Shown: in pieces, positions 1 through 64,000 of the stretch
Numbering within the stretch: the stretch's first letter is position 1
Layout: each line of letters begins with the position of its first letter
DNA from: Pseudomonas sp. KBW05
GTDB lineage: Bacteria > Pseudomonadota > Gammaproteobacteria > Pseudomonadales > Pseudomonadaceae
Direction of reading: 5' to 3'
DNA length: 64,000 nt
Assembly: GCF_003852405.1 (NCBI RefSeq)
Contig: NZ_QAJM01000018.1
Coordinates: 124,001 to 188,000 of the forward strand
Program-made: the position numbers and the translations under genes
The notes under the pieces: model-generated
Databases searched by the model: none
What the model was told of the DNA's origin: nothing
Seen by the model: only the letters and a program-made list of their open reading frames with translations

Positions 1-471
1 TCCATCGCGCGGCCGTTGATCGAGCGTTTGGGCTACCGCATCGTGCTCACCGGCAACACCCTGGCGCTGGGCATCATGCTGGCGAGCATGGGCCTGGTCA
101 CGGAACACACGCCCTACCCGCTGCTGCTGGGCATGTTGGCGGTGCTGGGGGCGATCAACTCGCTGCAATTCACCGCGATGAACACCGTGACCCTGATCGA
201 CCTCGACGACGCCCAGGCCAGCAGCGGCAACAGCCTGCTGTCGGTGGTGGCGCAATTGTCCCTGAGCCTTGGGGTCGCATGTGCCGGTGCGTTGCTCGGC
301 GGTTTCACCGCTGAAACGGGCAACGACGGCGTGGAAAGCGTACTCGGTGCGTTCCAGTTGACCTTCCTCACCGTGGGCATCATGGCCATGCTGGCGGCGG
401 CGATCTTCCTGCAATTGTCGCCAAAAGACGGCAAACGCGTGGCCAGCCCGGAGCAGCACATCGAGCATTAA
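1..471 (+). CDS. MFS transporter, DHA2 family (MdtD-like), C-terminal part
   Basis: The window opens inside this gene; the frame is open from base 1 and ends at TAA 469-471, so only the last ~156 residues are present. They are strongly hydrophobic, with about four membrane segments. The stretch NSLQFTAMNTVTLIDL followed by ASSGNSLLSVVAQLSLSLGVA is characteristic of the 14-helix drug:H+ antiporter group to which MdtD belongs. Such proteins export small molecules through the inner membrane using the proton gradient. The substrate cannot be read from this fragment. The gene ends 84 bases before dbpA, with no clear terminator between them. Confidence 0.8.
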   Translation, partial: SIARPLIERLGYRIVLTGNTLALGIMLASMGLVTEHTPYPLLLGMLAVLGAINSLQFTAMNTVTLIDLDDAQASSGNSLLSVVAQLSLSLGVACAGALLGGFTAETGNDGVESVLGAFQLTFLTVGIMAMLAAAIFLQLSPKDGKRVASPEQHIEH

Positions 472-554
472 GCGGCTTCTCGTCTAGAACTTGCGGGGAA
501 AATCCCACAGGGCTGGTACACTGCGCGACATTTTGTTTTTGCAGAGCCAGCCCC

Positions 555-1940
555 GTGACCACCATCGCCACCGCTTTTAATACTTTGCCCCTGTCCGCCG
601 CCATGCTGGCTAACCTCGACTCGCTGGGTTATGTCGAGATGACGCAGATCCAGGCGCAAAGCTTGCCGGTGATCCTCAAGGGGCTGGACCTGATCGCCCA
701 GGCCAAGACCGGCAGCGGCAAGACCGCTGCATTCGGCATCGGCCTGTTGAACCCGATCAACCCACGCTATTTCGGCTGCCAGGCCCTCGTGATGTGCCCG
801 ACCCGTGAGCTGGCCGACCAGGTCGCCAAGGAAATCCGTCGCCTGGCCCGTGCCGAAGACAACATCAAGGTCCTGACCCTGTGCGGCGGCGTGTCCCTCG
901 GCCCGCAGATCGCCTCGCTGGAACACGGCGCCCACGTCATCGTCGGCACGCCGGGCCGTATCCAGCAGCACCTGCGCAAGGGTTCGCTGGTACTGGACGG
1001 CTTGAACACGCTGATCCTCGACGAAGCCGACCGCATGCTCGACATGGGCTTCTACGACGCCATCGAAGACATCATCAGCAAGACCCCGCCACGCCGCCAG
1101 ACCCTGCTGTTCTCGGCCACCTACCCGGTGAGCATCAAGCAGCTGGCCTCCAAGTTCATGCGCGCGCCGCAACAGGTTAAAGCCGAAGCGTTCCACTCCG
1201 ACGACCAGATCGAGCAGCGTTTCTACGAGATCTCGCCGGAAGAGCGCATGGACGCCGTGACCAAAGTCCTGGCGCACTTCCGCCCGGCTTCGTGCGTAGC
1301 GTTCTGCTTTACCAAGCAGCAAGTGCAGGAAACCGTGGATCACCTGACGGCCAAGGGCATTTCCGCCGTGGGCCTGCATGGCGACCTGGAACAGCGCGAC
1401 CGTGACCAGGTACTGGCGATGTTCGCCAACCGCAGCACCTCGGTGCTGGTGGCGACTGACGTGGCGGCACGCGGTCTGGACATTGACGCGCTGGACATGG
1501 TGATCAACGTCGAACTGGCCCGTGACTCGGAAATCCACATTCACCGCGTGGGTCGTACTGGCCGTGCCGGCGAGACCGGGATTGCCATCAGCCTGGTTGC
1601 ACCGTCCGAAGCGCACCGCGCCCAGGCCATCGAGCAACTGCAGAAGTCGCCGCTGAACTGGGACCAACTGGACAACCTCAAGCCGCAAAGCGGTGGTCCG
1701 TTGCTGCCGGTGATGAGCACTCTGTGCATCGCTGCCGGGCGTAAAGACAAAGTGCGTCCGGGTGACATCCTCGGCGCATTGACCGGTGAAGCCGGGATTC
1801 CGGGGGCGCAGGTGGGCAAGATTGCGATCTTTGACTTCCAGGCGTTTGTGGCCGTGGAGCGTGGGATCGCCAAACAGGCGTTGCAGCGTTTGAATGACGG
1901 CAAGATCAAGGGCCGTTCGTTGCGCGTGCGCATCCTGTAA
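555..1940 (+). CDS. dbpA: ATP-dependent RNA helicase DbpA
   Basis: A 461-residue DEAD-box helicase, the usual DbpA length. Motifs appear in order: Q motif near residue 8-35, Walker A AKTGSGKT at 50-57, PTRELADQ, TPGR, DEAD from residue 156, SAT, the HGD and VATDVAARGLD segments, and HRVGRTGRAG. The last ~75 residues form the RNA-binding domain that in DbpA recognises hairpin 92 of 23S rRNA, so the likely role is late 50S ribosome assembly. The start is GTG at 555; no strong ribosome binding site is visible, so a slightly different start is possible. A REP pair follows the stop codon. A long open frame on the opposite strand is a GC-rich shadow. Confidence 0.95.
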   Translation: MTTIATAFNTLPLSAAMLANLDSLGYVEMTQIQAQSLPVILKGLDLIAQAKTGSGKTAAFGIGLLNPINPRYFGCQALVMCPTRELADQVAKEIRRLARAEDNIKVLTLCGGVSLGPQIASLEHGAHVIVGTPGRIQQHLRKGSLVLDGLNTLILDEADRMLDMGFYDAIEDIISKTPPRRQTLLFSATYPVSIKQLASKFMRAPQQVKAEAFHSDDQIEQRFYEISPEERMDAVTKVLAHFRPASCVAFCFTKQQVQETVDHLTAKGISAVGLHGDLEQRDRDQVLAMFANRSTSVLVATDVAARGLDIDALDMVINVELARDSEIHIHRVGRTGRAGETGIAISLVAPSEAHRAQAIEQLQKSPLNWDQLDNLKPQSGGPLLPVMSTLCIAAGRKDKVRPGDILGALTGEAGIPGAQVGKIAIFDFQAFVAVERGIAKQALQRLNDGKIKGRSLRVRIL

Positions 1941-1964
1941 AGCTCTCAAGCTCTACAGAGATCA

Positions 1965-2060
1965 AAATGTGGGAGCGGGCTTGCTCGCGAATGCGGTGGA
2001 CCAGTCAACTTATCCAGTGGCTGACACACCGCATTCGCGAGCAAGCCCGCTCCCACATTT
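1965..2060. repeat. REPIN (inverted REP pair)
   Basis: Two copies of the REP core GGGAGCGGGCTTGCTCGC face each other, the second as reverse complement, around a spacer of roughly 35 bases. The complementary arms extend outward to AAATGTG/CACATTT. It lies between dbpA and the BaiN-like gene. The spacer centre CAGTCAACTTATCCA resembles the reversed centre of the pair at 25345-25438. Confidence 0.9.
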
Positions 2061-2099
2061 GACTGTATTTCAAATCAGTATTTGCATGAGGACACCGTT

Positions 2100-3278
2100 T
2101 TGCGCTCGACCGAAGTTGTGATCATTGGCGCCGGCGCCGCAGGCTTGATGTGCGCACTGACCGCCGCCGGGCGTGGGCGCAAAGTGATGTTGATCGACCA
2201 CGCGAACAAAGCCGGCAAGAAGATCCTGATGTCCGGCGGTGGCCGCTGCAATTTCACCAACATGTACACCGAGCCGGCCAACTTCCTCTCGCACAACGCG
2301 CACTTCTGCAAATCCGCCCTGGCGCGCTATACCCAGTGGGATTTCATCGGGCTGGTGGCCAAGCACGGCGTGCCGTACCACGAGAAGAAACTCGGCCAGC
2401 TGTTCTGCGATAACAAATCCAGCGACATCCTCGGCATGCTGCTCGATGAGTGCATCCAGGTCGGCGTCAGCCTGCACCTGGACACTTCCATCGAGGAGAT
2501 CGCCAAAATCGAAAGCGGCTACCAGTTGCAGACCACCTTGGGTGAACTGCGCTGCGAATCCCTGGTGATCGCCACCGGCGGGCTGTCGATTCCGACACTG
2601 GGCGCCACCGGTTTTGGTTATCAAGTGGCCAAGCAATTCGGCCATGAACTGCTGCCAACCCGCGCCGGTCTTGTGCCGTTCACCATCACCGATCAGCTCA
2701 AGGATTTGTGTGGCGAGTTGAGCGGCACCTCGGTGGATTGCCTGGTGAGCTGCAACGACCAGAGCTTTCGCGAGAACATCCTGTTTACCCACCGGGGTTT
2801 GAGCGGGCCGGCGATCTTGCAGATCTCTTCGTACTGGGAGTCCGGTGACACGGTGGAGATCAATTTGCTGCCCGACCACGACGCCCACGAGTGGCTGCAA
2901 GCGCAACAGGCCGAACGCCCGAACAGCGAGCTGAAAACCCTGCTGGGGGAGATCTTCACCAAGAAGATGGCCAACCTGCTGGCGGAAACCTGGTTTGTGT
3001 CCAAGCCGATGAAGCAGTACACCCATGCCGAGATCGCTGATATCGCGCAGAAACTCGGCAACTGGCAGTTGGTGCCGGCCGGGACCGAGGGTTATCGCAC
3101 GGCCGAAGTGACGCTGGGTGGGGTGGATACGCGGGAGGTGTCGTCCAAGACCATGGAATCCCTGAAAAGCCCTGGCCTGTACTTTATCGGTGAAGTGCTG
3201 GATGTGACCGGTCACCTGGGCGGCTTCAACTTCCAGTGGGCATGGGCCTCAGGCTACGCCGCCGCGCAATACGCCTGA
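2100..3278 (+). CDS. BaiN/RdsA-type NAD(P)/FAD-dependent oxidoreductase (HI0933 family)
   Basis: A flavoprotein of about 392 residues. It opens with a dinucleotide-binding beta strand and the GAGAAG loop, followed at about residue 51 by the family signature GGGRCNFTN; the C-terminal G-E-V-L-D-V-T-G-x-x-G-G-F-N motif completes the FAD site. Members of this family (YhiN/HI0933/BaiN) bind FAD; most are of unknown substrate. The chosen start is TTG 2100, because GAGGA at 2088-2092 is well spaced for it. An in-frame TTG at 2082 would add six residues but overlaps that binding site. The gene stands alone between two REP pairs. Confidence 0.9.
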   Translation: MRSTEVVIIGAGAAGLMCALTAAGRGRKVMLIDHANKAGKKILMSGGGRCNFTNMYTEPANFLSHNAHFCKSALARYTQWDFIGLVAKHGVPYHEKKLGQLFCDNKSSDILGMLLDECIQVGVSLHLDTSIEEIAKIESGYQLQTTLGELRCESLVIATGGLSIPTLGATGFGYQVAKQFGHELLPTRAGLVPFTITDQLKDLCGELSGTSVDCLVSCNDQSFRENILFTHRGLSGPAILQISSYWESGDTVEINLLPDHDAHEWLQAQQAERPNSELKTLLGEIFTKKMANLLAETWFVSKPMKQYTHAEIADIAQKLGNWQLVPAGTEGYRTAEVTLGGVDTREVSSKTMESLKSPGLYFIGEVLDVTGHLGGFNFQWAWASGYAAAQYA

Positions 3279-3314
3279 CATAACACTTCAATCTTTGATT
3301 TGAAATGCAATCCC

Positions 3315-3386
3315 TGTGGGAGCTGGCTTGCCTGCGATAGCGGTGGTGAATTCACCGCCGCTATCGCAGGCAAGCCAGCTCCCACA
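3315..3386. repeat. REPIN, variant core
   Basis: An inverted pair of a second REP subtype, core GGGAGCTGGCTTGCCTGCGA, with the arms extending to TATCGC/GCGATA and a short central GGTGAATTCACC palindrome. It differs from the GGGAGCGGGC subtype found elsewhere in the window. It sits between the BaiN-like gene and the YccS-like gene. Confidence 0.85.
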
Positions 3387-3497
3387 TTGGTTTTGGGGTG
3401 ATGCTGAAATAATTGCGCGCAGATGTGATCGCGACCCTTGCCGTGGCGTCACTGATGCGCCAACTTAACGGCATCGTCCCGGAAGACTCCAGCCTTC

Positions 3498-5681
3498 ATG
3501 TCATCGACCTCGTTCAAGCAGTCCCTGCGCCGTCTCTGGGCGCTGGATAAATTCAGCTACAGCATCCGGGTGTTCATCGCCCTCACCGGCAGCATGGCGC
3601 TGTGCTGGTATCAGGATGAGATGACGCTGCTGATCCCGCTGTTTCTGGGGATTATCGCCAGCGCCCTGGCCGAGACCGACGACAGTTGGCAAGGCCGTCT
3701 CAACGCCCTGGCGGTGACGCTGGTGTGCTTCAGCATTGCCGCGCTGTCGGTGGAGCTGTTGTTCCCCTATCCGTGGATCTTCGCGATTTCCCTGGCCCTG
3801 GCCACCTTCTGCCTGACCATGCTTGGCGCCCTCGGCGAACGTTATGGCGCGATTGCCTCGGCGACGTTGATCCTCTCGGTGTACACCATGATCGGCGTGG
3901 ACCAGCGCGGTGGCGCGGTCTCGGACTTCTGGCATGAGCCCCTGCTGCTGGTGGCCGGCGCCGCCTGGTATGGCGCGCTGTCGGTGCTGTGGCAGGCGCT
4001 GTTTTCCAACCAGCCGGTGCAGCAGAGCCTGGCGCGGTTGTTTCGTGAATTGGGGCGTTACCTCAAGCTCAAATCCTCGCTGTTCGAACCGATCCGCCAG
4101 TTGGATGTGGAAGCGCGCCGCCTGGAACTGGCCCAGCAAAACGGCCGGGTGGTCGCCGCGCTGAATGCGGCGAAGGAAATCATCCTGCACCGCGTGGGCA
4201 ATGGTCGACCGGGTTCGAAGGTCAGCCGCTACCTCAAGCTGTACTTCCTCGCCCAGGACATCCACGAACGCGCCAGCTCATCGCACTACCCTTACAACGC
4301 CCTGGCCGAAGCCTTCTTCCACAGCGACGTGCTGTTCCGCTGCCAGCGCCTGCTGCGCCAACAGGGCAAGGCCTGCCAGACCCTGGCCGAATCGATCCAG
4401 CTGCGCCAACCGTTTATCTATGACGACAGCTTCGCCGAAGCCTTGGGCGACCTCAACGCATCGCTGGAACACCTGCGCATCCAGAGCAACCCGGCGTGGC
4501 GCGGGCTGCTGCGGTCGCTGCGCGCGCTGGCGGCCAACCTGTCCACCCTCGACCGCCTGCTGGGCGATGCGAGCAACCCCGACCGCCTGGCGGATGCCAC
4601 CGACAGCAACCTGCTGGACCGCGCCCCGCGCAACCTCAAGGAAATGTGGACGCGCCTGCGCACGCAGATGACGCCGACCTCCCTGCTGTTTCGCCACGCA
4701 CTGCGCCTGTCCCTGGCGTTGACCGTCGGCTACGGCATGTTGCATGCAATCCACGCGTCCCAGGGCTACTGGATCATCCTCACCACGCTGTTTGTGTGCC
4801 AGCCGAACTACGGCGCCACCCGGCGCAAGCTCGGCCAGCGGATCATCGGCACCGCCATCGGTCTCACCGTGGCCTGGGCGCTGTTCGATCTGTTCCCGAG
4901 CCCATTGGTGCAGTCGATGTTCGCCATCGCCGCCGGCCTGGTGTTCTTTATCAACCGCACCACCCGCTACACCCTGGCCACGGCGGCGATCACCCTGATG
5001 GTGCTGTTCTGCTTCAACCAGGTGGGCGATGGCTACGGGCTGTTCCTGCCGCGCTTGTTCGATACCCTGCTCGGCAGCCTGATCGCCGGCCTGGCGGTGT
5101 TCCTGTTCCTGCCGGACTGGCAAGGCCGGCGCCTGAACAAAGTGCTGGCCAACACCCTGACCTGCAACAGCATCTACCTGCGCCAGATCATGCAGCAATA
5201 CGCCGCCGGCAAAAGCGACGACCTCGCCTACCGCCTGGCGCGACGCAACGCGCACAACGCCGATGCGGCGCTGTCCACGACCTTGGCGAACATGCTGATG
5301 GAGCCGGGGCACTTCCGTAAGGAGGCCGATGTGGGCTTCCGCTTCCTGGTGTTGTCCCACACCTTGCTCAGCTACTTGTCGGGGCTCGGCGCCCACCGCG
5401 AAACCCAGCTGCCGGCGGAGGTGCGTGAGCATCTGATCGACGGCGCGGGGAATACGTTGGCGGCGAGCATCGATGAAATCGCCACTGGGCTTGCGAACAA
5501 GCAGCCGATTGCGATTCAGAGCGATGCCGAGGAAGCGCTGGCGGCGGAGCTGGAGCAGATGCCGGATGAGATTGATGAAGGGCAGCGGTTGGTGCAGACG
5601 CAGTTGGCGTTGATTTGTCGGCAGTTGGGGCCGTTGCGGACTTTGGCTGCGCATCTGATCAAAGAGACTGGCGAGGCTTAA
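3498..5681 (+). CDS. yccS: YccS/YhfK family inner-membrane protein (FUSC domain)
   Basis: A 727-residue protein with two clusters of membrane helices, one at roughly residues 20-170 and one at roughly 400-545, each followed by a large soluble helical region. This duplicated layout and length are those of the YccS/YhfK family. The second cluster contains the family-type GYWIILTTLFVCQPNYGATRR segment. Relatives are aromatic-acid efflux proteins (AaeB) and fusaric-acid resistance proteins, so a transport role is plausible, but the substrate is not known. The ATG at 3498 follows GCCTTC with only a weak ribosome binding site. A REP pair follows directly. Confidence 0.85.
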   Translation: MSSTSFKQSLRRLWALDKFSYSIRVFIALTGSMALCWYQDEMTLLIPLFLGIIASALAETDDSWQGRLNALAVTLVCFSIAALSVELLFPYPWIFAISLALATFCLTMLGALGERYGAIASATLILSVYTMIGVDQRGGAVSDFWHEPLLLVAGAAWYGALSVLWQALFSNQPVQQSLARLFRELGRYLKLKSSLFEPIRQLDVEARRLELAQQNGRVVAALNAAKEIILHRVGNGRPGSKVSRYLKLYFLAQDIHERASSSHYPYNALAEAFFHSDVLFRCQRLLRQQGKACQTLAESIQLRQPFIYDDSFAEALGDLNASLEHLRIQSNPAWRGLLRSLRALAANLSTLDRLLGDASNPDRLADATDSNLLDRAPRNLKEMWTRLRTQMTPTSLLFRHALRLSLALTVGYGMLHAIHASQGYWIILTTLFVCQPNYGATRRKLGQRIIGTAIGLTVAWALFDLFPSPLVQSMFAIAAGLVFFINRTTRYTLATAAITLMVLFCFNQVGDGYGLFLPRLFDTLLGSLIAGLAVFLFLPDWQGRRLNKVLANTLTCNSIYLRQIMQQYAAGKSDDLAYRLARRNAHNADAALSTTLANMLMEPGHFRKEADVGFRFLVLSHTLLSYLSGLGAHRETQLPAEVREHLIDGAGNTLAASIDEIATGLANKQPIAIQSDAEEALAAELEQMPDEIDEGQRLVQTQLALICRQLGPLRTLAAHLIKETGEA

Positions 5682-5688
5682 ATCGCCT

Positions 5689-5768
5689 TCGCGAGCAAGC
5701 CCGCTCCCACATTCGACCGCATTCCAAATGATGTACGCGGTTAAATGTGGGAGCGGGCTTGCTCGCGA
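5689..5768. repeat. REPIN
   Basis: An inverted pair of the REP core (reverse complement first at 5691-5710, then direct), with arms closing on TTCGCGAGC and GCTCGCGA. The spacer is almost identical, in reverse orientation, to that of the pair at 7161-7242, indicating that a whole REPIN was copied. Confidence 0.9.
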
Positions 5769-5785
5769 TGAGGCCCTTCCAGGCA

Positions 5786-6523
5786 CTACATCCCATGCGC
5801 CTTCATCAACCGCGCATAACTGCCATCATCCTTCATCCTCGCAATCTCCCGATCAAACCCCGCAACGATCTGCGCATGTTCAGGGTTCTTCAGGCTCACC
5901 AGAATATGCAGGCTGTTTTCACTCAACGGTGTAGGTAGAAACTCCACCGCATTGCGTACCTTGAGCGATTCACGCGCCAGGTAATACCGCGCCACATATT
6001 CATCCTCCACCGTCAGCCGCACCCGCTGCGCCGCGAGCATGCGCACGGCCATGGAGAAGTTGTGCACAGGCACTTTCTGCAACTGCACATCGCCGTCGAA
6101 CGCCGCCGAATAGGCATAACCGCGCACCACCGCAATCGGGTAGTCGTGCAACTGCGCCAGGTCTTTGAACTCGATGGGATCGTCGCGGCGCTTGATAAAA
6201 CGCACGCGGTTCAGCAGGTATTCACCGGAAAACTGCCCCAGTTGCGTGCGAGCATCGTCGTACCAGGCGTTGACCAGCACGTCGTACCGCCCGTCGCCCA
6301 CGCCCATCAGCGCGCGGGCCCACGGTACCTGTTCGAAATCACTGGCGTAGCCTGCACGGGCCAGGGCCGTACTGACGATGTCGGTGGCCAGGCCGCCATT
6401 GATCAAGGTGGCATCGGTAAAGGGTGGCCAGGCATCCGCGACCAGGCGTAAACGCTGGGCAAACGCCGGCTGGGCCAGCAACAACACTCCAATCAAAGCA
6501 ACGGCACGAAACAATCGCGGCAT
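5786..6523 (-). CDS. Periplasmic substrate-binding protein (SBP_bac_3 type)
   Basis: A 245-residue protein beginning MPRLFRAVALIGVLLLAQPAFAQ, a clear signal peptide with cleavage after AFA. The mature part reads as a family 3 solute-binding fold (LRLVADAWPPFTD, then GLATDIVSTALARAG, GRYDVLVNAWY). It has no permease or ATPase neighbour, as is common for the many orphan binding proteins of Pseudomonas, so it may act as a sensor input or pair with a distant transporter. The start at 6523 is preferred over in-frame codons further upstream because AAGGACG precedes it at good spacing and the signal peptide then begins correctly. The ligand is unknown, probably an amino acid or similar small polar compound. 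Confidence 0.85.
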   Translation of the reverse strand: MPRLFRAVALIGVLLLAQPAFAQRLRLVADAWPPFTDATLINGGLATDIVSTALARAGYASDFEQVPWARALMGVGDGRYDVLVNAWYDDARTQLGQFSGEYLLNRVRFIKRRDDPIEFKDLAQLHDYPIAVVRGYAYSAAFDGDVQLQKVPVHNFSMAVRMLAAQRVRLTVEDEYVARYYLARESLKVRNAVEFLPTPLSENSLHILVSLKNPEHAQIVAGFDREIARMKDDGSYARLMKAHGM

Positions 6524-6700
6524 GCTCAACGTCCTTGGCGGGCCCAGAGGTTCTAACAGTAGCTCAAGATTACACAAAGAAACGGGCGGCGAATGCACTC
6601 GATGATGGCAATTTGATTTCACTCACAAAAAACAGCTGATTTAGACACAATCGGCTGCCGCGCTTACTATCCAGAACACCTACTGATAAGAGATTTCGCC

Positions 6701-7153
6701 ATGACAGTCGATTGGGTCTGCAAACATCACACTGACTTGGGCAAGGAACAGCTGTACGCCATCCTGCGCCTGCGGGGCGAGGTGTTTGTCGTCGAGCAGA
6801 AATGCGTTTATCAGGACATCGACGGGCAGGACCTGGGCGGTGACACCCACCACCTGATGGCCTGGAAAGATGATGAGCTGGTGGCCTACCTGCGCCTGCT
6901 GGACCCGGAGTCCCAGGGCGGTGACGTGGTGATCGGCCGGGTGATCGTGGCCCCCGTAGCGCGCGGCACCGGGCTGGGGCACCAGATGATGGAAGAGACG
7001 CTCAAGCGGATTGCCGATATCTGGCCCGAGACGCCGATCTTTCTGTCGGCCCAGGCGCATTTGCAGGGGTATTACGGGCGGTATGGGTTTGTGGTGGCGG
7101 GGGAGGAATATCTGGAGGATGACATTCCGCATATAGGTATGCGGCGGGTTTGA
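6701..7153 (+). CDS. elaA: GNAT family N-acetyltransferase, ElaA type
   Basis: A 150-residue single-domain GNAT protein. It begins with the ElaA hallmark (LYAILRLRGEVFVVEQKCVYQDIDG region), and the acetyl-CoA loop is VAPVARGTGLGHQMM, with the R/Q-x-x-G-x-G/A pattern. The length matches ElaA. The natural acceptor substrate of ElaA is not settled. It is a single gene with AAGAGATTTCGCC just upstream of its ATG and a REP pair after its stop. Confidence 0.9.
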   Translation: MTVDWVCKHHTDLGKEQLYAILRLRGEVFVVEQKCVYQDIDGQDLGGDTHHLMAWKDDELVAYLRLLDPESQGGDVVIGRVIVAPVARGTGLGHQMMEETLKRIADIWPETPIFLSAQAHLQGYYGRYGFVVAGEEYLEDDIPHIGMRRV

Positions 7154-7160
7154 GGGCCTC

Positions 7161-7242
7161 TTCGCGAGCAAGCCCGCTCCCACATTTAACCGCGTACATC
7201 ATTTGGAATGCGATCGAATGTGGGAGCGGGCTTGCTCGCGAA
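7161..7242. repeat. REPIN
   Basis: An inverted pair of the GGGAGCGGGCTTGCTCGC core just after elaA. Its ~36-base spacer (ATTTAACCGCGTACATCATT and on) matches the reverse complement of the spacer at 5711-5750 with about one mismatch. Confidence 0.9.
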
Positions 7243-7268
7243 GGCGTCAGATCATTCACCACAAAACT

Positions 7269-7565
7269 TCAGGGATACCCCAACACCCGCTTCACCGAGT
7301 CCAGATTCTCAGCAATCCACCCCCGATCAATCGCCCCCCAGCTGCGGATCCGATACTGCCCTGCATGGTTGCGCGCACCGTCTTCCTGCTCGAATTCACA
7401 CACGATGTCCAAGTCGGCCAACGCCGCAATCGTGTCCTGCGCCGTGCGCCGGGGCATGCCGGTCACGTCGGTCAGCGCCGGCACGTTGCTGGCCAGGCCG
7501 CTGTCGATCAGATACGCCACGTACAGGCGACGGTAGAAGCTGCTCTTGGTCTTGCTCACATCCAT
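7269..7565 (-). CDS. Small winged-helix DNA-binding-like protein
   Basis: A 98-residue protein with a helix-turn-helix pattern (VPALTDVTGMPRRTAQDTIA) followed by a short wing-like segment. It is usually seen in Pseudomonas as a hypothetical winged-helix protein beside the YgjP-type metallopeptidase, as here, where it starts 20 bases after that gene and on the same strand. The two probably form one transcript. Start ATG 7565 is chosen over a TTG two codons upstream. No target is known. Confidence 0.75.
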   Translation of the reverse strand: MDVSKTKSSFYRRLYVAYLIDSGLASNVPALTDVTGMPRRTAQDTIAALADLDIVCEFEQEDGARNHAGQYRIRSWGAIDRGWIAENLDSVKRVLGYP

Positions 7566-7584
7566 GGTCAATCGCCTTGTGCGC

Positions 7585-8085
7585 TCAGGGTTTGCCTTGC
7601 AGGTCGCGATACGTGAGGTACACCCGCAGGTCGAATTCCACCTGATGGTAGCCCGGCATCATGTAGTCGCAGAGTTTATAGAACGCCTTGTTGTGGTCCG
7701 ATTCCTTGAAGTGCGCCAGCTCGTGTACCACGATCATGCGCAGGAACTCCGGCGCCGCGTCCTTGAACAGCGCGGCAATGCGGATTTCTTTCTTCGACTT
7801 CAGGTTACCGCCCTGCACCCGTGAAATCGTGGTGTGCAGGCCGAGGGCGCGGTGGGTCAGGTCGAGGCGGTTATCGAACAGCACTTTGTCGATGGCCGGC
7901 GCGTTGCGCAGATGTTCCTGCTTCAAGGCCAACGCGTAGGCGTACAGGGCCTTGTCACTTTGCACGGCGTGGCGCTCGGGGTAACGCTGCTCCAGGTAGG
8001 CGCCCAACTGGTCTTTGGCGATCAATTGGCGCACTTGCTCCTGGAGAGCGGCGGGATAGGCCTGGAGGTATTTCAGCGCGGTCAT
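7585..8085 (-). CDS. YgjP-like metallopeptidase domain protein (M48-related)
   Basis: A 166-residue cytosolic protein with the zinc-protease motif HELAH in VVHELAHFKESDHNKAFY; the following H of SDHNKAF is placed as the third metal ligand, as in YgjP/WLM-type gluzincins. No signal peptide or membrane segment is seen. It sits upstream of the small winged-helix gene and probably shares a transcript with it. A physiological substrate is not known for this family. Confidence 0.85.
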   Translation of the reverse strand: MTALKYLQAYPAALQEQVRQLIAKDQLGAYLEQRYPERHAVQSDKALYAYALALKQEHLRNAPAIDKVLFDNRLDLTHRALGLHTTISRVQGGNLKSKKEIRIAALFKDAAPEFLRMIVVHELAHFKESDHNKAFYKLCDYMMPGYHQVEFDLRVYLTYRDLQGKP

Positions 8086-8127
8086 GGGATCTGCAACAGG
8101 GTTCGAATGGCCGCCAGTGTAGCGAAT

Positions 8128-10233
8128 TCAGCTCAGGCGAGGGGGCGTCCAGGCCGCGATCTCGTGCGCCATCAACGGTTGCGCCACCCACGGCCCCTGG
8201 ATAAACGGGCAACCATTGGCCTTGAGCCACTCGGCCTGGGCCTGCGTCGCCACGCCTTCGGCGACCACCAGCACATCAAAATGCCCGCACAGCTCGATGA
8301 TGCTGCGCGCCATCGCCGCATCCCGCGGCGAACCCGGCAGGCGCGAGACCAACTGCGGGTCGAGCTTGAGGGTGTCGAAATCCAGGTCACGCAGGTGGGC
8401 CAGGGAACAATGGCCCATGCCGAAATCATCCAGGGCGATCCGCACCCCCACCTGGCGCAGCAGCTTGAGTTGTTTGGCGGACTCTTCCAGGTTGCTGGTC
8501 AAGCTGTCTTCACCAATCTCCACCTCCAACTGGCGCCCCTGCAAACCATGTCGCTCCAGCACCTGCTGCAGCTGGGCCGCGAGGTTGGGCATATTGAACT
8601 GGTTGCTGCTCAGGCTGACACTCAGCACCAACTCAGGGTCGAAGGTCGATTGCCACGCCTGGCGCTGGGCCGCGACTTGCAGGTAGATCCAGGCGCTCAA
8701 CTGGCTGATCAGGCGTGCCTCTTCCAGCAGCGGCAAAAACAGCCCCGGCGGCACATCGCCGACGCTGGGGTGCTGCCAGCGCAACAACGCTTCGACGCCA
8801 CGCAAGCGCCCATCCTCCACCGATACCTGGGGCTGGTACACTAGGGTGAAGTCCTTGTTCTCGATGGCCGTACGCACACTGTCTTCGAGCATCAGCCGTG
8901 AGCGGGCGCGGCCGTTCATTTCCTGGTCGTAATAACGATACTGCTGACGCCCCGCGCGCTTGGCTTCGTACATGGCGATGTCCGCTGCACGCAGCAGGCC
9001 GCTCAAGTCCGCGCCGCAATCGGGGAAGGTGGCGATGCCGATACTCACCCCGAGCATCACATCCAGGCCTTCGATCTGTTGGCAGATCGACACGCGCTCG
9101 ATGAGTTTTTCCGCAATCTTCGCCGCTTGCTCGGGGAATTCCAGCTCCAGCAATGCGGTGAATTCATCCCCACCCATGCGCCCCAGAATGTCACCGGAAC
9201 GCAGGCACGCCTGCATTTGCTCCGACACCCAGCGCAGCACCCGATCCCCCGCATCGTGCCCCAACGAGTCGTTGACCCGTTTGAAACCATCGAGGTCCAG
9301 GTACAACAACACCAGCGCGTGGTCGTTACGCTCGCTGCGCAGCAACGTGCTTTCCACGGCCTGATGGAAACCGCGCCGGTTCAGCAAGCCGGTCAACGGG
9401 TCAGTGACCGCCTGGAACTCCAGTTGCTGGTGCAGGTGACGCACTTCGGACATGTCCAGCACCGTCACCACCATGGCCTTCTGCTCGCTGGGCAGTGGCG
9501 CGCTGGATAAAGCCACCGGCACCTGCTGGCCGCGACTGGTGCGCAAAATGGCGTCATGCTGGCGCCAGGTCTCACCGTTGCAATACGCCTCGTACATCGG
9601 GAAGCTCAACCAGGCGGGCACATGGGGTTTTTGCAGAAAACTCAAGAAACTCTCACCCTGCAACTCGGCCATCGTCGCATTCAGCAGCCGCGAGATCGCC
9701 GGGTTGGCGTACTGGATCACGCTGCCCTCACCCACCACCAGGATGCCTTCGGCGGCGTTGTCCAGCACCGACGCATTGAAGGCGCGGGCCGATTCCAGGT
9801 CGTGGCTCAAGCGCTGCAACGCCCGGCGATTACGCTGGTGCTCCAGCAGCGCCTGCACCTTGGGCTTGAGGATATGCGGATCGAAGGGTTTGAACAGGTA
9901 GTCGATCGCACCGCTGGCATAGCCTTCCAGCACCGCGGCGGGGGATTGGGCGTGAGCGGTGAGGAAGATGATCGGCGTCATGCGTGTGCGTTGGCTGCCG
10001 CGCATCAGCCGCGCCACTTCAAACCCGTCCATGCCGGGCATGCGTACGTCGAGCAAAACCAGGTCGACTTCATGGGCCAGCAGCAATTCCAACGCTTCCA
10101 GCCCGGAAGCGGCGGTCATTACCCGCCAGTCCTCACGCTGTAAAAGCGCACGCATGCTGATGAGGTTTTCCGGGTAGTCATCGACCACCAGAAGAACCGA
10201 ACTGCCATCGCCGTTATGTGGAGCGCAATCCAT
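8128..10233 (-). CDS. Response regulator with PAS, GGDEF and EAL domains
   Basis: A 701-residue cytosolic signalling protein. A receiver domain (about 14-130) has DD near its start, phospho-acceptor D in LLDVRMPG, and K in LFKPFD. A PAS domain (about 160-275) follows, then a GGDEF domain with intact MGGDEF and an EAL domain with VEALLRW. The cyclase motif looks active. The EAL part keeps DDFG and the final Q but has SLSS where NLSA carries a metal-binding Asn, and AEGVAT instead of AEGVET, so phosphodiesterase activity may be weak or lost. It probably adjusts cyclic di-GMP in response to an unlinked histidine kinase. Start ATG 10233 has AAGGAAGAG upstream; an upstream in-frame start at 10305 is less likely. 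Confidence 0.9.
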   Translation of the reverse strand: MDCAPHNGDGSSVLLVVDDYPENLISMRALLQREDWRVMTAASGLEALELLLAHEVDLVLLDVRMPGMDGFEVARLMRGSQRTRMTPIIFLTAHAQSPAAVLEGYASGAIDYLFKPFDPHILKPKVQALLEHQRNRRALQRLSHDLESARAFNASVLDNAAEGILVVGEGSVIQYANPAISRLLNATMAELQGESFLSFLQKPHVPAWLSFPMYEAYCNGETWRQHDAILRTSRGQQVPVALSSAPLPSEQKAMVVTVLDMSEVRHLHQQLEFQAVTDPLTGLLNRRGFHQAVESTLLRSERNDHALVLLYLDLDGFKRVNDSLGHDAGDRVLRWVSEQMQACLRSGDILGRMGGDEFTALLELEFPEQAAKIAEKLIERVSICQQIEGLDVMLGVSIGIATFPDCGADLSGLLRAADIAMYEAKRAGRQQYRYYDQEMNGRARSRLMLEDSVRTAIENKDFTLVYQPQVSVEDGRLRGVEALLRWQHPSVGDVPPGLFLPLLEEARLISQLSAWIYLQVAAQRQAWQSTFDPELVLSVSLSSNQFNMPNLAAQLQQVLERHGLQGRQLEVEIGEDSLTSNLEESAKQLKLLRQVGVRIALDDFGMGHCSLAHLRDLDFDTLKLDPQLVSRLPGSPRDAAMARSIIELCGHFDVLVVAEGVATQAQAEWLKANGCPFIQGPWVAQPLMAHEIAAWTPPRLS

Positions 10234-10543
10234 GCTACGTCTCTTCCTTAAGGAGCCATTCCGGTCATTTTTGAGAGAAAACCCGGACAAACCCTGAGGG
10301 CTCACTCTAGACCCGGTTCCTACAAAGCAGAAGTGACGCGGGTGCCATCATTGACTCAAAGCTCAGGAAGCCGACTAACGGTCAACCCCTACAGGCCACG
10401 AATCATGGGAAACATGGCTTTTTGGCATTCCTTTGGCGCCAATAAATCGTCAGAAAATGTTTAACAACCGCGGGACCACCGCCTATAAAGAACCCGTCTG
10501 GCCCACGGGCCAAAGCCTTCACCTTCTGTAAAAGGCCTACACC
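10234..10543. other. Divergent intergenic region
   Basis: This 310-base stretch separates the divergent response-regulator and alginate lyase genes and must hold promoters for both. A GGCCCACGGGCC palindrome lies at about 10501-10512, in the leader of the lyase gene. No protein gene, REP or clear operator was recognised. Confidence 0.4.
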
Positions 10544-11209
10544 ATGATCGATCTTTCCACCTGGAACCTCAGCATCCCAGTCGGCTCGCCCCCCGCGACC
10601 ATCGACACGCCGAAGTTGCTCAGCGGCTTCAACGACCAATACTTCCAGGCCGAAGGCAGCAACGTGCAATTCTGGACACCCGTCACCGGTACCCGCACGG
10701 AAAACGCCATTTACCCACGCAGCGAATTGCGTGAGACCTACGCCGACGGGCGATTGCGCAACTGGACCTACCCGGATGCGAACAACTTCCTGCGCGCCAC
10801 GTTGGAGGTCAATCAGGTGCCCTCCTCAGGCAAAGTCGTTATCGGGCAGATCCATGCCTATGACAGCCAGAAACCGCTGATCAAGCTGGAGTATCAATTC
10901 AAGGAGAAGACCCAGACCGGCAATATCGTCGCCAAGGTGAGGATGCGCCCGGATGATGGTGAAGGGCGGGTGATTACCGTGGCGTCCAATGTGCCGCTGG
11001 AGAAAAGCTTTACCTATGTCATTAATTTGAATAAAGCCGGGCTGCTCAGTGTGTATGCCGCTGATGGGCAGTGGAATGAGCGCATTGGTGCGGCGTGGGG
11101 GGCCAAGCCGTTGTATTTCAAGGCGGGGGTGTATGTGCAGGACAACAGTGGGGATAGTAAGGAAGGGGCGCGGGTGACGTTTGCGAAGTTGGATATTGAT
11201 CACGACTGA
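10544..11209 (+). CDS. Polysaccharide lyase family 7 (alginate lyase-like)
   Basis: A 221-residue beta-jelly-roll lyase. The three PL7 signatures are present: RSELRE near residue 65, QIHA near 104, and YFKAGVYVQ near 190, which together supply the catalytic Arg, Gln, His and Tyr. PL7 enzymes cleave alginate by beta-elimination. No signal peptide is visible: the protein begins MIDLSTWNLSIP, already inside the fold. It would therefore stay in the cytoplasm unless exported by a route with no N-terminal signal. It stands alone and is not next to alginate synthesis genes. Confidence 0.85.
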   Translation: MIDLSTWNLSIPVGSPPATIDTPKLLSGFNDQYFQAEGSNVQFWTPVTGTRTENAIYPRSELRETYADGRLRNWTYPDANNFLRATLEVNQVPSSGKVVIGQIHAYDSQKPLIKLEYQFKEKTQTGNIVAKVRMRPDDGEGRVITVASNVPLEKSFTYVINLNKAGLLSVYAADGQWNERIGAAWGAKPLYFKAGVYVQDNSGDSKEGARVTFAKLDIDHD

Positions 11210-11211
11210 AC

Positions 11212-11237
11212 ACTGACACTCTGTCAGCACTGGTTTT
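11212..11237 (+). terminator. Possible terminator after the PL7 lyase
   Basis: A short stem CTGACA/TGTCAG with a three-base loop is followed, after CACTGG, by seven T residues. The stem is short and the T tract is offset, so this is tentative. Confidence 0.4.
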
Positions 11238-11449
11238 TTTCACTCTTCAGCACGCTGAGGAATGGAAAAAACCATCGATATAGCGAACACCTATAAAAAC
11301 TGTAAAGTTTCACAGGTGGCGGGCACACCAACCCACTTTAGACTTAACACACGGCACCGCACTCAGATCACAACGTCGGACGCGACTGAATCGCTGAGGA
11401 CTGAGCCAAACATTGTCCTGCGGATAGCCACGTTACCCTGGAGTAGTTA

Positions 11450-11878
11450 ATGCCCAGCTTAGTTACTATTGCTCAAGCTCCTGTCTCTGGTTTTGCATCG
11501 GGCAACCAACCCAAGATACATAACGCGGTGCCACCTGGGAATTTTTACACCGGCCCTCAGACTTTGCCAGTAGTCCGTATCAATATCAGGTATCTCGTCA
11601 TCTATCACCTGCTCGACATAGACACACGAATCAATGACACGGTGACCTATTATTTGTACCCGGTTCCCTCTGCCGGTTTCCCGACGGTGACTGTTATCAC
11701 CACTCTGCTGACCGCCGCGCGCTTGCAGGAATTAATTTCCAATAAACGAGAGCATTACGAGGCGGAGGCGGCGTTCAAATTCAACTCACCTGGTACCTAC
11801 GACATTTATTTCGAACAGACAAATGCATCCGGAACTTACACTGTCATCTCGCAGAATCTACGTTTTACCGTTGTTTGA
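11450..11878 (+). CDS. Hypothetical protein (142 aa), beta-rich
   Basis: No family was recognised. The 142-residue product has no signal peptide or membrane helix and is rich in alternating hydrophobic stretches (VVRINIRYLVIYHLLDI, GTYDIYFEQT, YTVISQNLRFTVV) that suggest a small immunoglobulin-like beta sandwich. Base composition is lower in GC than the surrounding core genes, which hints at recent gain. The ATG at 11450 lies four codons after an in-frame context with GGAGTAG as ribosome binding site. A bidirectional terminator follows at 11891. Confidence 0.6.
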   Translation: MPSLVTIAQAPVSGFASGNQPKIHNAVPPGNFYTGPQTLPVVRINIRYLVIYHLLDIDTRINDTVTYYLYPVPSAGFPTVTVITTLLTAARLQELISNKREHYEAEAAFKFNSPGTYDIYFEQTNASGTYTVISQNLRFTVV

Positions 11879-11890
11879 ATCCGCCGGCAC

Positions 11891-11921
11891 AAAAAAGCCC
11901 GCATCGCTGCGGGCTTCTTTT
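11891..11921. terminator. Bidirectional terminator between hypothetical gene and fba
   Basis: A strong stem AGCCCGCA-TCGC-TGCGGGCT is flanked by A6 on the left and TTCTTTT on the right, between the convergent hypothetical gene and fba. It can act on either strand. Confidence 0.85.
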
Positions 11922-11935
11922 CAAACACTCAGGGC

Positions 11936-13000
11936 TTAGTTGACCTTAGCGTTCAACTCACCTTTCAAATACCGCTGGTACATCGCTTCCAGCGAGATAG
12001 GCTTGATCTTCGAAGCATTACCGGCAGTACCGAACGCTTCGTAGCGAGCGATACACACATCCCGCATCGCGGTCACAGTCGCACCAAAGAACTTACGCGG
12101 GTCGAACTCGCTCGGGTTGGTGGCCATCAGGCGACGCATCGCACCGGTGGACGCCAAACGCAGGTCGGTGTCGATGTTGACCTTGCGCACGCCGTGCTTG
12201 ATGCCTTCGACGATTTCTTCAACCGGTACGCCGTAGGTTTCTTTGATGTCGCCACCGTACTGGTTGATGATCGCCAGCCATTCTTGCGGTACCGAGGAAG
12301 AGCCGTGCATCACCAGGTGGGTGTTGGGGATGCGTTTGTGGATTTCCTTGATGCGGTCGATGGCCAGCACGTCACCGGTAGGTGGCTTGGTGAACTTGTA
12401 GGCGCCGTGGCTGGTACCGATGGCGATGGCCAGGGCGTCAACTTGGGTCTTTTTCACGAAGTCAGCAGCTTCTTCCGGGTCGGTCAGCATCTGGCTGTGA
12501 TCCAGCACGCCTTCGGCGCCGATGCCGTCTTCTTCGCCGGCCATACCGGTTTCCAGGGAACCCAGGCAGCCCAGCTCGCCTTCAACCGACACGCCGCAGG
12601 CGTGGGCCAGGGCAACGGTTTGTTGGGTAACGCGTACGTTGTACTCGTAGTCGGTTGGGGTCTTGCCGTCTTCGCCGAGGGAACCGTCCATCATCACCGA
12701 GCTGAAGCCCAGTTGGATGGAGCGCTGGCACACGTCAGGGCTGGTGCCGTGGTCCTGGTGCATGCACACCGGGATGTGTGGGAATTCTTCGATGGCCGCG
12801 AGGATCAAGTGACGCAGGAACGGCGCGCCGGCATATTTGCGGGCACCGGCCGAAGCCTGGACGATCACGGGGGAGTCGGTCTTGTCAGCGGCTTCCATGA
12901 TGGCGCGCATCTGCTCAAGGTTGTTGACGTTAAAGGCTGGGACGCCGTAGCCGAACTCGGCTGCGTGGTCCAGCATTTGACGCATGCTGATAAGTGCCAT
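11936..13000 (-). CDS. fba: Fructose-bisphosphate aldolase, class II
   Basis: A 354-residue zinc-dependent aldolase of the Calvin-cycle subtype. It interconverts fructose 1,6-bisphosphate with glyceraldehyde 3-phosphate and dihydroxyacetone phosphate in the cytosol. Zinc ligands are seen in CMHQDHG (His), and in the VMHGSSS and TSHGAYKF loops; the GSSSVPQ segment binds phosphate. In Pseudomonas, which lacks phosphofructokinase, it serves gluconeogenesis and hexose recycling. It belongs to the tkt-epd-pgk-fba neighbourhood on the minus strand but is separated from pgk by two small lipoprotein genes and a REP pair, so it may have its own promoter. Confidence 0.97.
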
Positions 13001-13158
13001 TGTGTTGTCTCTCCCGGTCGAGGGTCGTTAATCGTGCAAGCCTGCCGTAGCGGCGGCTGCTATTCAAGTTATTGCAGGCCAGGCTGTAAAACCTGGTTTG
13101 CTGAATCGTTATTGCAGTGTCCGGCTCGCAACTGATGCCACTTTGGAGCCGGATTTTC

Positions 13159-13248
13159 TGTGGGAGCGGGCTTGCTCGCGAAAGCGGTGTGACAGTTACC
13201 GAATTCGTCAGCTGACCCACCGCTTTCGCGAGCAAGCCCGCTCCCACA
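13159..13248. repeat. REPIN
   Basis: An inverted pair of the GGGAGCGGGCTTGCTCGC core with arms closing on GAAAGCGGTG/CACCGCTTTC. It lies upstream of fba and downstream of the MliC-like gene, in the transcribed intergenic gap. Confidence 0.9.
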
Positions 13249-13279
13249 TTTGGATCTCATTTGTCTTGAGATCGAGTTC

Positions 13280-13615
13280 TTATTGGGCCTTGCAGCCACG
13301 GCCGATCAAATCATCGGTGGCAACCCAGTAAACCAGGCCTTCCTCACCTTTTGTGTGAAACGCCAATTGGTCGTTGGCGTACAGCACACCCGAGGCGGCC
13401 ACGTCTTGTTTCAGGTGGTAGACCTGATCGGAACCGCCGAGGCGTACATCCACCTCGGATTTAGCCGCATTGGCAAAGCGCCAGTTGACCTCGGCCTTGC
13501 TGTCGCAAGTCCAGGTGGTCCACTTGTCGGCAGTTTCTGCCTTGCTGTTGAACATGTTCATGCTGCTGCAGCCGGCCAACAGGGCCAGGGCTGCCAGGGC
13601 GAAAACGCCTTTCAT
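13280..13615 (-). CDS. MliC-family lipoprotein (lysozyme inhibitor type)
   Basis: A 111-residue lipoprotein. The signal peptide MKGVFALAALALLAGC ends in the lipobox LLAGC, so the Cys is lipidated. The mature domain (WTCDSKAEVNWRFAN through YHLKQDVAASG to GLVYWVATDDLIGRGC) follows the MliC/YdgA beta-barrel pattern with two conserved Cys that may form a disulfide. MliC proteins protect peptidoglycan by inhibiting C-type lysozyme. Start ATG 13615 is chosen because CGAGGA precedes it and the signal peptide then begins correctly. Confidence 0.75.
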   Translation of the reverse strand: MKGVFALAALALLAGCSSMNMFNSKAETADKWTTWTCDSKAEVNWRFANAAKSEVDVRLGGSDQVYHLKQDVAASGVLYANDQLAFHTKGEEGLVYWVATDDLIGRGCKAQ

Positions 13616-13662
13616 TGCCAATCCTCGTGAGGCGACCGTTGGCCGCCAGTTGATCAGACCCG

Positions 13663-13890
13663 TCAAGGACAACCCTGTTCCTGACCGTTGGGCGCGGCGT
13701 CGTATTTCTCTAGCCGCTCATTGCCGATGCGCTTGTTGATCACCGGCATGGTCTCGGCTTGCCAGTCAGCCTGGTAGCAGCTTTTTTTCGCCTGCACCCC
13801 AGGCGTTCCGGCCTCGGGCGCCGCATTTGGCGTGCTGCCGCAGCCGGCCAACAGGCCCGCTGCAATCACCAGTGCCAACGACTTGATCAT
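13663..13890 (-). CDS. Small lipoprotein, function unknown
   Basis: A 75-residue protein starting MIKSLALVIAAGLLAGC with a clear lipobox. The mature part is short, with two further Cys (KSCYQADW and the C-terminal QGCP). No family was recognised. It lies between pgk and the MliC-like gene on the same strand, 29 bases after pgk ends, and probably shares their transcript. Start 13890 is preferred over an upstream in-frame ATG because GGAGCCTTCCC precedes it. Confidence 0.7.
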   Translation of the reverse strand: MIKSLALVIAAGLLAGCGSTPNAAPEAGTPGVQAKKSCYQADWQAETMPVINKRIGNERLEKYDAAPNGQEQGCP

Positions 13891-13919
13891 GGGAAGGCTC
13901 CTTTTCCGCATCACCCGCT

Positions 13920-15083
13920 TTAGCCTTTGGCTCGGGTTTCCAGCACTTCAACGGCCGGCAACACTTTGCCCTCGACGAACTCGAGGAACGCGCCGCCACC
14001 GGTAGAAATGTAGGAGATCTGATCAGCAACGCCATATTTATCGATGGCCGCCAGGGTGTCGCCACCACCGGCAATCGAGAACGCCGAGCTTTCAGCAATG
14101 GCTTTGGCCAGCACTTTGGTGCCGTTGCCGAACTGGTCGAACTCGAACACGCCGACCGGACCGTTCCACAGGATGGTCTGGGAAGCCTTCAGCAGTTCAG
14201 CGAAGTTGGCTGCGGTTTGCGGGCCGATGTCCAGGATCATGTCGTCATCGGCCACGTCAGCGATCAGCTTGACGGTGGCGGCGGCGCTCTCGGCGAATTC
14301 CTTGGCAACCACCACGTCCACCGGCAATGGCACGCTGACTTTAGCGGCAATGGCGCGGGCGGTATCCAGCAGGTCCGGTTCGTACAGGGACTTGCCCACC
14401 GGGTGACCGGCTGCGGCCAGGAAAGTGTTGGCGATGCCGCCGCCAACGATCAGTTGGTTGCAGATCTGGCTCAGGCTGTTGAGTACGTCCAGCTTGGTGG
14501 AGACTTTGGAACCGGCAACGATGGCCGCCATCGGTTGCGCCGGAGCGCCCAGGGCCTTGCCCAGTGCATCCAGTTCAGCCGCCAGCAACGGGCCAGCAGC
14601 GGCAACCTTGGCAAACTTGGCTACGCCGTGGGTCGAACCCTCGGCACGGTGCGCGGTGCCGAAGGCGTCCATCACGAACACATCGCACAGCGCCGCGTAT
14701 TGCTGGGCCAGTTCGTCGCTGTTCTTTTTCTCGCCTTTGTTGAAGCGCACGTTTTCGAACAGCACGATATCGCCGGCTTTGACGTCAACGCCACCCAGGT
14801 AGTCAGCCACCAGCGGCACGTCGCGGCCCAGGGCTTTGCTGAGGTAATCGGCTACAGGCTTGAGGCTGTTTTCGGCGGAGAACTCACCTTCGGTCGGGCG
14901 ACCCAAGTGGGAGCAGACCATCACGGCCGCACCTTTTTCCAGGGCCAGCTTGATGGTCGGCAGCGAGGCCAGGATTCGCGCATCGCTGGTGACAACACCG
15001 TCCTTGACTGGGACGTTGAGGTCTTCGCGGATCAGTACGCGCTTACCTTGCAGATCGAGGTCGGTCATCTTCAACACGGTCAT
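13920..15083 (-). CDS. pgk: Phosphoglycerate kinase
   Basis: A 387-residue cytosolic kinase that transfers phosphate between 1,3-bisphosphoglycerate and ADP. The N-terminal half shows [12 protein letters not shown] and the substrate-binding HLGRP; the C-terminal half shows the nucleotide-binding GGG(I/A)N and the GGGDT and STGGGAFLE motifs. Length and motif order are standard. It starts 18 bases downstream of the epd stop codon, consistent with one operon tkt-epd-pgk. Confidence 0.98.
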
Positions 15084-15100
15084 GGGTCGCAGTTCCTGAA

Positions 15101-16156
15101 TTACTGTTGAGGTTGTTTAGAAGCGATGTGCAGATAATGTTCCGCAACATCCAGCATGCGGTTGGCAAAACCCCATTCGTTGTCGAACCAGGCCAGGATG
15201 TTCACCAGCCGGGGGCCGGAAACGCGGGTCTGGCTGGCATCGACAATCGCCGAATGCGGGTCATGGTTGAAATCACAACTGGCGTGGGGCAACTCGGTGT
15301 AGGCCAAAAGGCCTTTGAGCGGGCCGCTGGTGGCGGCGTCGCGCAGGATCCGGTTGACCTCCACGGCATCGGTGTCGCTCACGGTCTGCATGGTGATGTC
15401 CAGGCAAGACACGTTCACCGTCGGCACCCGTACGGCTTTGGCCTGGATTCGCCCGGCAAGTTCCGGCAGCAGTCGCTCGATACCACGCGCCAGGCCGGTA
15501 GACACCGGAATCACCGACTGGAACGCCGAGCGGGTGCGGCGCAGGTCTTCGTGGTGGTAGGCGTCGATCACCGGCTGGTCGTTCATCGCCGAGTGAATGG
15601 TGGTGATCGACACGTAATCCAGGCCGATCGCCTGGTCCAGCAGGCGCAACAGCGGCACGCTGCAGTTGGTGGTACAGGACGCGTTGGACACCAGCAGTTC
15701 TTCGCCGGTCAGGCAATCCTGGTTGATGCCGTAGACGATGGTGGCGTCGACATCCGCCTCGCTGGCCATCGGCTGGGAAAACAGCACACGTGGCGCGCCG
15801 GCGTCGAGGAAACGCTGGCCATCGGCACGGGTGTGATAGACACCGGAACATTCCAGCACCAGGTCGACGCCCAGTGCTTTCCAGTCGATGCCCTCGGGGG
15901 TGGCACTGCGCAGGACCTGCACGCAGTTGCCATTAATATGCAGACAATCGCCCTCGACCCGCACTTCGCCGGGGAACCGGCCGTGGGTGGAGTCAAAGCG
16001 TGTCAGGTATTCGATGCTGGCCATGTCGGCCAAATCATTGATCGCAACAATTTCAAACCCGGCAGCCGCCCCTCGCTCGAACAGAGCACGCAAGACGCAA
16101 CGACCAATGCGGCCGTAGCCGTTGAGTGCAACTTTGTAGGGACGCGGTTGAGGCAT
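15101..16156 (-). CDS. epd: D-erythrose-4-phosphate dehydrogenase
   Basis: A 351-residue GAPDH-fold protein with the NAD-binding NGYGRIGR, the catalytic Cys in SNASCTTNC, and the downstream catalytic His in a HSAMNDQPV loop. Epd makes 4-phosphoerythronate for pyridoxal phosphate synthesis, and the position between tkt and pgk is the classical epd context; a GAPDH role cannot be fully excluded. The true start is the ATG at 16156 ([15 protein letters not shown]); the frame stays open further upstream only because it runs through a REP sequence. Confidence 0.9.
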
Positions 16157-16200
16157 GGGGTTCTCGATTACCTTGGGTAAAGGGGTGGCTGTCAGACCGC

Positions 16201-16285
16201 TTTCGCGAGCAAGCCCGCTCCCACATTTTGACCGCATTCTCATGCTGGAACTCGGTCAAGTGTGGGAGCGGGCTTGCTCGCGAAG
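16201..16285. repeat. REPIN
   Basis: An inverted pair of the GGGAGCGGGCTTGCTCGC core between epd and tkt. The outer arms are TTTCGCGAGC and GCTCGCGAA. It lies inside the likely tkt-epd transcript, where such hairpins can stabilise the upstream mRNA. Confidence 0.9.
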
Positions 16286-16315
16286 GCGTCAGTACAGCCA
16301 CCCCAATTTACAGCC

Positions 16316-18313
16316 TTAGTCTTCCAGCAGCTCTTCAGCCTGACCCAGGATGTTGTCCAGGGTGAAACCGAACTCTTCGAACAACGCTGGCGCCGGCGCC
16401 GACTCACCGTAGGTGGTCATGCCGATCACGCGGCCTTCCAGGCCCACGTACTTGTACCAGTAGTCGGCGTGAGCCGCTTCGATGGCGATACGCGCGCTGA
16501 CCTGCAACGGCAGAACCGATTGCTTGTAGCCTGCGTCCTGGGCATCGAACACGCTGGTGCACGGGATCGACACCACGCGCACCTTGCGGCCTTGCTCGGT
16601 CAGCTTGTCGTACGCCTGAACGGTCAGGCCCACTTCGGAACCGGTGGAGATCAGGATCAGCTCCGGCTCGCCAGCACAGTCCTTCAGCACATAACCGCCA
16701 CGGGCAATGTCGGCGATCTGCGCGTCGGTACGCACCTGGTGTTGCAGGTTCTGGCGGGAGAAGATCAGCGCCGAAGGGCCGTCCTTACGCTCGATGGCGT
16801 GCTTCCAGGCCACGGCGGACTCCACCGCGTCGGCTGGGCGCCAGGTGTCCAGGTTCGGCGTGGTACGCAGGCTGGTCAGTTGCTCGACCGGCTGGTGCGT
16901 CGGGCCGTCTTCGCCCAGACCGATGGAGTCGTGGGTGTAGACGTGGATCACGCGCTTCTTCATCAGCGCAGCCATACGCACGGCGTTGCGCGCGTATTCC
17001 ATGAACATCAGGAAGGTCGCGCCGTAAGGCACCAGGCCGCCGTGCAGGGACACGCCGTTCATGATGGCGCTCATGCCGAACTCACGTACGCCGTAGTACA
17101 TGTAGTTGCCGCTGGCGTCTTCAGCCGATACGCCTTTGCAACCTTTCCACAGGGTCAGGTTGGAACCGGCCAGGTCAGCCGAACCGCCAAGAATCTCCGG
17201 CAGCAGCGGGCCAAAGGCGTTCAGGGTGTTCTGGCTGGCTTTACGGCTGGCGATGGTCTCGCCCTTGGCCGCGACTTCGGCGATGTAGGCCGAGGCTTTT
17301 TCCGAGAAGTCGGCAGGCAGGTCACCGGCGAGGCGGCGGACCAGCTCGTTGGCAAGTTCCGGGAATTCAGCGGAGTAGGCAGCAAAGCGCTGGTCCCACT
17401 CGGCTTCGGTGGCCAGGCCTTTTTCTTTCGCATCCCACTCGGCGTAGATATCGGCCGGGATTTCGAACGGGCCGTGGTTCCACTTCAGAGCAGCACGGGT
17501 CAGGGCGATTTCCGCGTCACCCAATGGGGCGCCGTGGCAGTCTTCTTTACCTTGCTTGTTCGGCGAACCGAAACCGATGGTGGTCTTGCAGCAGATCAGG
17601 GTCGGCTGCGCGCTCTTGCGCGCGGTGTCGATGGCGGTCTTGATCTCTTCCGGGTCGTGACCGTCGACGTTGCGGATCACTTGCCAGTTGTAGGCTTCGA
17701 AGCGCTTCGGGGTGTCATCGGTGAACCAGCCTTCGACTTCGCCGTCGATGGAGATGCCGTTGTCATCGTAGAAGGCAATCAGCTTGCCCAGGCCCAGGGT
17801 ACCGGCCAGGGAAGCGACTTCGTGGGAAATGCCTTCCATCATGCAGCCATCACCCAGGAACACATAGGTGTGGTGATCGACGATGTCGTGGCCAGGGCGA
17901 TTGAACTGCGCGCCCAGGACTTTTTCCGCCAGCGCGAAACCAACGGCGTTGGCCAGGCCTTGGCCCAGAGGACCGGTGGTGGTCTCGACGCCAGGGGTGT
18001 AGCCGAATTCCGGGTGACCCGGGGTGCGGCTGTGCAACTGGCGGAAGCTTTTCAGATCGTCGATGGTGACGTCGTAGCCGGTCAGGTGCAGCAGCGAATA
18101 GATCAACATCGAGCCATGGCCGTTGGACAGCACAAAGCGGTCACGGTCGGCGAACGATGGGTTGGTCGGGTTGTGCTTCAGGTAGTCACGCCAAAGTACC
18201 TCGGCGATATCCGCCATGCCCATCGGGGCACCGGGATGGCCGCTGTTGGCTTTTTGCACGGCATCCATGCTGAGGGCACGAATGGCGTTGGCACGCTCAC
18301 GACGGCTGGGCAT
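16316..18313 (-). CDS. tkt: Transketolase
   Basis: A 665-residue thiamine-diphosphate enzyme that moves two-carbon units between pentose-phosphate and glycolytic sugars. The ThDP motif [12 protein letters not shown] and the central pyrimidine-domain glutamate region ([11 protein letters not shown]) are present. The N-terminus [17 protein letters not shown] is typical. Start ATG 18313 has AGGAGATCAGCG upstream; an in-frame extension to 18364 is unlikely. It is the first gene of a minus-strand group tkt-epd-pgk and diverges from the regulator upstream of metK. Confidence 0.98.
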
Positions 18314-18508
18314 CGCTGATCTCCTGGGGGTTTGCATAAAAGAAACGGAAAAAAGGACCGGCATTTTCCCTCAGCCACCGCCTGCGGGCAATGACAGATA
18401 GTCACTTGAGCGGTTTTTCCTGTGCTTGGGGCGCCATTCCCTTGCAGAAACCGGTCACCCGTTCGTCTAAAGGTTATCGCGGTCGCTTATAACCGCCACT
18501 TATCGATC

Positions 18509-18530
18509 AATATCAAAACTTTTTGATATT
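18509..18530. promoter_or_regulatory. Perfect palindrome, probable SahR-type operator
   Basis: AATATCAAAA-CT-TTTTGATATT is a perfect 10-bp inverted repeat, 44 bases before the ATG of the ArsR-methyltransferase gene and about 195 bases before tkt on the other strand. Its position suits autoregulation by the adjacent ArsR-family protein. The assignment to SahR is inference from context. Confidence 0.7.
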
Positions 18531-18573
18531 GGCCTTGCGAGGATTACCCCCCGTCTCTAGACTGCTGGCCATT

Positions 18574-19569
18574 ATGAATCTACCCGTGCCCTCCCTGCGT
18601 CCCGACGACGGCGATGAACTGGCAGCCTTGTGCAAGGCCGCTGGCGATCCGTTGCGTCTGAACGTGCTGCGCGCACTGGCCAACGACTCGTTTGGCGTAC
18701 TGGAACTGGCGCAGATCTTCGCCATCGGCCAGTCGGGCATGAGCCACCACTTGAAGGTACTGGCCCAGGCCGCTCTGGTGGCGACCCGCCGCGAGGGCAA
18801 TGCGATTTTCTACCGCCGCGCCCTGCCCCACACCGAACTGCTGGGCGGCAAGCTGCACGCGGCCCTACTCGACGAAGTGGACAGCCTGGGCCTGCCTGGC
18901 GATGTGCAAGCCCGCATCGGCCAGGTCCACGGGCAACGCGCGGCGGCCAGCCAGGACTTTTTCTCACGGGTCGCCGAGAAGTTTCGCGCCCAGCAGGATC
19001 TGATCGCCGGGTTGGCCCAATACCGCGAAAGCGTGCTGGCGCTACTCGACAAGCTGAGCTTCAGTGAGGAGGCCACGGCGCTGGAAGTCGGCCCTGGCGA
19101 TGGCGGCTTTTTGCCGGAGCTGGCGCGACGTTTCCAGCAAGTCACCGCGCTGGACAACAGCCCGGCGATGCTCGAACTGGCGCGCCAGCTGTGCGAGCGC
19201 GAAGCGCTGGGCAATGTCACGCTGCAACTGGCGGATGCGCTCAATAGCGCGTCGATCAAGGCCGACTGCGTGGTGCTGAACATGGTCTTGCACCATTTCG
19301 CCGCCCCCGCCGACGCCCTCAAGCAAATGGCCGGGCTGCTGCACCCCGGCGGTAGCCTGCTGGTTACGGATTTATGCAGCCACAACCAGAATTGGGCCAG
19401 GGAGGCCTGCGGTGATCTCTGGTTGGGTTTTGAACAGGACGATCTGGCCCGTTGGGCCACCGCTGCGGGACTCGTTCCCGGGGAAAGCCTCTATGTAGGT
19501 TTACGTAATGGTTTCCAGATCCAGGTCCGCCATTTTCAGCGACCGGCTGGCGACACTCACCATCGGTAA
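18574..19569 (+). CDS. ArsR-family regulator fused to a methyltransferase domain (SahR-like)
   Basis: A 331-residue two-domain protein. Residues 1-100 form an ArsR winged helix ([26 protein letters not shown], then the recognition helix [23 protein letters not shown]). Residues ~150-300 form a class I methyltransferase fold with the SAM/SAH-binding [14 protein letters not shown]. It lacks ArsR metal-binding Cys pairs. It lies 19 bases before metK, and a perfect palindrome precedes it, so it probably senses S-adenosylhomocysteine (or SAM) and controls metK and itself, as SahR regulators do in Proteobacteria. Start ATG 18574 places the N-terminus as [15 protein letters not shown]. Confidence 0.85.
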
Positions 19570-19588
19570 ATATCAGGAAAACATCGAG

Positions 19589-20779
19589 ATGAGCGAATAC
19601 TCCCTTTTCACCTCCGAGTCCGTGTCTGAAGGGCATCCGGACAAAATCGCCGACCAGATTTCTGACGCGGTGCTGGACGCCATCATTGCTGAAGACAAGT
19701 TCGCCCGTGTGGCGTGCGAGACTCTGGTGAAAACCGGTGTAGCGATCATCGCTGGCGAAGTGACCACCACCGCCTGGGTTGACCTGGAGCAGATCGTCCG
19801 TGATGTGATCACCGACATCGGCTACAACAGCTCCGACGTCGGTTTCGACGGCGCCACCTGCGGCGTGATGAACATCATCGGAAAGCAGTCCCCCGACATC
19901 AACCAGGGTGTGGACCGCGCCAAGCCTGAAGATCAGGGCGCCGGCGACCAGGGCCTGATGTTCGGCTACGCCAGCAACGAGACCGACGTGCTGATGCCAG
20001 CACCGATCACCTTCTCGCACCAGCTGGTACAACGCCAGGCCGAAGCCCGCAAAAGCGGCCTGCTACCGTGGCTGCGCCCGGACGCCAAGTCCCAGGTAAC
20101 CTGCCGCTACGAAGGCGGCAAAGTCGTGGGTATCGACGCCGTCGTGCTGTCGACCCAGCACAACCCGGACGTGTCCTACGCCGACCTGCGCGAAGGCGTG
20201 ATGGAGCTGATCGTCAAGCACGTGCTGCCGGCTGAATTGCTGAGCAAAGACACCCAGTTCCACATCAACCCGACTGGCCAGTTCATCATTGGTGGCCCGG
20301 TAGGCGACTGCGGCCTGACCGGCCGCAAGATCATCGTCGACAGCTACGGCGGCATGGCCCGTCACGGCGGCGGCGCGTTCTCCGGCAAGGACCCATCCAA
20401 GGTTGACCGTTCGGCAGCCTACGCCGGTCGTTACGTGGCCAAGAACATCGTCGCGGCCGGCCTGGCCGAGCGTTGCGAGATTCAGGTTTCCTACGCTATC
20501 GGCGTGGCCCAGCCTACGTCGATCTCGCTGAATACCTTCGGTACCGGCAAGATCAGCGATGACAAGATCGTCAAGCTGGTTCGTGAGATCTTCGACCTGC
20601 GCCCGTACGCCATCACCACCATGCTCGACCTGCTGCACCCGATGTACCAGGAAACCGCAGCCTACGGCCACTTCGGTCGTACCCCTGCACAGAAGACCGT
20701 CGGCGACGACACCTTCACCACGTTCACCTGGGAAAAAACCGACCGCGCCGACGACCTGCGCGTCGCTGCCGGCCTGTAA
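19589..20779 (+). CDS. metK: S-adenosylmethionine synthetase
   Basis: A 396-residue cytosolic enzyme making S-adenosylmethionine from ATP and methionine. Conserved blocks are [32 protein letters not shown], the lysine/phosphate loop [19 protein letters not shown] and the C-terminal GHFGR. The ATG at 19589 has AGGAAAA upstream. It lies directly after the SahR-like regulator and is followed by a strong terminator. Confidence 0.98.
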
Positions 20780-20794
20780 GCACTCGCGGCACCC

Positions 20795-20828
20795 AAAACC
20801 CTGCCGGGTTCGCCCGGCAGGGTTTTTT
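20795..20828 (+). terminator. Rho-independent terminator after metK
   Basis: A long GC-rich stem CCCTGCCGGG-TTCG-CCCGGCAGGG is followed by TTTTTTA. Confidence 0.9.
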
Positions 20829-20998
20829 ATTGCCGGGTGATTCGCGGCGACTGTCACATTTTTTGGATCCAAACCTTGCAGGCCAAATAATGGCCCTCTA
20901 GAATCCGCGCCCTCTCGGGCCCTTCACCTTATTTGGATATTGCCTTGCGCCAGCCCGGGATTCACCAGCGCGCAAGCAATCGAACATTGAGGTTTTTC

Positions 20999-21349
20999 AT
21001 GCGCATCTCCACGCTCGCCCCTGCCGCTCTCCTGCTCAGCCTGTTCGCCCTGCCAGCTCACGCCGGTACCGACCTGAGCGCACTGAGTGGCGCCCTCAGC
21101 TCCCAGCTGGGTGGCAAAACCGGCGACTGCCAGCAACACGCCAAAGACCTGCAAGCCAAGATCGATGCCGCTGAAGCCAAGAACGACACGCTGTCGGTCA
21201 AGGCCTATAAAGCTGCGCAGGATCAGGTCAACAAAGGTTGTGACAAACTCGCCGAAGGCCAGGCCAAAGTGGATGCCAAGCAGCAAACCACCGAAGCCAA
21301 GGCCGATAAGAACGACGCCGTGAAAGCCCTGGGCGGTCTGTTCAAGTAA
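20999..21349 (+). CDS. Small periplasmic coiled-coil protein, function unknown
   Basis: A 116-residue protein with a signal peptide (MRISTLAPAALLLSLFALPAHA) and a Lys/Ala/Gln-rich helical mature part containing two Cys (GDCQQHAKDL and NKGCDKL). The spacing of charged and hydrophobic residues suggests a helical hairpin. It resembles the DUF1090 protein encoded at 23151 in layout (signal peptide, Cys pair, Lys-rich helices) but similarity is too weak to call them one family. Start ATG 20999 is preceded by TTGAGG. A terminator follows. Confidence 0.75.
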   Translation: MRISTLAPAALLLSLFALPAHAGTDLSALSGALSSQLGGKTGDCQQHAKDLQAKIDAAEAKNDTLSVKAYKAAQDQVNKGCDKLAEGQAKVDAKQQTTEAKADKNDAVKALGGLFK

Positions 21350-21363
21350 GCAGAAACACCCGG

Positions 21364-21392
21364 TAAAAAGCCCCGCACTGTCGGGGCTTTTT
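21364..21392 (+). terminator. Rho-independent terminator
   Basis: AAAAAGCCCC and GGGGCTTTTTT close a stem around GCACTGTC; it ends the 20999-21349 transcript. Confidence 0.9.
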
Positions 21393-21414
21393 TGTGGGTG
21401 TGTGGATCATTTAG

Positions 21415-23109
<1,695 letters not shown>

Positions 23110-23150
23110 GCCCTCTGCCCCGTCATCAGATTGCGACCTTGGAGCCCCAC

Positions 23151-23546
23151 ATGAAATTTCTCGCCCCTTTTGCCCTGCTGACCGTCGCAACCTTCATGGC
23201 CCCGCCGCTATTGGCGGCCCAGGAAGCGCCACAACTCACCGGTTGCGCCGCCAAGCGCCAAGCCATCAGCGCCCAGATCGAACAGGCCAAGGCCCACGGC
23301 AACAGCGCCCAGCAAGCCGGACTGGAAAAAGCCCTGAGCGAAGTCACCGCCAATTGCACCGACGCGTCCTTGAAGAAAGAGCGTGAAAACAAGGTGCTCG
23401 ACGCCAAGCACGAAGTCAGCCGCCGTCAGGCCGACCTCGACAAAGCGATGAAAAAAGGCGATGCCGAGAAGATCAACAAGCGCAAGGACAAGCTCGCTCA
23501 GTCGCGCAAGGAATTGCAGGACGCGGTGGAAGACCTCGACAAGTAA
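23151..23546 (+). CDS. DUF1090 (YqjC-like) periplasmic protein
   Basis: A 131-residue exported protein with signal peptide MKFLAPFALLTVATFMAPPLLAAQ. The mature part follows the DUF1090 pattern (GCAAKRQAISAQIEQAKAHG, then GLEKALSEVTANC), with two conserved Cys likely to form a disulfide and a highly charged C-terminal helix (residues ~75-131). The function of the family is unknown; YqjC is acid- and stress-associated in enterics. It follows ligB by 41 bases and ends 6 bases before the convergent cytochrome gene. Confidence 0.85.
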   Translation: MKFLAPFALLTVATFMAPPLLAAQEAPQLTGCAAKRQAISAQIEQAKAHGNSAQQAGLEKALSEVTANCTDASLKKERENKVLDAKHEVSRRQADLDKAMKKGDAEKINKRKDKLAQSRKELQDAVEDLDK

Positions 23547-23552
23547 TACCGG

Positions 23553-24002
23553 TCAGTGGTCCCGGAACTGTTTATGGCAGGCGCTGCAGGCATCTTCGAC
23601 TTTCTGCACCGCAGGCCCCAGGTTGCTGGCCTTGTAAGGCTGCACTTGGCTTGCGGTCACCAATTCACCGGTGGCCGCTTCAAGGTCGCGGGCCAATTGC
23701 TGGAATTGGGCCTGCTTCTGCCAGACATCGTCCTTGGCGCTGGTGTGATCTTCTTCACGCACGCTCGGGAAATGTTTCCAGGGCTCATGGGACAACGCGT
23801 CCAGCTTGACCGCACCCTCGGCGAATTTCGCGCCGTCGAACGGGATGCGCCCACGCAACATGCCACCCAGGTCTTCGCCGGTCTTGAGCATCTGCTTGAA
23901 GATCGCCTTGCGCTGGCCCAGGGGCGAATTCGGATCAACGCCGCCGCAAGCGGACAGTGTCAGGCAGGCCAGCAATACAACGGTCAGTCTTTTAAAAGTC
24001 AT
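23553..24002 (-). CDS. Cytochrome c' type haem lipoprotein
   Basis: A 149-residue exported protein. The signal MTFKRLTVVLLACLTLSACGG carries a plausible lipobox (LSAC), so it is probably membrane-anchored in the periplasm. The C-terminal CSACH is the haem attachment motif, and the four-helix pattern ahead of it (residues ~30-140) is that of cytochrome c'. Such proteins bind NO or CO or act in electron transfer. It is encoded convergently with the DUF1090 gene and alone on its strand. Start 24002 is chosen from the signal peptide. Confidence 0.85.
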   Translation of the reverse strand: MTFKRLTVVLLACLTLSACGGVDPNSPLGQRKAIFKQMLKTGEDLGGMLRGRIPFDGAKFAEGAVKLDALSHEPWKHFPSVREEDHTSAKDDVWQKQAQFQQLARDLEAATGELVTASQVQPYKASNLGPAVQKVEDACSACHKQFRDH

Positions 24003-24131
24003 GGTGGCTTCAGGGTCACGGGAAACGGCGGCCAGTATCCTCGCCCCGCCCGTAAAGACCAATAGCCCTATTAATAATAAGGGTTGTCCGCAAACGTCAC
24101 CGCGTGGGCAATCGCTTCAGGAATTGCGTGT

Positions 24132-25328
24132 ATGAATGGCACCTCCACCCCCTGGGCCCGCCGTCTGGCGTGGGCTCTGCCGATGATCGCGCTGCTGGCC
24201 GGCTGTGATGCGGGTAAAGAAACAGGCAAAGAGCCGCTCAAGCCTGAGCCCGCTCAACCCCACGCGGTTGCCACTTATGTCAGCGCACCGTGGGACGCGT
24301 TGCCGGCAGTGTCCGACAGCGACTTGCTGGCGGGTTTTGAATCCTGGCGCAGCGCCTGCCAACGCCTCAAGACCGACCCGATCTGGGGCGCGACCTGCGC
24401 AGCGGCGACCAGCGTGCCGGCGAATGCCGTCGCCGTGCGGGGTTTCCTCAAGGAGCGCCTGGACGTGTTCGGTCTGCGTTCGGCAGACAACACGCCAAAC
24501 GGTTTGATCACCGGTTACTACGAACCGGTCTACCCCGGCAGCCTGACCCAGACGGCCAAGGCCAATGTGCCGGTGTACGGCGTGCCCGATGACCTGATCA
24601 TCGTCAATCTGGAAAGCATCTACCCCGAACTCAAGGGCAAGCGCCTGCGTGGTCGCCTGGAAGGTCGCGTGCTCAAGCCTTACGACGATGCCAGCGCGAT
24701 CAACGGCCAAGGCTCGACCGCCAAGCCGATCGCCTGGCTGACCGATCCGATGGACCTGCAATTCCTGCAAATCCAGGGCTCGGGCCGCATCCAATTGGCC
24801 GGCGGGCGCCAACTGCGTGTGGGCTATGGCGACCAGAACGGCTATCCCTACCGCCCTATCGGCCGCTGGCTGGTAGAACAAGGCGAGCTGAAGAAAGAAG
24901 ACGTGACCATGGGCGCCATCAGCGCCTGGGCCAAGGCCCATCCGCAGCGTATCCCGGAACTGCTGGCGAGCAACCCCAGCTACGTGTTCTTCAGCGCCCG
25001 CCCCGACAGCAACGAAGGCCCGCGCGGCTCGCTAAACGTGCCGCTGACCGCCGGCTACAGCGTGGCAGTGGATCGCAAGGTGATTCCGTTGGGCAGTCTG
25101 TTGTGGCTATCGACCACCAAACCGGATGGCTCGCCCATCGCCAGGCCCGTGGCCGCGCAGGACACTGGCGGCGCCATTACCGGCGAAGTGCGTGCGGACT
25201 TGTTCTGGGGCACCGGTGCAGCGGCAGGTGAGTTGGCGGGGAATATGAAGCAGCAGGGGCAGATCTGGATGTTGTGGCCCAAGGGCGCGACGCTTCCCCA
25301 AGTGCCGGAAGTAACGACAGGGAGCTGA
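24132..25328 (+). CDS. mltA: Membrane-bound lytic murein transglycosylase A
   Basis: A 398-residue outer-membrane lipoprotein. The signal (MNGTSTPWARRLAWALPMIALLAGC) ends in a lipobox. The MltA domain is recognised by TGYYEPVYPGS and the Q-I-Q-G-S-G-R-I block; the 3D domain near the C-terminus holds the catalytic Asp in AAQDTGGAI. It cleaves peptidoglycan glycan strands, forming 1,6-anhydromuropeptides. Start ATG 24132 gives the full signal sequence. A REP pair follows. Confidence 0.95.
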   Translation: MNGTSTPWARRLAWALPMIALLAGCDAGKETGKEPLKPEPAQPHAVATYVSAPWDALPAVSDSDLLAGFESWRSACQRLKTDPIWGATCAAATSVPANAVAVRGFLKERLDVFGLRSADNTPNGLITGYYEPVYPGSLTQTAKANVPVYGVPDDLIIVNLESIYPELKGKRLRGRLEGRVLKPYDDASAINGQGSTAKPIAWLTDPMDLQFLQIQGSGRIQLAGGRQLRVGYGDQNGYPYRPIGRWLVEQGELKKEDVTMGAISAWAKAHPQRIPELLASNPSYVFFSARPDSNEGPRGSLNVPLTAGYSVAVDRKVIPLGSLLWLSTTKPDGSPIARPVAAQDTGGAITGEVRADLFWGTGAAAGELAGNMKQQGQIWMLWPKGATLPQVPEVTTGS

Positions 25329-25344
25329 TAGGCGCTGAAGGGCA

Positions 25345-25438
25345 AAATGTGGGAGCGGGCTTGCTCGCGAATGCGGTGTGTCAGTATTGGATAGGTTGAC
25401 TGACACACCGCATTCGCGAGCAAGCCCGCTCTCACAGT
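25345..25438. repeat. REPIN, the last one in the window
   Basis: An inverted pair of the GGGAGCGGGCTTGCTCGC core after mltA; the right arm has CTCTCACA in place of CTCCCACA. No further REP copy was found between here and base 64000. Confidence 0.88.
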
Positions 25439-25454
25439 GGTTCTTCACCAGCTT

Positions 25455-25841
25455 TTAGATCGAGATAAAGAAGAAACTCGCAATCAACGCCATCCCCACG
25501 AACCACACCAGCGACCGCAGGATCGCCCAGTCCGCCACATAACAAATGATGTAGAGCAGGCGACTGGTGATAAACAACACCGCCAGCACATTGATCGTCA
25601 CCAACTCCGCCGTACCGGCCAGGTGCGCGATGATCACCGCCGCCGCAAAGGCCGGGGTGACTTCAAAGCTGTTGAGCTGCGCGTTGTTGGCGCGCTTGGC
25701 AAACCCATCGAGGGTTTCCAGGAACGCGCGCGGGTCATGGTTCTGCCGAGGCCCGAACTTGCCGCCGCTGAACTTGGCCACACCCGTGCACAGGTAAGGC
25801 AGGAAAATTGCGATCAACACACACCAGAAGGCCACCGTCAT
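25455..25841 (-). CDS. MAPEG family membrane protein
   Basis: A 128-residue protein with four membrane helices, the size and layout of MAPEG proteins. The segment ETLDGFAKRANNAQLNSFEV resembles the family's first cytosolic loop with the R-x-x-N-x-x-E/F pattern. MAPEG proteins include glutathione transferases and eicosanoid enzymes in animals; bacterial members are uncharacterised. Start ATG 25841 has AGGAAT upstream. It diverges from the truncated antiporter gene. Confidence 0.82.
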   Translation of the reverse strand: MTVAFWCVLIAIFLPYLCTGVAKFSGGKFGPRQNHDPRAFLETLDGFAKRANNAQLNSFEVTPAFAAAVIIAHLAGTAELVTINVLAVLFITSRLLYIICYVADWAILRSLVWFVGMALIASFFFISI

Positions 25842-26035
25842 CACTGATTCCTTTTTTGTTTTCAAACAGAAATTAGAGTTTTAGCACTAAACATCGCAAG
25901 CCGCACTCCCCCGCTATGAACCGCTACACCCGCAAAGGTTCTATCAGCCAATTAGCGTTTGCCTTGCAACATCACGCCGCTGCTGCGGTCCATCCACCCA
26001 CTGATAAACCCACACCCAACTTCCAAGGACCCCGG

Positions 26036-26941
<906 letters not shown>

Positions 26942-27373
26942 AGGGGGCTACGCAGCGCCACTGAAAGCTGAGATACGCCTCTGTTCCTGCCGAGCTATCT
27001 ATTCTGATCGCTCCCCTTTATCAGAATCCACATCATCAAGACATCAAGTTGTGTGCATACCACCCGCGTCTAGGAGTCAAAACGCTCACCTGTCAGCCTT
27101 CCATCGAGCAAGTAATCCTGGTTAGGGTATACGGCAGCCAATTGCCCCCTACCTATATGTTTATATTCATACTCAAGGTGCGAGTCTCAACTTCAGTCAA
27201 TAGTAAGATTGAAGCTCCTTCACTACTGAAATCTGTGAACGGCGAAAGTGGGACATGTAGTATTCCAGCGAGTGTTGGCACCTTCCGTAGAAAGGCCTAA
27301 CACCGTCAAAAGCGGTGCCAAAAACTCCTTAAGCAGGTTTAAAGCGTTTTCTAAAATTATCCAATGACTGCCT
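26942..27373. other. Left edge of the accessory region, no gene recognised
   Basis: The 432 bases after the truncated antiporter hold no gene I can support. A 7-bp inverted repeat ATTCTGA/TCAGAAT spans 27001-27027. TTTTCTAAA near 27349 and TTTAGAAAA at 27373 could form a weak terminator for the minus-strand cyclase gene that ends here. Confidence 0.4.
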
Positions 27374-28501
27374 TTAGAAAATCACCGCGTTGGTCACAGC
27401 TACCCTGCTGGCATCCAGCATAGGCTTCTCGGATAAGCTCAGCAGGAAGCTTTGCTCTTTAGCGACCTCCCGAAGGAGGCTGTCCATGGCCACGGAGAGA
27501 TGCAGCAAGCCGTTAAACTTGTCTTCCGTGTTAAATATAAAGCGAGATCCATCTGGCACTATCAGTCGCCTCGCTTCTTCCTTGTTGTTCCATAAGTAAT
27601 CCAGATATCTTTGGGTCTCGGCCAATATCGCTAATTCGTAGTAGGCACCAGCGGAGAGGCTATGCATGTTGGCATGGTACATTATTGAGGCAATATCAAA
27701 GCTTGAGATTGTTACAGGTTTTCCCTCTGCCTCGAGCTCTGCCTTTATGTTTTTACATAACCTTATTGATTTGCGGAGTCCACCACCCGTGGTTTCACAT
27801 CGTTCTCGTACCTTTTTGATGTGCAGGAAAGGCCAGTTTTCAATCGTGGTACTTTTATGCGAATCTAGGATAGTGACAGCGCGATCATGTTTCTGACCAG
27901 AGGCTTGGTAAGTGATGGTGTCATGCCAGTGGGAGGGCACTACGTCTACTGGACGTGCTAATGACCCTCCTTGCAATTTGATGGCCTTAGAGCCAGAAGT
28001 GTCAATCGTCGCAGCGGGAAACGCATCACGAAGAGCTTTACTAATTTCGCCCCTGCGAGCGGTTAACACCCCAACTGAAGTGCGTGAGGTCGGTGAGCGG
28101 TACTGACCCGATGTACTCATGTACCCACGCGCATCATAGGTATGAAAGTCAGCTTCTATTGCTAAAAGATCAACATCACTGACCCCTCGAATATGGACAT
28201 TCAGTGGTACTGATCCCTGTAGCTCAAATTCGAGATTACCGCTTGTCCTCTTCGACAACTGGTTGCTAACCCGTTCTGCGGTTTCGATGCTGATGCGGGT
28301 GTAGGTAGGATCTACCTCCTGCATCGCTCCTAAAGCAAAAGTTGTATTCGGCTTGTCTTTAACCCTATGTTCCCACGCTTCTTTTGTGAGGCTTCGGTTT
28401 ACGATGAAATCCTTCGCATCCATTGCGATTACAGAGGATCTATCTAGCCCTGAGCGTCGAGAGCGTAGACGGTTAATTCGATCATTAATTGACGTGCTCA
28501 T
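27374..28501 (-). CDS. CD-NTase-like nucleotidyltransferase (CBASS cyclase, SMODS type)
   Basis: A 375-residue protein of the polymerase-beta NTase fold. The catalytic set is visible: G-S at residues 96-97, S-D-V-D-L-L with the metal-binding Asp109 and Asp111, and the third Asp in RPVDVVPSHW at about residue 186. A helical C-terminal half follows. In CBASS defence such enzymes make a cyclic oligonucleotide on phage infection that activates the effector. Its partner here is the Cap15-like gene upstream, overlapping by 17 bases; a strong GAGGAGAAAG site precedes its ATG. No Cap2/Cap3 or HORMA/TRIP13 gene is present, which makes this type I CBASS. The nucleotide product cannot be predicted. Confidence 0.8.
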   Translation of the reverse strand: MSTSINDRINRLRSRRSGLDRSSVIAMDAKDFIVNRSLTKEAWEHRVKDKPNTTFALGAMQEVDPTYTRISIETAERVSNQLSKRTSGNLEFELQGSVPLNVHIRGVSDVDLLAIEADFHTYDARGYMSTSGQYRSPTSRTSVGVLTARRGEISKALRDAFPAATIDTSGSKAIKLQGGSLARPVDVVPSHWHDTITYQASGQKHDRAVTILDSHKSTTIENWPFLHIKKVRERCETTGGGLRKSIRLCKNIKAELEAEGKPVTISSFDIASIMYHANMHSLSAGAYYELAILAETQRYLDYLWNNKEEARRLIVPDGSRFIFNTEDKFNGLLHLSVAMDSLLREVAKEQSFLLSLSEKPMLDASRVAVTNAVIF

Positions 28502-29129
28502 TCTTTCTCCTCAGCTCTATTCGCCCATAGGTGGGCCGACCGTAACCGTTAAAATAGTCACCCTGTGCGCTATCTAATAACTTGGTAAATAATAGATTTG
28601 CACTGCCAACGTGTCCTCGAAGCTCAGGCTCGCCGGGATTAGGATCATTCTGATAGTTATAAAGAAGGCGGTATCCGTCAGCCTCATCGTGAACCAAGGC
28701 CGCAGTGATACTGTTTGAGCCCGATTGGTGAGTCTTCAAGCGCACTCTGATCTTGTCCCAGGTTTGACAGATATATACATCTGCTACCCAACTACGAATC
28801 GGATTTCCTCCGATGTCCAGTGTCGTTCCAGTGCAGTGCCACTCTCCCGACAGGTCAGGGACTTTTAGATATTTGACTGCCCAACGCCATTTCCAAACCG
28901 TCTTATTGAATAAAGCGTATAGCAAGGCAAAGACTATACCTGCGCCAATTAGCGACAGGGCTGTCGGTGGAAGATTTACAGGCAGATTATACTTTTTAGC
29001 CAAATCTTCAGCTGATAGCAGCAAAAAAACCGCAATGCCGGAAATCGCGCTTGCTAGTAGTGTCAGATACCTGCCAATCAAAGCTCGATTAACCCCGCCC
29101 AATAGGCTGTATTCATGATCGTGAATCAT
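28485..29129 (-). CDS. cap15: Cap15-like CBASS effector (two TM helices plus beta-barrel)
   Basis: A 214-residue protein with two membrane helices (about 19-39 and 55-75), a basic Trp-rich linker (VWKWRWAVKYLK), then a beta-rich domain starting PDLSGEWHCTG at about residue 91. This is the layout of S-2TMbeta / Cap15 effectors, whose barrel binds a cyclic dinucleotide and which then oligomerise and disrupt the inner membrane. The gene overlaps the CD-NTase-like gene by 17 bases, so the two are translated together. The start is ATG 29129, with AAGG upstream. Confidence 0.75.
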   Translation of the reverse strand: MIHDHEYSLLGGVNRALIGRYLTLLASAISGIAVFLLLSAEDLAKKYNLPVNLPPTALSLIGAGIVFALLYALFNKTVWKWRWAVKYLKVPDLSGEWHCTGTTLDIGGNPIRSWVADVYICQTWDKIRVRLKTHQSGSNSITAALVHDEADGYRLLYNYQNDPNPGEPELRGHVGSANLLFTKLLDSAQGDYFNGYGRPTYGRIELRRKNEHVN

Positions 29130-29224
29130 CAAAAGCGACCTTCAATAGACTTAATGCCGGGAATCCAATCAACTTTAACGAGGGGCAGCAGCAAAGCTGC
29201 CCGCGCCCGATGAGACTTTAAAAA

Positions 29225-29431
29225 CTACTGGGTATGACATACCGAGGAGCACGTCCGGCATCCGTTCGATTGCCGGTAGGTGTTGCGAGCCTGGCGAACA
29301 GCGGTCACACAGGTGGTGTGATAGCCAAGATCAAGGCGGTTATGGAGTGCCGGCAAATAGATGCACGTACTGGTATGCACCTCGTGGTCACCATTGGTCT
29401 GTGCATTGCGGTTCACGAAATACTGAGCCAT
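29225..29431 (-). CDS. Small Cys-rich protein (68 aa), unknown
   Basis: Not assigned to a known family. The 68-residue product has five Cys and several His: HTSTC near residue 22, TTC near 41, then NGCRTCSSVCH at the end. The closing C-x2-C-x3-C-H cluster suggests metal binding. A good GGGGTGAG site precedes its ATG, and it begins two bases after the stop of the 84-aa gene, so the pair is coupled. It ends 95 bases before cap15 on the same strand. Confidence 0.65.
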   Translation of the reverse strand: MAQYFVNRNAQTNGDHEVHTSTCIYLPALHNRLDLGYHTTCVTAVRQARNTYRQSNGCRTCSSVCHTQ

Positions 29432-29433
29432 TT

Positions 29434-29688
29434 TTACTCACCCCGCTCTTTGTTCGATTGGGCAAGTACCGAGGCCGCTAGGGTCTTGGTGGTGGCGTTG
29501 TACTTGTTGCTATCGAGGACATGACTGGCTTTAGTCTCCATATCGGCACCGGTTTGCTTGCCGGTCGAAGCTTGAGCCATGGCCGAACCTGCCAATTCCT
29601 TCTGGATGGCCGAGGAGCTATCACTACGCAGGATTTTGGAGGCCAAGCTGGCCACAGGAGACGATGTTTGTTTAGGATTTTTCGGCAC
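29434..29688 (-). CDS. Small two-repeat protein (84 aa), unknown
   Basis: No family name can be given. The 84-residue product contains an internal duplication: ASKILRSDSSSAIQKELAGS followed by AMAQ at about 16-40 and ASHVLDSNKYNATTKTLAAS followed by VLAQ at about 54-78 share A-S-x-I/V-L, K-x-L-A-x-S and A-Q. Both look helical. The start is GTG 29688 with AGGAG at good spacing. It is the first of a likely minus-strand unit: 84-aa gene, 68-aa gene, cap15, cyclase. Confidence 0.65.
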   Translation of the reverse strand: MPKNPKQTSSPVASLASKILRSDSSSAIQKELAGSAMAQASTGKQTGADMETKASHVLDSNKYNATTKTLAASVLAQSNKERGE

Positions 29689-30393
29689 GATTAGGTGCTC
29701 CTGTATCTAGAAAAAATCGAGTAGGCAGGAGCAACCCTTGAGCGGAAAGCCGAGCTGAATGGTTGACATCCAAAGTCGGTTTTTCTCTAATGCGCGTCCC
29801 ACCAGTGTCCGCATTGGCTCAGGGATTGGCGGGTATGTGTGCTCGGCGTCCAAACTTCGCACGCATACCCGCTGTGTTCACTGAAACCTAAGCCTCTCGC
29901 CAAAAACACAACATGTAGTGCTGTTGTAGAGATGACCTACAAGATAATGGGGTCAAAATGACATTGCAAGGTAACAAGCCTGTGGATAACTTGTGCGCAA
30001 ATCAGTGGTTGGATCCATTTCGCCCCTGTATGTATGCCCAGCCCTTCTAAATCGCGGGATACGACGTTTCCTCCTTGAAATATTTTGAAATACACTCCTT
30101 TCGCATGTCCTGTTCTCTATAGAACAGCCACCCTCAGCGTTTAAAAGTGACAATCCAGTGGCGTCATTTCTTCCTTAGCTCTGGTTTGGTTTTATCCGTC
30201 AGCGGGGTATTGCGGGGCTATTTCCTCTGACCTATCATCACGCCAGGCGGTGATGGTCGCCTGGCGCCTGTTTCGCGAAGCAATAGCCCATCTGTGACAC
30301 CCTTCAGTTTTACATCGGCATGTCCCTAACCAGACGCTGCCCGGTGAACAGGCAATCGGACACCTAAGCGTCGTAGATTTAGGAACCATTGCC
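29689..30393. other. 705-base gene-poor stretch
   Basis: It separates the divergent CBASS unit and the 30394 gene and should hold both promoters. A perfect 9-bp inverted repeat CGCCAGGCG/CGCCTGGCG with an 8-base loop lies at 30241-30266. Two short minus-strand frames (around 29953 and 30192) have no supporting start site or family and are not called. Confidence 0.45.
30241..30266. repeat. Perfect 9-bp inverted repeat
   Basis: CGCCAGGCG-GTGATGGT-CGCCTGGCG, about 130 bases before the 30394 gene. It is not followed by T residues on either side, so it is more likely an operator or RNA hairpin than a terminator. Confidence 0.5.
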
Positions 30394-31215
30394 ATGTCTG
30401 ATTTTTCCCCACTAAACATCTTTAAATCCCAAGCTAAACAGCTTGCTCGTGATCAGGGCCTGAAGCTTTCTGTCGCTCAAGAAACCCTTGTGCAAAAAGC
30501 GGGCTTCGCTGATTACCATGAGTTTTCTGTCGTCGCCCAACGGAACCTCAAGGATCCGCGTCTGATGTTGGCCGTTTTTGGGATCAAAGACTTTTCCCAA
30601 GCGATCCATGAGGATGATGTCTACGCCGACCTAGATCTAGAATTGGATGATCAGCTCTCCGGTGCGATTGCGGATACCAATGCGAGCGGATTCACCATTG
30701 ATGTTCTTGAAGTGGAAACCACCGCCTACAGCGATACAACCGGAAAGCTGACGTTGGGGCTCTCCCTTACGTATCAGGGGCAGCAAGACCAAGAGAGGAT
30801 GTATCACGGTGCAGCATTCTATCTTAAAGCCACGGTCGAATTGCTACGCCGTGATGGTATATGGCTGCTTGCTGAGGAAGGCGTGGTCATCTCCAGCAGT
30901 GAGTCTGATGCTGATCGCGACCGTAGGTCTGAATGGGAGCACTGGGCCCAAGTTGAAGAAGCTGAACGCGGCAACCGCATAACCATGGCCCAAGCCTTGG
31001 CGAGCGAATTGGGCATATCTGTCGAAGATGCAGAGCTTCTGTCCGATGCGGAAGTCACGGCTAATGAATCGGATGAGGGGCTCGTATACAGCTACTGGAT
31101 CAATCTTGAACCTGTAGCAGGGGGTAAGATGAGAACAGACCTCCTAGCGCGATTTGGTTCTCTGAAGTACGAGCTTGGCCCGAACTTCTTCGACGATATT
31201 GAGCACGAACTCTGA
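30394..31215 (+). CDS. Hypothetical protein with glyoxalase-related N-terminal helical motif
   Basis: A 273-residue acidic cytosolic protein. The first ~45 residues (IFKSQAKQLARDQGLKLSVA then QETLVQKAGFADYHEFSVV) match the short helical module found in 'glyoxalase-related' and plasmid or ICE proteins, in which Lys-rich helix, SVAQ/SHSQ and GF-x-D/N-Y/W are recurrent. The remaining ~220 residues, beta-rich in the centre (residues ~90-165), are not recognised. It precedes the OLD gene by 182 bases on the same strand. A function cannot be assigned. Confidence 0.6.
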   Translation: MSDFSPLNIFKSQAKQLARDQGLKLSVAQETLVQKAGFADYHEFSVVAQRNLKDPRLMLAVFGIKDFSQAIHEDDVYADLDLELDDQLSGAIADTNASGFTIDVLEVETTAYSDTTGKLTLGLSLTYQGQQDQERMYHGAAFYLKATVELLRRDGIWLLAEEGVVISSSESDADRDRRSEWEHWAQVEEAERGNRITMAQALASELGISVEDAELLSDAEVTANESDEGLVYSYWINLEPVAGGKMRTDLLARFGSLKYELGPNFFDDIEHEL

Positions 31216-31397
31216 GGCTGACCAGGTGATGGCCGGCGTAAACGCTGGCCATTCAAAACGCCCTCTGCCTTATCCAGCCACTACAAAACAAGCTCCGCAT
31301 GTCGACAAGAACCATAGTGCTAGTGGAGGACAGTGCGCATCGCCACTTTCCAGCTACGCTGAGGCTCCATGCCCACCGTAGATAGGGAATTCCGGCC

Positions 31398-33167
31398 ATG
31401 CACTCCTTGAGCAAAATACACATCAAGAACTTCCGCTCGTGCAAGCAAGTGTTTTTGCCTCTGGGTGATTTCACCCCACTGGTCGGTCAGAACAACGCGG
31501 GGAAATCCACCATCCTCGACGCGATCAGATTGGTGTTAGCACCAAAGGCATTTGCGAAAACAGACGCTAATGACCCCGGCCAGCCAATAATCATCAGCGC
31601 CTGCGTGTCAGGGATTACAGAAGAGCTGATTGCACAAATCCCTGAAGCCAAACATCAAGCCGCGATTACCCCCTACTGCATCAACGGTGACCTTTGGATA
31701 AGGATTTCCGCATCAGGCTCGACTAAACCGACTACGGAAGTCTGGGAAAATGCTGGTCTTGATGATCAAGGTCTTCCCACTTCCTGGCGCTCCTATCCCA
31801 CGGGCCTGCCTCAAGCCATTTCGGCATTGTTACCCGAAGCGCTGCACATCCGCGCCATGGATGATGTCCAGGAAGACTTGGGCAAAGGCAAAGCTGGGAG
31901 CACAATTCGTGGGCTACTGGATGAAATCATGGCCCCCATCCTCACTGCTCATCAAGAGGTACAGGATGCACTCACAGCGGTCAGGAATATATTGGGAGCC
32001 GACGGTGAGAACCGATCCCCTCTACTGACTGAGTTCGATACCAGCGCCACCAATGCCCTCTCAAGCTTCTTCCCTGGTTTGTTGCTAAACCTAGACGTAC
32101 CGTCAATCGACGTTAAGGAGTTTTTCAAGAGCGGTGATCTAAACGTGACCGATGAGATATCCGGTCAAACCAGACGCTTCGACACCTTAGGTAGTGGTGC
32201 GCAGCGTGCAATCCAGATGGCCCTAATCCGGCTTTTGGCCGATATCCGTAAAACACGCGATCAAGACCTTGCACGTCGCCTCCTACTGATCGATGAACCT
32301 GAGATTTTCCTCCACCCTCAAGGCGTCAGAGGCCTTAGGGAAGCACTAAATGTGCTTTCGAAATCTGGCTACCAAGTCGTGTTCACAACCCATTCGCCCT
32401 TGATGGTAAGCAGGGATAACGCGCCTGAGACGGTGATAGTGCGCAGATCTCGGGAGAATGGCTCCGAGGTTCGCATTCCGATGGGCGCGGCGGTTGCGCA
32501 AGCTATGGCAGAGGCACAAGCACAATCCCGAACCCTCTTTGAGCTCGGAAATATCGCTGAGATATATTTCGCTGAAAAGGTAATTCTCTGCGAGGGCAAA
32601 ACCGATCAGAGGCTACTCCCGCTCATCTACGAAAAGCTCTACGGGGTCAGGCCTGAGCTCGAACGGATCTGCTTTGTTGCTCTCGGTAGCTGTACTTCGA
32701 TTCCCAAAGGTTTTTCTGTCCTGACAGCAATGGGTATCAAATGCGGTGTGATCGCTGACTTAGATTTCGCATTCACTCACGCTAGGGGGCCATGGCTACC
32801 GAAGGAATGCGAGGAGATGGATAACGTCAGATCTGTGCTTCAAGTGGTCGGCCAAACTCAAGGGTTCCTCATCGGTGGAAACGGACTGCCACAGAATTCC
32901 AGAGGTAGCTCAGCAGCTGACTGTTGGGCTGCTTTTGCCAGAACTGCAGACGGCCAAGCGCTTGCTAATACTGCTCATGAGGCAATGAAAGTTTTTGCAA
33001 CCTGGGTCTGGCCAATGGGCTGCATTGAGGACGCATTGAGAATTGATGAGAAGGGAGAGGCAGCCATAATCGCTCAGGAAGACAATATCCGGAGCTGGCA
33101 ACCGGAGATAATTGATCAAGAGTATCCAGTTTTCCGAAGCACCCTAGATTGGATGCGGGCTATCTAA
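31398..33167 (+). CDS. OLD family ATPase with TOPRIM nuclease domain
   Basis: A 589-residue protein. The ATPase half has Walker A GQNNAGKST at residues 30-38, the signature-like TLGSGAQRAIQMALIR, Walker B LLLIDEPEIFLHPQG and the H-loop FTTHSPLM. The TOPRIM half has the glutamate in VILCEGKTD and the acidic pair in IADLDFAF. OLD proteins are ATP-dependent DNA nucleases that restrict phages. No UvrD-like helicase (GajB) adjoins it, so this is a class 1, single-gene OLD rather than Gabija. The gene lies in a defence-rich stretch. The nearest gene upstream is the 273-aa hypothetical protein. Confidence 0.88.
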   Translation: MHSLSKIHIKNFRSCKQVFLPLGDFTPLVGQNNAGKSTILDAIRLVLAPKAFAKTDANDPGQPIIISACVSGITEELIAQIPEAKHQAAITPYCINGDLWIRISASGSTKPTTEVWENAGLDDQGLPTSWRSYPTGLPQAISALLPEALHIRAMDDVQEDLGKGKAGSTIRGLLDEIMAPILTAHQEVQDALTAVRNILGADGENRSPLLTEFDTSATNALSSFFPGLLLNLDVPSIDVKEFFKSGDLNVTDEISGQTRRFDTLGSGAQRAIQMALIRLLADIRKTRDQDLARRLLLIDEPEIFLHPQGVRGLREALNVLSKSGYQVVFTTHSPLMVSRDNAPETVIVRRSRENGSEVRIPMGAAVAQAMAEAQAQSRTLFELGNIAEIYFAEKVILCEGKTDQRLLPLIYEKLYGVRPELERICFVALGSCTSIPKGFSVLTAMGIKCGVIADLDFAFTHARGPWLPKECEEMDNVRSVLQVVGQTQGFLIGGNGLPQNSRGSSAADCWAAFARTADGQALANTAHEAMKVFATWVWPMGCIEDALRIDEKGEAAIIAQEDNIRSWQPEIIDQEYPVFRSTLDWMRAI

Positions 33168-33485
33168 TCCCGTACCTTGCAGTAATGCTTCGGTCTGATG
33201 TCGTTTGGTTCGGTGAGGTGCTACCTGAGCACGAATGACGCTCAGGTCTCGCATCCACTAAGCAATGCGACGTCCTGCTCTCGATTGCTACACACGGAGG
33301 CTTGCTGCAATTATCAGACGATCATTTGGCCGCAACTGCAATAGAGCTATCGTCGTTGTGGGCTGCATCCGCCGCTCACCGTAATGTACCCAAATAGGGC
33401 CATTAAGCCCAAAAATGATGGTTAATGTGCCTTATTGGGGACATTAAATTCGTATCTCAGAGCAACGTACCACCAGCGTTCGATT
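33168..33485. other. Convergent intergenic region with tandem palindromes
   Basis: The 318 bases between the convergent OLD gene and the small nuclease-like gene hold no protein gene. The last third carries a pair of palindromes, listed separately at 33381-33447. Confidence 0.6.
33381..33447. repeat. Two tandem operator-like palindromes
   Basis: Two 26-base units (33381-33406 and 33422-33447) are separated by 15 bases. Each is itself roughly palindromic with TAATG...CATTA ends, and one unit matches the reverse complement of the other at about 20 of 26 positions. The centres carry CCC/GGG blocks. Paired palindromes of this size usually bind dimeric regulators, but here the flanking genes converge. 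Confidence 0.6.
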
Positions 33486-34022
33486 CTAGGAGGGTAGTTG
33501 AGTCTCGGATTCGCTGGCCTCATGGCGAGCCCAGCGCAATCTAGCTATCGACATGAATTGCCTAATAGCCAGCGCTCCCCGTTCATTTCTGGCTTTCGAC
33601 CCAGGCAAGGTCAGCGCTTCCTCTACCTTGGCACGACTCGCTTCGTACATTGCAAATGCGTTGAACTCTGAATCAAGCAGCACCAAGAGCACACTATCGA
33701 AGGGTTGCCGTAGATCAATTGCGCCCATACGGCCTGTAATCTTTAGCGGGTTCAGGATACAGCGGCCCTTGATCTGGATTCTCGCGATGCCATCTTCCAG
33801 CGTCTCTGTAGCGTCGTAACCTGCCTGTCTTGCAGGATGTAGTAACAGGCGGAGTCTAGTAGCAGCTTCGTACTCTGCGATCTCGCCTGTCACGCCCAGT
33901 GGCTTGCCGGTCAGGCGATAGAATCTACGCGCGAGCACCTTGGCCTCTTTCAAGATCTCTAGGATTTCATCCTGGATCAATGCAGCCTGCTGAGGTTCGT
34001 TGCCATGACTGAGTTCAGTCAT
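33486..34022 (-). CDS. Small nuclease-like protein (DUF6998-like)
   Basis: A 178-residue protein. After a helical start it shows GEIAEYEAATRLRLLL (about 46-61), GYDAT (69-72), then DGIARIQIKGR with Asp77, Gln83 and Lys85. The E ... D ... Q-x-K pattern is that of PD-(D/E)xK-type nucleases in their Q-x-K form; relatives are listed as DUF6998. The nuclease role is inference. The start is ATG 34022, overlapping the end of the DUF3800 gene by 8 bases, so translation is coupled. Both are on the minus strand and converge on the OLD gene. Confidence 0.6.
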   Translation of the reverse strand: MTELSHGNEPQQAALIQDEILEILKEAKVLARRFYRLTGKPLGVTGEIAEYEAATRLRLLLHPARQAGYDATETLEDGIARIQIKGRCILNPLKITGRMGAIDLRQPFDSVLLVLLDSEFNAFAMYEASRAKVEEALTLPGSKARNERGALAIRQFMSIARLRWARHEASESETQLPS

Positions 34023-35187
34023 CTGCAAACGCCTCGAGCGCAGTGAGCAGCTTGGCAAGCTCATCCAGGTTGGCTGCCGTCACGATGTCATATTCTCCTC
34101 GACTACTCAGCCGATATACCTCTCGAGCCTTTTTGACCCGTTCCAGTAGAGGAACAACAATGCCTGACGCTCTTTCAAGAAATTCGTTAATGTCTGCCCG
34201 TGTTTGAGGGATCTTGTAGCCTTTGGCCGCACTTGTGATGATGACGTCCGCATCCCGAAGCTTGGCAATGCCACTGGATCGGATTCTCTGGCCGTTGACC
34301 TCTCCCAATCCGCTGTCTTTTAGATGGGCCATGATCTCCGTAGTCAGCACGTAATCCTTGGTGACGAATTCGCTTTGAAATCTTAAGAACCGCAGGATGC
34401 TCAATTGCAGGCGCTCATCCTCATCAGGGTGTTCGCCAGCCCGCTCGCTAAAACGATCAGCCTGGCGGAGTGCTTCTTGGTGTACTTGGTAGTCTGCATA
34501 CCCAGACTCATCCGCCGGCGGTGGCAGAAGAGACTGGTACTTGGATGGCCACTCAAGCATTCCAAGAGTCAGGCTGCGCAGGATCTTTTTGTAGGCAAGA
34601 ACTGCTTCTTCCGATGCTTTCTCTTCGTAGATCTGAGCGACTGAGCCAGCAAAAAAATCTGCAACCTGAACCAAAACGTTGTCCTTACTGGCCATCGTCT
34701 GGAAGGCATCCTTATCGCCAAATAGGTCGTCCACGAATCGTTCTGCAACGTAGCTTTTGAGGCTCTCCTGAAATTCCTGGCCACCATGCTCGTCTACGAT
34801 CATCTGGAGATCGGGGTATGTGCGGAACAAACGTTCATAGAGCAACCCATTCACATATTTTATGAATGAGGTCTTGAAACGAAGGCCACCGTCTTTGCGA
34901 ATTTGGGACTTATCAACGACGGTGAAATAGAGCCTGAATGGCAGATCGGACAGCTCGTTTAAGATCCGGGCACGGCGATCTGAATCCTTGGGCTTAAGAT
35001 TGCTGGACTTGATCTCTCCAGTTTGAAAATGACGCATGCGGAGTGCTTCAGCTTGGGCATAAGCAGCTTCCAGGTCTTTCTCTGCCACCAGAATGGAGCA
35101 CACGATGAAGAAGCCCGAGCTTCCTCCCTTTGAAGTATCAAGGTCGGAATTCCCGGACTCATCCACGAAGGCATAGGTTCTGTCCAT
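34015..35187 (-). CDS. DUF3800 domain protein
   Basis: A 390-residue protein. The first ~210 residues carry the DUF3800 signature: FVDESG (Asp9, Glu10), GEIKSSNLKP, a middle VDEHGG and the closing VLVQVADFFAGS. The pattern of acidic residues on strands has been compared with RNase H-like nucleases. The C-terminal ~180 residues are helical with a winged-helix-like segment (EIMAHLKDSGLGEVNGQRIR then SSGIAKLRDADVI). DUF3800 proteins frequently lie in phage-defence and mobile regions, but their role is not settled. It is translationally coupled to the small nuclease-like gene. GGAGCAAG precedes its ATG. Confidence 0.8.
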   Translation of the reverse strand: MDRTYAFVDESGNSDLDTSKGGSSGFFIVCSILVAEKDLEAAYAQAEALRMRHFQTGEIKSSNLKPKDSDRRARILNELSDLPFRLYFTVVDKSQIRKDGGLRFKTSFIKYVNGLLYERLFRTYPDLQMIVDEHGGQEFQESLKSYVAERFVDDLFGDKDAFQTMASKDNVLVQVADFFAGSVAQIYEEKASEEAVLAYKKILRSLTLGMLEWPSKYQSLLPPPADESGYADYQVHQEALRQADRFSERAGEHPDEDERLQLSILRFLRFQSEFVTKDYVLTTEIMAHLKDSGLGEVNGQRIRSSGIAKLRDADVIITSAAKGYKIPQTRADINEFLERASGIVVPLLERVKKAREVYRLSSRGEYDIVTAANLDELAKLLTALEAFADD

Positions 35188-35248
35188 GAGCTTGCTCCAT
35201 CAACAACGTGCTGAGCGCAGTGGGTCGCCCAATGGCAAGGTGGCGAAC

Positions 35249-35617
35249 TTAGTTCGTCGCAGTTGTACTGCCTGGAGCGGGGCCTTCGCTGAACGTGTAG
35301 TTGATGACCACGTCATTACGGATCAAAACGTCAAGCGTTTTCTGAGTGCCCGTAGTCGTCACCTTCATGGTGACCACGTAGCTCTGGGCATGGGCTGAGC
35401 CATTGGTGTAGGTATAGATCCACTTCTCGTCGGTCTCGCTGACTGCGCTCTTAGCGTAGGGCTCACCAAATAGCGACTTCAACTCAGCAGTCGTGGTTTT
35501 GCCTTTGGTGATACTCGCTACACTGGCCGACGGAAAGTCTCGTCCTGCGGTGTAGTGGGACGTAGCGCAACCGCCAATTGCGACACAGATTCCCATTACT
35601 GCGATGAGCTTTTTCAT
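35249..35617 (-). CDS. BamE/SmpA-like lipoprotein
   Basis: A 122-residue lipoprotein starting MKKLIAVMGICVAIGGC with a lipobox. The mature domain has the SmpA/OmlA pattern: a helix with ITKGKTTTAELKSLFGEP, then KWIYTYTN and beta strands. BamE helps outer-membrane protein assembly, but standalone relatives of this size occur on mobile DNA. It is a separate gene on the minus strand, ending 62 bases before the DUF3800 start. It is probably not the housekeeping bamE, which lies elsewhere in Pseudomonas near fur. Confidence 0.7.
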   Translation of the reverse strand: MKKLIAVMGICVAIGGCATSHYTAGRDFPSASVASITKGKTTTAELKSLFGEPYAKSAVSETDEKWIYTYTNGSAHAQSYVVTMKVTTTGTQKTLDVLIRNDVVINYTFSEGPAPGSTTATN

Positions 35618-35849
35618 ATCCTTCCTTGATCGTAGAAAGCTCCAAATCTAGCTGGCATCGAGGCTAAAAGCCATCAACAGGTAAACCATCAAGCACTCCC
35701 CCATCGCGACTCAGATTGGCTAGGTGGGCTTCAACGTCATCAACCGGTCGTCTGGAAGGGCGCACTGATGGTACTGTGCAGTGTCAGAGTGATGTCACAT
35801 GGAAAGTGCCCGTGCTCCCTTACCACTCCCACAATTAACGTGTGACGTC

Positions 35850-36095
35850 ATGCCTTCTACCGATGATTTTCGATTTAACGCTCATCACCTTCTGATCGAT
35901 TTAGATGCAACCACTAATCATCTAATGATGCTCGTTGTCTCTCGCGAAGTGACGGGGAGCGGTTGGGACGAAGCTTTAATCCGCCACAAGCAAGCATACG
36001 AAGCTTGGGCATCCATTCTGCCTGGAGCTCAAACAGATCCGATGTATGTGCTAGATGCAAGGCCGCCGGGCGAGCACAGTGCCACTGCAAAATAG
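35850..36095 (+). CDS. Small paralogous protein A (81 aa), unknown
   Basis: An 81-residue protein of no recognised family. It shares a clear pattern with the equally long protein at 45783: F-x(3)-H-x(2)-L-x-D/E-L-D-A-x-T-x(4)-M-M-L-V, then G-x(2)-W, then K-x-A-Y-E-A-W, and a final D-x-M-x(2)-L-D. The predicted structure is mainly helical. It is a lone gene. Start ATG 35850 is chosen to match its paralogue; an in-frame ATG at 35799 would add 17 residues. Confidence 0.65.
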   Translation: MPSTDDFRFNAHHLLIDLDATTNHLMMLVVSREVTGSGWDEALIRHKQAYEAWASILPGAQTDPMYVLDARPPGEHSATAK

Positions 36096-36238
36096 ATGCA
36101 ACCTCCTAGCATCCATTCGGCATTCTATGAAGCACGCAATTCCCATGCTGATCTCGCGCCGTTAGCAGTAATCTAAGCGTTACTGGAAGGACAGCGGAAC
36201 CGAACCCACGTCACCATCTAAAACGCGCTAGGGGGAAC

Positions 36239-36727
36239 ATGGACGTCGAATCTTTGACGAAGCAGATCACGCTAGTTGGCGCCGTGGTTGCGGCTTGCAC
36301 TGGCGTCTGGAGCCTCTGGCTGCAAATGCGTGGTAAGCGCGACCATTACTCTGTCGGCACAGGAACGGTACGCCCTGAGATCATCAGAGAAACGATGATT
36401 CATGTTGTGAGTCATAGTGATCACCCGATCTATCTCGCGGATTACGGATTTATCGATCCAAACTTCAAGTTTTCCTCAATTCCTATGGAGCAGGAGCTGC
36501 ACGATTTTCAAGACAGTCATGTTTACACCCGTGGCGGCAGCAATCTTGAGAAGCGCAGCGACTTCTTCGAAATTGGCTACATTCGGCGCGACACTCCCAT
36601 CGGTGCATTCGCAAGAACTGTTACTCAAACTAGGCCCTGCCTCGGATTTGCCTACGATACGCCTGCATGGAAGAAGCTGTGGGTTCGTACCCTGCTTTTG
36701 GTGAAAGGGCGAGGGTATTTGCGATGA
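36239..36727 (+). CDS. Hypothetical membrane-anchored protein (162 aa)
   Basis: Not assigned to a family. Residues ~10-30 (ITLVGAVVAACTGVWSLWLQM) form one membrane helix, and the rest is a soluble domain with beta-type segments (HYSVGTGTVRPEII, MIHVVSHSDHPIYLADYGF). The layout, one N-terminal anchor plus a small beta domain, resembles many accessory proteins of mobile islands. The ATG follows AGGGGGAAC. It is a single gene between the small paralogous gene and arsN2. Confidence 0.6.
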   Translation: MDVESLTKQITLVGAVVAACTGVWSLWLQMRGKRDHYSVGTGTVRPEIIRETMIHVVSHSDHPIYLADYGFIDPNFKFSSIPMEQELHDFQDSHVYTRGGSNLEKRSDFFEIGYIRRDTPIGAFARTVTQTRPCLGFAYDTPAWKKLWVRTLLLVKGRGYLR

Positions 36728-36763
36728 TTTCCTTTCCCCCCCGGAATCCGCTGTGCTTGATTA

Positions 36764-37252
36764 TCAAGCCAGCGGTTCTTCAGACAGCGCTGTCAGCCCG
36801 TTCGAATGTAAATCCTTACACATATAGCAAGCCGAGCCAGGGCAAAGCCCTCTGAACTGCTCTGTCTGAGAAACCAGAGGCGGCGCAGAACCTCGTTGAT
36901 TTACTGCATAGCCCTGCTGCTCAAAAAAGCCTGACGCAGTTGTTGTCAGCAAATGAAATCGAGCGATTCCCTGCTCGACGGCTATCGCTTCAATGACCCG
37001 AAGCACCGCGACACCGACCCCTTTCGATCTGTATGCCGGCTCTACAACCATGGAGCGCAGCAATCCATCTGCTCCATATGTTTCAAACCCACCCCATCCG
37101 ACACTCTTTCCGTCCATGGTGAACTCAAAAAAGGTTCGGCCTGGAAGATCAATATCGTCTGCTGGAAGGTCAGCAGATTTCAGCGCATCGCGAAAGCGCT
37201 GCCACTGTCCTCCGGCTATTTCCTTTGCCTGGATCCTCATCTCCTTGCTCAT
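36764..37252 (-). CDS. arsN2: Arsenic resistance N-acetyltransferase ArsN2
   Basis: A 162-residue GNAT protein. The acetyl-CoA region MVVEPAYRSKGVGVAVLRVI contains the R/Q-x-x-G-x-G/A motif. The SADLPADDIDLPGRTFFEF opening is typical of the ArsN2 group found in ars operons; related ArsN1 enzymes detoxify phosphinothricin-like arsenicals. It is divergent from the ars operon, sharing its control region. Start ATG 37252 has GGAG eight bases upstream. Confidence 0.75.
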   Translation of the reverse strand: MSKEMRIQAKEIAGGQWQRFRDALKSADLPADDIDLPGRTFFEFTMDGKSVGWGGFETYGADGLLRSMVVEPAYRSKGVGVAVLRVIEAIAVEQGIARFHLLTTTASGFFEQQGYAVNQRGSAPPLVSQTEQFRGLCPGSACYMCKDLHSNGLTALSEEPLA

Positions 37253-37328
37253 CCCTTTATCTCCTTTGTGCCGCTTTGTATGGGCCGTCACCGCTCAAGC
37301 CGAAGCAGCAGTCATCATATTCGCTTTA

Positions 37329-37359
37329 CCGAATATTCGAAAAATCGTATATTCGATTT
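37329..37359. promoter_or_regulatory. Probable ArsR operator between arsN2 and the ars operon
   Basis: The palindrome CGAATATTCG (37329-37338) is followed by AAAATCG-TATATT-CGATTTT (37340-37359), and the 8-mer ATATTCGA occurs twice, 16 bases apart. The site is AT-rich, between divergent genes and 23 bases before the first ars ATG. The assignment to ArsR is inference. Confidence 0.55.
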
Positions 37360-37381
37360 TCCATATGCATCGAGTTCAACC

Positions 37382-37804
37382 ATGAGCCCTGCTATCAAAG
37401 TGCTTTTCGTGTGCGTTGCCAACTCAGTCCGCTCCCTGCTTGCGGAGGCTTTGCTGCGGCACACTGACCCGAGCTTCGAGGCCTTCAGCGCCGGTTCCGA
37501 ACCGTCTGAGGTTGATCCGCGCACGATTCAGGCATTGGAGGCAGTTGGAGTCGATGCAACGGGCCTGCGCAGCAAGTCCATCAGCGAGTTTCAAGCTGAT
37601 CGATTCGATTACGTAATTACTCTTTGTGATAAATCCGCAAGCGAGTGCCTACCAACGCCCAGTGCAGGTGAAGTCATTGCCTGGGATTTTCCTGACCCAG
37701 TAACCAGCGATGATCCTGGCGCATTTCGCCACACGCTCCACGACATCCACGAGCGCATCAAGCTCTTCGTTTTGGTCAAGACCAAACACCTGGAGGATCT
37801 GTGA
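37382..37804 (+). CDS. arsC: Arsenate reductase, thioredoxin-coupled LMW phosphatase type
   Basis: A 140-residue protein. The phosphatase-like loop is CVANSVRS (C-x5-R), and two further Cys occur in TLCDKSASEC, matching the Cys10/Cys82/Cys89 relay of thioredoxin-type ArsC. It reduces arsenate to arsenite for export. It is the first gene of the plus-strand ars operon, 23 bases after the operator; its TGA overlaps the GTG of arsR. The N-terminus MSPAIKVLFVCVANS sets the start; the frame is open far upstream, but that part is antisense to arsN2. Confidence 0.85.
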   Translation: MSPAIKVLFVCVANSVRSLLAEALLRHTDPSFEAFSAGSEPSEVDPRTIQALEAVGVDATGLRSKSISEFQADRFDYVITLCDKSASECLPTPSAGEVIAWDFPDPVTSDDPGAFRHTLHDIHERIKLFVLVKTKHLEDL

Positions 37805-38157
37805 CAGAACCCATGAACCCCACCACCTTATTCAAGTGCCTGGCGGATGACACCCGAGCAAAAATTTCGCTGCTTGTCGTGAGTGAAGGTGAGCTGTGTG
37901 TTTGCGAGCTAACGGCAGCACTCGACCTGAGTCAGCCAAAGATTTCTCGCCATTTGGCGCTGCTGCGCTCTGCCGGTTTGCTGTTGGATCGTCGCCAAGG
38001 CCAATGGGTGTACTACCGGCTGAATCCTGATTTGCCCACGTGGGTGACTGCAGTTTTGAAGGCGGTGGTAGACGCCAATCAGCAATGGCTGGAAACCGAG
38101 GCTAAGCGCCTCTGCGGCATGAACGACCGTCCGACCAACCAAGCCGTGTGTAGCTGA
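37801..38157 (+). CDS. arsR: Arsenite-responsive repressor ArsR
   Basis: A 118-residue winged-helix repressor. The metal-site sequence ELCVCEL supplies the As(III)-binding Cys pair in the DNA-binding region, followed by the recognition helix SQPKISRHLALLRSAG. It should repress the operon until arsenite binds. The GTG at 37801 overlaps the stop of the first arsC; an in-frame ATG at 37813 (MNPTTLFKCLADD) is an equally good start. Having arsR second rather than first in the operon is uncommon. Confidence 0.92.
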   Translation: MTEPMNPTTLFKCLADDTRAKISLLVVSEGELCVCELTAALDLSQPKISRHLALLRSAGLLLDRRQGQWVYYRLNPDLPTWVTAVLKAVVDANQQWLETEAKRLCGMNDRPTNQAVCS

Positions 38158-38181
38158 GTCACGCCCAACCGGATTAATGAA

Positions 38182-39465
38182 ATGCTGATTGCCGTATTGA
38201 TCTTTATCGCCACCATCGTCCTTGTTATCTGGCAGCCAAAGGGGCTTGGGGTTGGCTGGAGTGCGATGTTCGGTGCCATCGTGGCGTTGCTGGCAGGCGT
38301 CGTTACCCTCGCAGACATACCCGAGGTTTGGCGCATCGTCTGGAATGCCACTGGGACTTTCATCGCGGTCATCATCATTAGTCTGCTGCTTGATGAGGCA
38401 GGCTTTTTCAAATGGGCTGCGCTGCATGTGGCCCAGTGGGGAGGCGGGAGCACCCGCAAGCTGTTCGCTTTTATCGTCCTGCTGGGCGCAGCGGTGTCGG
38501 CCCTGTTCGCCAATGACGGAGCAGCATTGATCCTCACACCCATTGTGATCGCGATGTTGCTGGCGTTGCGTTTTTCGCCTGCTGCTACGTTGGCATTCGT
38601 TATGGCAGCCGGTTTTATCGCCGATACGGCGAGCTTACCGCTGGTGGTTTCCAACCTGGTCAACATCGTTTCTGCCGACTATTTCGATATCGGCTTCAAC
38701 GAATATGCTTCGATCATGGTGCCGGTAAACATCGTCAGCGTGGCGGCGACATTAGCCATGCTGCTGTGGTTTTTCCGCAAAGATTTACCAAAGACCTATG
38801 ACCTCAACCAACTGGACAATCCGGACGAGGCAATCCACGACCGAGCCACTTTTGTTGCCGGCTGGTGGGTGCTGGCACTACTCCTGATCGGCTTCTTTGT
38901 CATTGAGCCATTGGGGGTACCAATCAGCGCCATTGCAGCGGTCTGTGCATTCATTCTTTACGTCATCGCGGCTCGTGGTCACGCCATCAACACAAGCAAG
39001 GTGCTCAAAGAGGCACCATGGCAGGTGGTGATTTTTTCTTTGGGTATGTATCTGGTTGTTTATGGCCTGAAGAACGCCGGCCTGACCGACCACATCGCGC
39101 AGATCCTGAACGTGTTCGCCGATTATGGCGTTTGGGGCGCGTCCCTAGGTACAGGACTGCTAACAGCGTTGCTGTCTTCGATCATGAACAACATGCCCAC
39201 CGTTCTGGTAGGCGCCTTATCCATTCATGCCGCCGAAGTCGATGGTGTAGTCCAGCAAGCGATGATTTACGCCAACATCATCGGCTGCGACTTGGGCCCG
39301 AAGATCACCCCAATTGGGAGCTTGGCAACTCTGTTGTGGCTGCATGTGCTCGCACGGAAAAACATAACGATCAGCTGGGGTTACTACTTCAAGACCGGGA
39401 TCGTGCTGACCTTGCCTATCCTCGTCGCCACATTGTCCGCCCTGGCACTGCGCCTCAGTTTCTGA
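38182..39465 (+). CDS. arsB: Arsenite efflux permease ArsB
   Basis: A 427-residue polytopic inner-membrane protein with about 12 helices. Conserved blocks of the ArsB/NhaD group are present: [36 protein letters not shown] and [20 protein letters not shown]. It extrudes arsenite or antimonite with the proton gradient; no arsA ATPase is present, so it would act alone. It follows arsR by 24 bases. Confidence 0.95.
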
Positions 39466-39481
39466 ATCAAGGAATCGTCTG

Positions 39482-39952
39482 ATGAAAGTCTTGTTCATGT
39501 GCACCCACAACAGCTGCCGCAGCATTCTGTCCGAGGCGCTTTTCAACCACTTGGCGCCCGAGGGTGTAGAAGCGGTCAGCTCAGGAAGCTTTCCCAGTGG
39601 CCGGGTGAATCAACGGGCATTGCAAACGCTTGAGGCGGCGGGTATCTCCACTGCGGGCTTGAGCAGCAAGGCTTCGGATGCTTTTGAAGGCTCGCCTCCA
39701 GACATCGTGATCACTGTCTGTGACCGGGCAGCGGGTGAGGCATGCCCAATCTTCTTTGGGCCAGCTTTGAAGGCGCATTGGGGTCTGGCCGACCCGTCTG
39801 ACGCTAGCGGGTCGGAAGCCGAGATCACCGCAGCGTTCGAAACCACACTGGCCAAAATTCACGAGCGCGTGAGCGCATTTCTTGCGCTGCCAATGAAGAC
39901 CATGAGCGCTGACCAGCTAAAAGCTGAACTGAATCGCATCGGTTCGCTTTAA
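39482..39952 (+). CDS. arsC: Second thioredoxin-type arsenate reductase
   Basis: A 156-residue protein of the LMW phosphatase fold with the loop CTHNSCRS near residue 7 and the Cys pair in [11 protein letters not shown]. Compared with the gene at 37382 it has a longer C-terminal tail and a slightly different loop (CTHNSCR versus CVANSVR), so the two are diverged, not recent copies. AAGGAATC precedes the ATG, 16 bases after arsB. Confidence 0.88.
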
Positions 39953-39999
39953 AGATCAACCGAGGCGGTGCCCAATCTGGCGCCGCCGTAGGAGTTTAT

Positions 40000-40713
40000 A
40001 TGCAAGACACATTGCCGAACGTACACGCCGACCTGATCGACATTCCGTCGCTGGAGCAACTGGAGCCGCGTACACCGTCGCTCCATAAGCCTCGAATCTT
40101 GCTTCTGTATGGATCGACGCGAGAGCGCTCTTTCAGCCGGTTGGTGACTCAGGAAGCAGCCCGCTTGTTGGAGGAGTTCGGCGCCGAAACCAAAATCTTC
40201 GATCCCTCGGGTTTGCCGCTGCCGGATGATGCTCCGGATACACATCCCAAAGTCGCGGAATTGCGCGAACTCATGCAATGGTCTGAAGGACAGGTGTGGT
40301 GTTCGCCTGAGCGGCACGGCTCCATGAGCGCAGTATTCAAGGCCCAGATCGACTGGGTTCCGCTTGCGATTGGTGCTGTTCGACCTACGCAAGGAAAGAC
40401 CCTTGCAGTAATGCAGGTCTGTGGTGGCTCGCAATCTTTCAATGTGGTCAACCAACTACGGGTATTGGGGCGGTGGATGCGCATGTTCACCATCCCAAAT
40501 CAATCTTCGGTGGCCAAGGCGTTCACCGAGTTCGACGAGGCAGGCCGTATGAAACCGTCCTCGTACTACGACCGACTGGTGGACGTGATGGAAGAGTTGA
40601 TGAAGTTCACGCTGCTGTTGCGGGGTCGCCAGGACTACTTGGTTGATCGCTACTCCGAGCGAAAAGAGTTAGCTGAAGAGCTGTCCAAGCGCGTCAACCA
40701 GCGCTCCATTTAA
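40000..40713 (+). CDS. arsH: ArsH, NADPH-dependent organoarsenical oxidase
   Basis: A 237-residue flavodoxin-like FMN protein. The FMN loop [10 protein letters not shown] and the [20 protein letters not shown] segment are characteristic of ArsH. It oxidises trivalent methylated arsenicals to the less toxic pentavalent form using NADPH. GGAG precedes the ATG. Confidence 0.95.
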
Positions 40714-40732
40714 CTCACCGCGAGGAAACGGT

Positions 40733-41155
40733 ATGAGTCAGATCACGATCTATCACAACCCGCAATGTGGCACCTCTCGCAACACCTTGGAGCTGATCCG
40801 CAACAGCGGAGAAGAGCCGACTGTTATTGAGTACCTACAGACCCCACCTGACCGCACCACGCTTGTCAGGTTGATCAAGGATATGGGTATTGAGGTGCGG
40901 GCCCTGCTTCGTATTAAAGGCACTCCCTACGAGGAGCTAGGACTCGGCGATACGTCACTGACTGATGACCAGCTCATCGATGCCATGATCGCTCATCCCA
41001 TCCTGATCAATCGCCCCATCGTCGTGACGCCTTTGGGCACACGCTTGTGTCGTCCGTCAGAGGCAGTCCTCGACCTTCTGCCGCAGGAGCAGCGCGGCAG
41101 CTTCGTCAAAGAAGACGGACAAGTCGTCATTGATGAGAATGGCCGCAGGGTTTAA
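40733..41155 (+). CDS. arsC: Arsenate reductase, glutaredoxin type
   Basis: A 140-residue protein of the plasmid R773 ArsC family, structurally unrelated to the two LMW types in this operon. The catalytic Cys is in NPQCGTSRNTLELI near residue 12, and the conserved Arg residues follow in IKGTPYEELGL and RLCRPSE. It uses glutathione and glutaredoxin to reduce arsenate. GAGGAAAC lies ahead of the ATG. Confidence 0.93.
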   Translation: MSQITIYHNPQCGTSRNTLELIRNSGEEPTVIEYLQTPPDRTTLVRLIKDMGIEVRALLRIKGTPYEELGLGDTSLTDDQLIDAMIAHPILINRPIVVTPLGTRLCRPSEAVLDLLPQEQRGSFVKEDGQVVIDENGRRV

Positions 41156-41310
41156 ACCGATGTAAAGCAGATGGGCCTGGAGGCATGAGGCCTAATTGCC
41201 GGCTGACCAACGGCAGCTTTAGCATGTTCAACAGATGATCGAGATCAGATTAGATTCGTTCTTGGGTCTCTATACTGGCGACAGTTCAGCAGCGACTTAA
41301 GGTTTCCCCC

Positions 41311-42390
41311 ATGACTCATTCGGCCAGTGACAAACTAGATGTAGTCATTATCGGCGGGGGGCAGTCAGCCTTGGCGGTAGCGTATTTCCTACGCCGAACT
41401 CAACTTTCATTCGTTATCCTCGATGCGGAGGAAGAACCCGGTGGTGCCTGGCGACACGGCTGGAATTCGCTACGTCTATTCTCTCCGGCCACTTGGAGTT
41501 CGATCCCTGGCTGGATGATGCCCCCCACGCAAGAGGGTTATCCTTCGCGCAACCATGTGGTCGACTATCTCAACCAATACGAACAGCGCTACCAATTCCC
41601 GGTCGAGCGCCCGGTTCGGGTCACTTCTGTCGAGCGTAAGGAATCTGGCCTGCGAGTACGCTCTGACGACAAATATTGGGATGCCAAGATTGTAATCAGC
41701 GCTACCGGCACTTGGAGCAATCCGTATATCCCTCACTACCCTGATGCCGAGTTATTCGCCGGTCGGCAATTGCATTCCGCGAACTATGTCGATGCACAAG
41801 CGTTTGCTGGCAAGAAAGTTTTGGTGGTGGGTGGTGGCAATTCAGGAGCGCAGATTTTGGCAGAAGTCTCCAAGGTCGCTGAGACCACTTGGTTGACTCC
41901 TACTGAGCCGGTGTTTTTGCCTGATGAAGTGGATGGGCGGGTGCTATTCGAACGTGCCACTCAGCGCTTGAAAGCTCAGCAGGAGGGGCGTGTCATTGAT
42001 CAGCCCGTCGGCGGGTTGGGAGACATTGTCATGGTGCCGCCGGTTGTAGAAGCCCGTGAACGTGAAGCTCTAAAATCTGTACGTCCATTTGAAAGTTTCA
42101 CTCGCGAAGGCGTTATTTGGGCCGATGGATCTGAGTCTGCCGTGGATGTGGTGATCTGGTGTACCGGATTTAGACCAGCCCTCGAGCATCTAGATACGCT
42201 GGGGGTGATCAACACCGAAGGCCGTGTTGAGGTCGAAGGCACTCATTCGATCCAAGAGCCAAGACTATGGCTGGTGGGCTATGGCGAGTGGACAGGTTCG
42301 GCTTCTGCGACGCTGATCGGTGTAACACGGACAGCGCGCAGCACAGTCAATGAGATTGCAACCTTTCTTGGCGATCCGTCCGCAGCCTAG
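41311..42390 (+). CDS. arsO: ArsO, flavin-binding monooxygenase-like protein
   Basis: A 359-residue two-dinucleotide protein. The FAD site is [15 protein letters not shown] and the NAD(P) site is [13 protein letters not shown]; the C-terminal half shows [17 protein letters not shown] and [17 protein letters not shown]. Such putative monooxygenases cluster with ars genes (ArsO) and are thought to act on organoarsenicals; the reaction is not firmly known. A decayed second copy of its C-terminal part lies at 43769. Confidence 0.85.
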
Positions 42391-42417
42391 TACACCTACG
42401 CTTGAGGAGTAGTGGAC

Positions 42418-43455
42418 ATGAACGAAATGATTGTGCGCTGGCCTGAGCGGAATCCCCGCATGTTTTTAGCGGTAGCAGCGCTTGTCTGGTTCGGATTGTA
42501 CGAAGCCCTTATTCCTGTTTCAGAGGCTTTGGTCGCAGCGCTTCCAGTTGATCGGAATAGCCACCTTGGAGGCGCCTTACAGTTTTTTTTCTACGACACT
42601 CCCAAAGTGCTGATGCTGTTGGCCGGCATTGTGTTCTTGATGGGCATGCTCAACTCCCACTTCACACCTGAACGCACCCGCGCAATGTTGGCTGGGCGAA
42701 GCGAGGGCACAGCCAATGTGATGGCTGCCTCTCTCGGGGTGTTTACCCCATTTTGCTCGTGCTCAGCAGTTCCTCTTTTTATAGGTTTTGTTCAAGCTGG
42801 AGTGCCCCTGGGGGTGACGTTCTCTTTCCTCATTGCTGCGCCCATGGTGAATGAGGTCGCGCTGACACTGCTGCTTGGCTTGTTCGGCTGGAAAGTTGCG
42901 TTGCTGTATCTCAGCCTAGGGTTGTTTATTGCGATTGTGGCTGGCTGGGTCATTGGCCGCCTGAAAATGGAGGCCTATCTGGAAGATTGGGTTCGTGACA
43001 TGCCCAGGATCCAGGCAACTGCCGGGGACACCCGCATGCCCCTGTATGAGCGGATAAGTGCCGGGTTTGGCAGCGTGCGTGAAATCGTCGGAAAAGTCTG
43101 GCCTTACATCCTCGCCGGTATTGCCATTGGCGCGGGCATTCACGGGTATGTGCCAGAGGATTTCATGGCCAGTTTCATGGGCAAGGAAGCCTGGTGGTCG
43201 GTTCCGCTCGCGGTTCTTATCGGCATCCCCATGTATACCAATGCGGCAGGCATCATCCCCATTGTGCAGGCACTACTCGCAAAGGGCGCGGCACTGGGCA
43301 CTGTGCTGGCCTTCATGATGAGTGTCATCGCTCTATCTCTTCCGGAGATGGTGATTTTGCGCAAGGTGCTTAAAGTTCGCCTGATAGCCACCTTCATTGG
43401 GGTCGTCGCCGTCGGCATTCTCATCGTTGGTTACGTCTTCAACTTCGCTTTGTAA
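42418..43455 (+). CDS. arsP: ArsP, organoarsenical efflux permease
   Basis: A 345-residue polytopic membrane protein of the DUF318/permease family. The central FTPFCSCSAVPLFIGF with its CSC core, FLIAAPMVNEVAL and the IPMYTNAAGIIPI motif are diagnostic. ArsP exports trivalent organoarsenicals. The ATG at 42418 is better spaced from GAGGAG (42404-42409) than the GTG at 42412. It ends 19 bases before the thioredoxin-like gene. Confidence 0.93.
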   Translation: MNEMIVRWPERNPRMFLAVAALVWFGLYEALIPVSEALVAALPVDRNSHLGGALQFFFYDTPKVLMLLAGIVFLMGMLNSHFTPERTRAMLAGRSEGTANVMAASLGVFTPFCSCSAVPLFIGFVQAGVPLGVTFSFLIAAPMVNEVALTLLLGLFGWKVALLYLSLGLFIAIVAGWVIGRLKMEAYLEDWVRDMPRIQATAGDTRMPLYERISAGFGSVREIVGKVWPYILAGIAIGAGIHGYVPEDFMASFMGKEAWWSVPLAVLIGIPMYTNAAGIIPIVQALLAKGAALGTVLAFMMSVIALSLPEMVILRKVLKVRLIATFIGVVAVGILIVGYVFNFAL

Positions 43456-43474
43456 TCCACCTACCGAGGTTTGT

Positions 43475-43711
43475 ATGAAAGACATCAAGGTTCTGGGCAC
43501 CGGTTGTGCAAAATGCAAATCGACAGTCGCCATCATCGAACAAGTGGCGAGTGCGAAAGGTGTACCCGTAAAGCTCGAAAAAATCGAAGACATGCAACAG
43601 ATCGTCAGCTACGGGGTAATGTCCACGCCCAGTGTCGTGATTGATGGAAAAGTCGTTCACTCAGGGGGCATCCCAACCCGTGACAAGGTTGAAGAGTGGC
43701 TCAGCGCCTAG
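43475..43711 (+). CDS. Small CxxC thioredoxin-like protein
   Basis: A 78-residue thioredoxin-fold protein with the redox motif GCAKC near residue 10 and the cis-proline segment STPSVVIDGK. This is the 'redox-active disulfide protein 2' family, which commonly follows ArsP-type permeases. It may recycle ArsC or the ArsP Cys residues. It is the last intact gene of the operon. Confidence 0.88.
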   Translation: MKDIKVLGTGCAKCKSTVAIIEQVASAKGVPVKLEKIEDMQQIVSYGVMSTPSVVIDGKVVHSGGIPTRDKVEEWLSA

Positions 43712-44279
43712 GGGGCGGGACGGCATAGTCATGGTGCACTCATGGAAGCTCGCTGACGCGGTGTACAGATTGATGCCGTCATCTGGTGTACTGAATTTTC
43801 TCCAGTGCTCGACCTCTTGGGTAACCTGGATATCGTTGGCTATGACGGCAAAGTCGCCGTAAACCGGAGTGTTGCTTCACCTAATCTGTCGCTGGTGGGC
43901 TACGGTAATTGGACGTGATTCGCCTCCACCACATTCATCGGAGTGTCTCGTACCGCACGAAATGTGGTCAAGCAAGTGGAAAGCTATCTCATGGCACAGC
44001 CTGATGACTCGCGACGCAAATCGAATGCACATCCGCTCTTAACAGTAGGCTGCCTATTCGGGGGAAAGCTCCGCAGCCACACATAGCGTGTGGGTCGTTT
44101 GTTGGTTCATGGTGCCGATGTGCCAATAGTGGCCAAGCTGCTATCCAGGCAGCGCTACCGAGCGGAAACATTTGTTGCACTGTCGGGTGCTTTTGCCCTC
44201 TAACCGGAAGGCAGAACTCGCCGCGAATCGCAGCGTTGGTCGCGGATCAACAGACATACCTCTCAGACGGAGCTAACCG
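43712..44279. other. Decayed DNA after the ars operon
   Basis: A 568-base stretch between the thioredoxin-like gene and the antiporter, partly filled by the arsO remnant (43769-44008). The rest holds no gene; a frame around 44098-44200 has a faint likeness to a recombinase C-terminus (VHGADVPIVAKLLSRQR) but this is too weak to call. GACGGAGCTAACC at the right end is the ribosome binding site of the antiporter. Confidence 0.5.
43769..44008 (+). pseudogene. arsO: arsO remnant, C-terminal fragment with an internal stop
   Basis: Read in one frame, this gives IDAVIWCTEFSPVLDLL and on to LSLVGYGNWT, stop, FASTTFIGVSRTARNVVKQV. It lines up with residues ~275-350 of the intact ArsO in the same operon ([44 protein letters not shown]). 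The stop TGA stands where the intact gene has a Gly codon, a single-base change. The N-terminal three quarters are absent. It marks an earlier, partly deleted ars-type copy. Confidence 0.85.
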
Positions 44280-45527
44280 TTGCTAGACATCCTTGCGATA
44301 TTTCTAAGTGTCACAGCGCTACTAGCCTATGTTAATCGACGTTACGTGGGGCTCCCTTCCGCCATTGGTGTCATGGGTATCGCACTCGGCATATCGCTGC
44401 TGAACATGGCAGCTGATAGCCTTGGCTTTCATGCCTTGCACACGTTGGAGCAATCGCTGGTGGAGTCCATAGATTTCTCCGAATTGCTCATGCAAGGAAT
44501 GTTGTCGCTATTGCTATTCGCTGGAGCCTTGCACGTCGACTTGTCACTGCTGCGTACATACCGATGGCAAGTGACGTCGTTGGCCGTAGTGGGCACAACC
44601 CTGTCGACGTTATTTATCGGTTTGGGTCTATGGGCGTTGCTTTCCTGGACTGAGCTCGAATTGCCGCTCGCCTACTGTCTGGTGTTCGGTGCGCTGATCT
44701 CGCCAACCGATCCTATCGCTGTGATGGGCATTTTGAAGTCTGCTGGCGCCCCCGGTAGCGTTGAGCTGGTTATTTCGGGCGAATCTCTATTTAACGACGG
44801 CGTCAGCGTCGTCCTGTTTTCCCTGATTTTGGCTATGGTCGCCAGCGGTGAAGCTCCTTCGGTTACAGTAGCCGCACAGCTACTGTTGGAAGAGGCAGGC
44901 GGCGGCGCTCTTCTAGGCGCGGTCGTCGGATATGTCATCTACAGAATGCTCAAAAGCATCGACAGCTACCAAGAGGAAGTCCTCATTACCTTGGCCGCTG
45001 TACTCGGCGCCTATGCCCTCGCAACACGCCTACACGTTTCCGGCCCTTTGGCGATGGTGGTGATGGGGTTAATTATTGGCAATCAGGGTCGCTCTTATGC
45101 AATGTCAGAACAGACCAAGAAAAATCTCGACATGTTTTGGGAGCTGATAGACGAAATCCTTAACGCAGTTTTGTTTGTCCTGATCGGCCTGGAAGTGGTT
45201 CTAATCCAGTTCTCGAACTCCCTTCTCGTCACGGGATTGATGGTCGTGGCTTTAACGCTGCTATCTCGCTTACTGACGGTCGGGCTTCCTATAGCCGCCT
45301 TAGGTAGGCTTTTTCGGCTTCCAAAGGGCGCTTGGAGTGTAATGACCTGGGGTGGGTTACGCGGGGGCATTTCAGTGGCTCTGGCTTTATCGCTTCCGCC
45401 GAGCGAGCCTCGCGATATAGTAGTTTCCCTCACCTACATAATCGTAGTGTTTTCCATTTTGATCCAAGGTATGACTATCGGAACGCTGGTCAAAAAGGTG
45501 ATGCCCTGCACGGCTGGGAAAGGTTAA
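44280..45527 (+). CDS. CPA1 Na+/H+ antiporter (NhaP type)
   Basis: A 415-residue polytopic membrane protein. Family blocks are FGALISPTDPIAVMGI, GESLFNDG, IGNQGRSYAM, and the complete C-terminal ELIDEILNAVLFVLIGLEVV with TWGGLRGGISVALAL. It exchanges Na+ (or K+) for H+. The start is TTG 44280 with GGAG seven bases upstream. It is a full-length relative of the gene truncated at 26036, clearly diverged in sequence. Gene order antiporter, 81-aa protein, SulP, Usp suggests an ion/pH stress module. Confidence 0.9.
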   Translation: MLDILAIFLSVTALLAYVNRRYVGLPSAIGVMGIALGISLLNMAADSLGFHALHTLEQSLVESIDFSELLMQGMLSLLLFAGALHVDLSLLRTYRWQVTSLAVVGTTLSTLFIGLGLWALLSWTELELPLAYCLVFGALISPTDPIAVMGILKSAGAPGSVELVISGESLFNDGVSVVLFSLILAMVASGEAPSVTVAAQLLLEEAGGGALLGAVVGYVIYRMLKSIDSYQEEVLITLAAVLGAYALATRLHVSGPLAMVVMGLIIGNQGRSYAMSEQTKKNLDMFWELIDEILNAVLFVLIGLEVVLIQFSNSLLVTGLMVVALTLLSRLLTVGLPIAALGRLFRLPKGAWSVMTWGGLRGGISVALALSLPPSEPRDIVVSLTYIIVVFSILIQGMTIGTLVKKVMPCTAGKG

Positions 45528-45782
45528 TTCATGTGTCGACAGGGATCGGCTACAGGCACTACTGGTGCGCTGATATCTTTCAACCAAGGCGTGATCTCGC
45601 TGCTTAACGGCTCAGGCCAAACTCTCACTGCCATGTAAGTCTTCCGCTCGTCCAGCATGAGCGTCTCTTGACTGTTCTACCATCTGGCACTTCTAAGTCG
45701 ACGAAAGCTGCAAGCTAATGTCACAATGATACTAATAAGACTGTTAAATTCGCACCAGCGCACATGACGGGCATGCCGATCT

Positions 45783-46028
45783 ATGATTGACGCCGAGGAA
45801 CGTCGTTTCCAATCCCATAAATTTTTGCTAGAGCTCGATGCAGCTACGACGACGTTAATGATGCTTGTCGCGGCGCGTCAGTCAGGAAGCGCTGAGTGGC
45901 TCCTCGCCGTCCACCGCCAAAAGCTGGCGTATGAGGCGTGGGTAGAATTTCTCTGCCCACCTGGGCCGGATACAATGCCGCTTTTGGATCGGAGGATGAC
46001 GGGCGGCTTCGGGACGTTGAATGAATGA
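45783..46028 (+). CDS. Small paralogous protein B (81 aa), unknown
   Basis: An 81-residue protein, the same length as the one at 35850 and sharing F-x(3)-H/K-x(2)-L-x-D/E-L-D-A-x-T-x(4)-M-M-L-V, K-x-A-Y-E-A-W and D-x-M-x(2)-L-D. No family is known to me. Conservation of both copies in frame and at equal length supports real coding. It lies alone between the antiporter and SulP genes. Confidence 0.65.
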   Translation: MIDAEERRFQSHKFLLELDAATTTLMMLVAARQSGSAEWLLAVHRQKLAYEAWVEFLCPPGPDTMPLLDRRMTGGFGTLNE

Positions 46029-46510
46029 GGCATGCTTACTGATGAACGAAGGCGCCAAAGCCAACGACTTCAGCAACTGCGCGCCTAGGGCGTCATTCAT
46101 AGCCGCCGTGATACCGTTTTATGTCGACAAGCCCACCCGCTTCCAACCAGGGCTAATATTCAAAAACGCGCTCCCTACCTAGCTCTATCTTAAAGCTCAG
46201 CGGGTGCAAAGCTGAGCGGTGGATCGTAATCGACACCAGCTTTCCTATATACTGTCGGTTCTGTTTACCCTTGAGCTACAGGAACACCAGCATGACTGTA
46301 CTCCAAACGATCTACTGGCAGCCTACGCCGCCTTAGCGCTACGCCCCCTCGCAATACCTCGCTCCGCCAGCTCCGCTCGCGGCTGCGTACTGCTGTGTGA
46401 CCGGTTCCTACACCCTAAGCACTCATCGAACAATCCTCACAATTTGAATTCGTATCGACACGCTCGCCTTTTGTCTGGCCGGCATGTGGTGCATTGCCTT
46501 GGATATTTCT
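46029..46510. other. Intergenic region ahead of the first SulP gene
   Basis: A 482-base stretch. A GCTCAGC/GCTGAGC stem lies at 46195-46217. A 14-codon frame starts at about 46291 (ATG after AGGAACACC) and could be a leader peptide, but nothing else supports it. Other long frames here are out-of-frame readings that run into the SulP gene. Confidence 0.4.
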
Positions 46511-47998
46511 ATGCTGCAAACACTCAAACAAACTTGGCTTTCCAACATCCGTGGAGACGTCCTCGCGGGGATAGTGGTCGCGCTTGCGCTGATCCCGGAA
46601 GCAATCGCCTTTTCCATAATCGCCGGCGTCGACCCCAAGGTCGGTCTCTACGCTTCCTTCTGTATCTGCGCCGTCATTGCCTTCGTCGGTGGTCGCCCTG
46701 GGATGATCTCGGCAGCTACCGGTGCTATGGCATTGTTGATGGTTACACTGGTGAAAGATCACGGGCTTCAGTATCTGCTGGCAGCTACGTTGCTCTGTGG
46801 GGTGCTCCAAATCCTCGCGGGTTACCTGAAGCTAGGTTCGCTGATGCGCTTTGTCTCGCGCTCAGTAGTCACAGGCTTTGTGAATGCACTGGCGATTCTG
46901 ATTTTCATGGCGCAGCTGCCCGAACTCACCAACGTCACCTGGCATGTCTACGCCATGACCGCAGCGGGCCTGGGAATCATCTACCTGTTTCCGTATATAC
47001 CGAAGATCGGCAAGCTGATTCCTTCGCCGCTGGTGTGCATCCTGACACTGACCGCTATCGCGATTTACCTGGGGTTGGATATCCGCACCGTAGGTGACAT
47101 GGGCCAGTTGCCAGACACGCTGCCAATCTTCTTGTGGCCTGAAGTCCCGCTGAACTTTGAAACCCTGCGTATCATTTTCCCGTATTCAGCTGCCTTGGCT
47201 GTAGTCGGTTTGCTTGAGTCCATGATGACGGCGACCATCGTCGATGATTTGACCGATACCACCAGCAACAAGAACCGCGAATGCAAAGGTCAAGGGGTTG
47301 CAAACATTGCATCTGGCCTGCTGGGTGGTATGGCCGGCTGCGCCATGATTGGCCAGTCAATCATCAACGTGAAGTCTGGTGGTCGTACTCGCCTTTCAAC
47401 TTTATGCGCAGGCATCTTCTTGCTATTGATGGTCGTGTTCCTGGGGGAATGGCTCTCCAAGATCCCAATGGCCGCATTGGTAGCCGTGATGATCATGGTC
47501 TCCATCGGCACTTTTAGCTGGGATTCCCTGCGCAATCTTAAAGAGCACCCACTGTCGACCAACATCGTCATGGTTGCGACTGTCGTGGTGGTCGTCGCGA
47601 CGCATAACCTGGCCTACGGTGTACTGGTGGGAGTGCTGCTGGCATCGCTGTTCTTTGCGAACAAGGTCGGACACTACCTCGATATTAAGAGCACGCTTGA
47701 AGAAACGAAGTCTCACCGAACTTACCGTGTGGTGGGCCAGGTGTTCTTCAGCTCATCAGACAAATTCACCGACGTTTTTGACTTCAAGGAAGCCCTGAAC
47801 AAAGTCACCATCGACCTGACCCAGGCCCATTTCTGGGACATCACTTCGGTTGCAGCGCTGGACAAGGTAGTCATCAAGTTCCGTCGCGAAGGTTCAGAGG
47901 TTGAGGTGCTGGGCCTGAACGAAGCCAGCGCTACTATCGTTGACCGTTTTGGCGTGCATGACAAACCTGACGCCATCGACAAACTTATGAGCCACTAA
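46511..47998 (+). CDS. SulP family anion transporter with STAS domain, copy 1
   Basis: A 495-residue SLC26/SulP protein. About 10-14 membrane helices span residues 1-400 ([58 protein letters not shown]). The C-terminal STAS domain (about 410-490) ends in [20 protein letters not shown]. SulP proteins carry bicarbonate, sulfate or other anions. The Usp gene follows after 11 bases, so the two form an operon. By eye about nine residues in ten agree with the second copy at 55766, yet this copy uses GC-rich codons. Start ATG 46511 is chosen to match copy 2. Confidence 0.92.
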
Positions 47999-48009
47999 GG
48001 AGATTGACA

Positions 48010-48861
48010 ATGACCCACGTAATGGCATGCATTGATAACTCACAATCCTCGCTGGCGGTCTGCGACTACTCAGCATGGGCGTCGCAACGACTTAGCGCGC
48101 CACTTACCTTGCTGCATGTTTTGGATGAGGGGAAATACCCAGCATCTGCAGACCTGAGCGGCAACATCGGTCTTGGCAGTCGAGAGCATCTGCTGGATGA
48201 GCTGGCCACGCTAGATGCGCAGCGTGCCAAACTGGCCTTGGAGCATGGCCAGCACATGCTTGAAAAGGCTCGCGAGCGGACAGTCAGCTCTGGCGTCATT
48301 TCACCTGATCTGAAGCAGCGCCACGGTCATCTCGTCGAGAGCCTGAATGATCTTCAGGACGATATTCGATTACTGGTGATTGGAAGGGTTGGCGAAGATA
48401 GCGCTCATAGTACCGAAAGCCTTGGAAGTCAGATTGAAGCGGTAGTCAGAACTATCCATCGTCCTATCTTGATTACAACCAGCCAATTTAAAAAACCTGA
48501 AGCCGTCATGGTTGCATTTGACGGAAGCGCTATTGGCCACAAGACCTTGTTGACGCTTGCTGCAAGCCCGTTGTGCAAAGGCTTACCAATTCATATCGTT
48601 ATGGTTGGAGCAGATTCTCACGATAATCAGAACGAACTCGAGAAAGCAAGAAGTGTACTTGCCTCATCCGGCCTGACAGTTCAGACCGAAATCCGGCCAG
48701 GCGAAGTTGAGTCAGTTCTGCATGCCTATCAAGCCGAGCACGCCATTGACCTCCTAGTCATGGGAGCCTACGGGCATTCACGTATCCGGCAGTTTCTGGT
48801 AGGCAGCACAACTACAACAATGTTGCGAACGGCAACTATACCGGTACTATTGCTTCGCTAA
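48010..48861 (+). CDS. Universal stress protein, tandem Usp domains, copy 1
   Basis: A 283-residue cytosolic protein made of two Usp domains (about 1-145 and 155-283). The C-terminal domain has an intact ATP-binding loop, G-x2-G-x9-G-S, in GAYGHSRIRQFLVGS. Tandem Usp proteins support survival in stationary phase and under oxidant or osmotic stress. It starts 11 bases after SulP, with AAGGAGATT as binding site, so it is co-translated with it. Confidence 0.9.
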   Translation: MTHVMACIDNSQSSLAVCDYSAWASQRLSAPLTLLHVLDEGKYPASADLSGNIGLGSREHLLDELATLDAQRAKLALEHGQHMLEKARERTVSSGVISPDLKQRHGHLVESLNDLQDDIRLLVIGRVGEDSAHSTESLGSQIEAVVRTIHRPILITTSQFKKPEAVMVAFDGSAIGHKTLLTLAASPLCKGLPIHIVMVGADSHDNQNELEKARSVLASSGLTVQTEIRPGEVESVLHAYQAEHAIDLLVMGAYGHSRIRQFLVGSTTTTMLRTATIPVLLLR

Positions 48862-48874
48862 GATTGATCCACAG

Positions 48875-48908
48875 CCATGGAGTTTCTTACATGTGAGAAA
48901 CTCCATGG
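48875..48908. repeat. Perfect 13-bp inverted repeat
   Basis: CCATGGAGTTTCT and AGAAACTCCATGG pair perfectly around the loop TACATGTG, just after the first Usp gene and before the convergent MFS gene. No T tract follows, so a terminator role is uncertain. Confidence 0.6.
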
Positions 48909-48971
48909 GCAGATATATGAGACCTGCGCCATCGAAAAACTAAAATCTGCCTTTTAAATATTTAGTTTCTT

Positions 48972-50177
48972 TTAGCTCGGATGGTTTGCACGCCCCAGAA
49001 GAGTCGCTTTAGTTGAAAGAAGACTAGCAATGAATATAAAAGCAAGACAGCCAAGCGCTTGAAATCTAAGAGTGATGCCTTGATCGATAAGTATACCCAT
49101 GATTACCGGAGAGGCTCCACTAGCAACCACGCTCCAAGCTCCAACTAAAGATCTAATTCGACCTAGTTGTTCTTGACCATACAATTGCATCCACAAAGCT
49201 GTAGATAGTGTTGATGCAACAGCTGAAGAGACTCCCGTCAATATTAGATATAGAGGAGCGACCCATATCGAACTAGACAGATACAGCGCCACCATTGCTA
49301 TACCTTGCGGCGCCATAAAAAAGGGAAGAATCCGCACCGGGCCATAGCGATCCAACATAGGGCCAGAGATTATCAAAGATAAGGCTTGAGTGAGTGCATA
49401 AGCTATAAACCATCCCGCAATCCACGCAATACTCCAGTTCATCTCTTCTGATAACCGACCTTGGTGAAAGAAGAACCCGGTTGTAATAAATGGCGAGGCC
49501 AAAACAATTGGCAATGTCAGTAGAATTCGCGGGTCACGCCATAACCTAAGAGCGGTTGGGGGGACAGTGATTCTATCGCTATACTTTTTTTCTATGGAAA
49601 TAGTAGTTGGAAGTAGCCTTAAGGCAAAAGCTATTATTGCTGCGACGGTTAAGGCGTTCACGACCCATGCCAAGCGCCATCCAATTGCACCGATCAGTCC
49701 CACCGCTGCTAAAGGCATCAACGCTTGAGCCAGTGCTAAACCCAGGGCGATGACACCAAGCGCTTTCCCTGCATCAAATGGAAATTTCCTAGCAGTTGCT
49801 GTCATAGCGGTATGAACCATCAATCCTTGACCACTCAATCTTAACAAATAAAAGCCAATTCCTAGAGTTATAAACCCTACACTGAAAGCAGTAACCAATG
49901 ATGCTAGCACTAGACCCATGGCGACAAAAAGGGTATATCGAAATAGCGACACACGGTCTATTAGACGTCCGACCCAGGGAAGGGTTAATGCGCTAAAAAG
50001 CGTTGCTACTGCGTATATAGCTCCAAGCTCGCCATCCGAGAGCGAAAAAAAACCTCTAAAACTACCGCTATAAAGTGCCACAAAATAAGTTTGCCCAAAA
50101 CTAGAGGTTGCCATGAGGGTCGCACCAAATAAAAGACCCTTCCAGTTCAAACTAACAAATTTTAAATATTTATACAT
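48972..50177 (-). CDS. MFS transporter
   Basis: A 401-residue 12-helix carrier of the major facilitator superfamily. The loop 2-3 signature appears as PWVGRLIDRVSLFRY, and an equivalent GPMLDRYGPVRILPFF in the second half shows the internal repeat. The start MYKYLKFVSLNWKGLLFGATLM is a normal cytoplasmic N-terminus. The substrate is unknown. Its AT-rich codon use agrees with the genes that follow on the right, not with the Usp gene on the left. It converges with the Usp gene. Confidence 0.85.
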   Translation of the reverse strand: MYKYLKFVSLNWKGLLFGATLMATSSFGQTYFVALYSGSFRGFFSLSDGELGAIYAVATLFSALTLPWVGRLIDRVSLFRYTLFVAMGLVLASLVTAFSVGFITLGIGFYLLRLSGQGLMVHTAMTATARKFPFDAGKALGVIALGLALAQALMPLAAVGLIGAIGWRLAWVVNALTVAAIIAFALRLLPTTISIEKKYSDRITVPPTALRLWRDPRILLTLPIVLASPFITTGFFFHQGRLSEEMNWSIAWIAGWFIAYALTQALSLIISGPMLDRYGPVRILPFFMAPQGIAMVALYLSSSIWVAPLYLILTGVSSAVASTLSTALWMQLYGQEQLGRIRSLVGAWSVVASGASPVIMGILIDQGITLRFQALGCLAFIFIASLLSTKATLLGRANHPS

Positions 50178-50755
50178 CGCTAATCTCGCTTCTGATACTT
50201 CGTAAGTCCTGCATCATTACTTTCACCGCATAAATGAACTTTCAAACCGTCAAGGTAAAGCAGATATAACATTTTAGACAATCTAGAAACCTTGCAGCAC
50301 CTGAAAACAGATGCGGAGGCGGCCAATTGAAATCAGACCACGACAGAAACGAAATGTTAGAAAAACATGACAGCGCGCGGCAGAGCTGATGTGAGTTTAG
50401 GGGGAGAGTTTAAGCGTATGGGAACAATTCGTAGAATGAGGAATAGATGTCTACTGTCGGCCACAAGGAGAGGCTCTGCCCATCCTGGCAAAGAGTAAAA
50501 AGCCCTCGACAAAAAAAGCTTATAAAACAGAATGTTATGTCAGATCTTTATCTTAACATCTCCTTGGCGGCCACCTTTAAATTGTCATCATTCCTTTTTT
50601 AGCGTATGGTAACAGCCGTACGAAAAATCAAATAAACTGCAAAAGAATGGCAGACACCAATGTATATTTCTACTAAAAGCTCTTTAGCGGAGCGTAAAGC
50701 GCCATAGCGTCACCTCGCCCAAGCCTTTCAATTCTTGGTTCGCGAGAGGATACCT
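50178..50755. other. AT-rich divergent intergenic region
   Basis: The 578 bases between the MFS gene and the PNPase-like gene hold no recognised gene. GAGAGGATACCT at 50744-50755 is the ribosome binding site of the PNPase-like gene. The length would allow a leader RNA, as housekeeping pnp is controlled through its leader, but no clear stem was found. Confidence 0.4.
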
Positions 50756-52828
50756 ATGAGCAGTTCTAGCAAGCGTTTTAGCTTTGGCGAACATCCGGTT
50801 TTCATTGAACTCGGATCGACCGCTGAACATACTGGTTCGCCAGTGATGGTTCATGTTGGACAAAGCGTCGTTCTGGCCACTTGTCATGTGCCGCCCCCTT
50901 CTTTTCAGTCTCGCCCACCAGGCTTAGTGGTCTCATTTGTAGAGCGAAGCTATGCACGTGGCCGAATTCCCGATGATTCACATATCCACCAAACCGAGAT
51001 CAACAAAGTAGAGGAAAGCAGATCTCTAGAACTCCAATCAGTGCTAAACGACACCCTCCCCGACAAACACGAATTAAGAATAGAGTTAAACATCCTAGTC
51101 TTTTCACGTGACCCTCAAGTCGATCCAATTGTCGCAGCTGTCATTGCAGCAAGCTGTGCGCTAGGAATTACTTTGCCGCAGCATGCAGACCCTATAGTTT
51201 TGGCGCGCTTAGCGAAAATAAATGGCGTCTTCTGCACTAACCCTAGTAATAGCGCGATTGAAAAATCGCAGTGCGACTTGTGGGTGTACGGAAGTTCTTC
51301 GCAGACCATTCAAGTGCGCGGCATTACTAATGAACTTGATGAATTAGAGTTGATTTGTGCAATTGAGGCTGGGCAGAGAGATATTCATAAAACAAGCAGC
51401 TCGATAAAAGAATGGATCCTGGAACACTCACCCAGTAGTAAGAGTTTCGCAAAAACTGTCGAAACAACACTAAAAAGAAAAGTTGCTGCGCTTGCTAAAA
51501 CATCACTGATGAAGCTTTTTCAGGAAAATTTGAAAAAAGATCTTTCAAACCAGTTAAGTGATCTACAAAAAGCGGTGGAGATAGCGATCTGCATTAACGA
51601 AATTGATGGAAGCCGGAAAGAGATAATCGCCGTTTACTTCTACCAATGCGTACAGGAGACTCTTAGGGAATATTATTTAAATGCAGTGTCATCAAGTGAC
51701 ATCCATGCAACTCTTCATACGAGAAAAATTAAAACCCACTTATTTCCAAGAGCCCATGGATCTGCCAGTTATACGACTGGAGATCATAGCGCGATTGCGC
51801 TCACGACCTTGGGTAGAGATCGCTCTTCCTTGAATGGTCAGTATACTGAAGCAAAGAACAGCTTTGATGTCCATATTCATAACTCTCCAGATGATGCAGG
51901 CGCGAGATACCCAATTCCTAATCATGCTTTAAATGCCGGACGCTGGGTAGCCGATACCTTGAGGTTTGTGCTACCAAAGTTAGATATGTTCCCCTACGTA
52001 ATCCATGTAGATGTAGAGCCAGTTGGGAGGCATTCATGCTCGCCAGATGAAATTTTGTGCACAGCAATGCTATCTATGTTAGACGCAGGAGTGCCGCTAT
52101 TTTCTGTTGTCGGCGCGGTAGAGGTGGGTTTAATTTGTTCACCCTCCCAACTTGTTCCGCTGATTGATCCCGACGATTTTGAAAGAGCATCTTGCAATGT
52201 CGTTGCCACAATTGCTGGGACAATGACTGGTATTGCTGGAATTAATTTGCGAAGCAAAACACTTCTCACAAGAGATATATTGCAAGAGTTGTTAAGTAAT
52301 GCTAAGCAAGCGCGCCTTTCTTTGATTGCACTTATGAAAGAGTGTGTTGCCTTTCCGAGAGAGCTGAGTGAGTTTGCACCTAGAGTACAAATCCTGAAGA
52401 TATCATCACGGAAAACCGGGCAATTAGTTGGCCGTGGCGGAAGCGTTGTAAAAGCAATCTGCCAGCAGACTTATAGCAATGTTGAGGTTTTTCCAGACGG
52501 AACCGTTCGAGTCAGTGCAAGTAATGATGATAGTCTGCAAAACGCGATCCTCGCAATTCAGAAAACACTTAAGCCACTTAAGCCCGGTCAAATTTTTGAG
52601 GGTGTGGTGAGCGGTATACAGGCGAATGGTGTACTGGTTAATTTGTCTCCCGGACGTGAAGGCTTTCTCCCTCTCGAGCAATTAATAAATACACATGTCC
52701 CAGTAAGAGAGCAATTTAAGATAGGGGAATGCATTCGTGTAGTGTGCCAATCAGTCAATCACCATGGTCAAGGCCAACTGTCTGTCAAGGCGTTACATCC
52801 TGAGATCACTAGGAATCGCGGATACTGA
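50756..52828 (+). CDS. PNPase-like protein with a degenerate catalytic site
   Basis: A 690-residue protein with the full PNPase order: RNase PH 1 (about 1-215), helical linker, RNase PH 2 (about 315-540), KH (about 545-600) and S1 (about 605-690). KH keeps a GxxG loop (VGRGGSVVKAI) and S1 looks normal. The catalytic core is eroded: where canonical PNPase has D-x5-D-x-K (E. coli Asp486, Asp492, Lys494) residues ~477-485 read RASCNVVAT; the SNGSSSMAS phosphate loop reads RHSCSPDEI; the FF-RR and KRRE segments are also lost. It is probably an RNA-binding pseudoenzyme. Start ATG 50756 has GAGAGGA upstream. sthA follows after 59 bases. Confidence 0.85.
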   Translation: MSSSSKRFSFGEHPVFIELGSTAEHTGSPVMVHVGQSVVLATCHVPPPSFQSRPPGLVVSFVERSYARGRIPDDSHIHQTEINKVEESRSLELQSVLNDTLPDKHELRIELNILVFSRDPQVDPIVAAVIAASCALGITLPQHADPIVLARLAKINGVFCTNPSNSAIEKSQCDLWVYGSSSQTIQVRGITNELDELELICAIEAGQRDIHKTSSSIKEWILEHSPSSKSFAKTVETTLKRKVAALAKTSLMKLFQENLKKDLSNQLSDLQKAVEIAICINEIDGSRKEIIAVYFYQCVQETLREYYLNAVSSSDIHATLHTRKIKTHLFPRAHGSASYTTGDHSAIALTTLGRDRSSLNGQYTEAKNSFDVHIHNSPDDAGARYPIPNHALNAGRWVADTLRFVLPKLDMFPYVIHVDVEPVGRHSCSPDEILCTAMLSMLDAGVPLFSVVGAVEVGLICSPSQLVPLIDPDDFERASCNVVATIAGTMTGIAGINLRSKTLLTRDILQELLSNAKQARLSLIALMKECVAFPRELSEFAPRVQILKISSRKTGQLVGRGGSVVKAICQQTYSNVEVFPDGTVRVSASNDDSLQNAILAIQKTLKPLKPGQIFEGVVSGIQANGVLVNLSPGREGFLPLEQLINTHVPVREQFKIGECIRVVCQSVNHHGQGQLSVKALHPEITRNRGY

Positions 52829-52887
52829 TGTTTTAAATAATCAATACAATAGGTACCTTAAAAAGTTTGATTTGTTGAGGAGGTTGA

Positions 52888-54282
52888 GTGGCAGTTTACA
52901 ATTATGACGTTGTCATTGTAGGTTCAGGCCCGGCAGGAGAAGGTGCTGCCATGAACTCGGCAAAAAATGGCCGCAAAGTAGCTGTTGTGGATAGCCGCGC
53001 TCAGGTTGGTGGTAACTGCACCCACCTTGGTACTATTCCCTCAAAAGCTTTGCGACATTCCGTTCGACAAATAATGCAGTTCAACACCAATCCCATGTTT
53101 AGACAAATTGGTGAGCCACGCTGGTTCTCGTTTCCAGACGTATTAAAAAGTGCGGAACAAGTCATAACTAAGCAGGTCGCCTCACGCACAAGCTATTACG
53201 CTCGCAATCGGGTCGATACTTTCTTTGGTATAGCAAGTTTCGTAGACGAACAAACTTTAAATGTAATTGGTGCTGGCGGTGAAGTAGAAACGCTAATAGC
53301 TAAGGAAGTTGTGATAGCTACAGGGTCTCGCCCCTACCATCCGGCGGATGTAGATTTCTCCCATGCGCGAATATACGACAGCGATTCAATTCTGAGTCTT
53401 AATCATACGCCTCGTAAGCTAATTATTTATGGCGCGGGGGTGATTGGGTGTGAGTATGCGTCAATATTTAGCGGGCTAGGAGTGATGGTTGAATTAATTG
53501 ACAACCGTGAACAACTACTTAGTTTTCTAGATGATGAAATTTCCGATGCTCTAAGCTACCATCTTCGGAATAATAACGTTTTAATCCGTCACAACGAGGA
53601 GTACGCGAGCATTGAGGTATTTGATAGCTCCGTCATCCTACACTTGAAATCCGGCAAAAAAATCAAGGCGGACGCATTGCTTTGGTGTAACGGACGCTCA
53701 GGAAATACTGAGGATCTCATGCTCGAAAATATTGGGATCGAAGCCAATAGCCGTGGTCAAATTCAAGTTGACCAAGACTATCGTACGGAAGTCCCCAATA
53801 TCTTTGCTGCCGGGGATGTGATTGGTTGGCCCAGCCTCGCTAGTGCTGCCTATGACCAGGGACGCTCGGCTGCTGAGAATCTGATTGAAAGCGGAAGTTG
53901 GAGGTTCGTTAATGACGTACCTACCGGTATCTACACCATCCCCGAGATCAGCTCGGTAGGGAAAAACGAGCGGGAACTAACTGACGCCAAAATACCTTAT
54001 GAAGTAGGTAAAGCCTTTTTCAAATCTATGGCGCGTGCACAAATTGCCGTTGAACCGGTAGGCATGCTGAAAATTCTATTTCACCGAGATACCTTAGAAG
54101 TGTTAGGTGTACATTGCTTTGGCTATCAAGCAGCAGAAATCGTCCATATTGGACAGGCAATTATGAATCAACGTAGGTCGGCAAATACTTTGAAATATTT
54201 CGTCAATACGACGTTCAATTATCCAACCATGGCAGAGGCTTATCGAGTCGCCGCGTTCGACGGACTCAGTAGGCTTTTTTAA
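52888..54282 (+). CDS. sthA: Soluble pyridine nucleotide transhydrogenase SthA
   Basis: A 464-residue FAD flavoprotein of the disulfide reductase superfamily. The N-terminus [40 protein letters not shown] (no redox-active Cys pair, as in SthA), [17 protein letters not shown] and the C-terminal [17 protein letters not shown] are hallmark SthA sequences. It reoxidises NADPH with NAD+. Housekeeping sthA lies elsewhere in Pseudomonas, so this is probably a second copy. The start is GTG 52888 after a strong GAGGAGG. Codons are AT-rich, like those of its neighbours. Confidence 0.93.
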
Positions 54283-54402
54283 TTTCGTGTAAAGCCGGAG
54301 GAAACCCTAGCGAGGAGGTTAACCGAATGTAGATTAATGATTTAGACTTTGCCCGATACGTTCCTAGATTTCCCCTAATGGTGCCAAATAAGAGGAATGA
54401 TA

Positions 54403-54984
54403 ATGCGTAGACTAACTTTTAAATCTCCCAGACAAGATCTCCTAGCTAGACAGCAGTTACTTGGCAATCTGTTAAATCGACTTGAAGTTGAGGGTTCCAA
54501 TCGATCATTCAATACGATACTTGAAAGCAGAAGTTTTCAGCTTGAGCCTGACGAGCGCTACTGGCTATCTAATGCAACCTACACGCAGCTAATTCTTGAG
54601 CATAATAGTCTCTGTTCAGCGCTGAGCCACCAGTCATCCAGCGCCCAAATTCGAAGCACTCGCTGTCAGCAGTCTTCACTAAAAGTATCAGACCCGGAAG
54701 ATAAGTCGTTAATTCCCACTCTGGAGAACTCTGATTGTCTCATAGTCCCTGGCAGAATTTATCATGGGCACGTGTTCAGTTTAGAGGTAGGTTTCGCTTG
54801 TATTTCATTACCATATGGATGTTATGGAACGCTGCGGCTATCTGAGGTTGCCGAGCAACCGTTAGGTCAGCTTTATGAATATCTAAGCTTGGGAGACTCG
54901 CTATCTGTGAGAGTCACCAATATTGACTATAGAGGTCAAATTAGTCTCAGCATGAGAGGCATACCGGAGGATTCTTCCAAATGA
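54403..54984 (+). CDS. Small S1-domain RNA-binding protein
   Basis: A 193-residue protein. The C-terminal third is an S1/OB domain (VPGRIYHGHVFSLEVGFACI, then YGTLRLSEVA, ending LSVRVTNIDYRGQISLSMRG). The N-terminal ~110 residues are polar and not recognised. The S1 region echoes the S1 domain of the PNPase-like protein two genes upstream, so both may bind the same RNAs. Start ATG 54403 is better spaced from GAGG than the ATG at 54397. Confidence 0.75.
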   Translation: MRRLTFKSPRQDLLARQQLLGNLLNRLEVEGSNRSFNTILESRSFQLEPDERYWLSNATYTQLILEHNSLCSALSHQSSSAQIRSTRCQQSSLKVSDPEDKSLIPTLENSDCLIVPGRIYHGHVFSLEVGFACISLPYGCYGTLRLSEVAEQPLGQLYEYLSLGDSLSVRVTNIDYRGQISLSMRGIPEDSSK

Positions 54985-55175
54985 CTTATGCGTACAAGAA
55001 AAAATGGACATTCAGACGTCAGGGTTCAACGTTGGTCATTAAAATTTTGACCATATTCGAAAATTTACTCCCTAAGGCGATGAGGAATATGTTAAAATTT
55101 TGGCAAATTCAATGTCAGGCGATACGAAGACACATGATGAATTTCTGCTCCCTTCTGGTTGTTAGTCCACCTTAG
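54981..55175 (+). CDS. Possible small basic protein (64 aa)
   Basis: A 64-codon frame whose ATG overlaps the TGA of the S1-domain gene (ATGA), which favours coupled translation. The product is rich in Lys and Arg (YAYKKKWTFRRQ; IRRH) with hydrophobic stretches. No family is known. It may be a chance frame in AT-rich DNA. Confidence 0.3.
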   Translation: MTYAYKKKWTFRRQGSTLVIKILTIFENLLPKAMRNMLKFWQIQCQAIRRHMMNFCSLLVVSPP

Positions 55176-55765
55176 ACAGCCATCCCCCTCGCTTTAGCGC
55201 CGCACGTTTGCATTTTACAATGCAGGCTTTTTGGCACTCCGCCGTCGCCACGCACGACGGTAATTTTACACGTCGCCTGATCACCACCCAATCGATGCTG
55301 TTCGTTGTCTGCTGAGTAGCCTGGTATTTATCTGGAAGTCATATTCAGCAGCTAACCACTGATGCATTCCGACGCATGGTGTATTTGGGGCTTTGAAATG
55401 GGGGGCTAATGCCGCCAATTTTAAGTTTTACTCTAATGCGTCACCGGCCTTGCTTAATGCATAGTCGGGACGCGCTGGTGCGTACCGGATTCATAACAAA
55501 ACTCGGTATTCCGCCTTAGTGAGGCAGGCCCACTTCTAAACTTAAGCTCACTGTTGCGTTCCCGTTGAGCACTGGTGCACAGCTAATTTTAGAAATAGGG
55601 CTTTTACCACCCAATGAAATCAGATCAGGCTTTTGGCCTCGACCTGCTACCCTCTTATTACTTGATTAAAAGCCAAATACCATGTAGTTAAAATTTAACC
55701 TAAATACTCAAAGGCAACTTTCTTAACGAGTAGCCAATTATTAATGTATCTGTACGGAAAATCGA
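55176..55765. other. Gene-free region before the second SulP gene
   Basis: The 590 bases hold no gene I can support. A CCGTCG/CGACGG stem followed by TAATTTTA at 55242-55268 may terminate the pnp-like/sthA/S1 unit. Otherwise no repeat, REP or operator was seen. Its AT content matches the genes on both sides. Confidence 0.4.
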
Positions 55766-57253
55766 ATGCTTCAAACAATAAAGCAATCTTGGCTGTCCAA
55801 TATAAGAGGCGATTTATTGGCCGGTATAGTCGTAGCCCTTGCGCTGATTCCAGAGGCAATAGCATTTTCGATCATCGCCGGGGTCGATCCGAAAGTGGGT
55901 CTCTACGCTTCATTCTGTATATCAGTGGTCATTGCCTTCGTAGGCGGACGGCCAGGTATGATTACCGCCGCCACAGGCGCGATGGCGCTATTAATGGTAA
56001 CTTTAGTAAAAGATCATGGGCTTCAATATCTCCTTGCTACGACGTTACTGACTGGTGTACTGCAGATTGTTGCTGGATATTTGAAACTTGGAAGCTTGAT
56101 GCGGTTTGTTTCCCGCTCTGTGGTGACAGGTTTCGTTAACGCGTTAGCCATCCTGATTTTCATGGCTCAGCTCCCAGAATTAACTAATGTTACATGGCAA
56201 GTGTATGCGATGACGTTGGCGGGGTTGGGCATCATTTATCTGTTTCCCTATGTACCTAAGATTGGAAAGCTTCTCCCATCTCCCCTTGCATGCATCATCG
56301 TACTCACCGCTGTTGCTATATACCTTGGACTTGATATTCGTACCGTAGGAGACATGGGTTCGTTACCAGATACTCTGCCATTCTTCCTTTGGCCGGATGT
56401 ACCGCTCAATTTTGAAACCTTGGCGATCATCTTTCCTTACTCAGCAGCTCTTGCAGTGGTCGGCCTGTTAGAGTCAATGATGACGGCGACAATTATTGAC
56501 GACCTAACTGATACACCGAGTAACAAAAACCGGGAGTGTAAAGGCCAGGGGATTGCAAATATCGCATCTGGACTTTTGGGTGGTATGGCTGGATGTGCAA
56601 TGATCGGCCAGTCAATTATTAATGTGAAGTCTGGAGGACGTACAAGGCTGTCATCTCTGGCAGCGGGCGTTTTCCTGTTGCTTATGGTGGTATTCTTGGG
56701 CGAGTGGCTGGCACAAATCCCTATGGCTGCGCTGGTCGCTGTGATGATTATGGTGGCAATAGGAACCTTCAGTTGGGACTCATTGCGCAACCTTAAAAAG
56801 CATCCGTTATCCACCAATATTGTTATGGTGGCCACCGTGGTAGTGGTTGTCGCAACACACAACCTCGCTTACGGGGTGCTGGTGGGTGTATTGCTTGCAG
56901 CAATGTTTTTTGCCAACAAAATCGGCCATTACATGTACGTTAGTTCTGAAGCCGACGAAAACGGGATCGAGCGTAAGTATTCTGTGGTTGGTCAAGTTTT
57001 TTTCAACTCTGCAGATAAATTTGTTGATTCGTTTGACTTCAAGGAAGCTTTGGAGAAAGTTGTCATTGATCTCTCCTTTGCACACTTTTGGGACATCACA
57101 GCAGTTGCTGCGTTGGACAAAGTCGTCATCAAATTCAGGCGTGAAGGTACAGAGGTTGAGGTGCTGGGCCTTAATGAGGCAAGCGCGACTATCGTTGACC
57201 GTTTCGGAGTCCACGATAAGCCTGACGCTATCGATCAATTGATGGGGCACTGA
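55766..57253 (+). CDS. SulP family anion transporter with STAS domain, copy 2
   Basis: A 495-residue SulP protein, the same length as copy 1 at 46511 and about nine-tenths identical by eye through the membrane part, with most change in the linker before STAS ([15 protein letters not shown] against [15 protein letters not shown]). It uses AT-rich synonymous codons unlike copy 1, so the two copies came from different backgrounds or split long ago. A Usp gene follows after 15 bases, repeating the copy 1 arrangement. Confidence 0.92.
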
Positions 57254-57268
57254 TTCATGGAGAACTCA

Positions 57269-58138
57269 ATGACTCACGTAATGGCCTGCATTGATGGCTC
57301 AGCGTCGTCAACTGCAGTATGTGATTACGCTGCATGGGCAAGTGTTCGTCTCGCTGCCCCGTTGACGTTTTTACACGCATTGACGAAAGAATGTGCGCCT
57401 CCTTCTGATCTAAGCGGGACACTTAGTATCGGTATTCGAGATCGGCTCTTGCAAGAACTTGCAAAGCTCGATGAACAACGTAATACCTTGGCAAAAGAGC
57501 ATGGCGATTATTTGCTTGAGGCGGCGAAGCATCGTGTAGACCAACTGGGTATCGTGCACCCCCAAGGACGGCAACGCCATGGAAAATTGGTTAATTGCAT
57601 TCAAGAAATTGAAAGCGAAATCAAACTGTTGATTATTGGCCGAAACGGAGACACCAGCGGAGCACCAGGAGAGCGCGTTGGGTTGGGAGTAGAGAATGTC
57701 ATTCTGACACTTAATTGTCCTGTGCTCGTTACGCCGTCCCAGTTCAATATACCCCGAAGCTTCTTAATCGTTTTCGATGGGAGCGAGACCGACTGTAAAA
57801 CAGTTGAGGCCATAGCGCATAGCCCTTTTTTGAAGGGTATAAAATGCCACCTCTTGATGATCGACGCAGAGTCTGATACTGCATGGAGTCAAGTGGATTG
57901 GGCAAGGAACTTATTACAGAATAATAACTTTACCGTGCAGGCTGAAGTGATGCCCGGTGAGTATGAAATCGTTATTGAACGTTATTGTGAACAAGAAAAA
58001 ATAGATATATTGGTGATGAGCACTTGCGGAAATTCGAAAATCCAAGGGTTTTTCGTCGGTAACATAATAAGCAGAACCCTACGTAGCACGGCAATTCCTA
58101 TGCTGTTCTTACCTAGCTACTTGCCAACTCGAAGGTGA
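57269..58138 (+). CDS. Universal stress protein, tandem Usp domains, copy 2
   Basis: A 289-residue tandem Usp protein related to copy 1 but more diverged than the SulP pair. The ATP loop of the C-terminal domain is altered: S-T-C-G-N-S-K-I-Q-G-F-F-V-G-N against G-x2-G-x9-G-S, so the first Gly and the Ser are lost and ATP binding may be weak. Start ATG 57269 has GGAG six bases upstream and aligns with copy 1; an ATG at 57257 is in frame. Confidence 0.88.
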   Translation: MTHVMACIDGSASSTAVCDYAAWASVRLAAPLTFLHALTKECAPPSDLSGTLSIGIRDRLLQELAKLDEQRNTLAKEHGDYLLEAAKHRVDQLGIVHPQGRQRHGKLVNCIQEIESEIKLLIIGRNGDTSGAPGERVGLGVENVILTLNCPVLVTPSQFNIPRSFLIVFDGSETDCKTVEAIAHSPFLKGIKCHLLMIDAESDTAWSQVDWARNLLQNNNFTVQAEVMPGEYEIVIERYCEQEKIDILVMSTCGNSKIQGFFVGNIISRTLRSTAIPMLFLPSYLPTRR

Positions 58139-58232
58139 ACGGCTGTTGGAAAAGGTTGCCTCGGGAGTAGTTTTCGAGGCCACCCATGTTTGAAGCTCTT
58201 CTTAATAAGAGGCATAACACGGGATATAAGAA

Positions 58233-59405
58233 ATGGCTCAAAAATCACTTACAAATCCTTCCTCATTTATCTCTCGTGAATCCAGTATTCACAGGATGAT
58301 GATTGAATTGCTTGAGAAAGCTGACATACGCATTGGCGGAGATCGCCCTTGGGACATGCATCTTAATGCGAGTAACGTTCCTGAACGAGCATTTGCTCAT
58401 GGCAGCCTAGGGCTAGGTGATGCCTATATGAATGGTGACTGGGATGCGGAAAGACTAGACGAGTTTTTCTGTCACTTACTACGGGCACATCTCGATCAAC
58501 ATGTTCAGCCGTTCAAGTTGATATTCCATGCTCTGCGCGTTCGCTTGCTTAACCGACAGAATACAACGCGTGCCTGGCAAGTAGGCGAGGCGCATTACGA
58601 TTTGGGCAACGACTTTTACTCGGCAATGCTTGATCCAAGAATGGCCTATACCTGCGGCTACTGGGAAAACGCTAGTAACCTTGCAGAAGCTCAGGAAGCC
58701 AAGCTCGAGTTGATTTGCAGAAAACTCCAATTGAAGCCTGGAATGCGAGTTTTAGACATTGGGTGCGGCTGGGGCAGTTTTATGGGGTACGCCGCTGAAC
58801 ACTATGGCGTCGAGTGCGTGGGCGTTACAATCTCCAAGGAGCAGACCGATTGGGCAAAAAAACGTTACGTCGGATTGCCACTGGAGTTTCGGCTCCAGGA
58901 TTATCGAGAAGTACATGGCGCTTTTGATCGAGTCGTTAGCGTGGGGATGTTCGAGCACGTTGGCCGTAAGAACCATCGGGAGTTTATGGAAGTTGCCTCC
59001 CGTTGCCTTGTAGATGACGGATTGTGCCTGGTGCATACCATCGGAAAAAACGAGCGCAACACTACGCCCGACCCATGGATCGATAAGTACATTTTTCCGA
59101 ATGGCGACCTACCATCAATCGGTCAAATCGGCGACGCCGTAGGCGGGCTTTTTGTGGTCGAAGATTTACATAACTTCGGTGCTGACTACGATAAGACCTT
59201 GATGGCTTGGCACGCCAACTTTGAAGCCGCATGGCCACAATTTTCAGCAGAGTTAGGTGACCGATTCTATCGAATGTGGCGCTACTATCTCTTGTCGTGT
59301 GCTGGAGCGTTTCGTGCGCGCGATATCCAACTGTGGCAGTGGGTTCTTTCAAAAGAAGGCGTCATGGGCGGTTATTCAAGGCCCACGCTAGGCGCCAATA
59401 CATAA
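58233..59405 (+). CDS. cfa: Cyclopropane-fatty-acyl-phospholipid synthase
   Basis: A 390-residue CFA synthase. The N-terminal ~115 residues are the small lipid-binding domain (DMHLNASNVPERAFAHGSLG). The SAM site is LDIGCGWGSFMGYAAEHYG, preceded by YTCGYWEN and followed by GMFEHVGRKNHREFM and the Cys region near the C-terminus (LLSCAGAFRARDIQLWQ). It methylenates unsaturated fatty acids in membrane phospholipids, which lowers permeability under acid, heat or solvent stress. It stands 94 bases after the second Usp gene. It is probably additional to the core cfa gene of Pseudomonas. Confidence 0.95.
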   Translation: MAQKSLTNPSSFISRESSIHRMMIELLEKADIRIGGDRPWDMHLNASNVPERAFAHGSLGLGDAYMNGDWDAERLDEFFCHLLRAHLDQHVQPFKLIFHALRVRLLNRQNTTRAWQVGEAHYDLGNDFYSAMLDPRMAYTCGYWENASNLAEAQEAKLELICRKLQLKPGMRVLDIGCGWGSFMGYAAEHYGVECVGVTISKEQTDWAKKRYVGLPLEFRLQDYREVHGAFDRVVSVGMFEHVGRKNHREFMEVASRCLVDDGLCLVHTIGKNERNTTPDPWIDKYIFPNGDLPSIGQIGDAVGGLFVVEDLHNFGADYDKTLMAWHANFEAAWPQFSAELGDRFYRMWRYYLLSCAGAFRARDIQLWQWVLSKEGVMGGYSRPTLGANT

Positions 59406-59528
59406 TCGTTGCAATCGTACTACCGGATCGCCGCTCGATGGAGTGCACGATCTGGAGGTTCACAGCAATGCGAGATTGATCCTTACGTCTGTGCGGAGGC
59501 TCAGCATGACTGGCCTCCACAGTGAAAC

Positions 59529-61568
59529 TCAATCCGTATTGACGTTCTGATAGAGCATTAATCGTGAGGTCTCATGTAGACCTCGCGTCAACGCAAGCAA
59601 ACGGCGAAACTCTTCGGGATGCAGGTCGGCCACGTTTTCCAGGGGCTCTTGCGATTCAAGATCATGTAAGCTCGGCTGACTGCCATCGTGCTGCATTTGT
59701 AAAAGGAAGTCCTTTGTCACACCGCCGATAAGCGGGAACGTGCCCTCTCTGAGCACCAGAGGAACAACACGCTCTCCTTCTGGAGCTGGCTGCTGTATAT
59801 CTCTTCCCATCGCACCGTTGCGGAATTCAATACCGGCCATGCCAAGCACGCTGGGTAGCAGGTCGACCAAGCCAACGGCCTCGTCAATCACACGCGGCTC
59901 GAGCAATTTGGGTGCGTGGATCAGCAAAGGCACTTGATTGCTCTCAAGCCCCAGTTTTTCGAATGCCGGCGGCATATGCGGAATCTGGCTGATACGCGTG
60001 TTGTGGTCGCCAAACATGACGAAAATCGTGTTGTCGTACCAACCGCCTTCTTGAGCAATTTCCATCAGGCGCCCAATGTTGAAGTCCAACAGGCGTACCG
60101 CGTTGTATTGAGCCACGCTGCGAGAGCCAGCGTTCTGCACGGTTTCCAGAGGTATATCAAGCACCTCGAAGCCGTCGTTCTCATTTGGGATGGTAAAAGG
60201 TCGATGGTTACCCGCAGTCTGGATGTAGGCAAAGAATGGTTTGCCCTCAGCCTGTCGGCGCAGGATCTTGTCGCTTTCCTTGAACAGATCCAAATCCGAA
60301 ACACCCCAGACGTCTACCATGGGTGACTTCCAGTGACGCTCGTCCAACAGTTGGATATCGTCGATGCTCTGACGAATCAACGCATTCATGTTGGCCCAAC
60401 CAGAATTACCGCCAATCATGTAATACTTGTCGTAACCCTTCATTGCATTGATCAAGCTGTGTTGACGAGTGATTAGGGGGTTGCGCGTTGCTGTTTCCTG
60501 TCGAGAGACGTCAGGTACGCCGGAGATACTGGCCCATACGGTTTTTGCTGTTCCTGTAACGGGCACATAGAAGTTCTCGAAGAACCAACTCTGCTTAGCC
60601 AGTCGATCAATATTCGGAGTGGGGTTCAGGGGATTGCCGTAAGCCCCGACAGCGCTGGTGCCCAGAGACTCGAGCATGATGAAAACCACGTTCGGTTGCT
60701 GCTTGCCCGTGATGGCGTAGGGTTGCGGTGGTTGTTCACGGCTAAAACTCAGGCTTTTAACATCGGGCTGGTCAACATCTAAATAGCGACTTACAACGTC
60801 GTAGTGTGCAGCGACCTGCTCCCGATCAAAGGGCTCACTGGGTACCCTCAAAGTATCGTAGAGAAAAATCACCGGGTTCAGGCCTAAAGCTGAAATTTGG
60901 TTGTCGCCAGAGAAGAAGGCGTCGCTCCAACGAAGCGGTACCGGGTTTTCCAGGTTAATGTTCTCGACGCGGCCCAGAATACCGAGGAAGACAGCCACTA
61001 CCATCAGTGCGCTGCACCAGGTCAGAGAGAGTCGACTGATGGGCTTTGCAGGACGATCCAGGGTCACTCGCTCAAGACGCAGCAATAGCCAAAAAATCAG
61101 GGCCGTACCAGCCACCCAGCCAAGGCTAATCCACACCACAGGATAGGTTTGCCAGACCATGTCTGTTGAGATCTGCGCGTCTTCTAGAAACCGTAATACG
61201 GTCGCATTGATGCGCACACCCAGATAGGCGTAGTGACCGAAGTCGACGATATAGATCAACATTACTGCGCCGAGCGCCAGCGCAAGGTAGAGCCGCGTCA
61301 ACCAGCGAACTGCATGTGAGCGTGTCAAATTCCACACCGGCAACCACGCCAGCAGGGCGACGGGTAACATCAGCAGGATTGCCAAACGAAGGTCGAACCG
61401 CAGCCCTATTCCGAGGGTTTCCGGTACCGCTTCAACCTCGCTCAGAGCGCTGGCTGCGAATCCCGAGAAACCTATGAAGAACAACCCGCGCAATGCCGCC
61501 AGCGTTACGAACAGGATTGCTACTGCACCAACCCAGTAGTGCAAGCGTCTCGAGTGAAGCCAATCCAT
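59529..61568 (-). CDS. LTA-synthase-type membrane phosphotransferase (alkaline phosphatase superfamily)
   Basis: A 679-residue protein with about five N-terminal membrane helices (to ~residue 200) and a periplasmic sulfatase-fold domain. The metal and nucleophile residues are seen in FIMLESLGTSAVGAYG (Glu), VPVTGTAKTVWASISG (nucleophile Thr) and VMFGDHNTR (Asp, His). LTA-synthase relatives transfer phosphoglycerol or phosphoethanolamine to glycans or lipids. Here it is the last gene of a three-gene unit, 49 bases after the membrane protein. Start ATG 61568 follows TTGAGG; an upstream TTG at 61583 is less likely. Confidence 0.85.
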   Translation of the reverse strand: MDWLHSRRLHYWVGAVAILFVTLAALRGLFFIGFSGFAASALSEVEAVPETLGIGLRFDLRLAILLMLPVALLAWLPVWNLTRSHAVRWLTRLYLALALGAVMLIYIVDFGHYAYLGVRINATVLRFLEDAQISTDMVWQTYPVVWISLGWVAGTALIFWLLLRLERVTLDRPAKPISRLSLTWCSALMVVAVFLGILGRVENINLENPVPLRWSDAFFSGDNQISALGLNPVIFLYDTLRVPSEPFDREQVAAHYDVVSRYLDVDQPDVKSLSFSREQPPQPYAITGKQQPNVVFIMLESLGTSAVGAYGNPLNPTPNIDRLAKQSWFFENFYVPVTGTAKTVWASISGVPDVSRQETATRNPLITRQHSLINAMKGYDKYYMIGGNSGWANMNALIRQSIDDIQLLDERHWKSPMVDVWGVSDLDLFKESDKILRRQAEGKPFFAYIQTAGNHRPFTIPNENDGFEVLDIPLETVQNAGSRSVAQYNAVRLLDFNIGRLMEIAQEGGWYDNTIFVMFGDHNTRISQIPHMPPAFEKLGLESNQVPLLIHAPKLLEPRVIDEAVGLVDLLPSVLGMAGIEFRNGAMGRDIQQPAPEGERVVPLVLREGTFPLIGGVTKDFLLQMQHDGSQPSLHDLESQEPLENVADLHPEEFRRLLALTRGLHETSRLMLYQNVNTD

Positions 61569-61617
61569 CGTTTGAATCCTCAATCTATAGAACTATCAAC
61601 GTAGGTTTGCCTAGCCA

Positions 61618-62232
61618 TCAAACACGTATCGGCAACGTGAACTTTCGCCGTGCGGACAGGCCACGCCAGATCCTGTTAATCGCATATACAATCAACGCTC
61701 CCCAGCAGTAGAGAGCAATGAATGGGTCGAGCAAGTAGTCCCAGTAATTCGGGGAAGGTTTAACGCCCAAGCTGAAGGCCAAAGTGGCCAGGCCGAACAT
61801 GCACACACCCAGCCAGTTTCTCCACACCATCAGCCCCAAGGTCATCGCGCCGATAATCATGATCAACGGTCGCGGGTTGTAACCCAGTCGATAAGGATCA
61901 AAGTAGGTCATCCCCATCGTGGCCGGATAGAGAAAGAGGGCCAGCGCCGCCAAAGGGATCAGTAGCTGCAAGCGAGCCGTACTATCCTGCCTCGTCGCTA
62001 GTCCCATACGTACCGCAGCAGCAAATCCAAGCGCCACAAGGGACGTAATAGCCACATCGTCCGTGAAGCTGCGAAAGTAGGCTGCTAACGAAAGCCCATT
62101 TATAGAAATAAAACTGACTCCCAGTAAGACGATCAGCCACATCACTTGCATACCTGGGCGCAGGCCAAATCTTGGAGTAACGACGAACGCGAGTAGTACG
62201 AGGGTCAAATGCGCTTGCCAAAGTTCAAGCAT
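61618..62232 (-). CDS. Polytopic membrane protein, unknown
   Basis: A 204-residue protein with about six or seven membrane helices and short loops. A DPYRLGYNPRPLIMI loop and DYLLDPFIALYCWG near the C-terminus are the most distinctive segments. No family was recognised. Its ATG overlaps the stop of the sialidase-like gene (TAATG), so the two are coupled, and the LTA-synthase-type gene follows. It may work with those enzymes in the envelope. Confidence 0.7.
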   Translation of the reverse strand: MLELWQAHLTLVLLAFVVTPRFGLRPGMQVMWLIVLLGVSFISINGLSLAAYFRSFTDDVAITSLVALGFAAAVRMGLATRQDSTARLQLLIPLAALALFLYPATMGMTYFDPYRLGYNPRPLIMIIGAMTLGLMVWRNWLGVCMFGLATLAFSLGVKPSPNYWDYLLDPFIALYCWGALIVYAINRIWRGLSARRKFTLPIRV

Positions 62233-63524
62233 TAGAGCTGCTCCTCTAGCCAAGCATCATTGAAGCTGACGTGTTTGATGAAGGTGTTATTCCATGAGTA
62301 AACGATATGATAGAGACCATCGTCACTCTTGATGAAATAGGGATATTCGTATTCGAAGTTGCAACCGGTATCCTCGCAGACACGCTGATCAAGATTCACC
62401 AAGAATTCATCAGCGAGTATTTCTCTTCGAGGGCCACTGGATAGGCGGAACTTATCGCCGATGATTTCACGGTAGGCTTCAGCGCTAAATGGATTACCTT
62501 CTGGGTCTGGAGACTCATCCAAATTGATCAGCGGCTTCCAGAAGTCAAGGTTAGAGTCGGTACTCATAAGCCGAAGTCGGAATCGCCCGTCCTTTAGGTC
62601 ATTCAACGCGACCAGCAAGCCGCTATTAGGTGTTGCCACTGCAGCAAGTGAAGAGTTTGGGTTAGCAGGGTCAAGCGGGTAAGGCTCACTCCAGGTTTGC
62701 CCTGCATCCTCCGTACGGCTCGCGAGCACTTTGTGAAATGTGTCACCGGCGTAACGCAGCATAGCTACCGCGTTACGCTCATCCATGGGCACAACCGTAG
62801 GCTGCAAAGAGTGCTTACCTCTGCTGATTCTGCTTTTATCAATTACATTCCCGGTGGGACTGATGTAAAGATACTCAGCAAATTTCCCCAAAAACTCGTG
62901 GTATACAGGCAAGCCGATGGTGCCATCCTGATGAAATATTGGGGCATTGCGCACGAGCGTGCTGATGTTCAAAAAGGGAGTCGTGATCAGTTGCTGAGGG
63001 GCCGACCAATTTTTACCCAAATCATCCGAGTGCATTGCATTGATTGCGCTCCCAGCCCAACCGCCCACTGAGACTGAAACATAGAAGAGCCAAAGACGGT
63101 TATCAGGCGCCAAAGCAATAACCGGATTACCCAGTTTGCGTATGTATTTTTGAGTCGCACGCTGGGTCGACTCTCGCGTTGCAAGAACGAGTTCATCATC
63201 CCATTCAGCCGTTTCGGTGTCGTAGCGAGCGCCGCGAACCTGTACATCGGCTGCACCTTCTCGTGAGCCAGCAAACCATACCGCCATTAGACCGCCATCA
63301 GGCAGTGCCGTCACCGATGAGGCGTGTACAAATTCTTCAAGATCCGAGGAGGCAAATCTGCTGCTGTAAAAAGGTGCCTGAGCGCTAACCCCCTGTTGAT
63401 CGACAGCTGCTGAGAAAGAAAAACCCGATACAGGGCGATCAGGGTGGAGCCACCAGGCGGCAGTAAATACAGCGAAAATCGGGACAAAAAGAGCCGAGCT
63501 GAGAAAAATATTTTTCAAGCGCAT
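62232..63524 (-). CDS. Sialidase-like BNR-repeat protein
   Basis: A 430-residue exported or membrane-anchored protein. The N-terminal MRLKNIFLSSALFVPIFAVFT is a signal or anchor. The body is a beta-propeller with Asp-box repeats (S-x-D-x-G-x-x-W): SDDLGKNWSAPQ near residue 165 and TEDAGQTWSEP near 275. Such folds occur in exo-sialidases, but the paired catalytic Arg and Tyr cannot be confirmed by eye, so the substrate is open. It is the first gene of the unit; the membrane protein overlaps its stop. Confidence 0.8.
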   Translation of the reverse strand: MRLKNIFLSSALFVPIFAVFTAAWWLHPDRPVSGFSFSAAVDQQGVSAQAPFYSSRFASSDLEEFVHASSVTALPDGGLMAVWFAGSREGAADVQVRGARYDTETAEWDDELVLATRESTQRATQKYIRKLGNPVIALAPDNRLWLFYVSVSVGGWAGSAINAMHSDDLGKNWSAPQQLITTPFLNISTLVRNAPIFHQDGTIGLPVYHEFLGKFAEYLYISPTGNVIDKSRISRGKHSLQPTVVPMDERNAVAMLRYAGDTFHKVLASRTEDAGQTWSEPYPLDPANPNSSLAAVATPNSGLLVALNDLKDGRFRLRLMSTDSNLDFWKPLINLDESPDPEGNPFSAEAYREIIGDKFRLSSGPRREILADEFLVNLDQRVCEDTGCNFEYEYPYFIKSDDGLYHIVYSWNNTFIKHVSFNDAWLEEQL

Positions 63525-64000
63525 TTAGAAACCATTGATACACAAACACATGACGCGTCCTGATTCATGAGCAGGAAGCGACCGGACACATACCTCGGCG
63601 GAGGAGGCATGGCGAAGTGGTGTTTGGTTGGTTTCTACAAGGGTCTGACTCAGCTAGAAATGAGAGGAAAATGACTAGATGCTTATATGTCGGGCCGAAT
63701 CATCGCCCGGCAACCCCGTAGATGCAACCGCGACTACCGGCCCTGAGCTAATGATTTGTTACCATGGATTTCGAGCTTAGCTATCATTACCACATGTGGT
63801 ATCCCGTTCTCCTCTGCGGTCGCAAGCACAGATGCTGTACTAGGCAGTGTCCAGATCGCGGGGTGACTCATTATCGGTACCTCTGTTAGGTTTAATCCAT
63901 GGGATGCCAGCAATGCGCCAAAGCACAAAACTTTATGGCCCATCCTATAGCTGGCATGAGCGGTTGTCCTACCGCCAATCCACAGCCTTTTTCGTGAGTT
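63525..64000. other. Right end of the window, no certain gene
   Basis: The last 476 bases hold the promoter side of the sialidase-like gene and one possible tiny minus-strand gene (63734-63871). No tRNA, integrase or repeat marking an island end was recognised. Confidence 0.4.
63734..63871 (-). CDS. Possible small protein (45 aa)
   Basis: A 45-codon frame beginning MSHPAIWTLPSTASV and preceded by AGAGGTACCGATA, a good ribosome binding site. The frame stays open upstream to 63943. No family was recognised; it could also be the remnant of a larger gene. Confidence 0.25.
   Translation of the reverse strand: MSHPAIWTLPSTASVLATAEENGIPHVVMIAKLEIHGNKSLAQGR

Follow-up and report, generated by a model that had tools for sequence, protein, structure and literature searches.

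pnpL of Pseudomonas sp. KBW05, a PNPase relative predicted to be catalytically dead and constrained chiefly in its KH domain

The gene that we name pnpL encodes a protein that, judging by its sequence, descends from PNPase and is almost certainly a dead enzyme, given that the phosphorolytic site of its second RNase PH domain is gone from the aligned residues. Within the pnpL family the pattern of constraint is inverted, the KH domain being the best-kept domain, unlike what is seen between pairs of PNPases, and a KH-centred RNA-binding role of PnpL is likely from the residues conserved. Coordinates below are those of the window, that is, the whole 64,000-nucleotide stretch of KBW05 DNA that was analysed.

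50756..52828, + strand: pnpL (name given here), predicted 690-aa PNPase-derived pseudoenzyme (open frame, full-length TIGR03591 alignment, orthologues)

The pnpL frame has no internal stop. A TTG at 50735, seven codons upstream, is an alternative start, and the ATG at 50756 is favoured over it because an AGAGGA ribosome-binding site precedes the ATG and the orthologues begin with MSxS too. The protein aligns with the NCBIfam PNPase model TIGR03591 over residues 10-679 at 306.3 bits, below the cut-off of 525.05; both complete orthologues also score below it (316.1 and 299.2 bits), while the housekeeping PNPase of KBW05 (G000:C15:38742-40802; 27% identity to PnpL) scores 1053.8. The best solved-structure matches of PnpL are PNPases (7ogk, 3cdi), and Pfam detects RNase_PH in two stretches, RNase_PH_C, KH and S1. 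An earlier reading of the DNA made from sequence only had described all five PNPase domains as kept; both RNase PH domains, KH and S1 are indeed recognised by Pfam, but the claim of five depends on the full-length alignment, because the linker PF03726 is undetected in the window protein and was found only in the orthologue of genome G591. PnpL therefore resembles PNPase (TIGR03591; E. coli Pnp) in domain order, full-length match and the GxxG of the KH domain, and it differs in its sub-threshold score, in the replacement of the metal site, the phosphate loop and the KRREIGHG segment, in the shift of constraint to KH and in a leader predicted to bury its start. The setting is also different, since pnpL stands before a transhydrogenase gene (sth) whereas the genome's own PNPase has an S15 leader (RF00114) upstream.

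Three complete copies of pnpL are known, those of the window, of the Antarctic strain Pseudomonas sp. ANT_H12B (PMC10149013; genome G476), with 80% identity, and of G591, with 37%, and the same three genomes are the only ones among 399 of the genus sample with a match that reaches E 1e-76. When 398 genomes of the family were searched with a profile, the window genome (G000), G591 and a C-terminal half of pnpL in genome G886 came out above the range of housekeeping PNPases, the G886 contig ending in sequence that matches IS3-family transposase genes. Samples of the order (293 genomes), class (369) and phylum (319) gave no further match above that range, and 76 relatives of G591 together with 56 genomes of the genus of G886 yielded no pnpL beyond the G591 and G886 copies themselves. 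These samples overlap and mostly two or three first-look candidates were scored per genome, so that the counts do not prove the absence of pnpL elsewhere. As for the other matches, all nine of the order sample and 29 of the 40 of the class sample are among the 79 PNPases used for comparison below (78 loci fetched as best matches to PnpL plus that of E. coli, whose numbering we follow), and the five that were examined out of 14 from the phylum sample carry the three motifs intact. One relative has its housekeeping PNPase matched in two adjacent pieces (G034:C1:1868449-1870511), possibly owing to a frameshift or a sequencing error.

A tblastn search with PnpL gave matches in 44 records of plasmids and 21 of phages, none of them reaching 60% identity; the matches listed (44 plasmid, 20 phage) have 23-30% identity, and those with a named feature are annotated as PNPase. 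Searched with the G591 protein, plasmids likewise gave 44 records below 60%, the eight matches listed having 27.5-27.9%. Viral contigs gave no match in two scans with pnpL queries and one with the housekeeping protein, and a scan with the housekeeping profile matched four relatives. Among GTDB r220 contigs a single-sequence scan gave no match, and a three-row profile found ANT_H12B and one relative with 27% identity, an ordinary PNPase that is among the 79. In a tree with the 79 PNPases the three pnpL rows form one group (SH-aLRT 100), and the branches reach 10 changes per site, a length at which the tree does not place the source of pnpL.

The positions at which the catalytic segments of PNPase would be expected are as follows.

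50978..50998, + strand: position of the FFRR aperture loop (residues 75-81), replaced (alignment)
51917..51943, + strand: position of KRREIGHG (R398, R399, H403), replaced (alignment)
52028..52054, + strand: position of the phosphate loop SNGSSSMAS, replaced (alignment)
52184..52210, + strand: position of the metal site D486-K494, now R...V.T (alignment)

Residues D486, D492, K494, S437, S439, R398, R399 and H403 are present in 79 of 79 PNPases. The first three coordinate the metal in E. coli PNPase (PMC2723993), and their loss is common to all four pnpL members: in the order window, ANT_H12B, G591 and G886, D486 has become R, K, R and R, D492 V, V, T and V, and K494 T throughout. S439 is replaced by P, P, K and R. 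At the KRREIGHG segment the row of G886 runs into the insertion sequence and was left out of the counts; in the remaining three, in the same order, H403 reads A, A and T, R398 reads N, T and A, and R399 reads H, R and V, that is, it is lost in two of three, ANT_H12B having an aligned R. Remnants of the site are S438 in three of the four members and S437 in ANT_H12B. The first RNase PH domain of PNPases is not known to be catalytic either. The aperture phenylalanines F77 and F78 are missing from all three complete members, and R79-R80-E81 is retained in G591. The alignment with the 79 PNPases thus confirms the earlier observation that the metal site, the SNGSSSMAS loop and the arginine-rich segment are replaced in the window protein. 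We looked for catalytic residues intact elsewhere in the alignment, and for homologues with a conserved site beside which this copy would merely be decaying, and found neither; no orthologue has an intact site, and the loss is shared within the pnpL family (the metal site in four of four). The proposal of a pseudoenzyme is strongly supported at the level of sequence, the loss being family-wide and accompanied by purifying selection.

Between the window and ANT_H12B the dN/dS of pnpL is 0.18. Among the neighbouring genes, compared in the same pair, the SulP genes have values of 0.028 and 0.024 and the Usp genes 0.066 and 0.155; sth has 0.066, cfa 0.062 and an MFS gene 0.094, and only an S1-like ORF exceeds pnpL (0.275). 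pnpL evolves faster than most of its neighbours, yet it is under clear purifying selection. Neither relaxed selection nor generally broken frames, as would be expected of a decaying pseudogene, were found, given this dN/dS, three intact frames and one copy broken by an insertion sequence.

The strongest constraint falls on the KH domain.

52376..52570, + strand: KH domain (residues 541-605), best-kept domain of the protein (domain identities, shuffle test, PNPase pair comparison)

Its GxxG motif, which had been described as intact, is so, reading GRGG in the window protein and in two further members and GRAG in G886. The window and ANT_H12B proteins are identical at 64 of 65 KH residues, while 14 of 31 four-fold sites differ, and in a test that shuffled the differences over the length of the protein, a 65-residue stretch with one change or fewer arose in only 7 of 20,000 shuffles. 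The KH domain of the window protein is 63% identical to that of G591 and 71% to that of G886, as against 29-40% to the distant members for the first RNase PH domain, the middle part, the second RNase PH domain (38-40%) and S1. Subtracting the identity of the second RNase PH domain from that of KH gives +0.20, +0.25, +0.29, +0.31 and +0.10 for the five of six pnpL pairs computed, whereas the 3,081 pairs of the 79 PNPases have a mean of -0.14 and a maximum of +0.12, with KH above the second RNase PH domain in 116; the lowest pnpL value, that of the G591-G886 pair (+0.10), lies inside the PNPase range. This move of constraint to KH is the main reason for which we place the function there. Two lysines of the domain are changed in all four members, K566 to G and K571 to R.

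The S1 domain presents another picture.

52571..52825, + strand: S1-type domain, three near-invariant residues lost (Pfam, residue alignment)

The fold is recognised by Pfam (31.2 bits, cut-off 22), and to that extent the S1 domain is preserved as the sequence-only reading had it, but F635, F638 and H650, which 79, 78 and 79 of the 79 PNPases respectively retain, are gone from all four members. We take these residues to be part of the S1 RNA-binding face. The earlier suggestion of RNA binding is accordingly supported for KH, with its GxxG and its constraint, and not for S1. The residues named for the mode in which E. coli PNPase serves as a carrier of sRNA with Hfq include K566, R658, R681, Q682, R684 and R686 (PMC8294330). 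R658 is present in 79 of 79 PNPases and lost in all four pnpL members, R684 is present in 78 of 79 and lost in three of four. R681, Q682, R684 and R686 read H, H, Q and Q in the window protein, a loop that is weak evidence because R681 is an arginine in only 10 of the 79 PNPases; among the carrier residues other than K566, K571 and R658 (K657, R681, Q682, R684 and R686), several vary among PNPases too. The strand that contacts RNase E in E. coli (327-331) is highly variable across the PNPase alignment.

Upstream of pnpL lies a leader with two conserved elements.

50637..50653, + strand: leader box CTGCAAAAGAATGGCAG, a 17-mer of the form CTGC-N9-GCAG (identical in G000, G476 and G591, one place each)
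50702..50758, + strand: leader hairpin predicted to pair across the ribosome-binding site and the start codon (folding, covariance model)

The box stands 103-109 nt from the start codon in the three genomes. The last 150 nt before the pnpL start are 91% identical between the window and ANT_H12B, against 75% for the rest of the intergenic region, and the G591 leader, although it aligns poorly overall, retains the exact 17-mer and the hairpin before the start. The predicted pairings are CATAG with CTATG, which contains the start codon, and, next to the ribosome-binding site, CTCGC with GCGAG. The start codon used in G591 comes immediately after its CTATG, and the pairing is kept despite the moved start. 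Folded alone, the hairpins of the three genomes have z-scores of -3.95, -4.57 and -3.06, with none of 200 shuffles as stable in each case, while longer leader pieces (149-163 nt) are of unremarkable stability (-0.80, -1.25 and -1.86). The alignment contains one compensatory pair, and one pair is broken in G591. Covariation of the hairpin is unsupported, since the pair counts in three sequences do not exceed those of shuffles (166 of 500 do at least as well); the RNAalifold covariation term is unfavourable (+0.56, from an alignment with a misplaced end gap). The hairpin also overlaps the ribosome-binding site and the start codon, both constrained anyway, and the leader is not the sole conserved non-coding stretch, 60-nt windows near 55111-55211 having 0.93-0.98 identity against 0.95-0.97 for the leader. 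These windows belong to the intergenic region between the S1-like ORF and the second SulP gene (54985-55765), where 60-nt windows reach 98% identity to ANT_H12B.

A regulon sharing the pnpL leader was sought and none was found: the 17-mer, with one mismatch allowed, occurs in six genomes only at pnpL leaders, and a covariance model run on eight genomes, with up to 150 first-look candidates each, recovered only the three leaders from which it was built. The exact 17-mer box is also present in six viral contigs, and no plasmid record matches the pnpL leader DNA. No promoter is assigned to pnpL, because the promoter scan did not exceed its shuffled background (7 sites against 9.2); nor did the terminator scan (3 against 5.3). 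An imperfect 18-nt direct repeat (89%) lies upstream of pnpL at 50409-50426 and 50597-50614, a third, less similar copy (72%) being found where the gene starts, and may be due to chance.

The surroundings of pnpL differ in composition from the beginning of the window, with a GC content of 0.44-0.48 at 48-58 kb against 0.60-0.63 for the greater part of the initial 26 kb. Two genes follow it closely.

52888..54282, + strand: sth paralogue, a Si-specific transhydrogenase (after pnpL in four of four members)
54397..54984, + strand: S1-like ORF (21.7 bits, cut-off 22; after sth in three of four members)

The island Sth of the window shares 81-83% identity with the second Sth found in each of eight genomes, and for this reason looks native to the group. 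The S1-like ORF may encode another protein of this gene block that has degenerated. Its counterpart in G886 (L094 6664-7251) has a weak DksA/TraR zinc finger, the cysteines of which are missing from the window and ANT_H12B proteins. Genes for SulP, Usp and cyclopropane synthase (cfa) are found within about 20 kb of pnpL in all four members. On either side of the pnpL block the window has a SulP-Usp gene pair (46484-48861 and 55766-58138, + strand), and in G591 a gene for a GroEL-family chaperonin stands some genes further downstream than pnpL-sth (L064 14894-16519). The second SulP has about 90% identity to Pseudomonas and Shewanella plasmid copies (best ten of 2,150), and there is an integrase-family gene downstream; an acquired island fits these plasmid-borne relatives and the integrase-family gene. 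pnpL and sth are thus apparently located on an acquired, low-GC island of stress genes.

Our preferred reading, which we regard as moderately probable, is that PnpL is a catalytically dead, KH-centred RNA-binding protein with leader-gated and perhaps feedback-controlled translation, encoded beside sth on an acquired stress island. Since selection keeps chiefly the KH domain, an RNA-binding regulator is the most likely function; PnpL would act through KH, with the degenerate RNase PH core presumably serving as a scaffold. The leader hairpin would hide the ribosome-binding site and the start codon and so gate the translation of pnpL, and PnpL, or another factor, would probably open or lock it. 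The simplest guess would be a feedback loop in which PnpL acts at its own leader and so regulates itself; E. coli PNPase offers the analogy, as its autoregulation through the pnp 5' UTR requires the KH and S1 domains (PMC2723993). RNA targets, an oligomer and a role in stress are what we infer beyond this. A bolder version, which we put forward tentatively and find rather doubtful, is that the island turned PNPase into a pure RNA-binding regulator, with a dead RNase PH ring carrying a crown of three KH domains that reads RNA specifically, the protein controlling its own mRNA, and perhaps stress mRNAs of the island or host, through the box and the hairpin; if true, it would be a self-regulating bacterial pseudo-exoribonuclease.

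Other explanations have to be weighed against this. It was proposed that PnpL could compete with PNPase, and, given its full-length PNPase architecture and the presence of a housekeeping PNPase in the same genome, it might join or compete with that enzyme, either as part of mixed trimers or at RNase E, and slow RNA decay under stress. However, the two proteins share only 27% identity and the contacts would have to come from the core domains, which within the pnpL family are conserved least of all, and we consider such joining or competition improbable. A dedicated RNA protector or sRNA carrier, in which KH-S1 holds RNA and never degrades it, seems to us no less improbable: the strongly kept KH domain would suit it, a non-degrading carrier mode with Hfq exists in E. 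coli PNPase (PMC8294330) and a KH-S1 fragment of the P. aeruginosa enzyme binds RsmY/Z (PMC4773659), but the carrier residues are mostly gone (K566 is G in four of four, R658 lost in four of four, R684 in three of four) and the S1 domain is without F635, F638 and H650.

The old site could also have become a different active or ligand-binding site, as might be suggested by the retention of E485, the R or K at 486 and the change of G489 to C, each in four of four members. We hold this to be quite unlikely, since the second RNase PH domain is poorly conserved in the family (38-40% in distant members) and no known motif was recognised at the site. The least credible reading is that of a decaying paralogue carried along on the island. 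The dN/dS of 0.18, against 0.02-0.16 for seven of the eight neighbours, and the one copy in four broken by an insertion sequence would be in its favour, but a value far below 1, three intact frames, a nearly unchanged KH domain and a leader conserved out to the orthologue with 37% identity make it very improbable.

A search of the literature on PNPase paralogues and inactive PNPases, judged by title and the start of the abstract, brought up no report of an inactive bacterial PNPase paralogue among the matches listed. A known likeness is the exosome core of yeast and animals, an RNase PH fold that has lost phosphorolysis (PMC5735172); it is, however, a eukaryotic nine-subunit core with hydrolytic nucleases, while PnpL is a single PNPase-type chain, bacterial, with no known partner nuclease. 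The complex of E. coli PNPase with Hfq and sRNA resembles what we propose in its non-degrading use of the KH-S1 portal (PMC8294330), but there the carrier is a temporary mode of an active enzyme, and most of the named contacts are absent in PnpL. If confirmed, PnpL would be a natural protein in which the RNA binding of PNPase is separated from degradation, with which it could be tested how far sRNA protection and autoregulation depend on KH-S1 binding alone, and it would be a case of an acquired island bringing its own post-transcriptional regulator.

No fitting island was found, by title and the start of the abstract, among the matches listed for comparable islands. The fluoride-resistance island GI3 of Enterobacter cloacae FRM is similar in being acquired and in combining a fluoride riboswitch with Usp and additional copies of housekeeping enzymes, but no PNPase relative appears in its description, in the part of the source available (PMC5533749). 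Fluoride riboswitches (RF01734) lie 13-15 kb downstream of pnpL in two members. That of KBW05, beyond the window and about 15 kb after pnpL (L065 3090-6083, G000:C10), precedes crcB, DUF190, pyrophosphatase and NhaA-type antiporter genes, and the other is in ANT_H12B (L067 3855-3916; checked for the riboswitch only). In G591 and G886 the sequence covered around pnpL contained none that scored above threshold. As the riboswitch accompanies pnpL in two of four members only, fluoride is not claimed as the function of pnpL. The window also contains, near the drop in GC, a CBASS-like pair of an oligonucleotide cyclase and a Cap15-type two-transmembrane effector (27374-29132, - strand), then an OLD-family nuclease with a full-length match to the PADLOC 'Old' model (31398-33167, + strand) and an arsenic-resistance cassette of ArsB, an NADPH-dependent FMN reductase-type protein and an ArsP-type permease (38182-43455, + strand).
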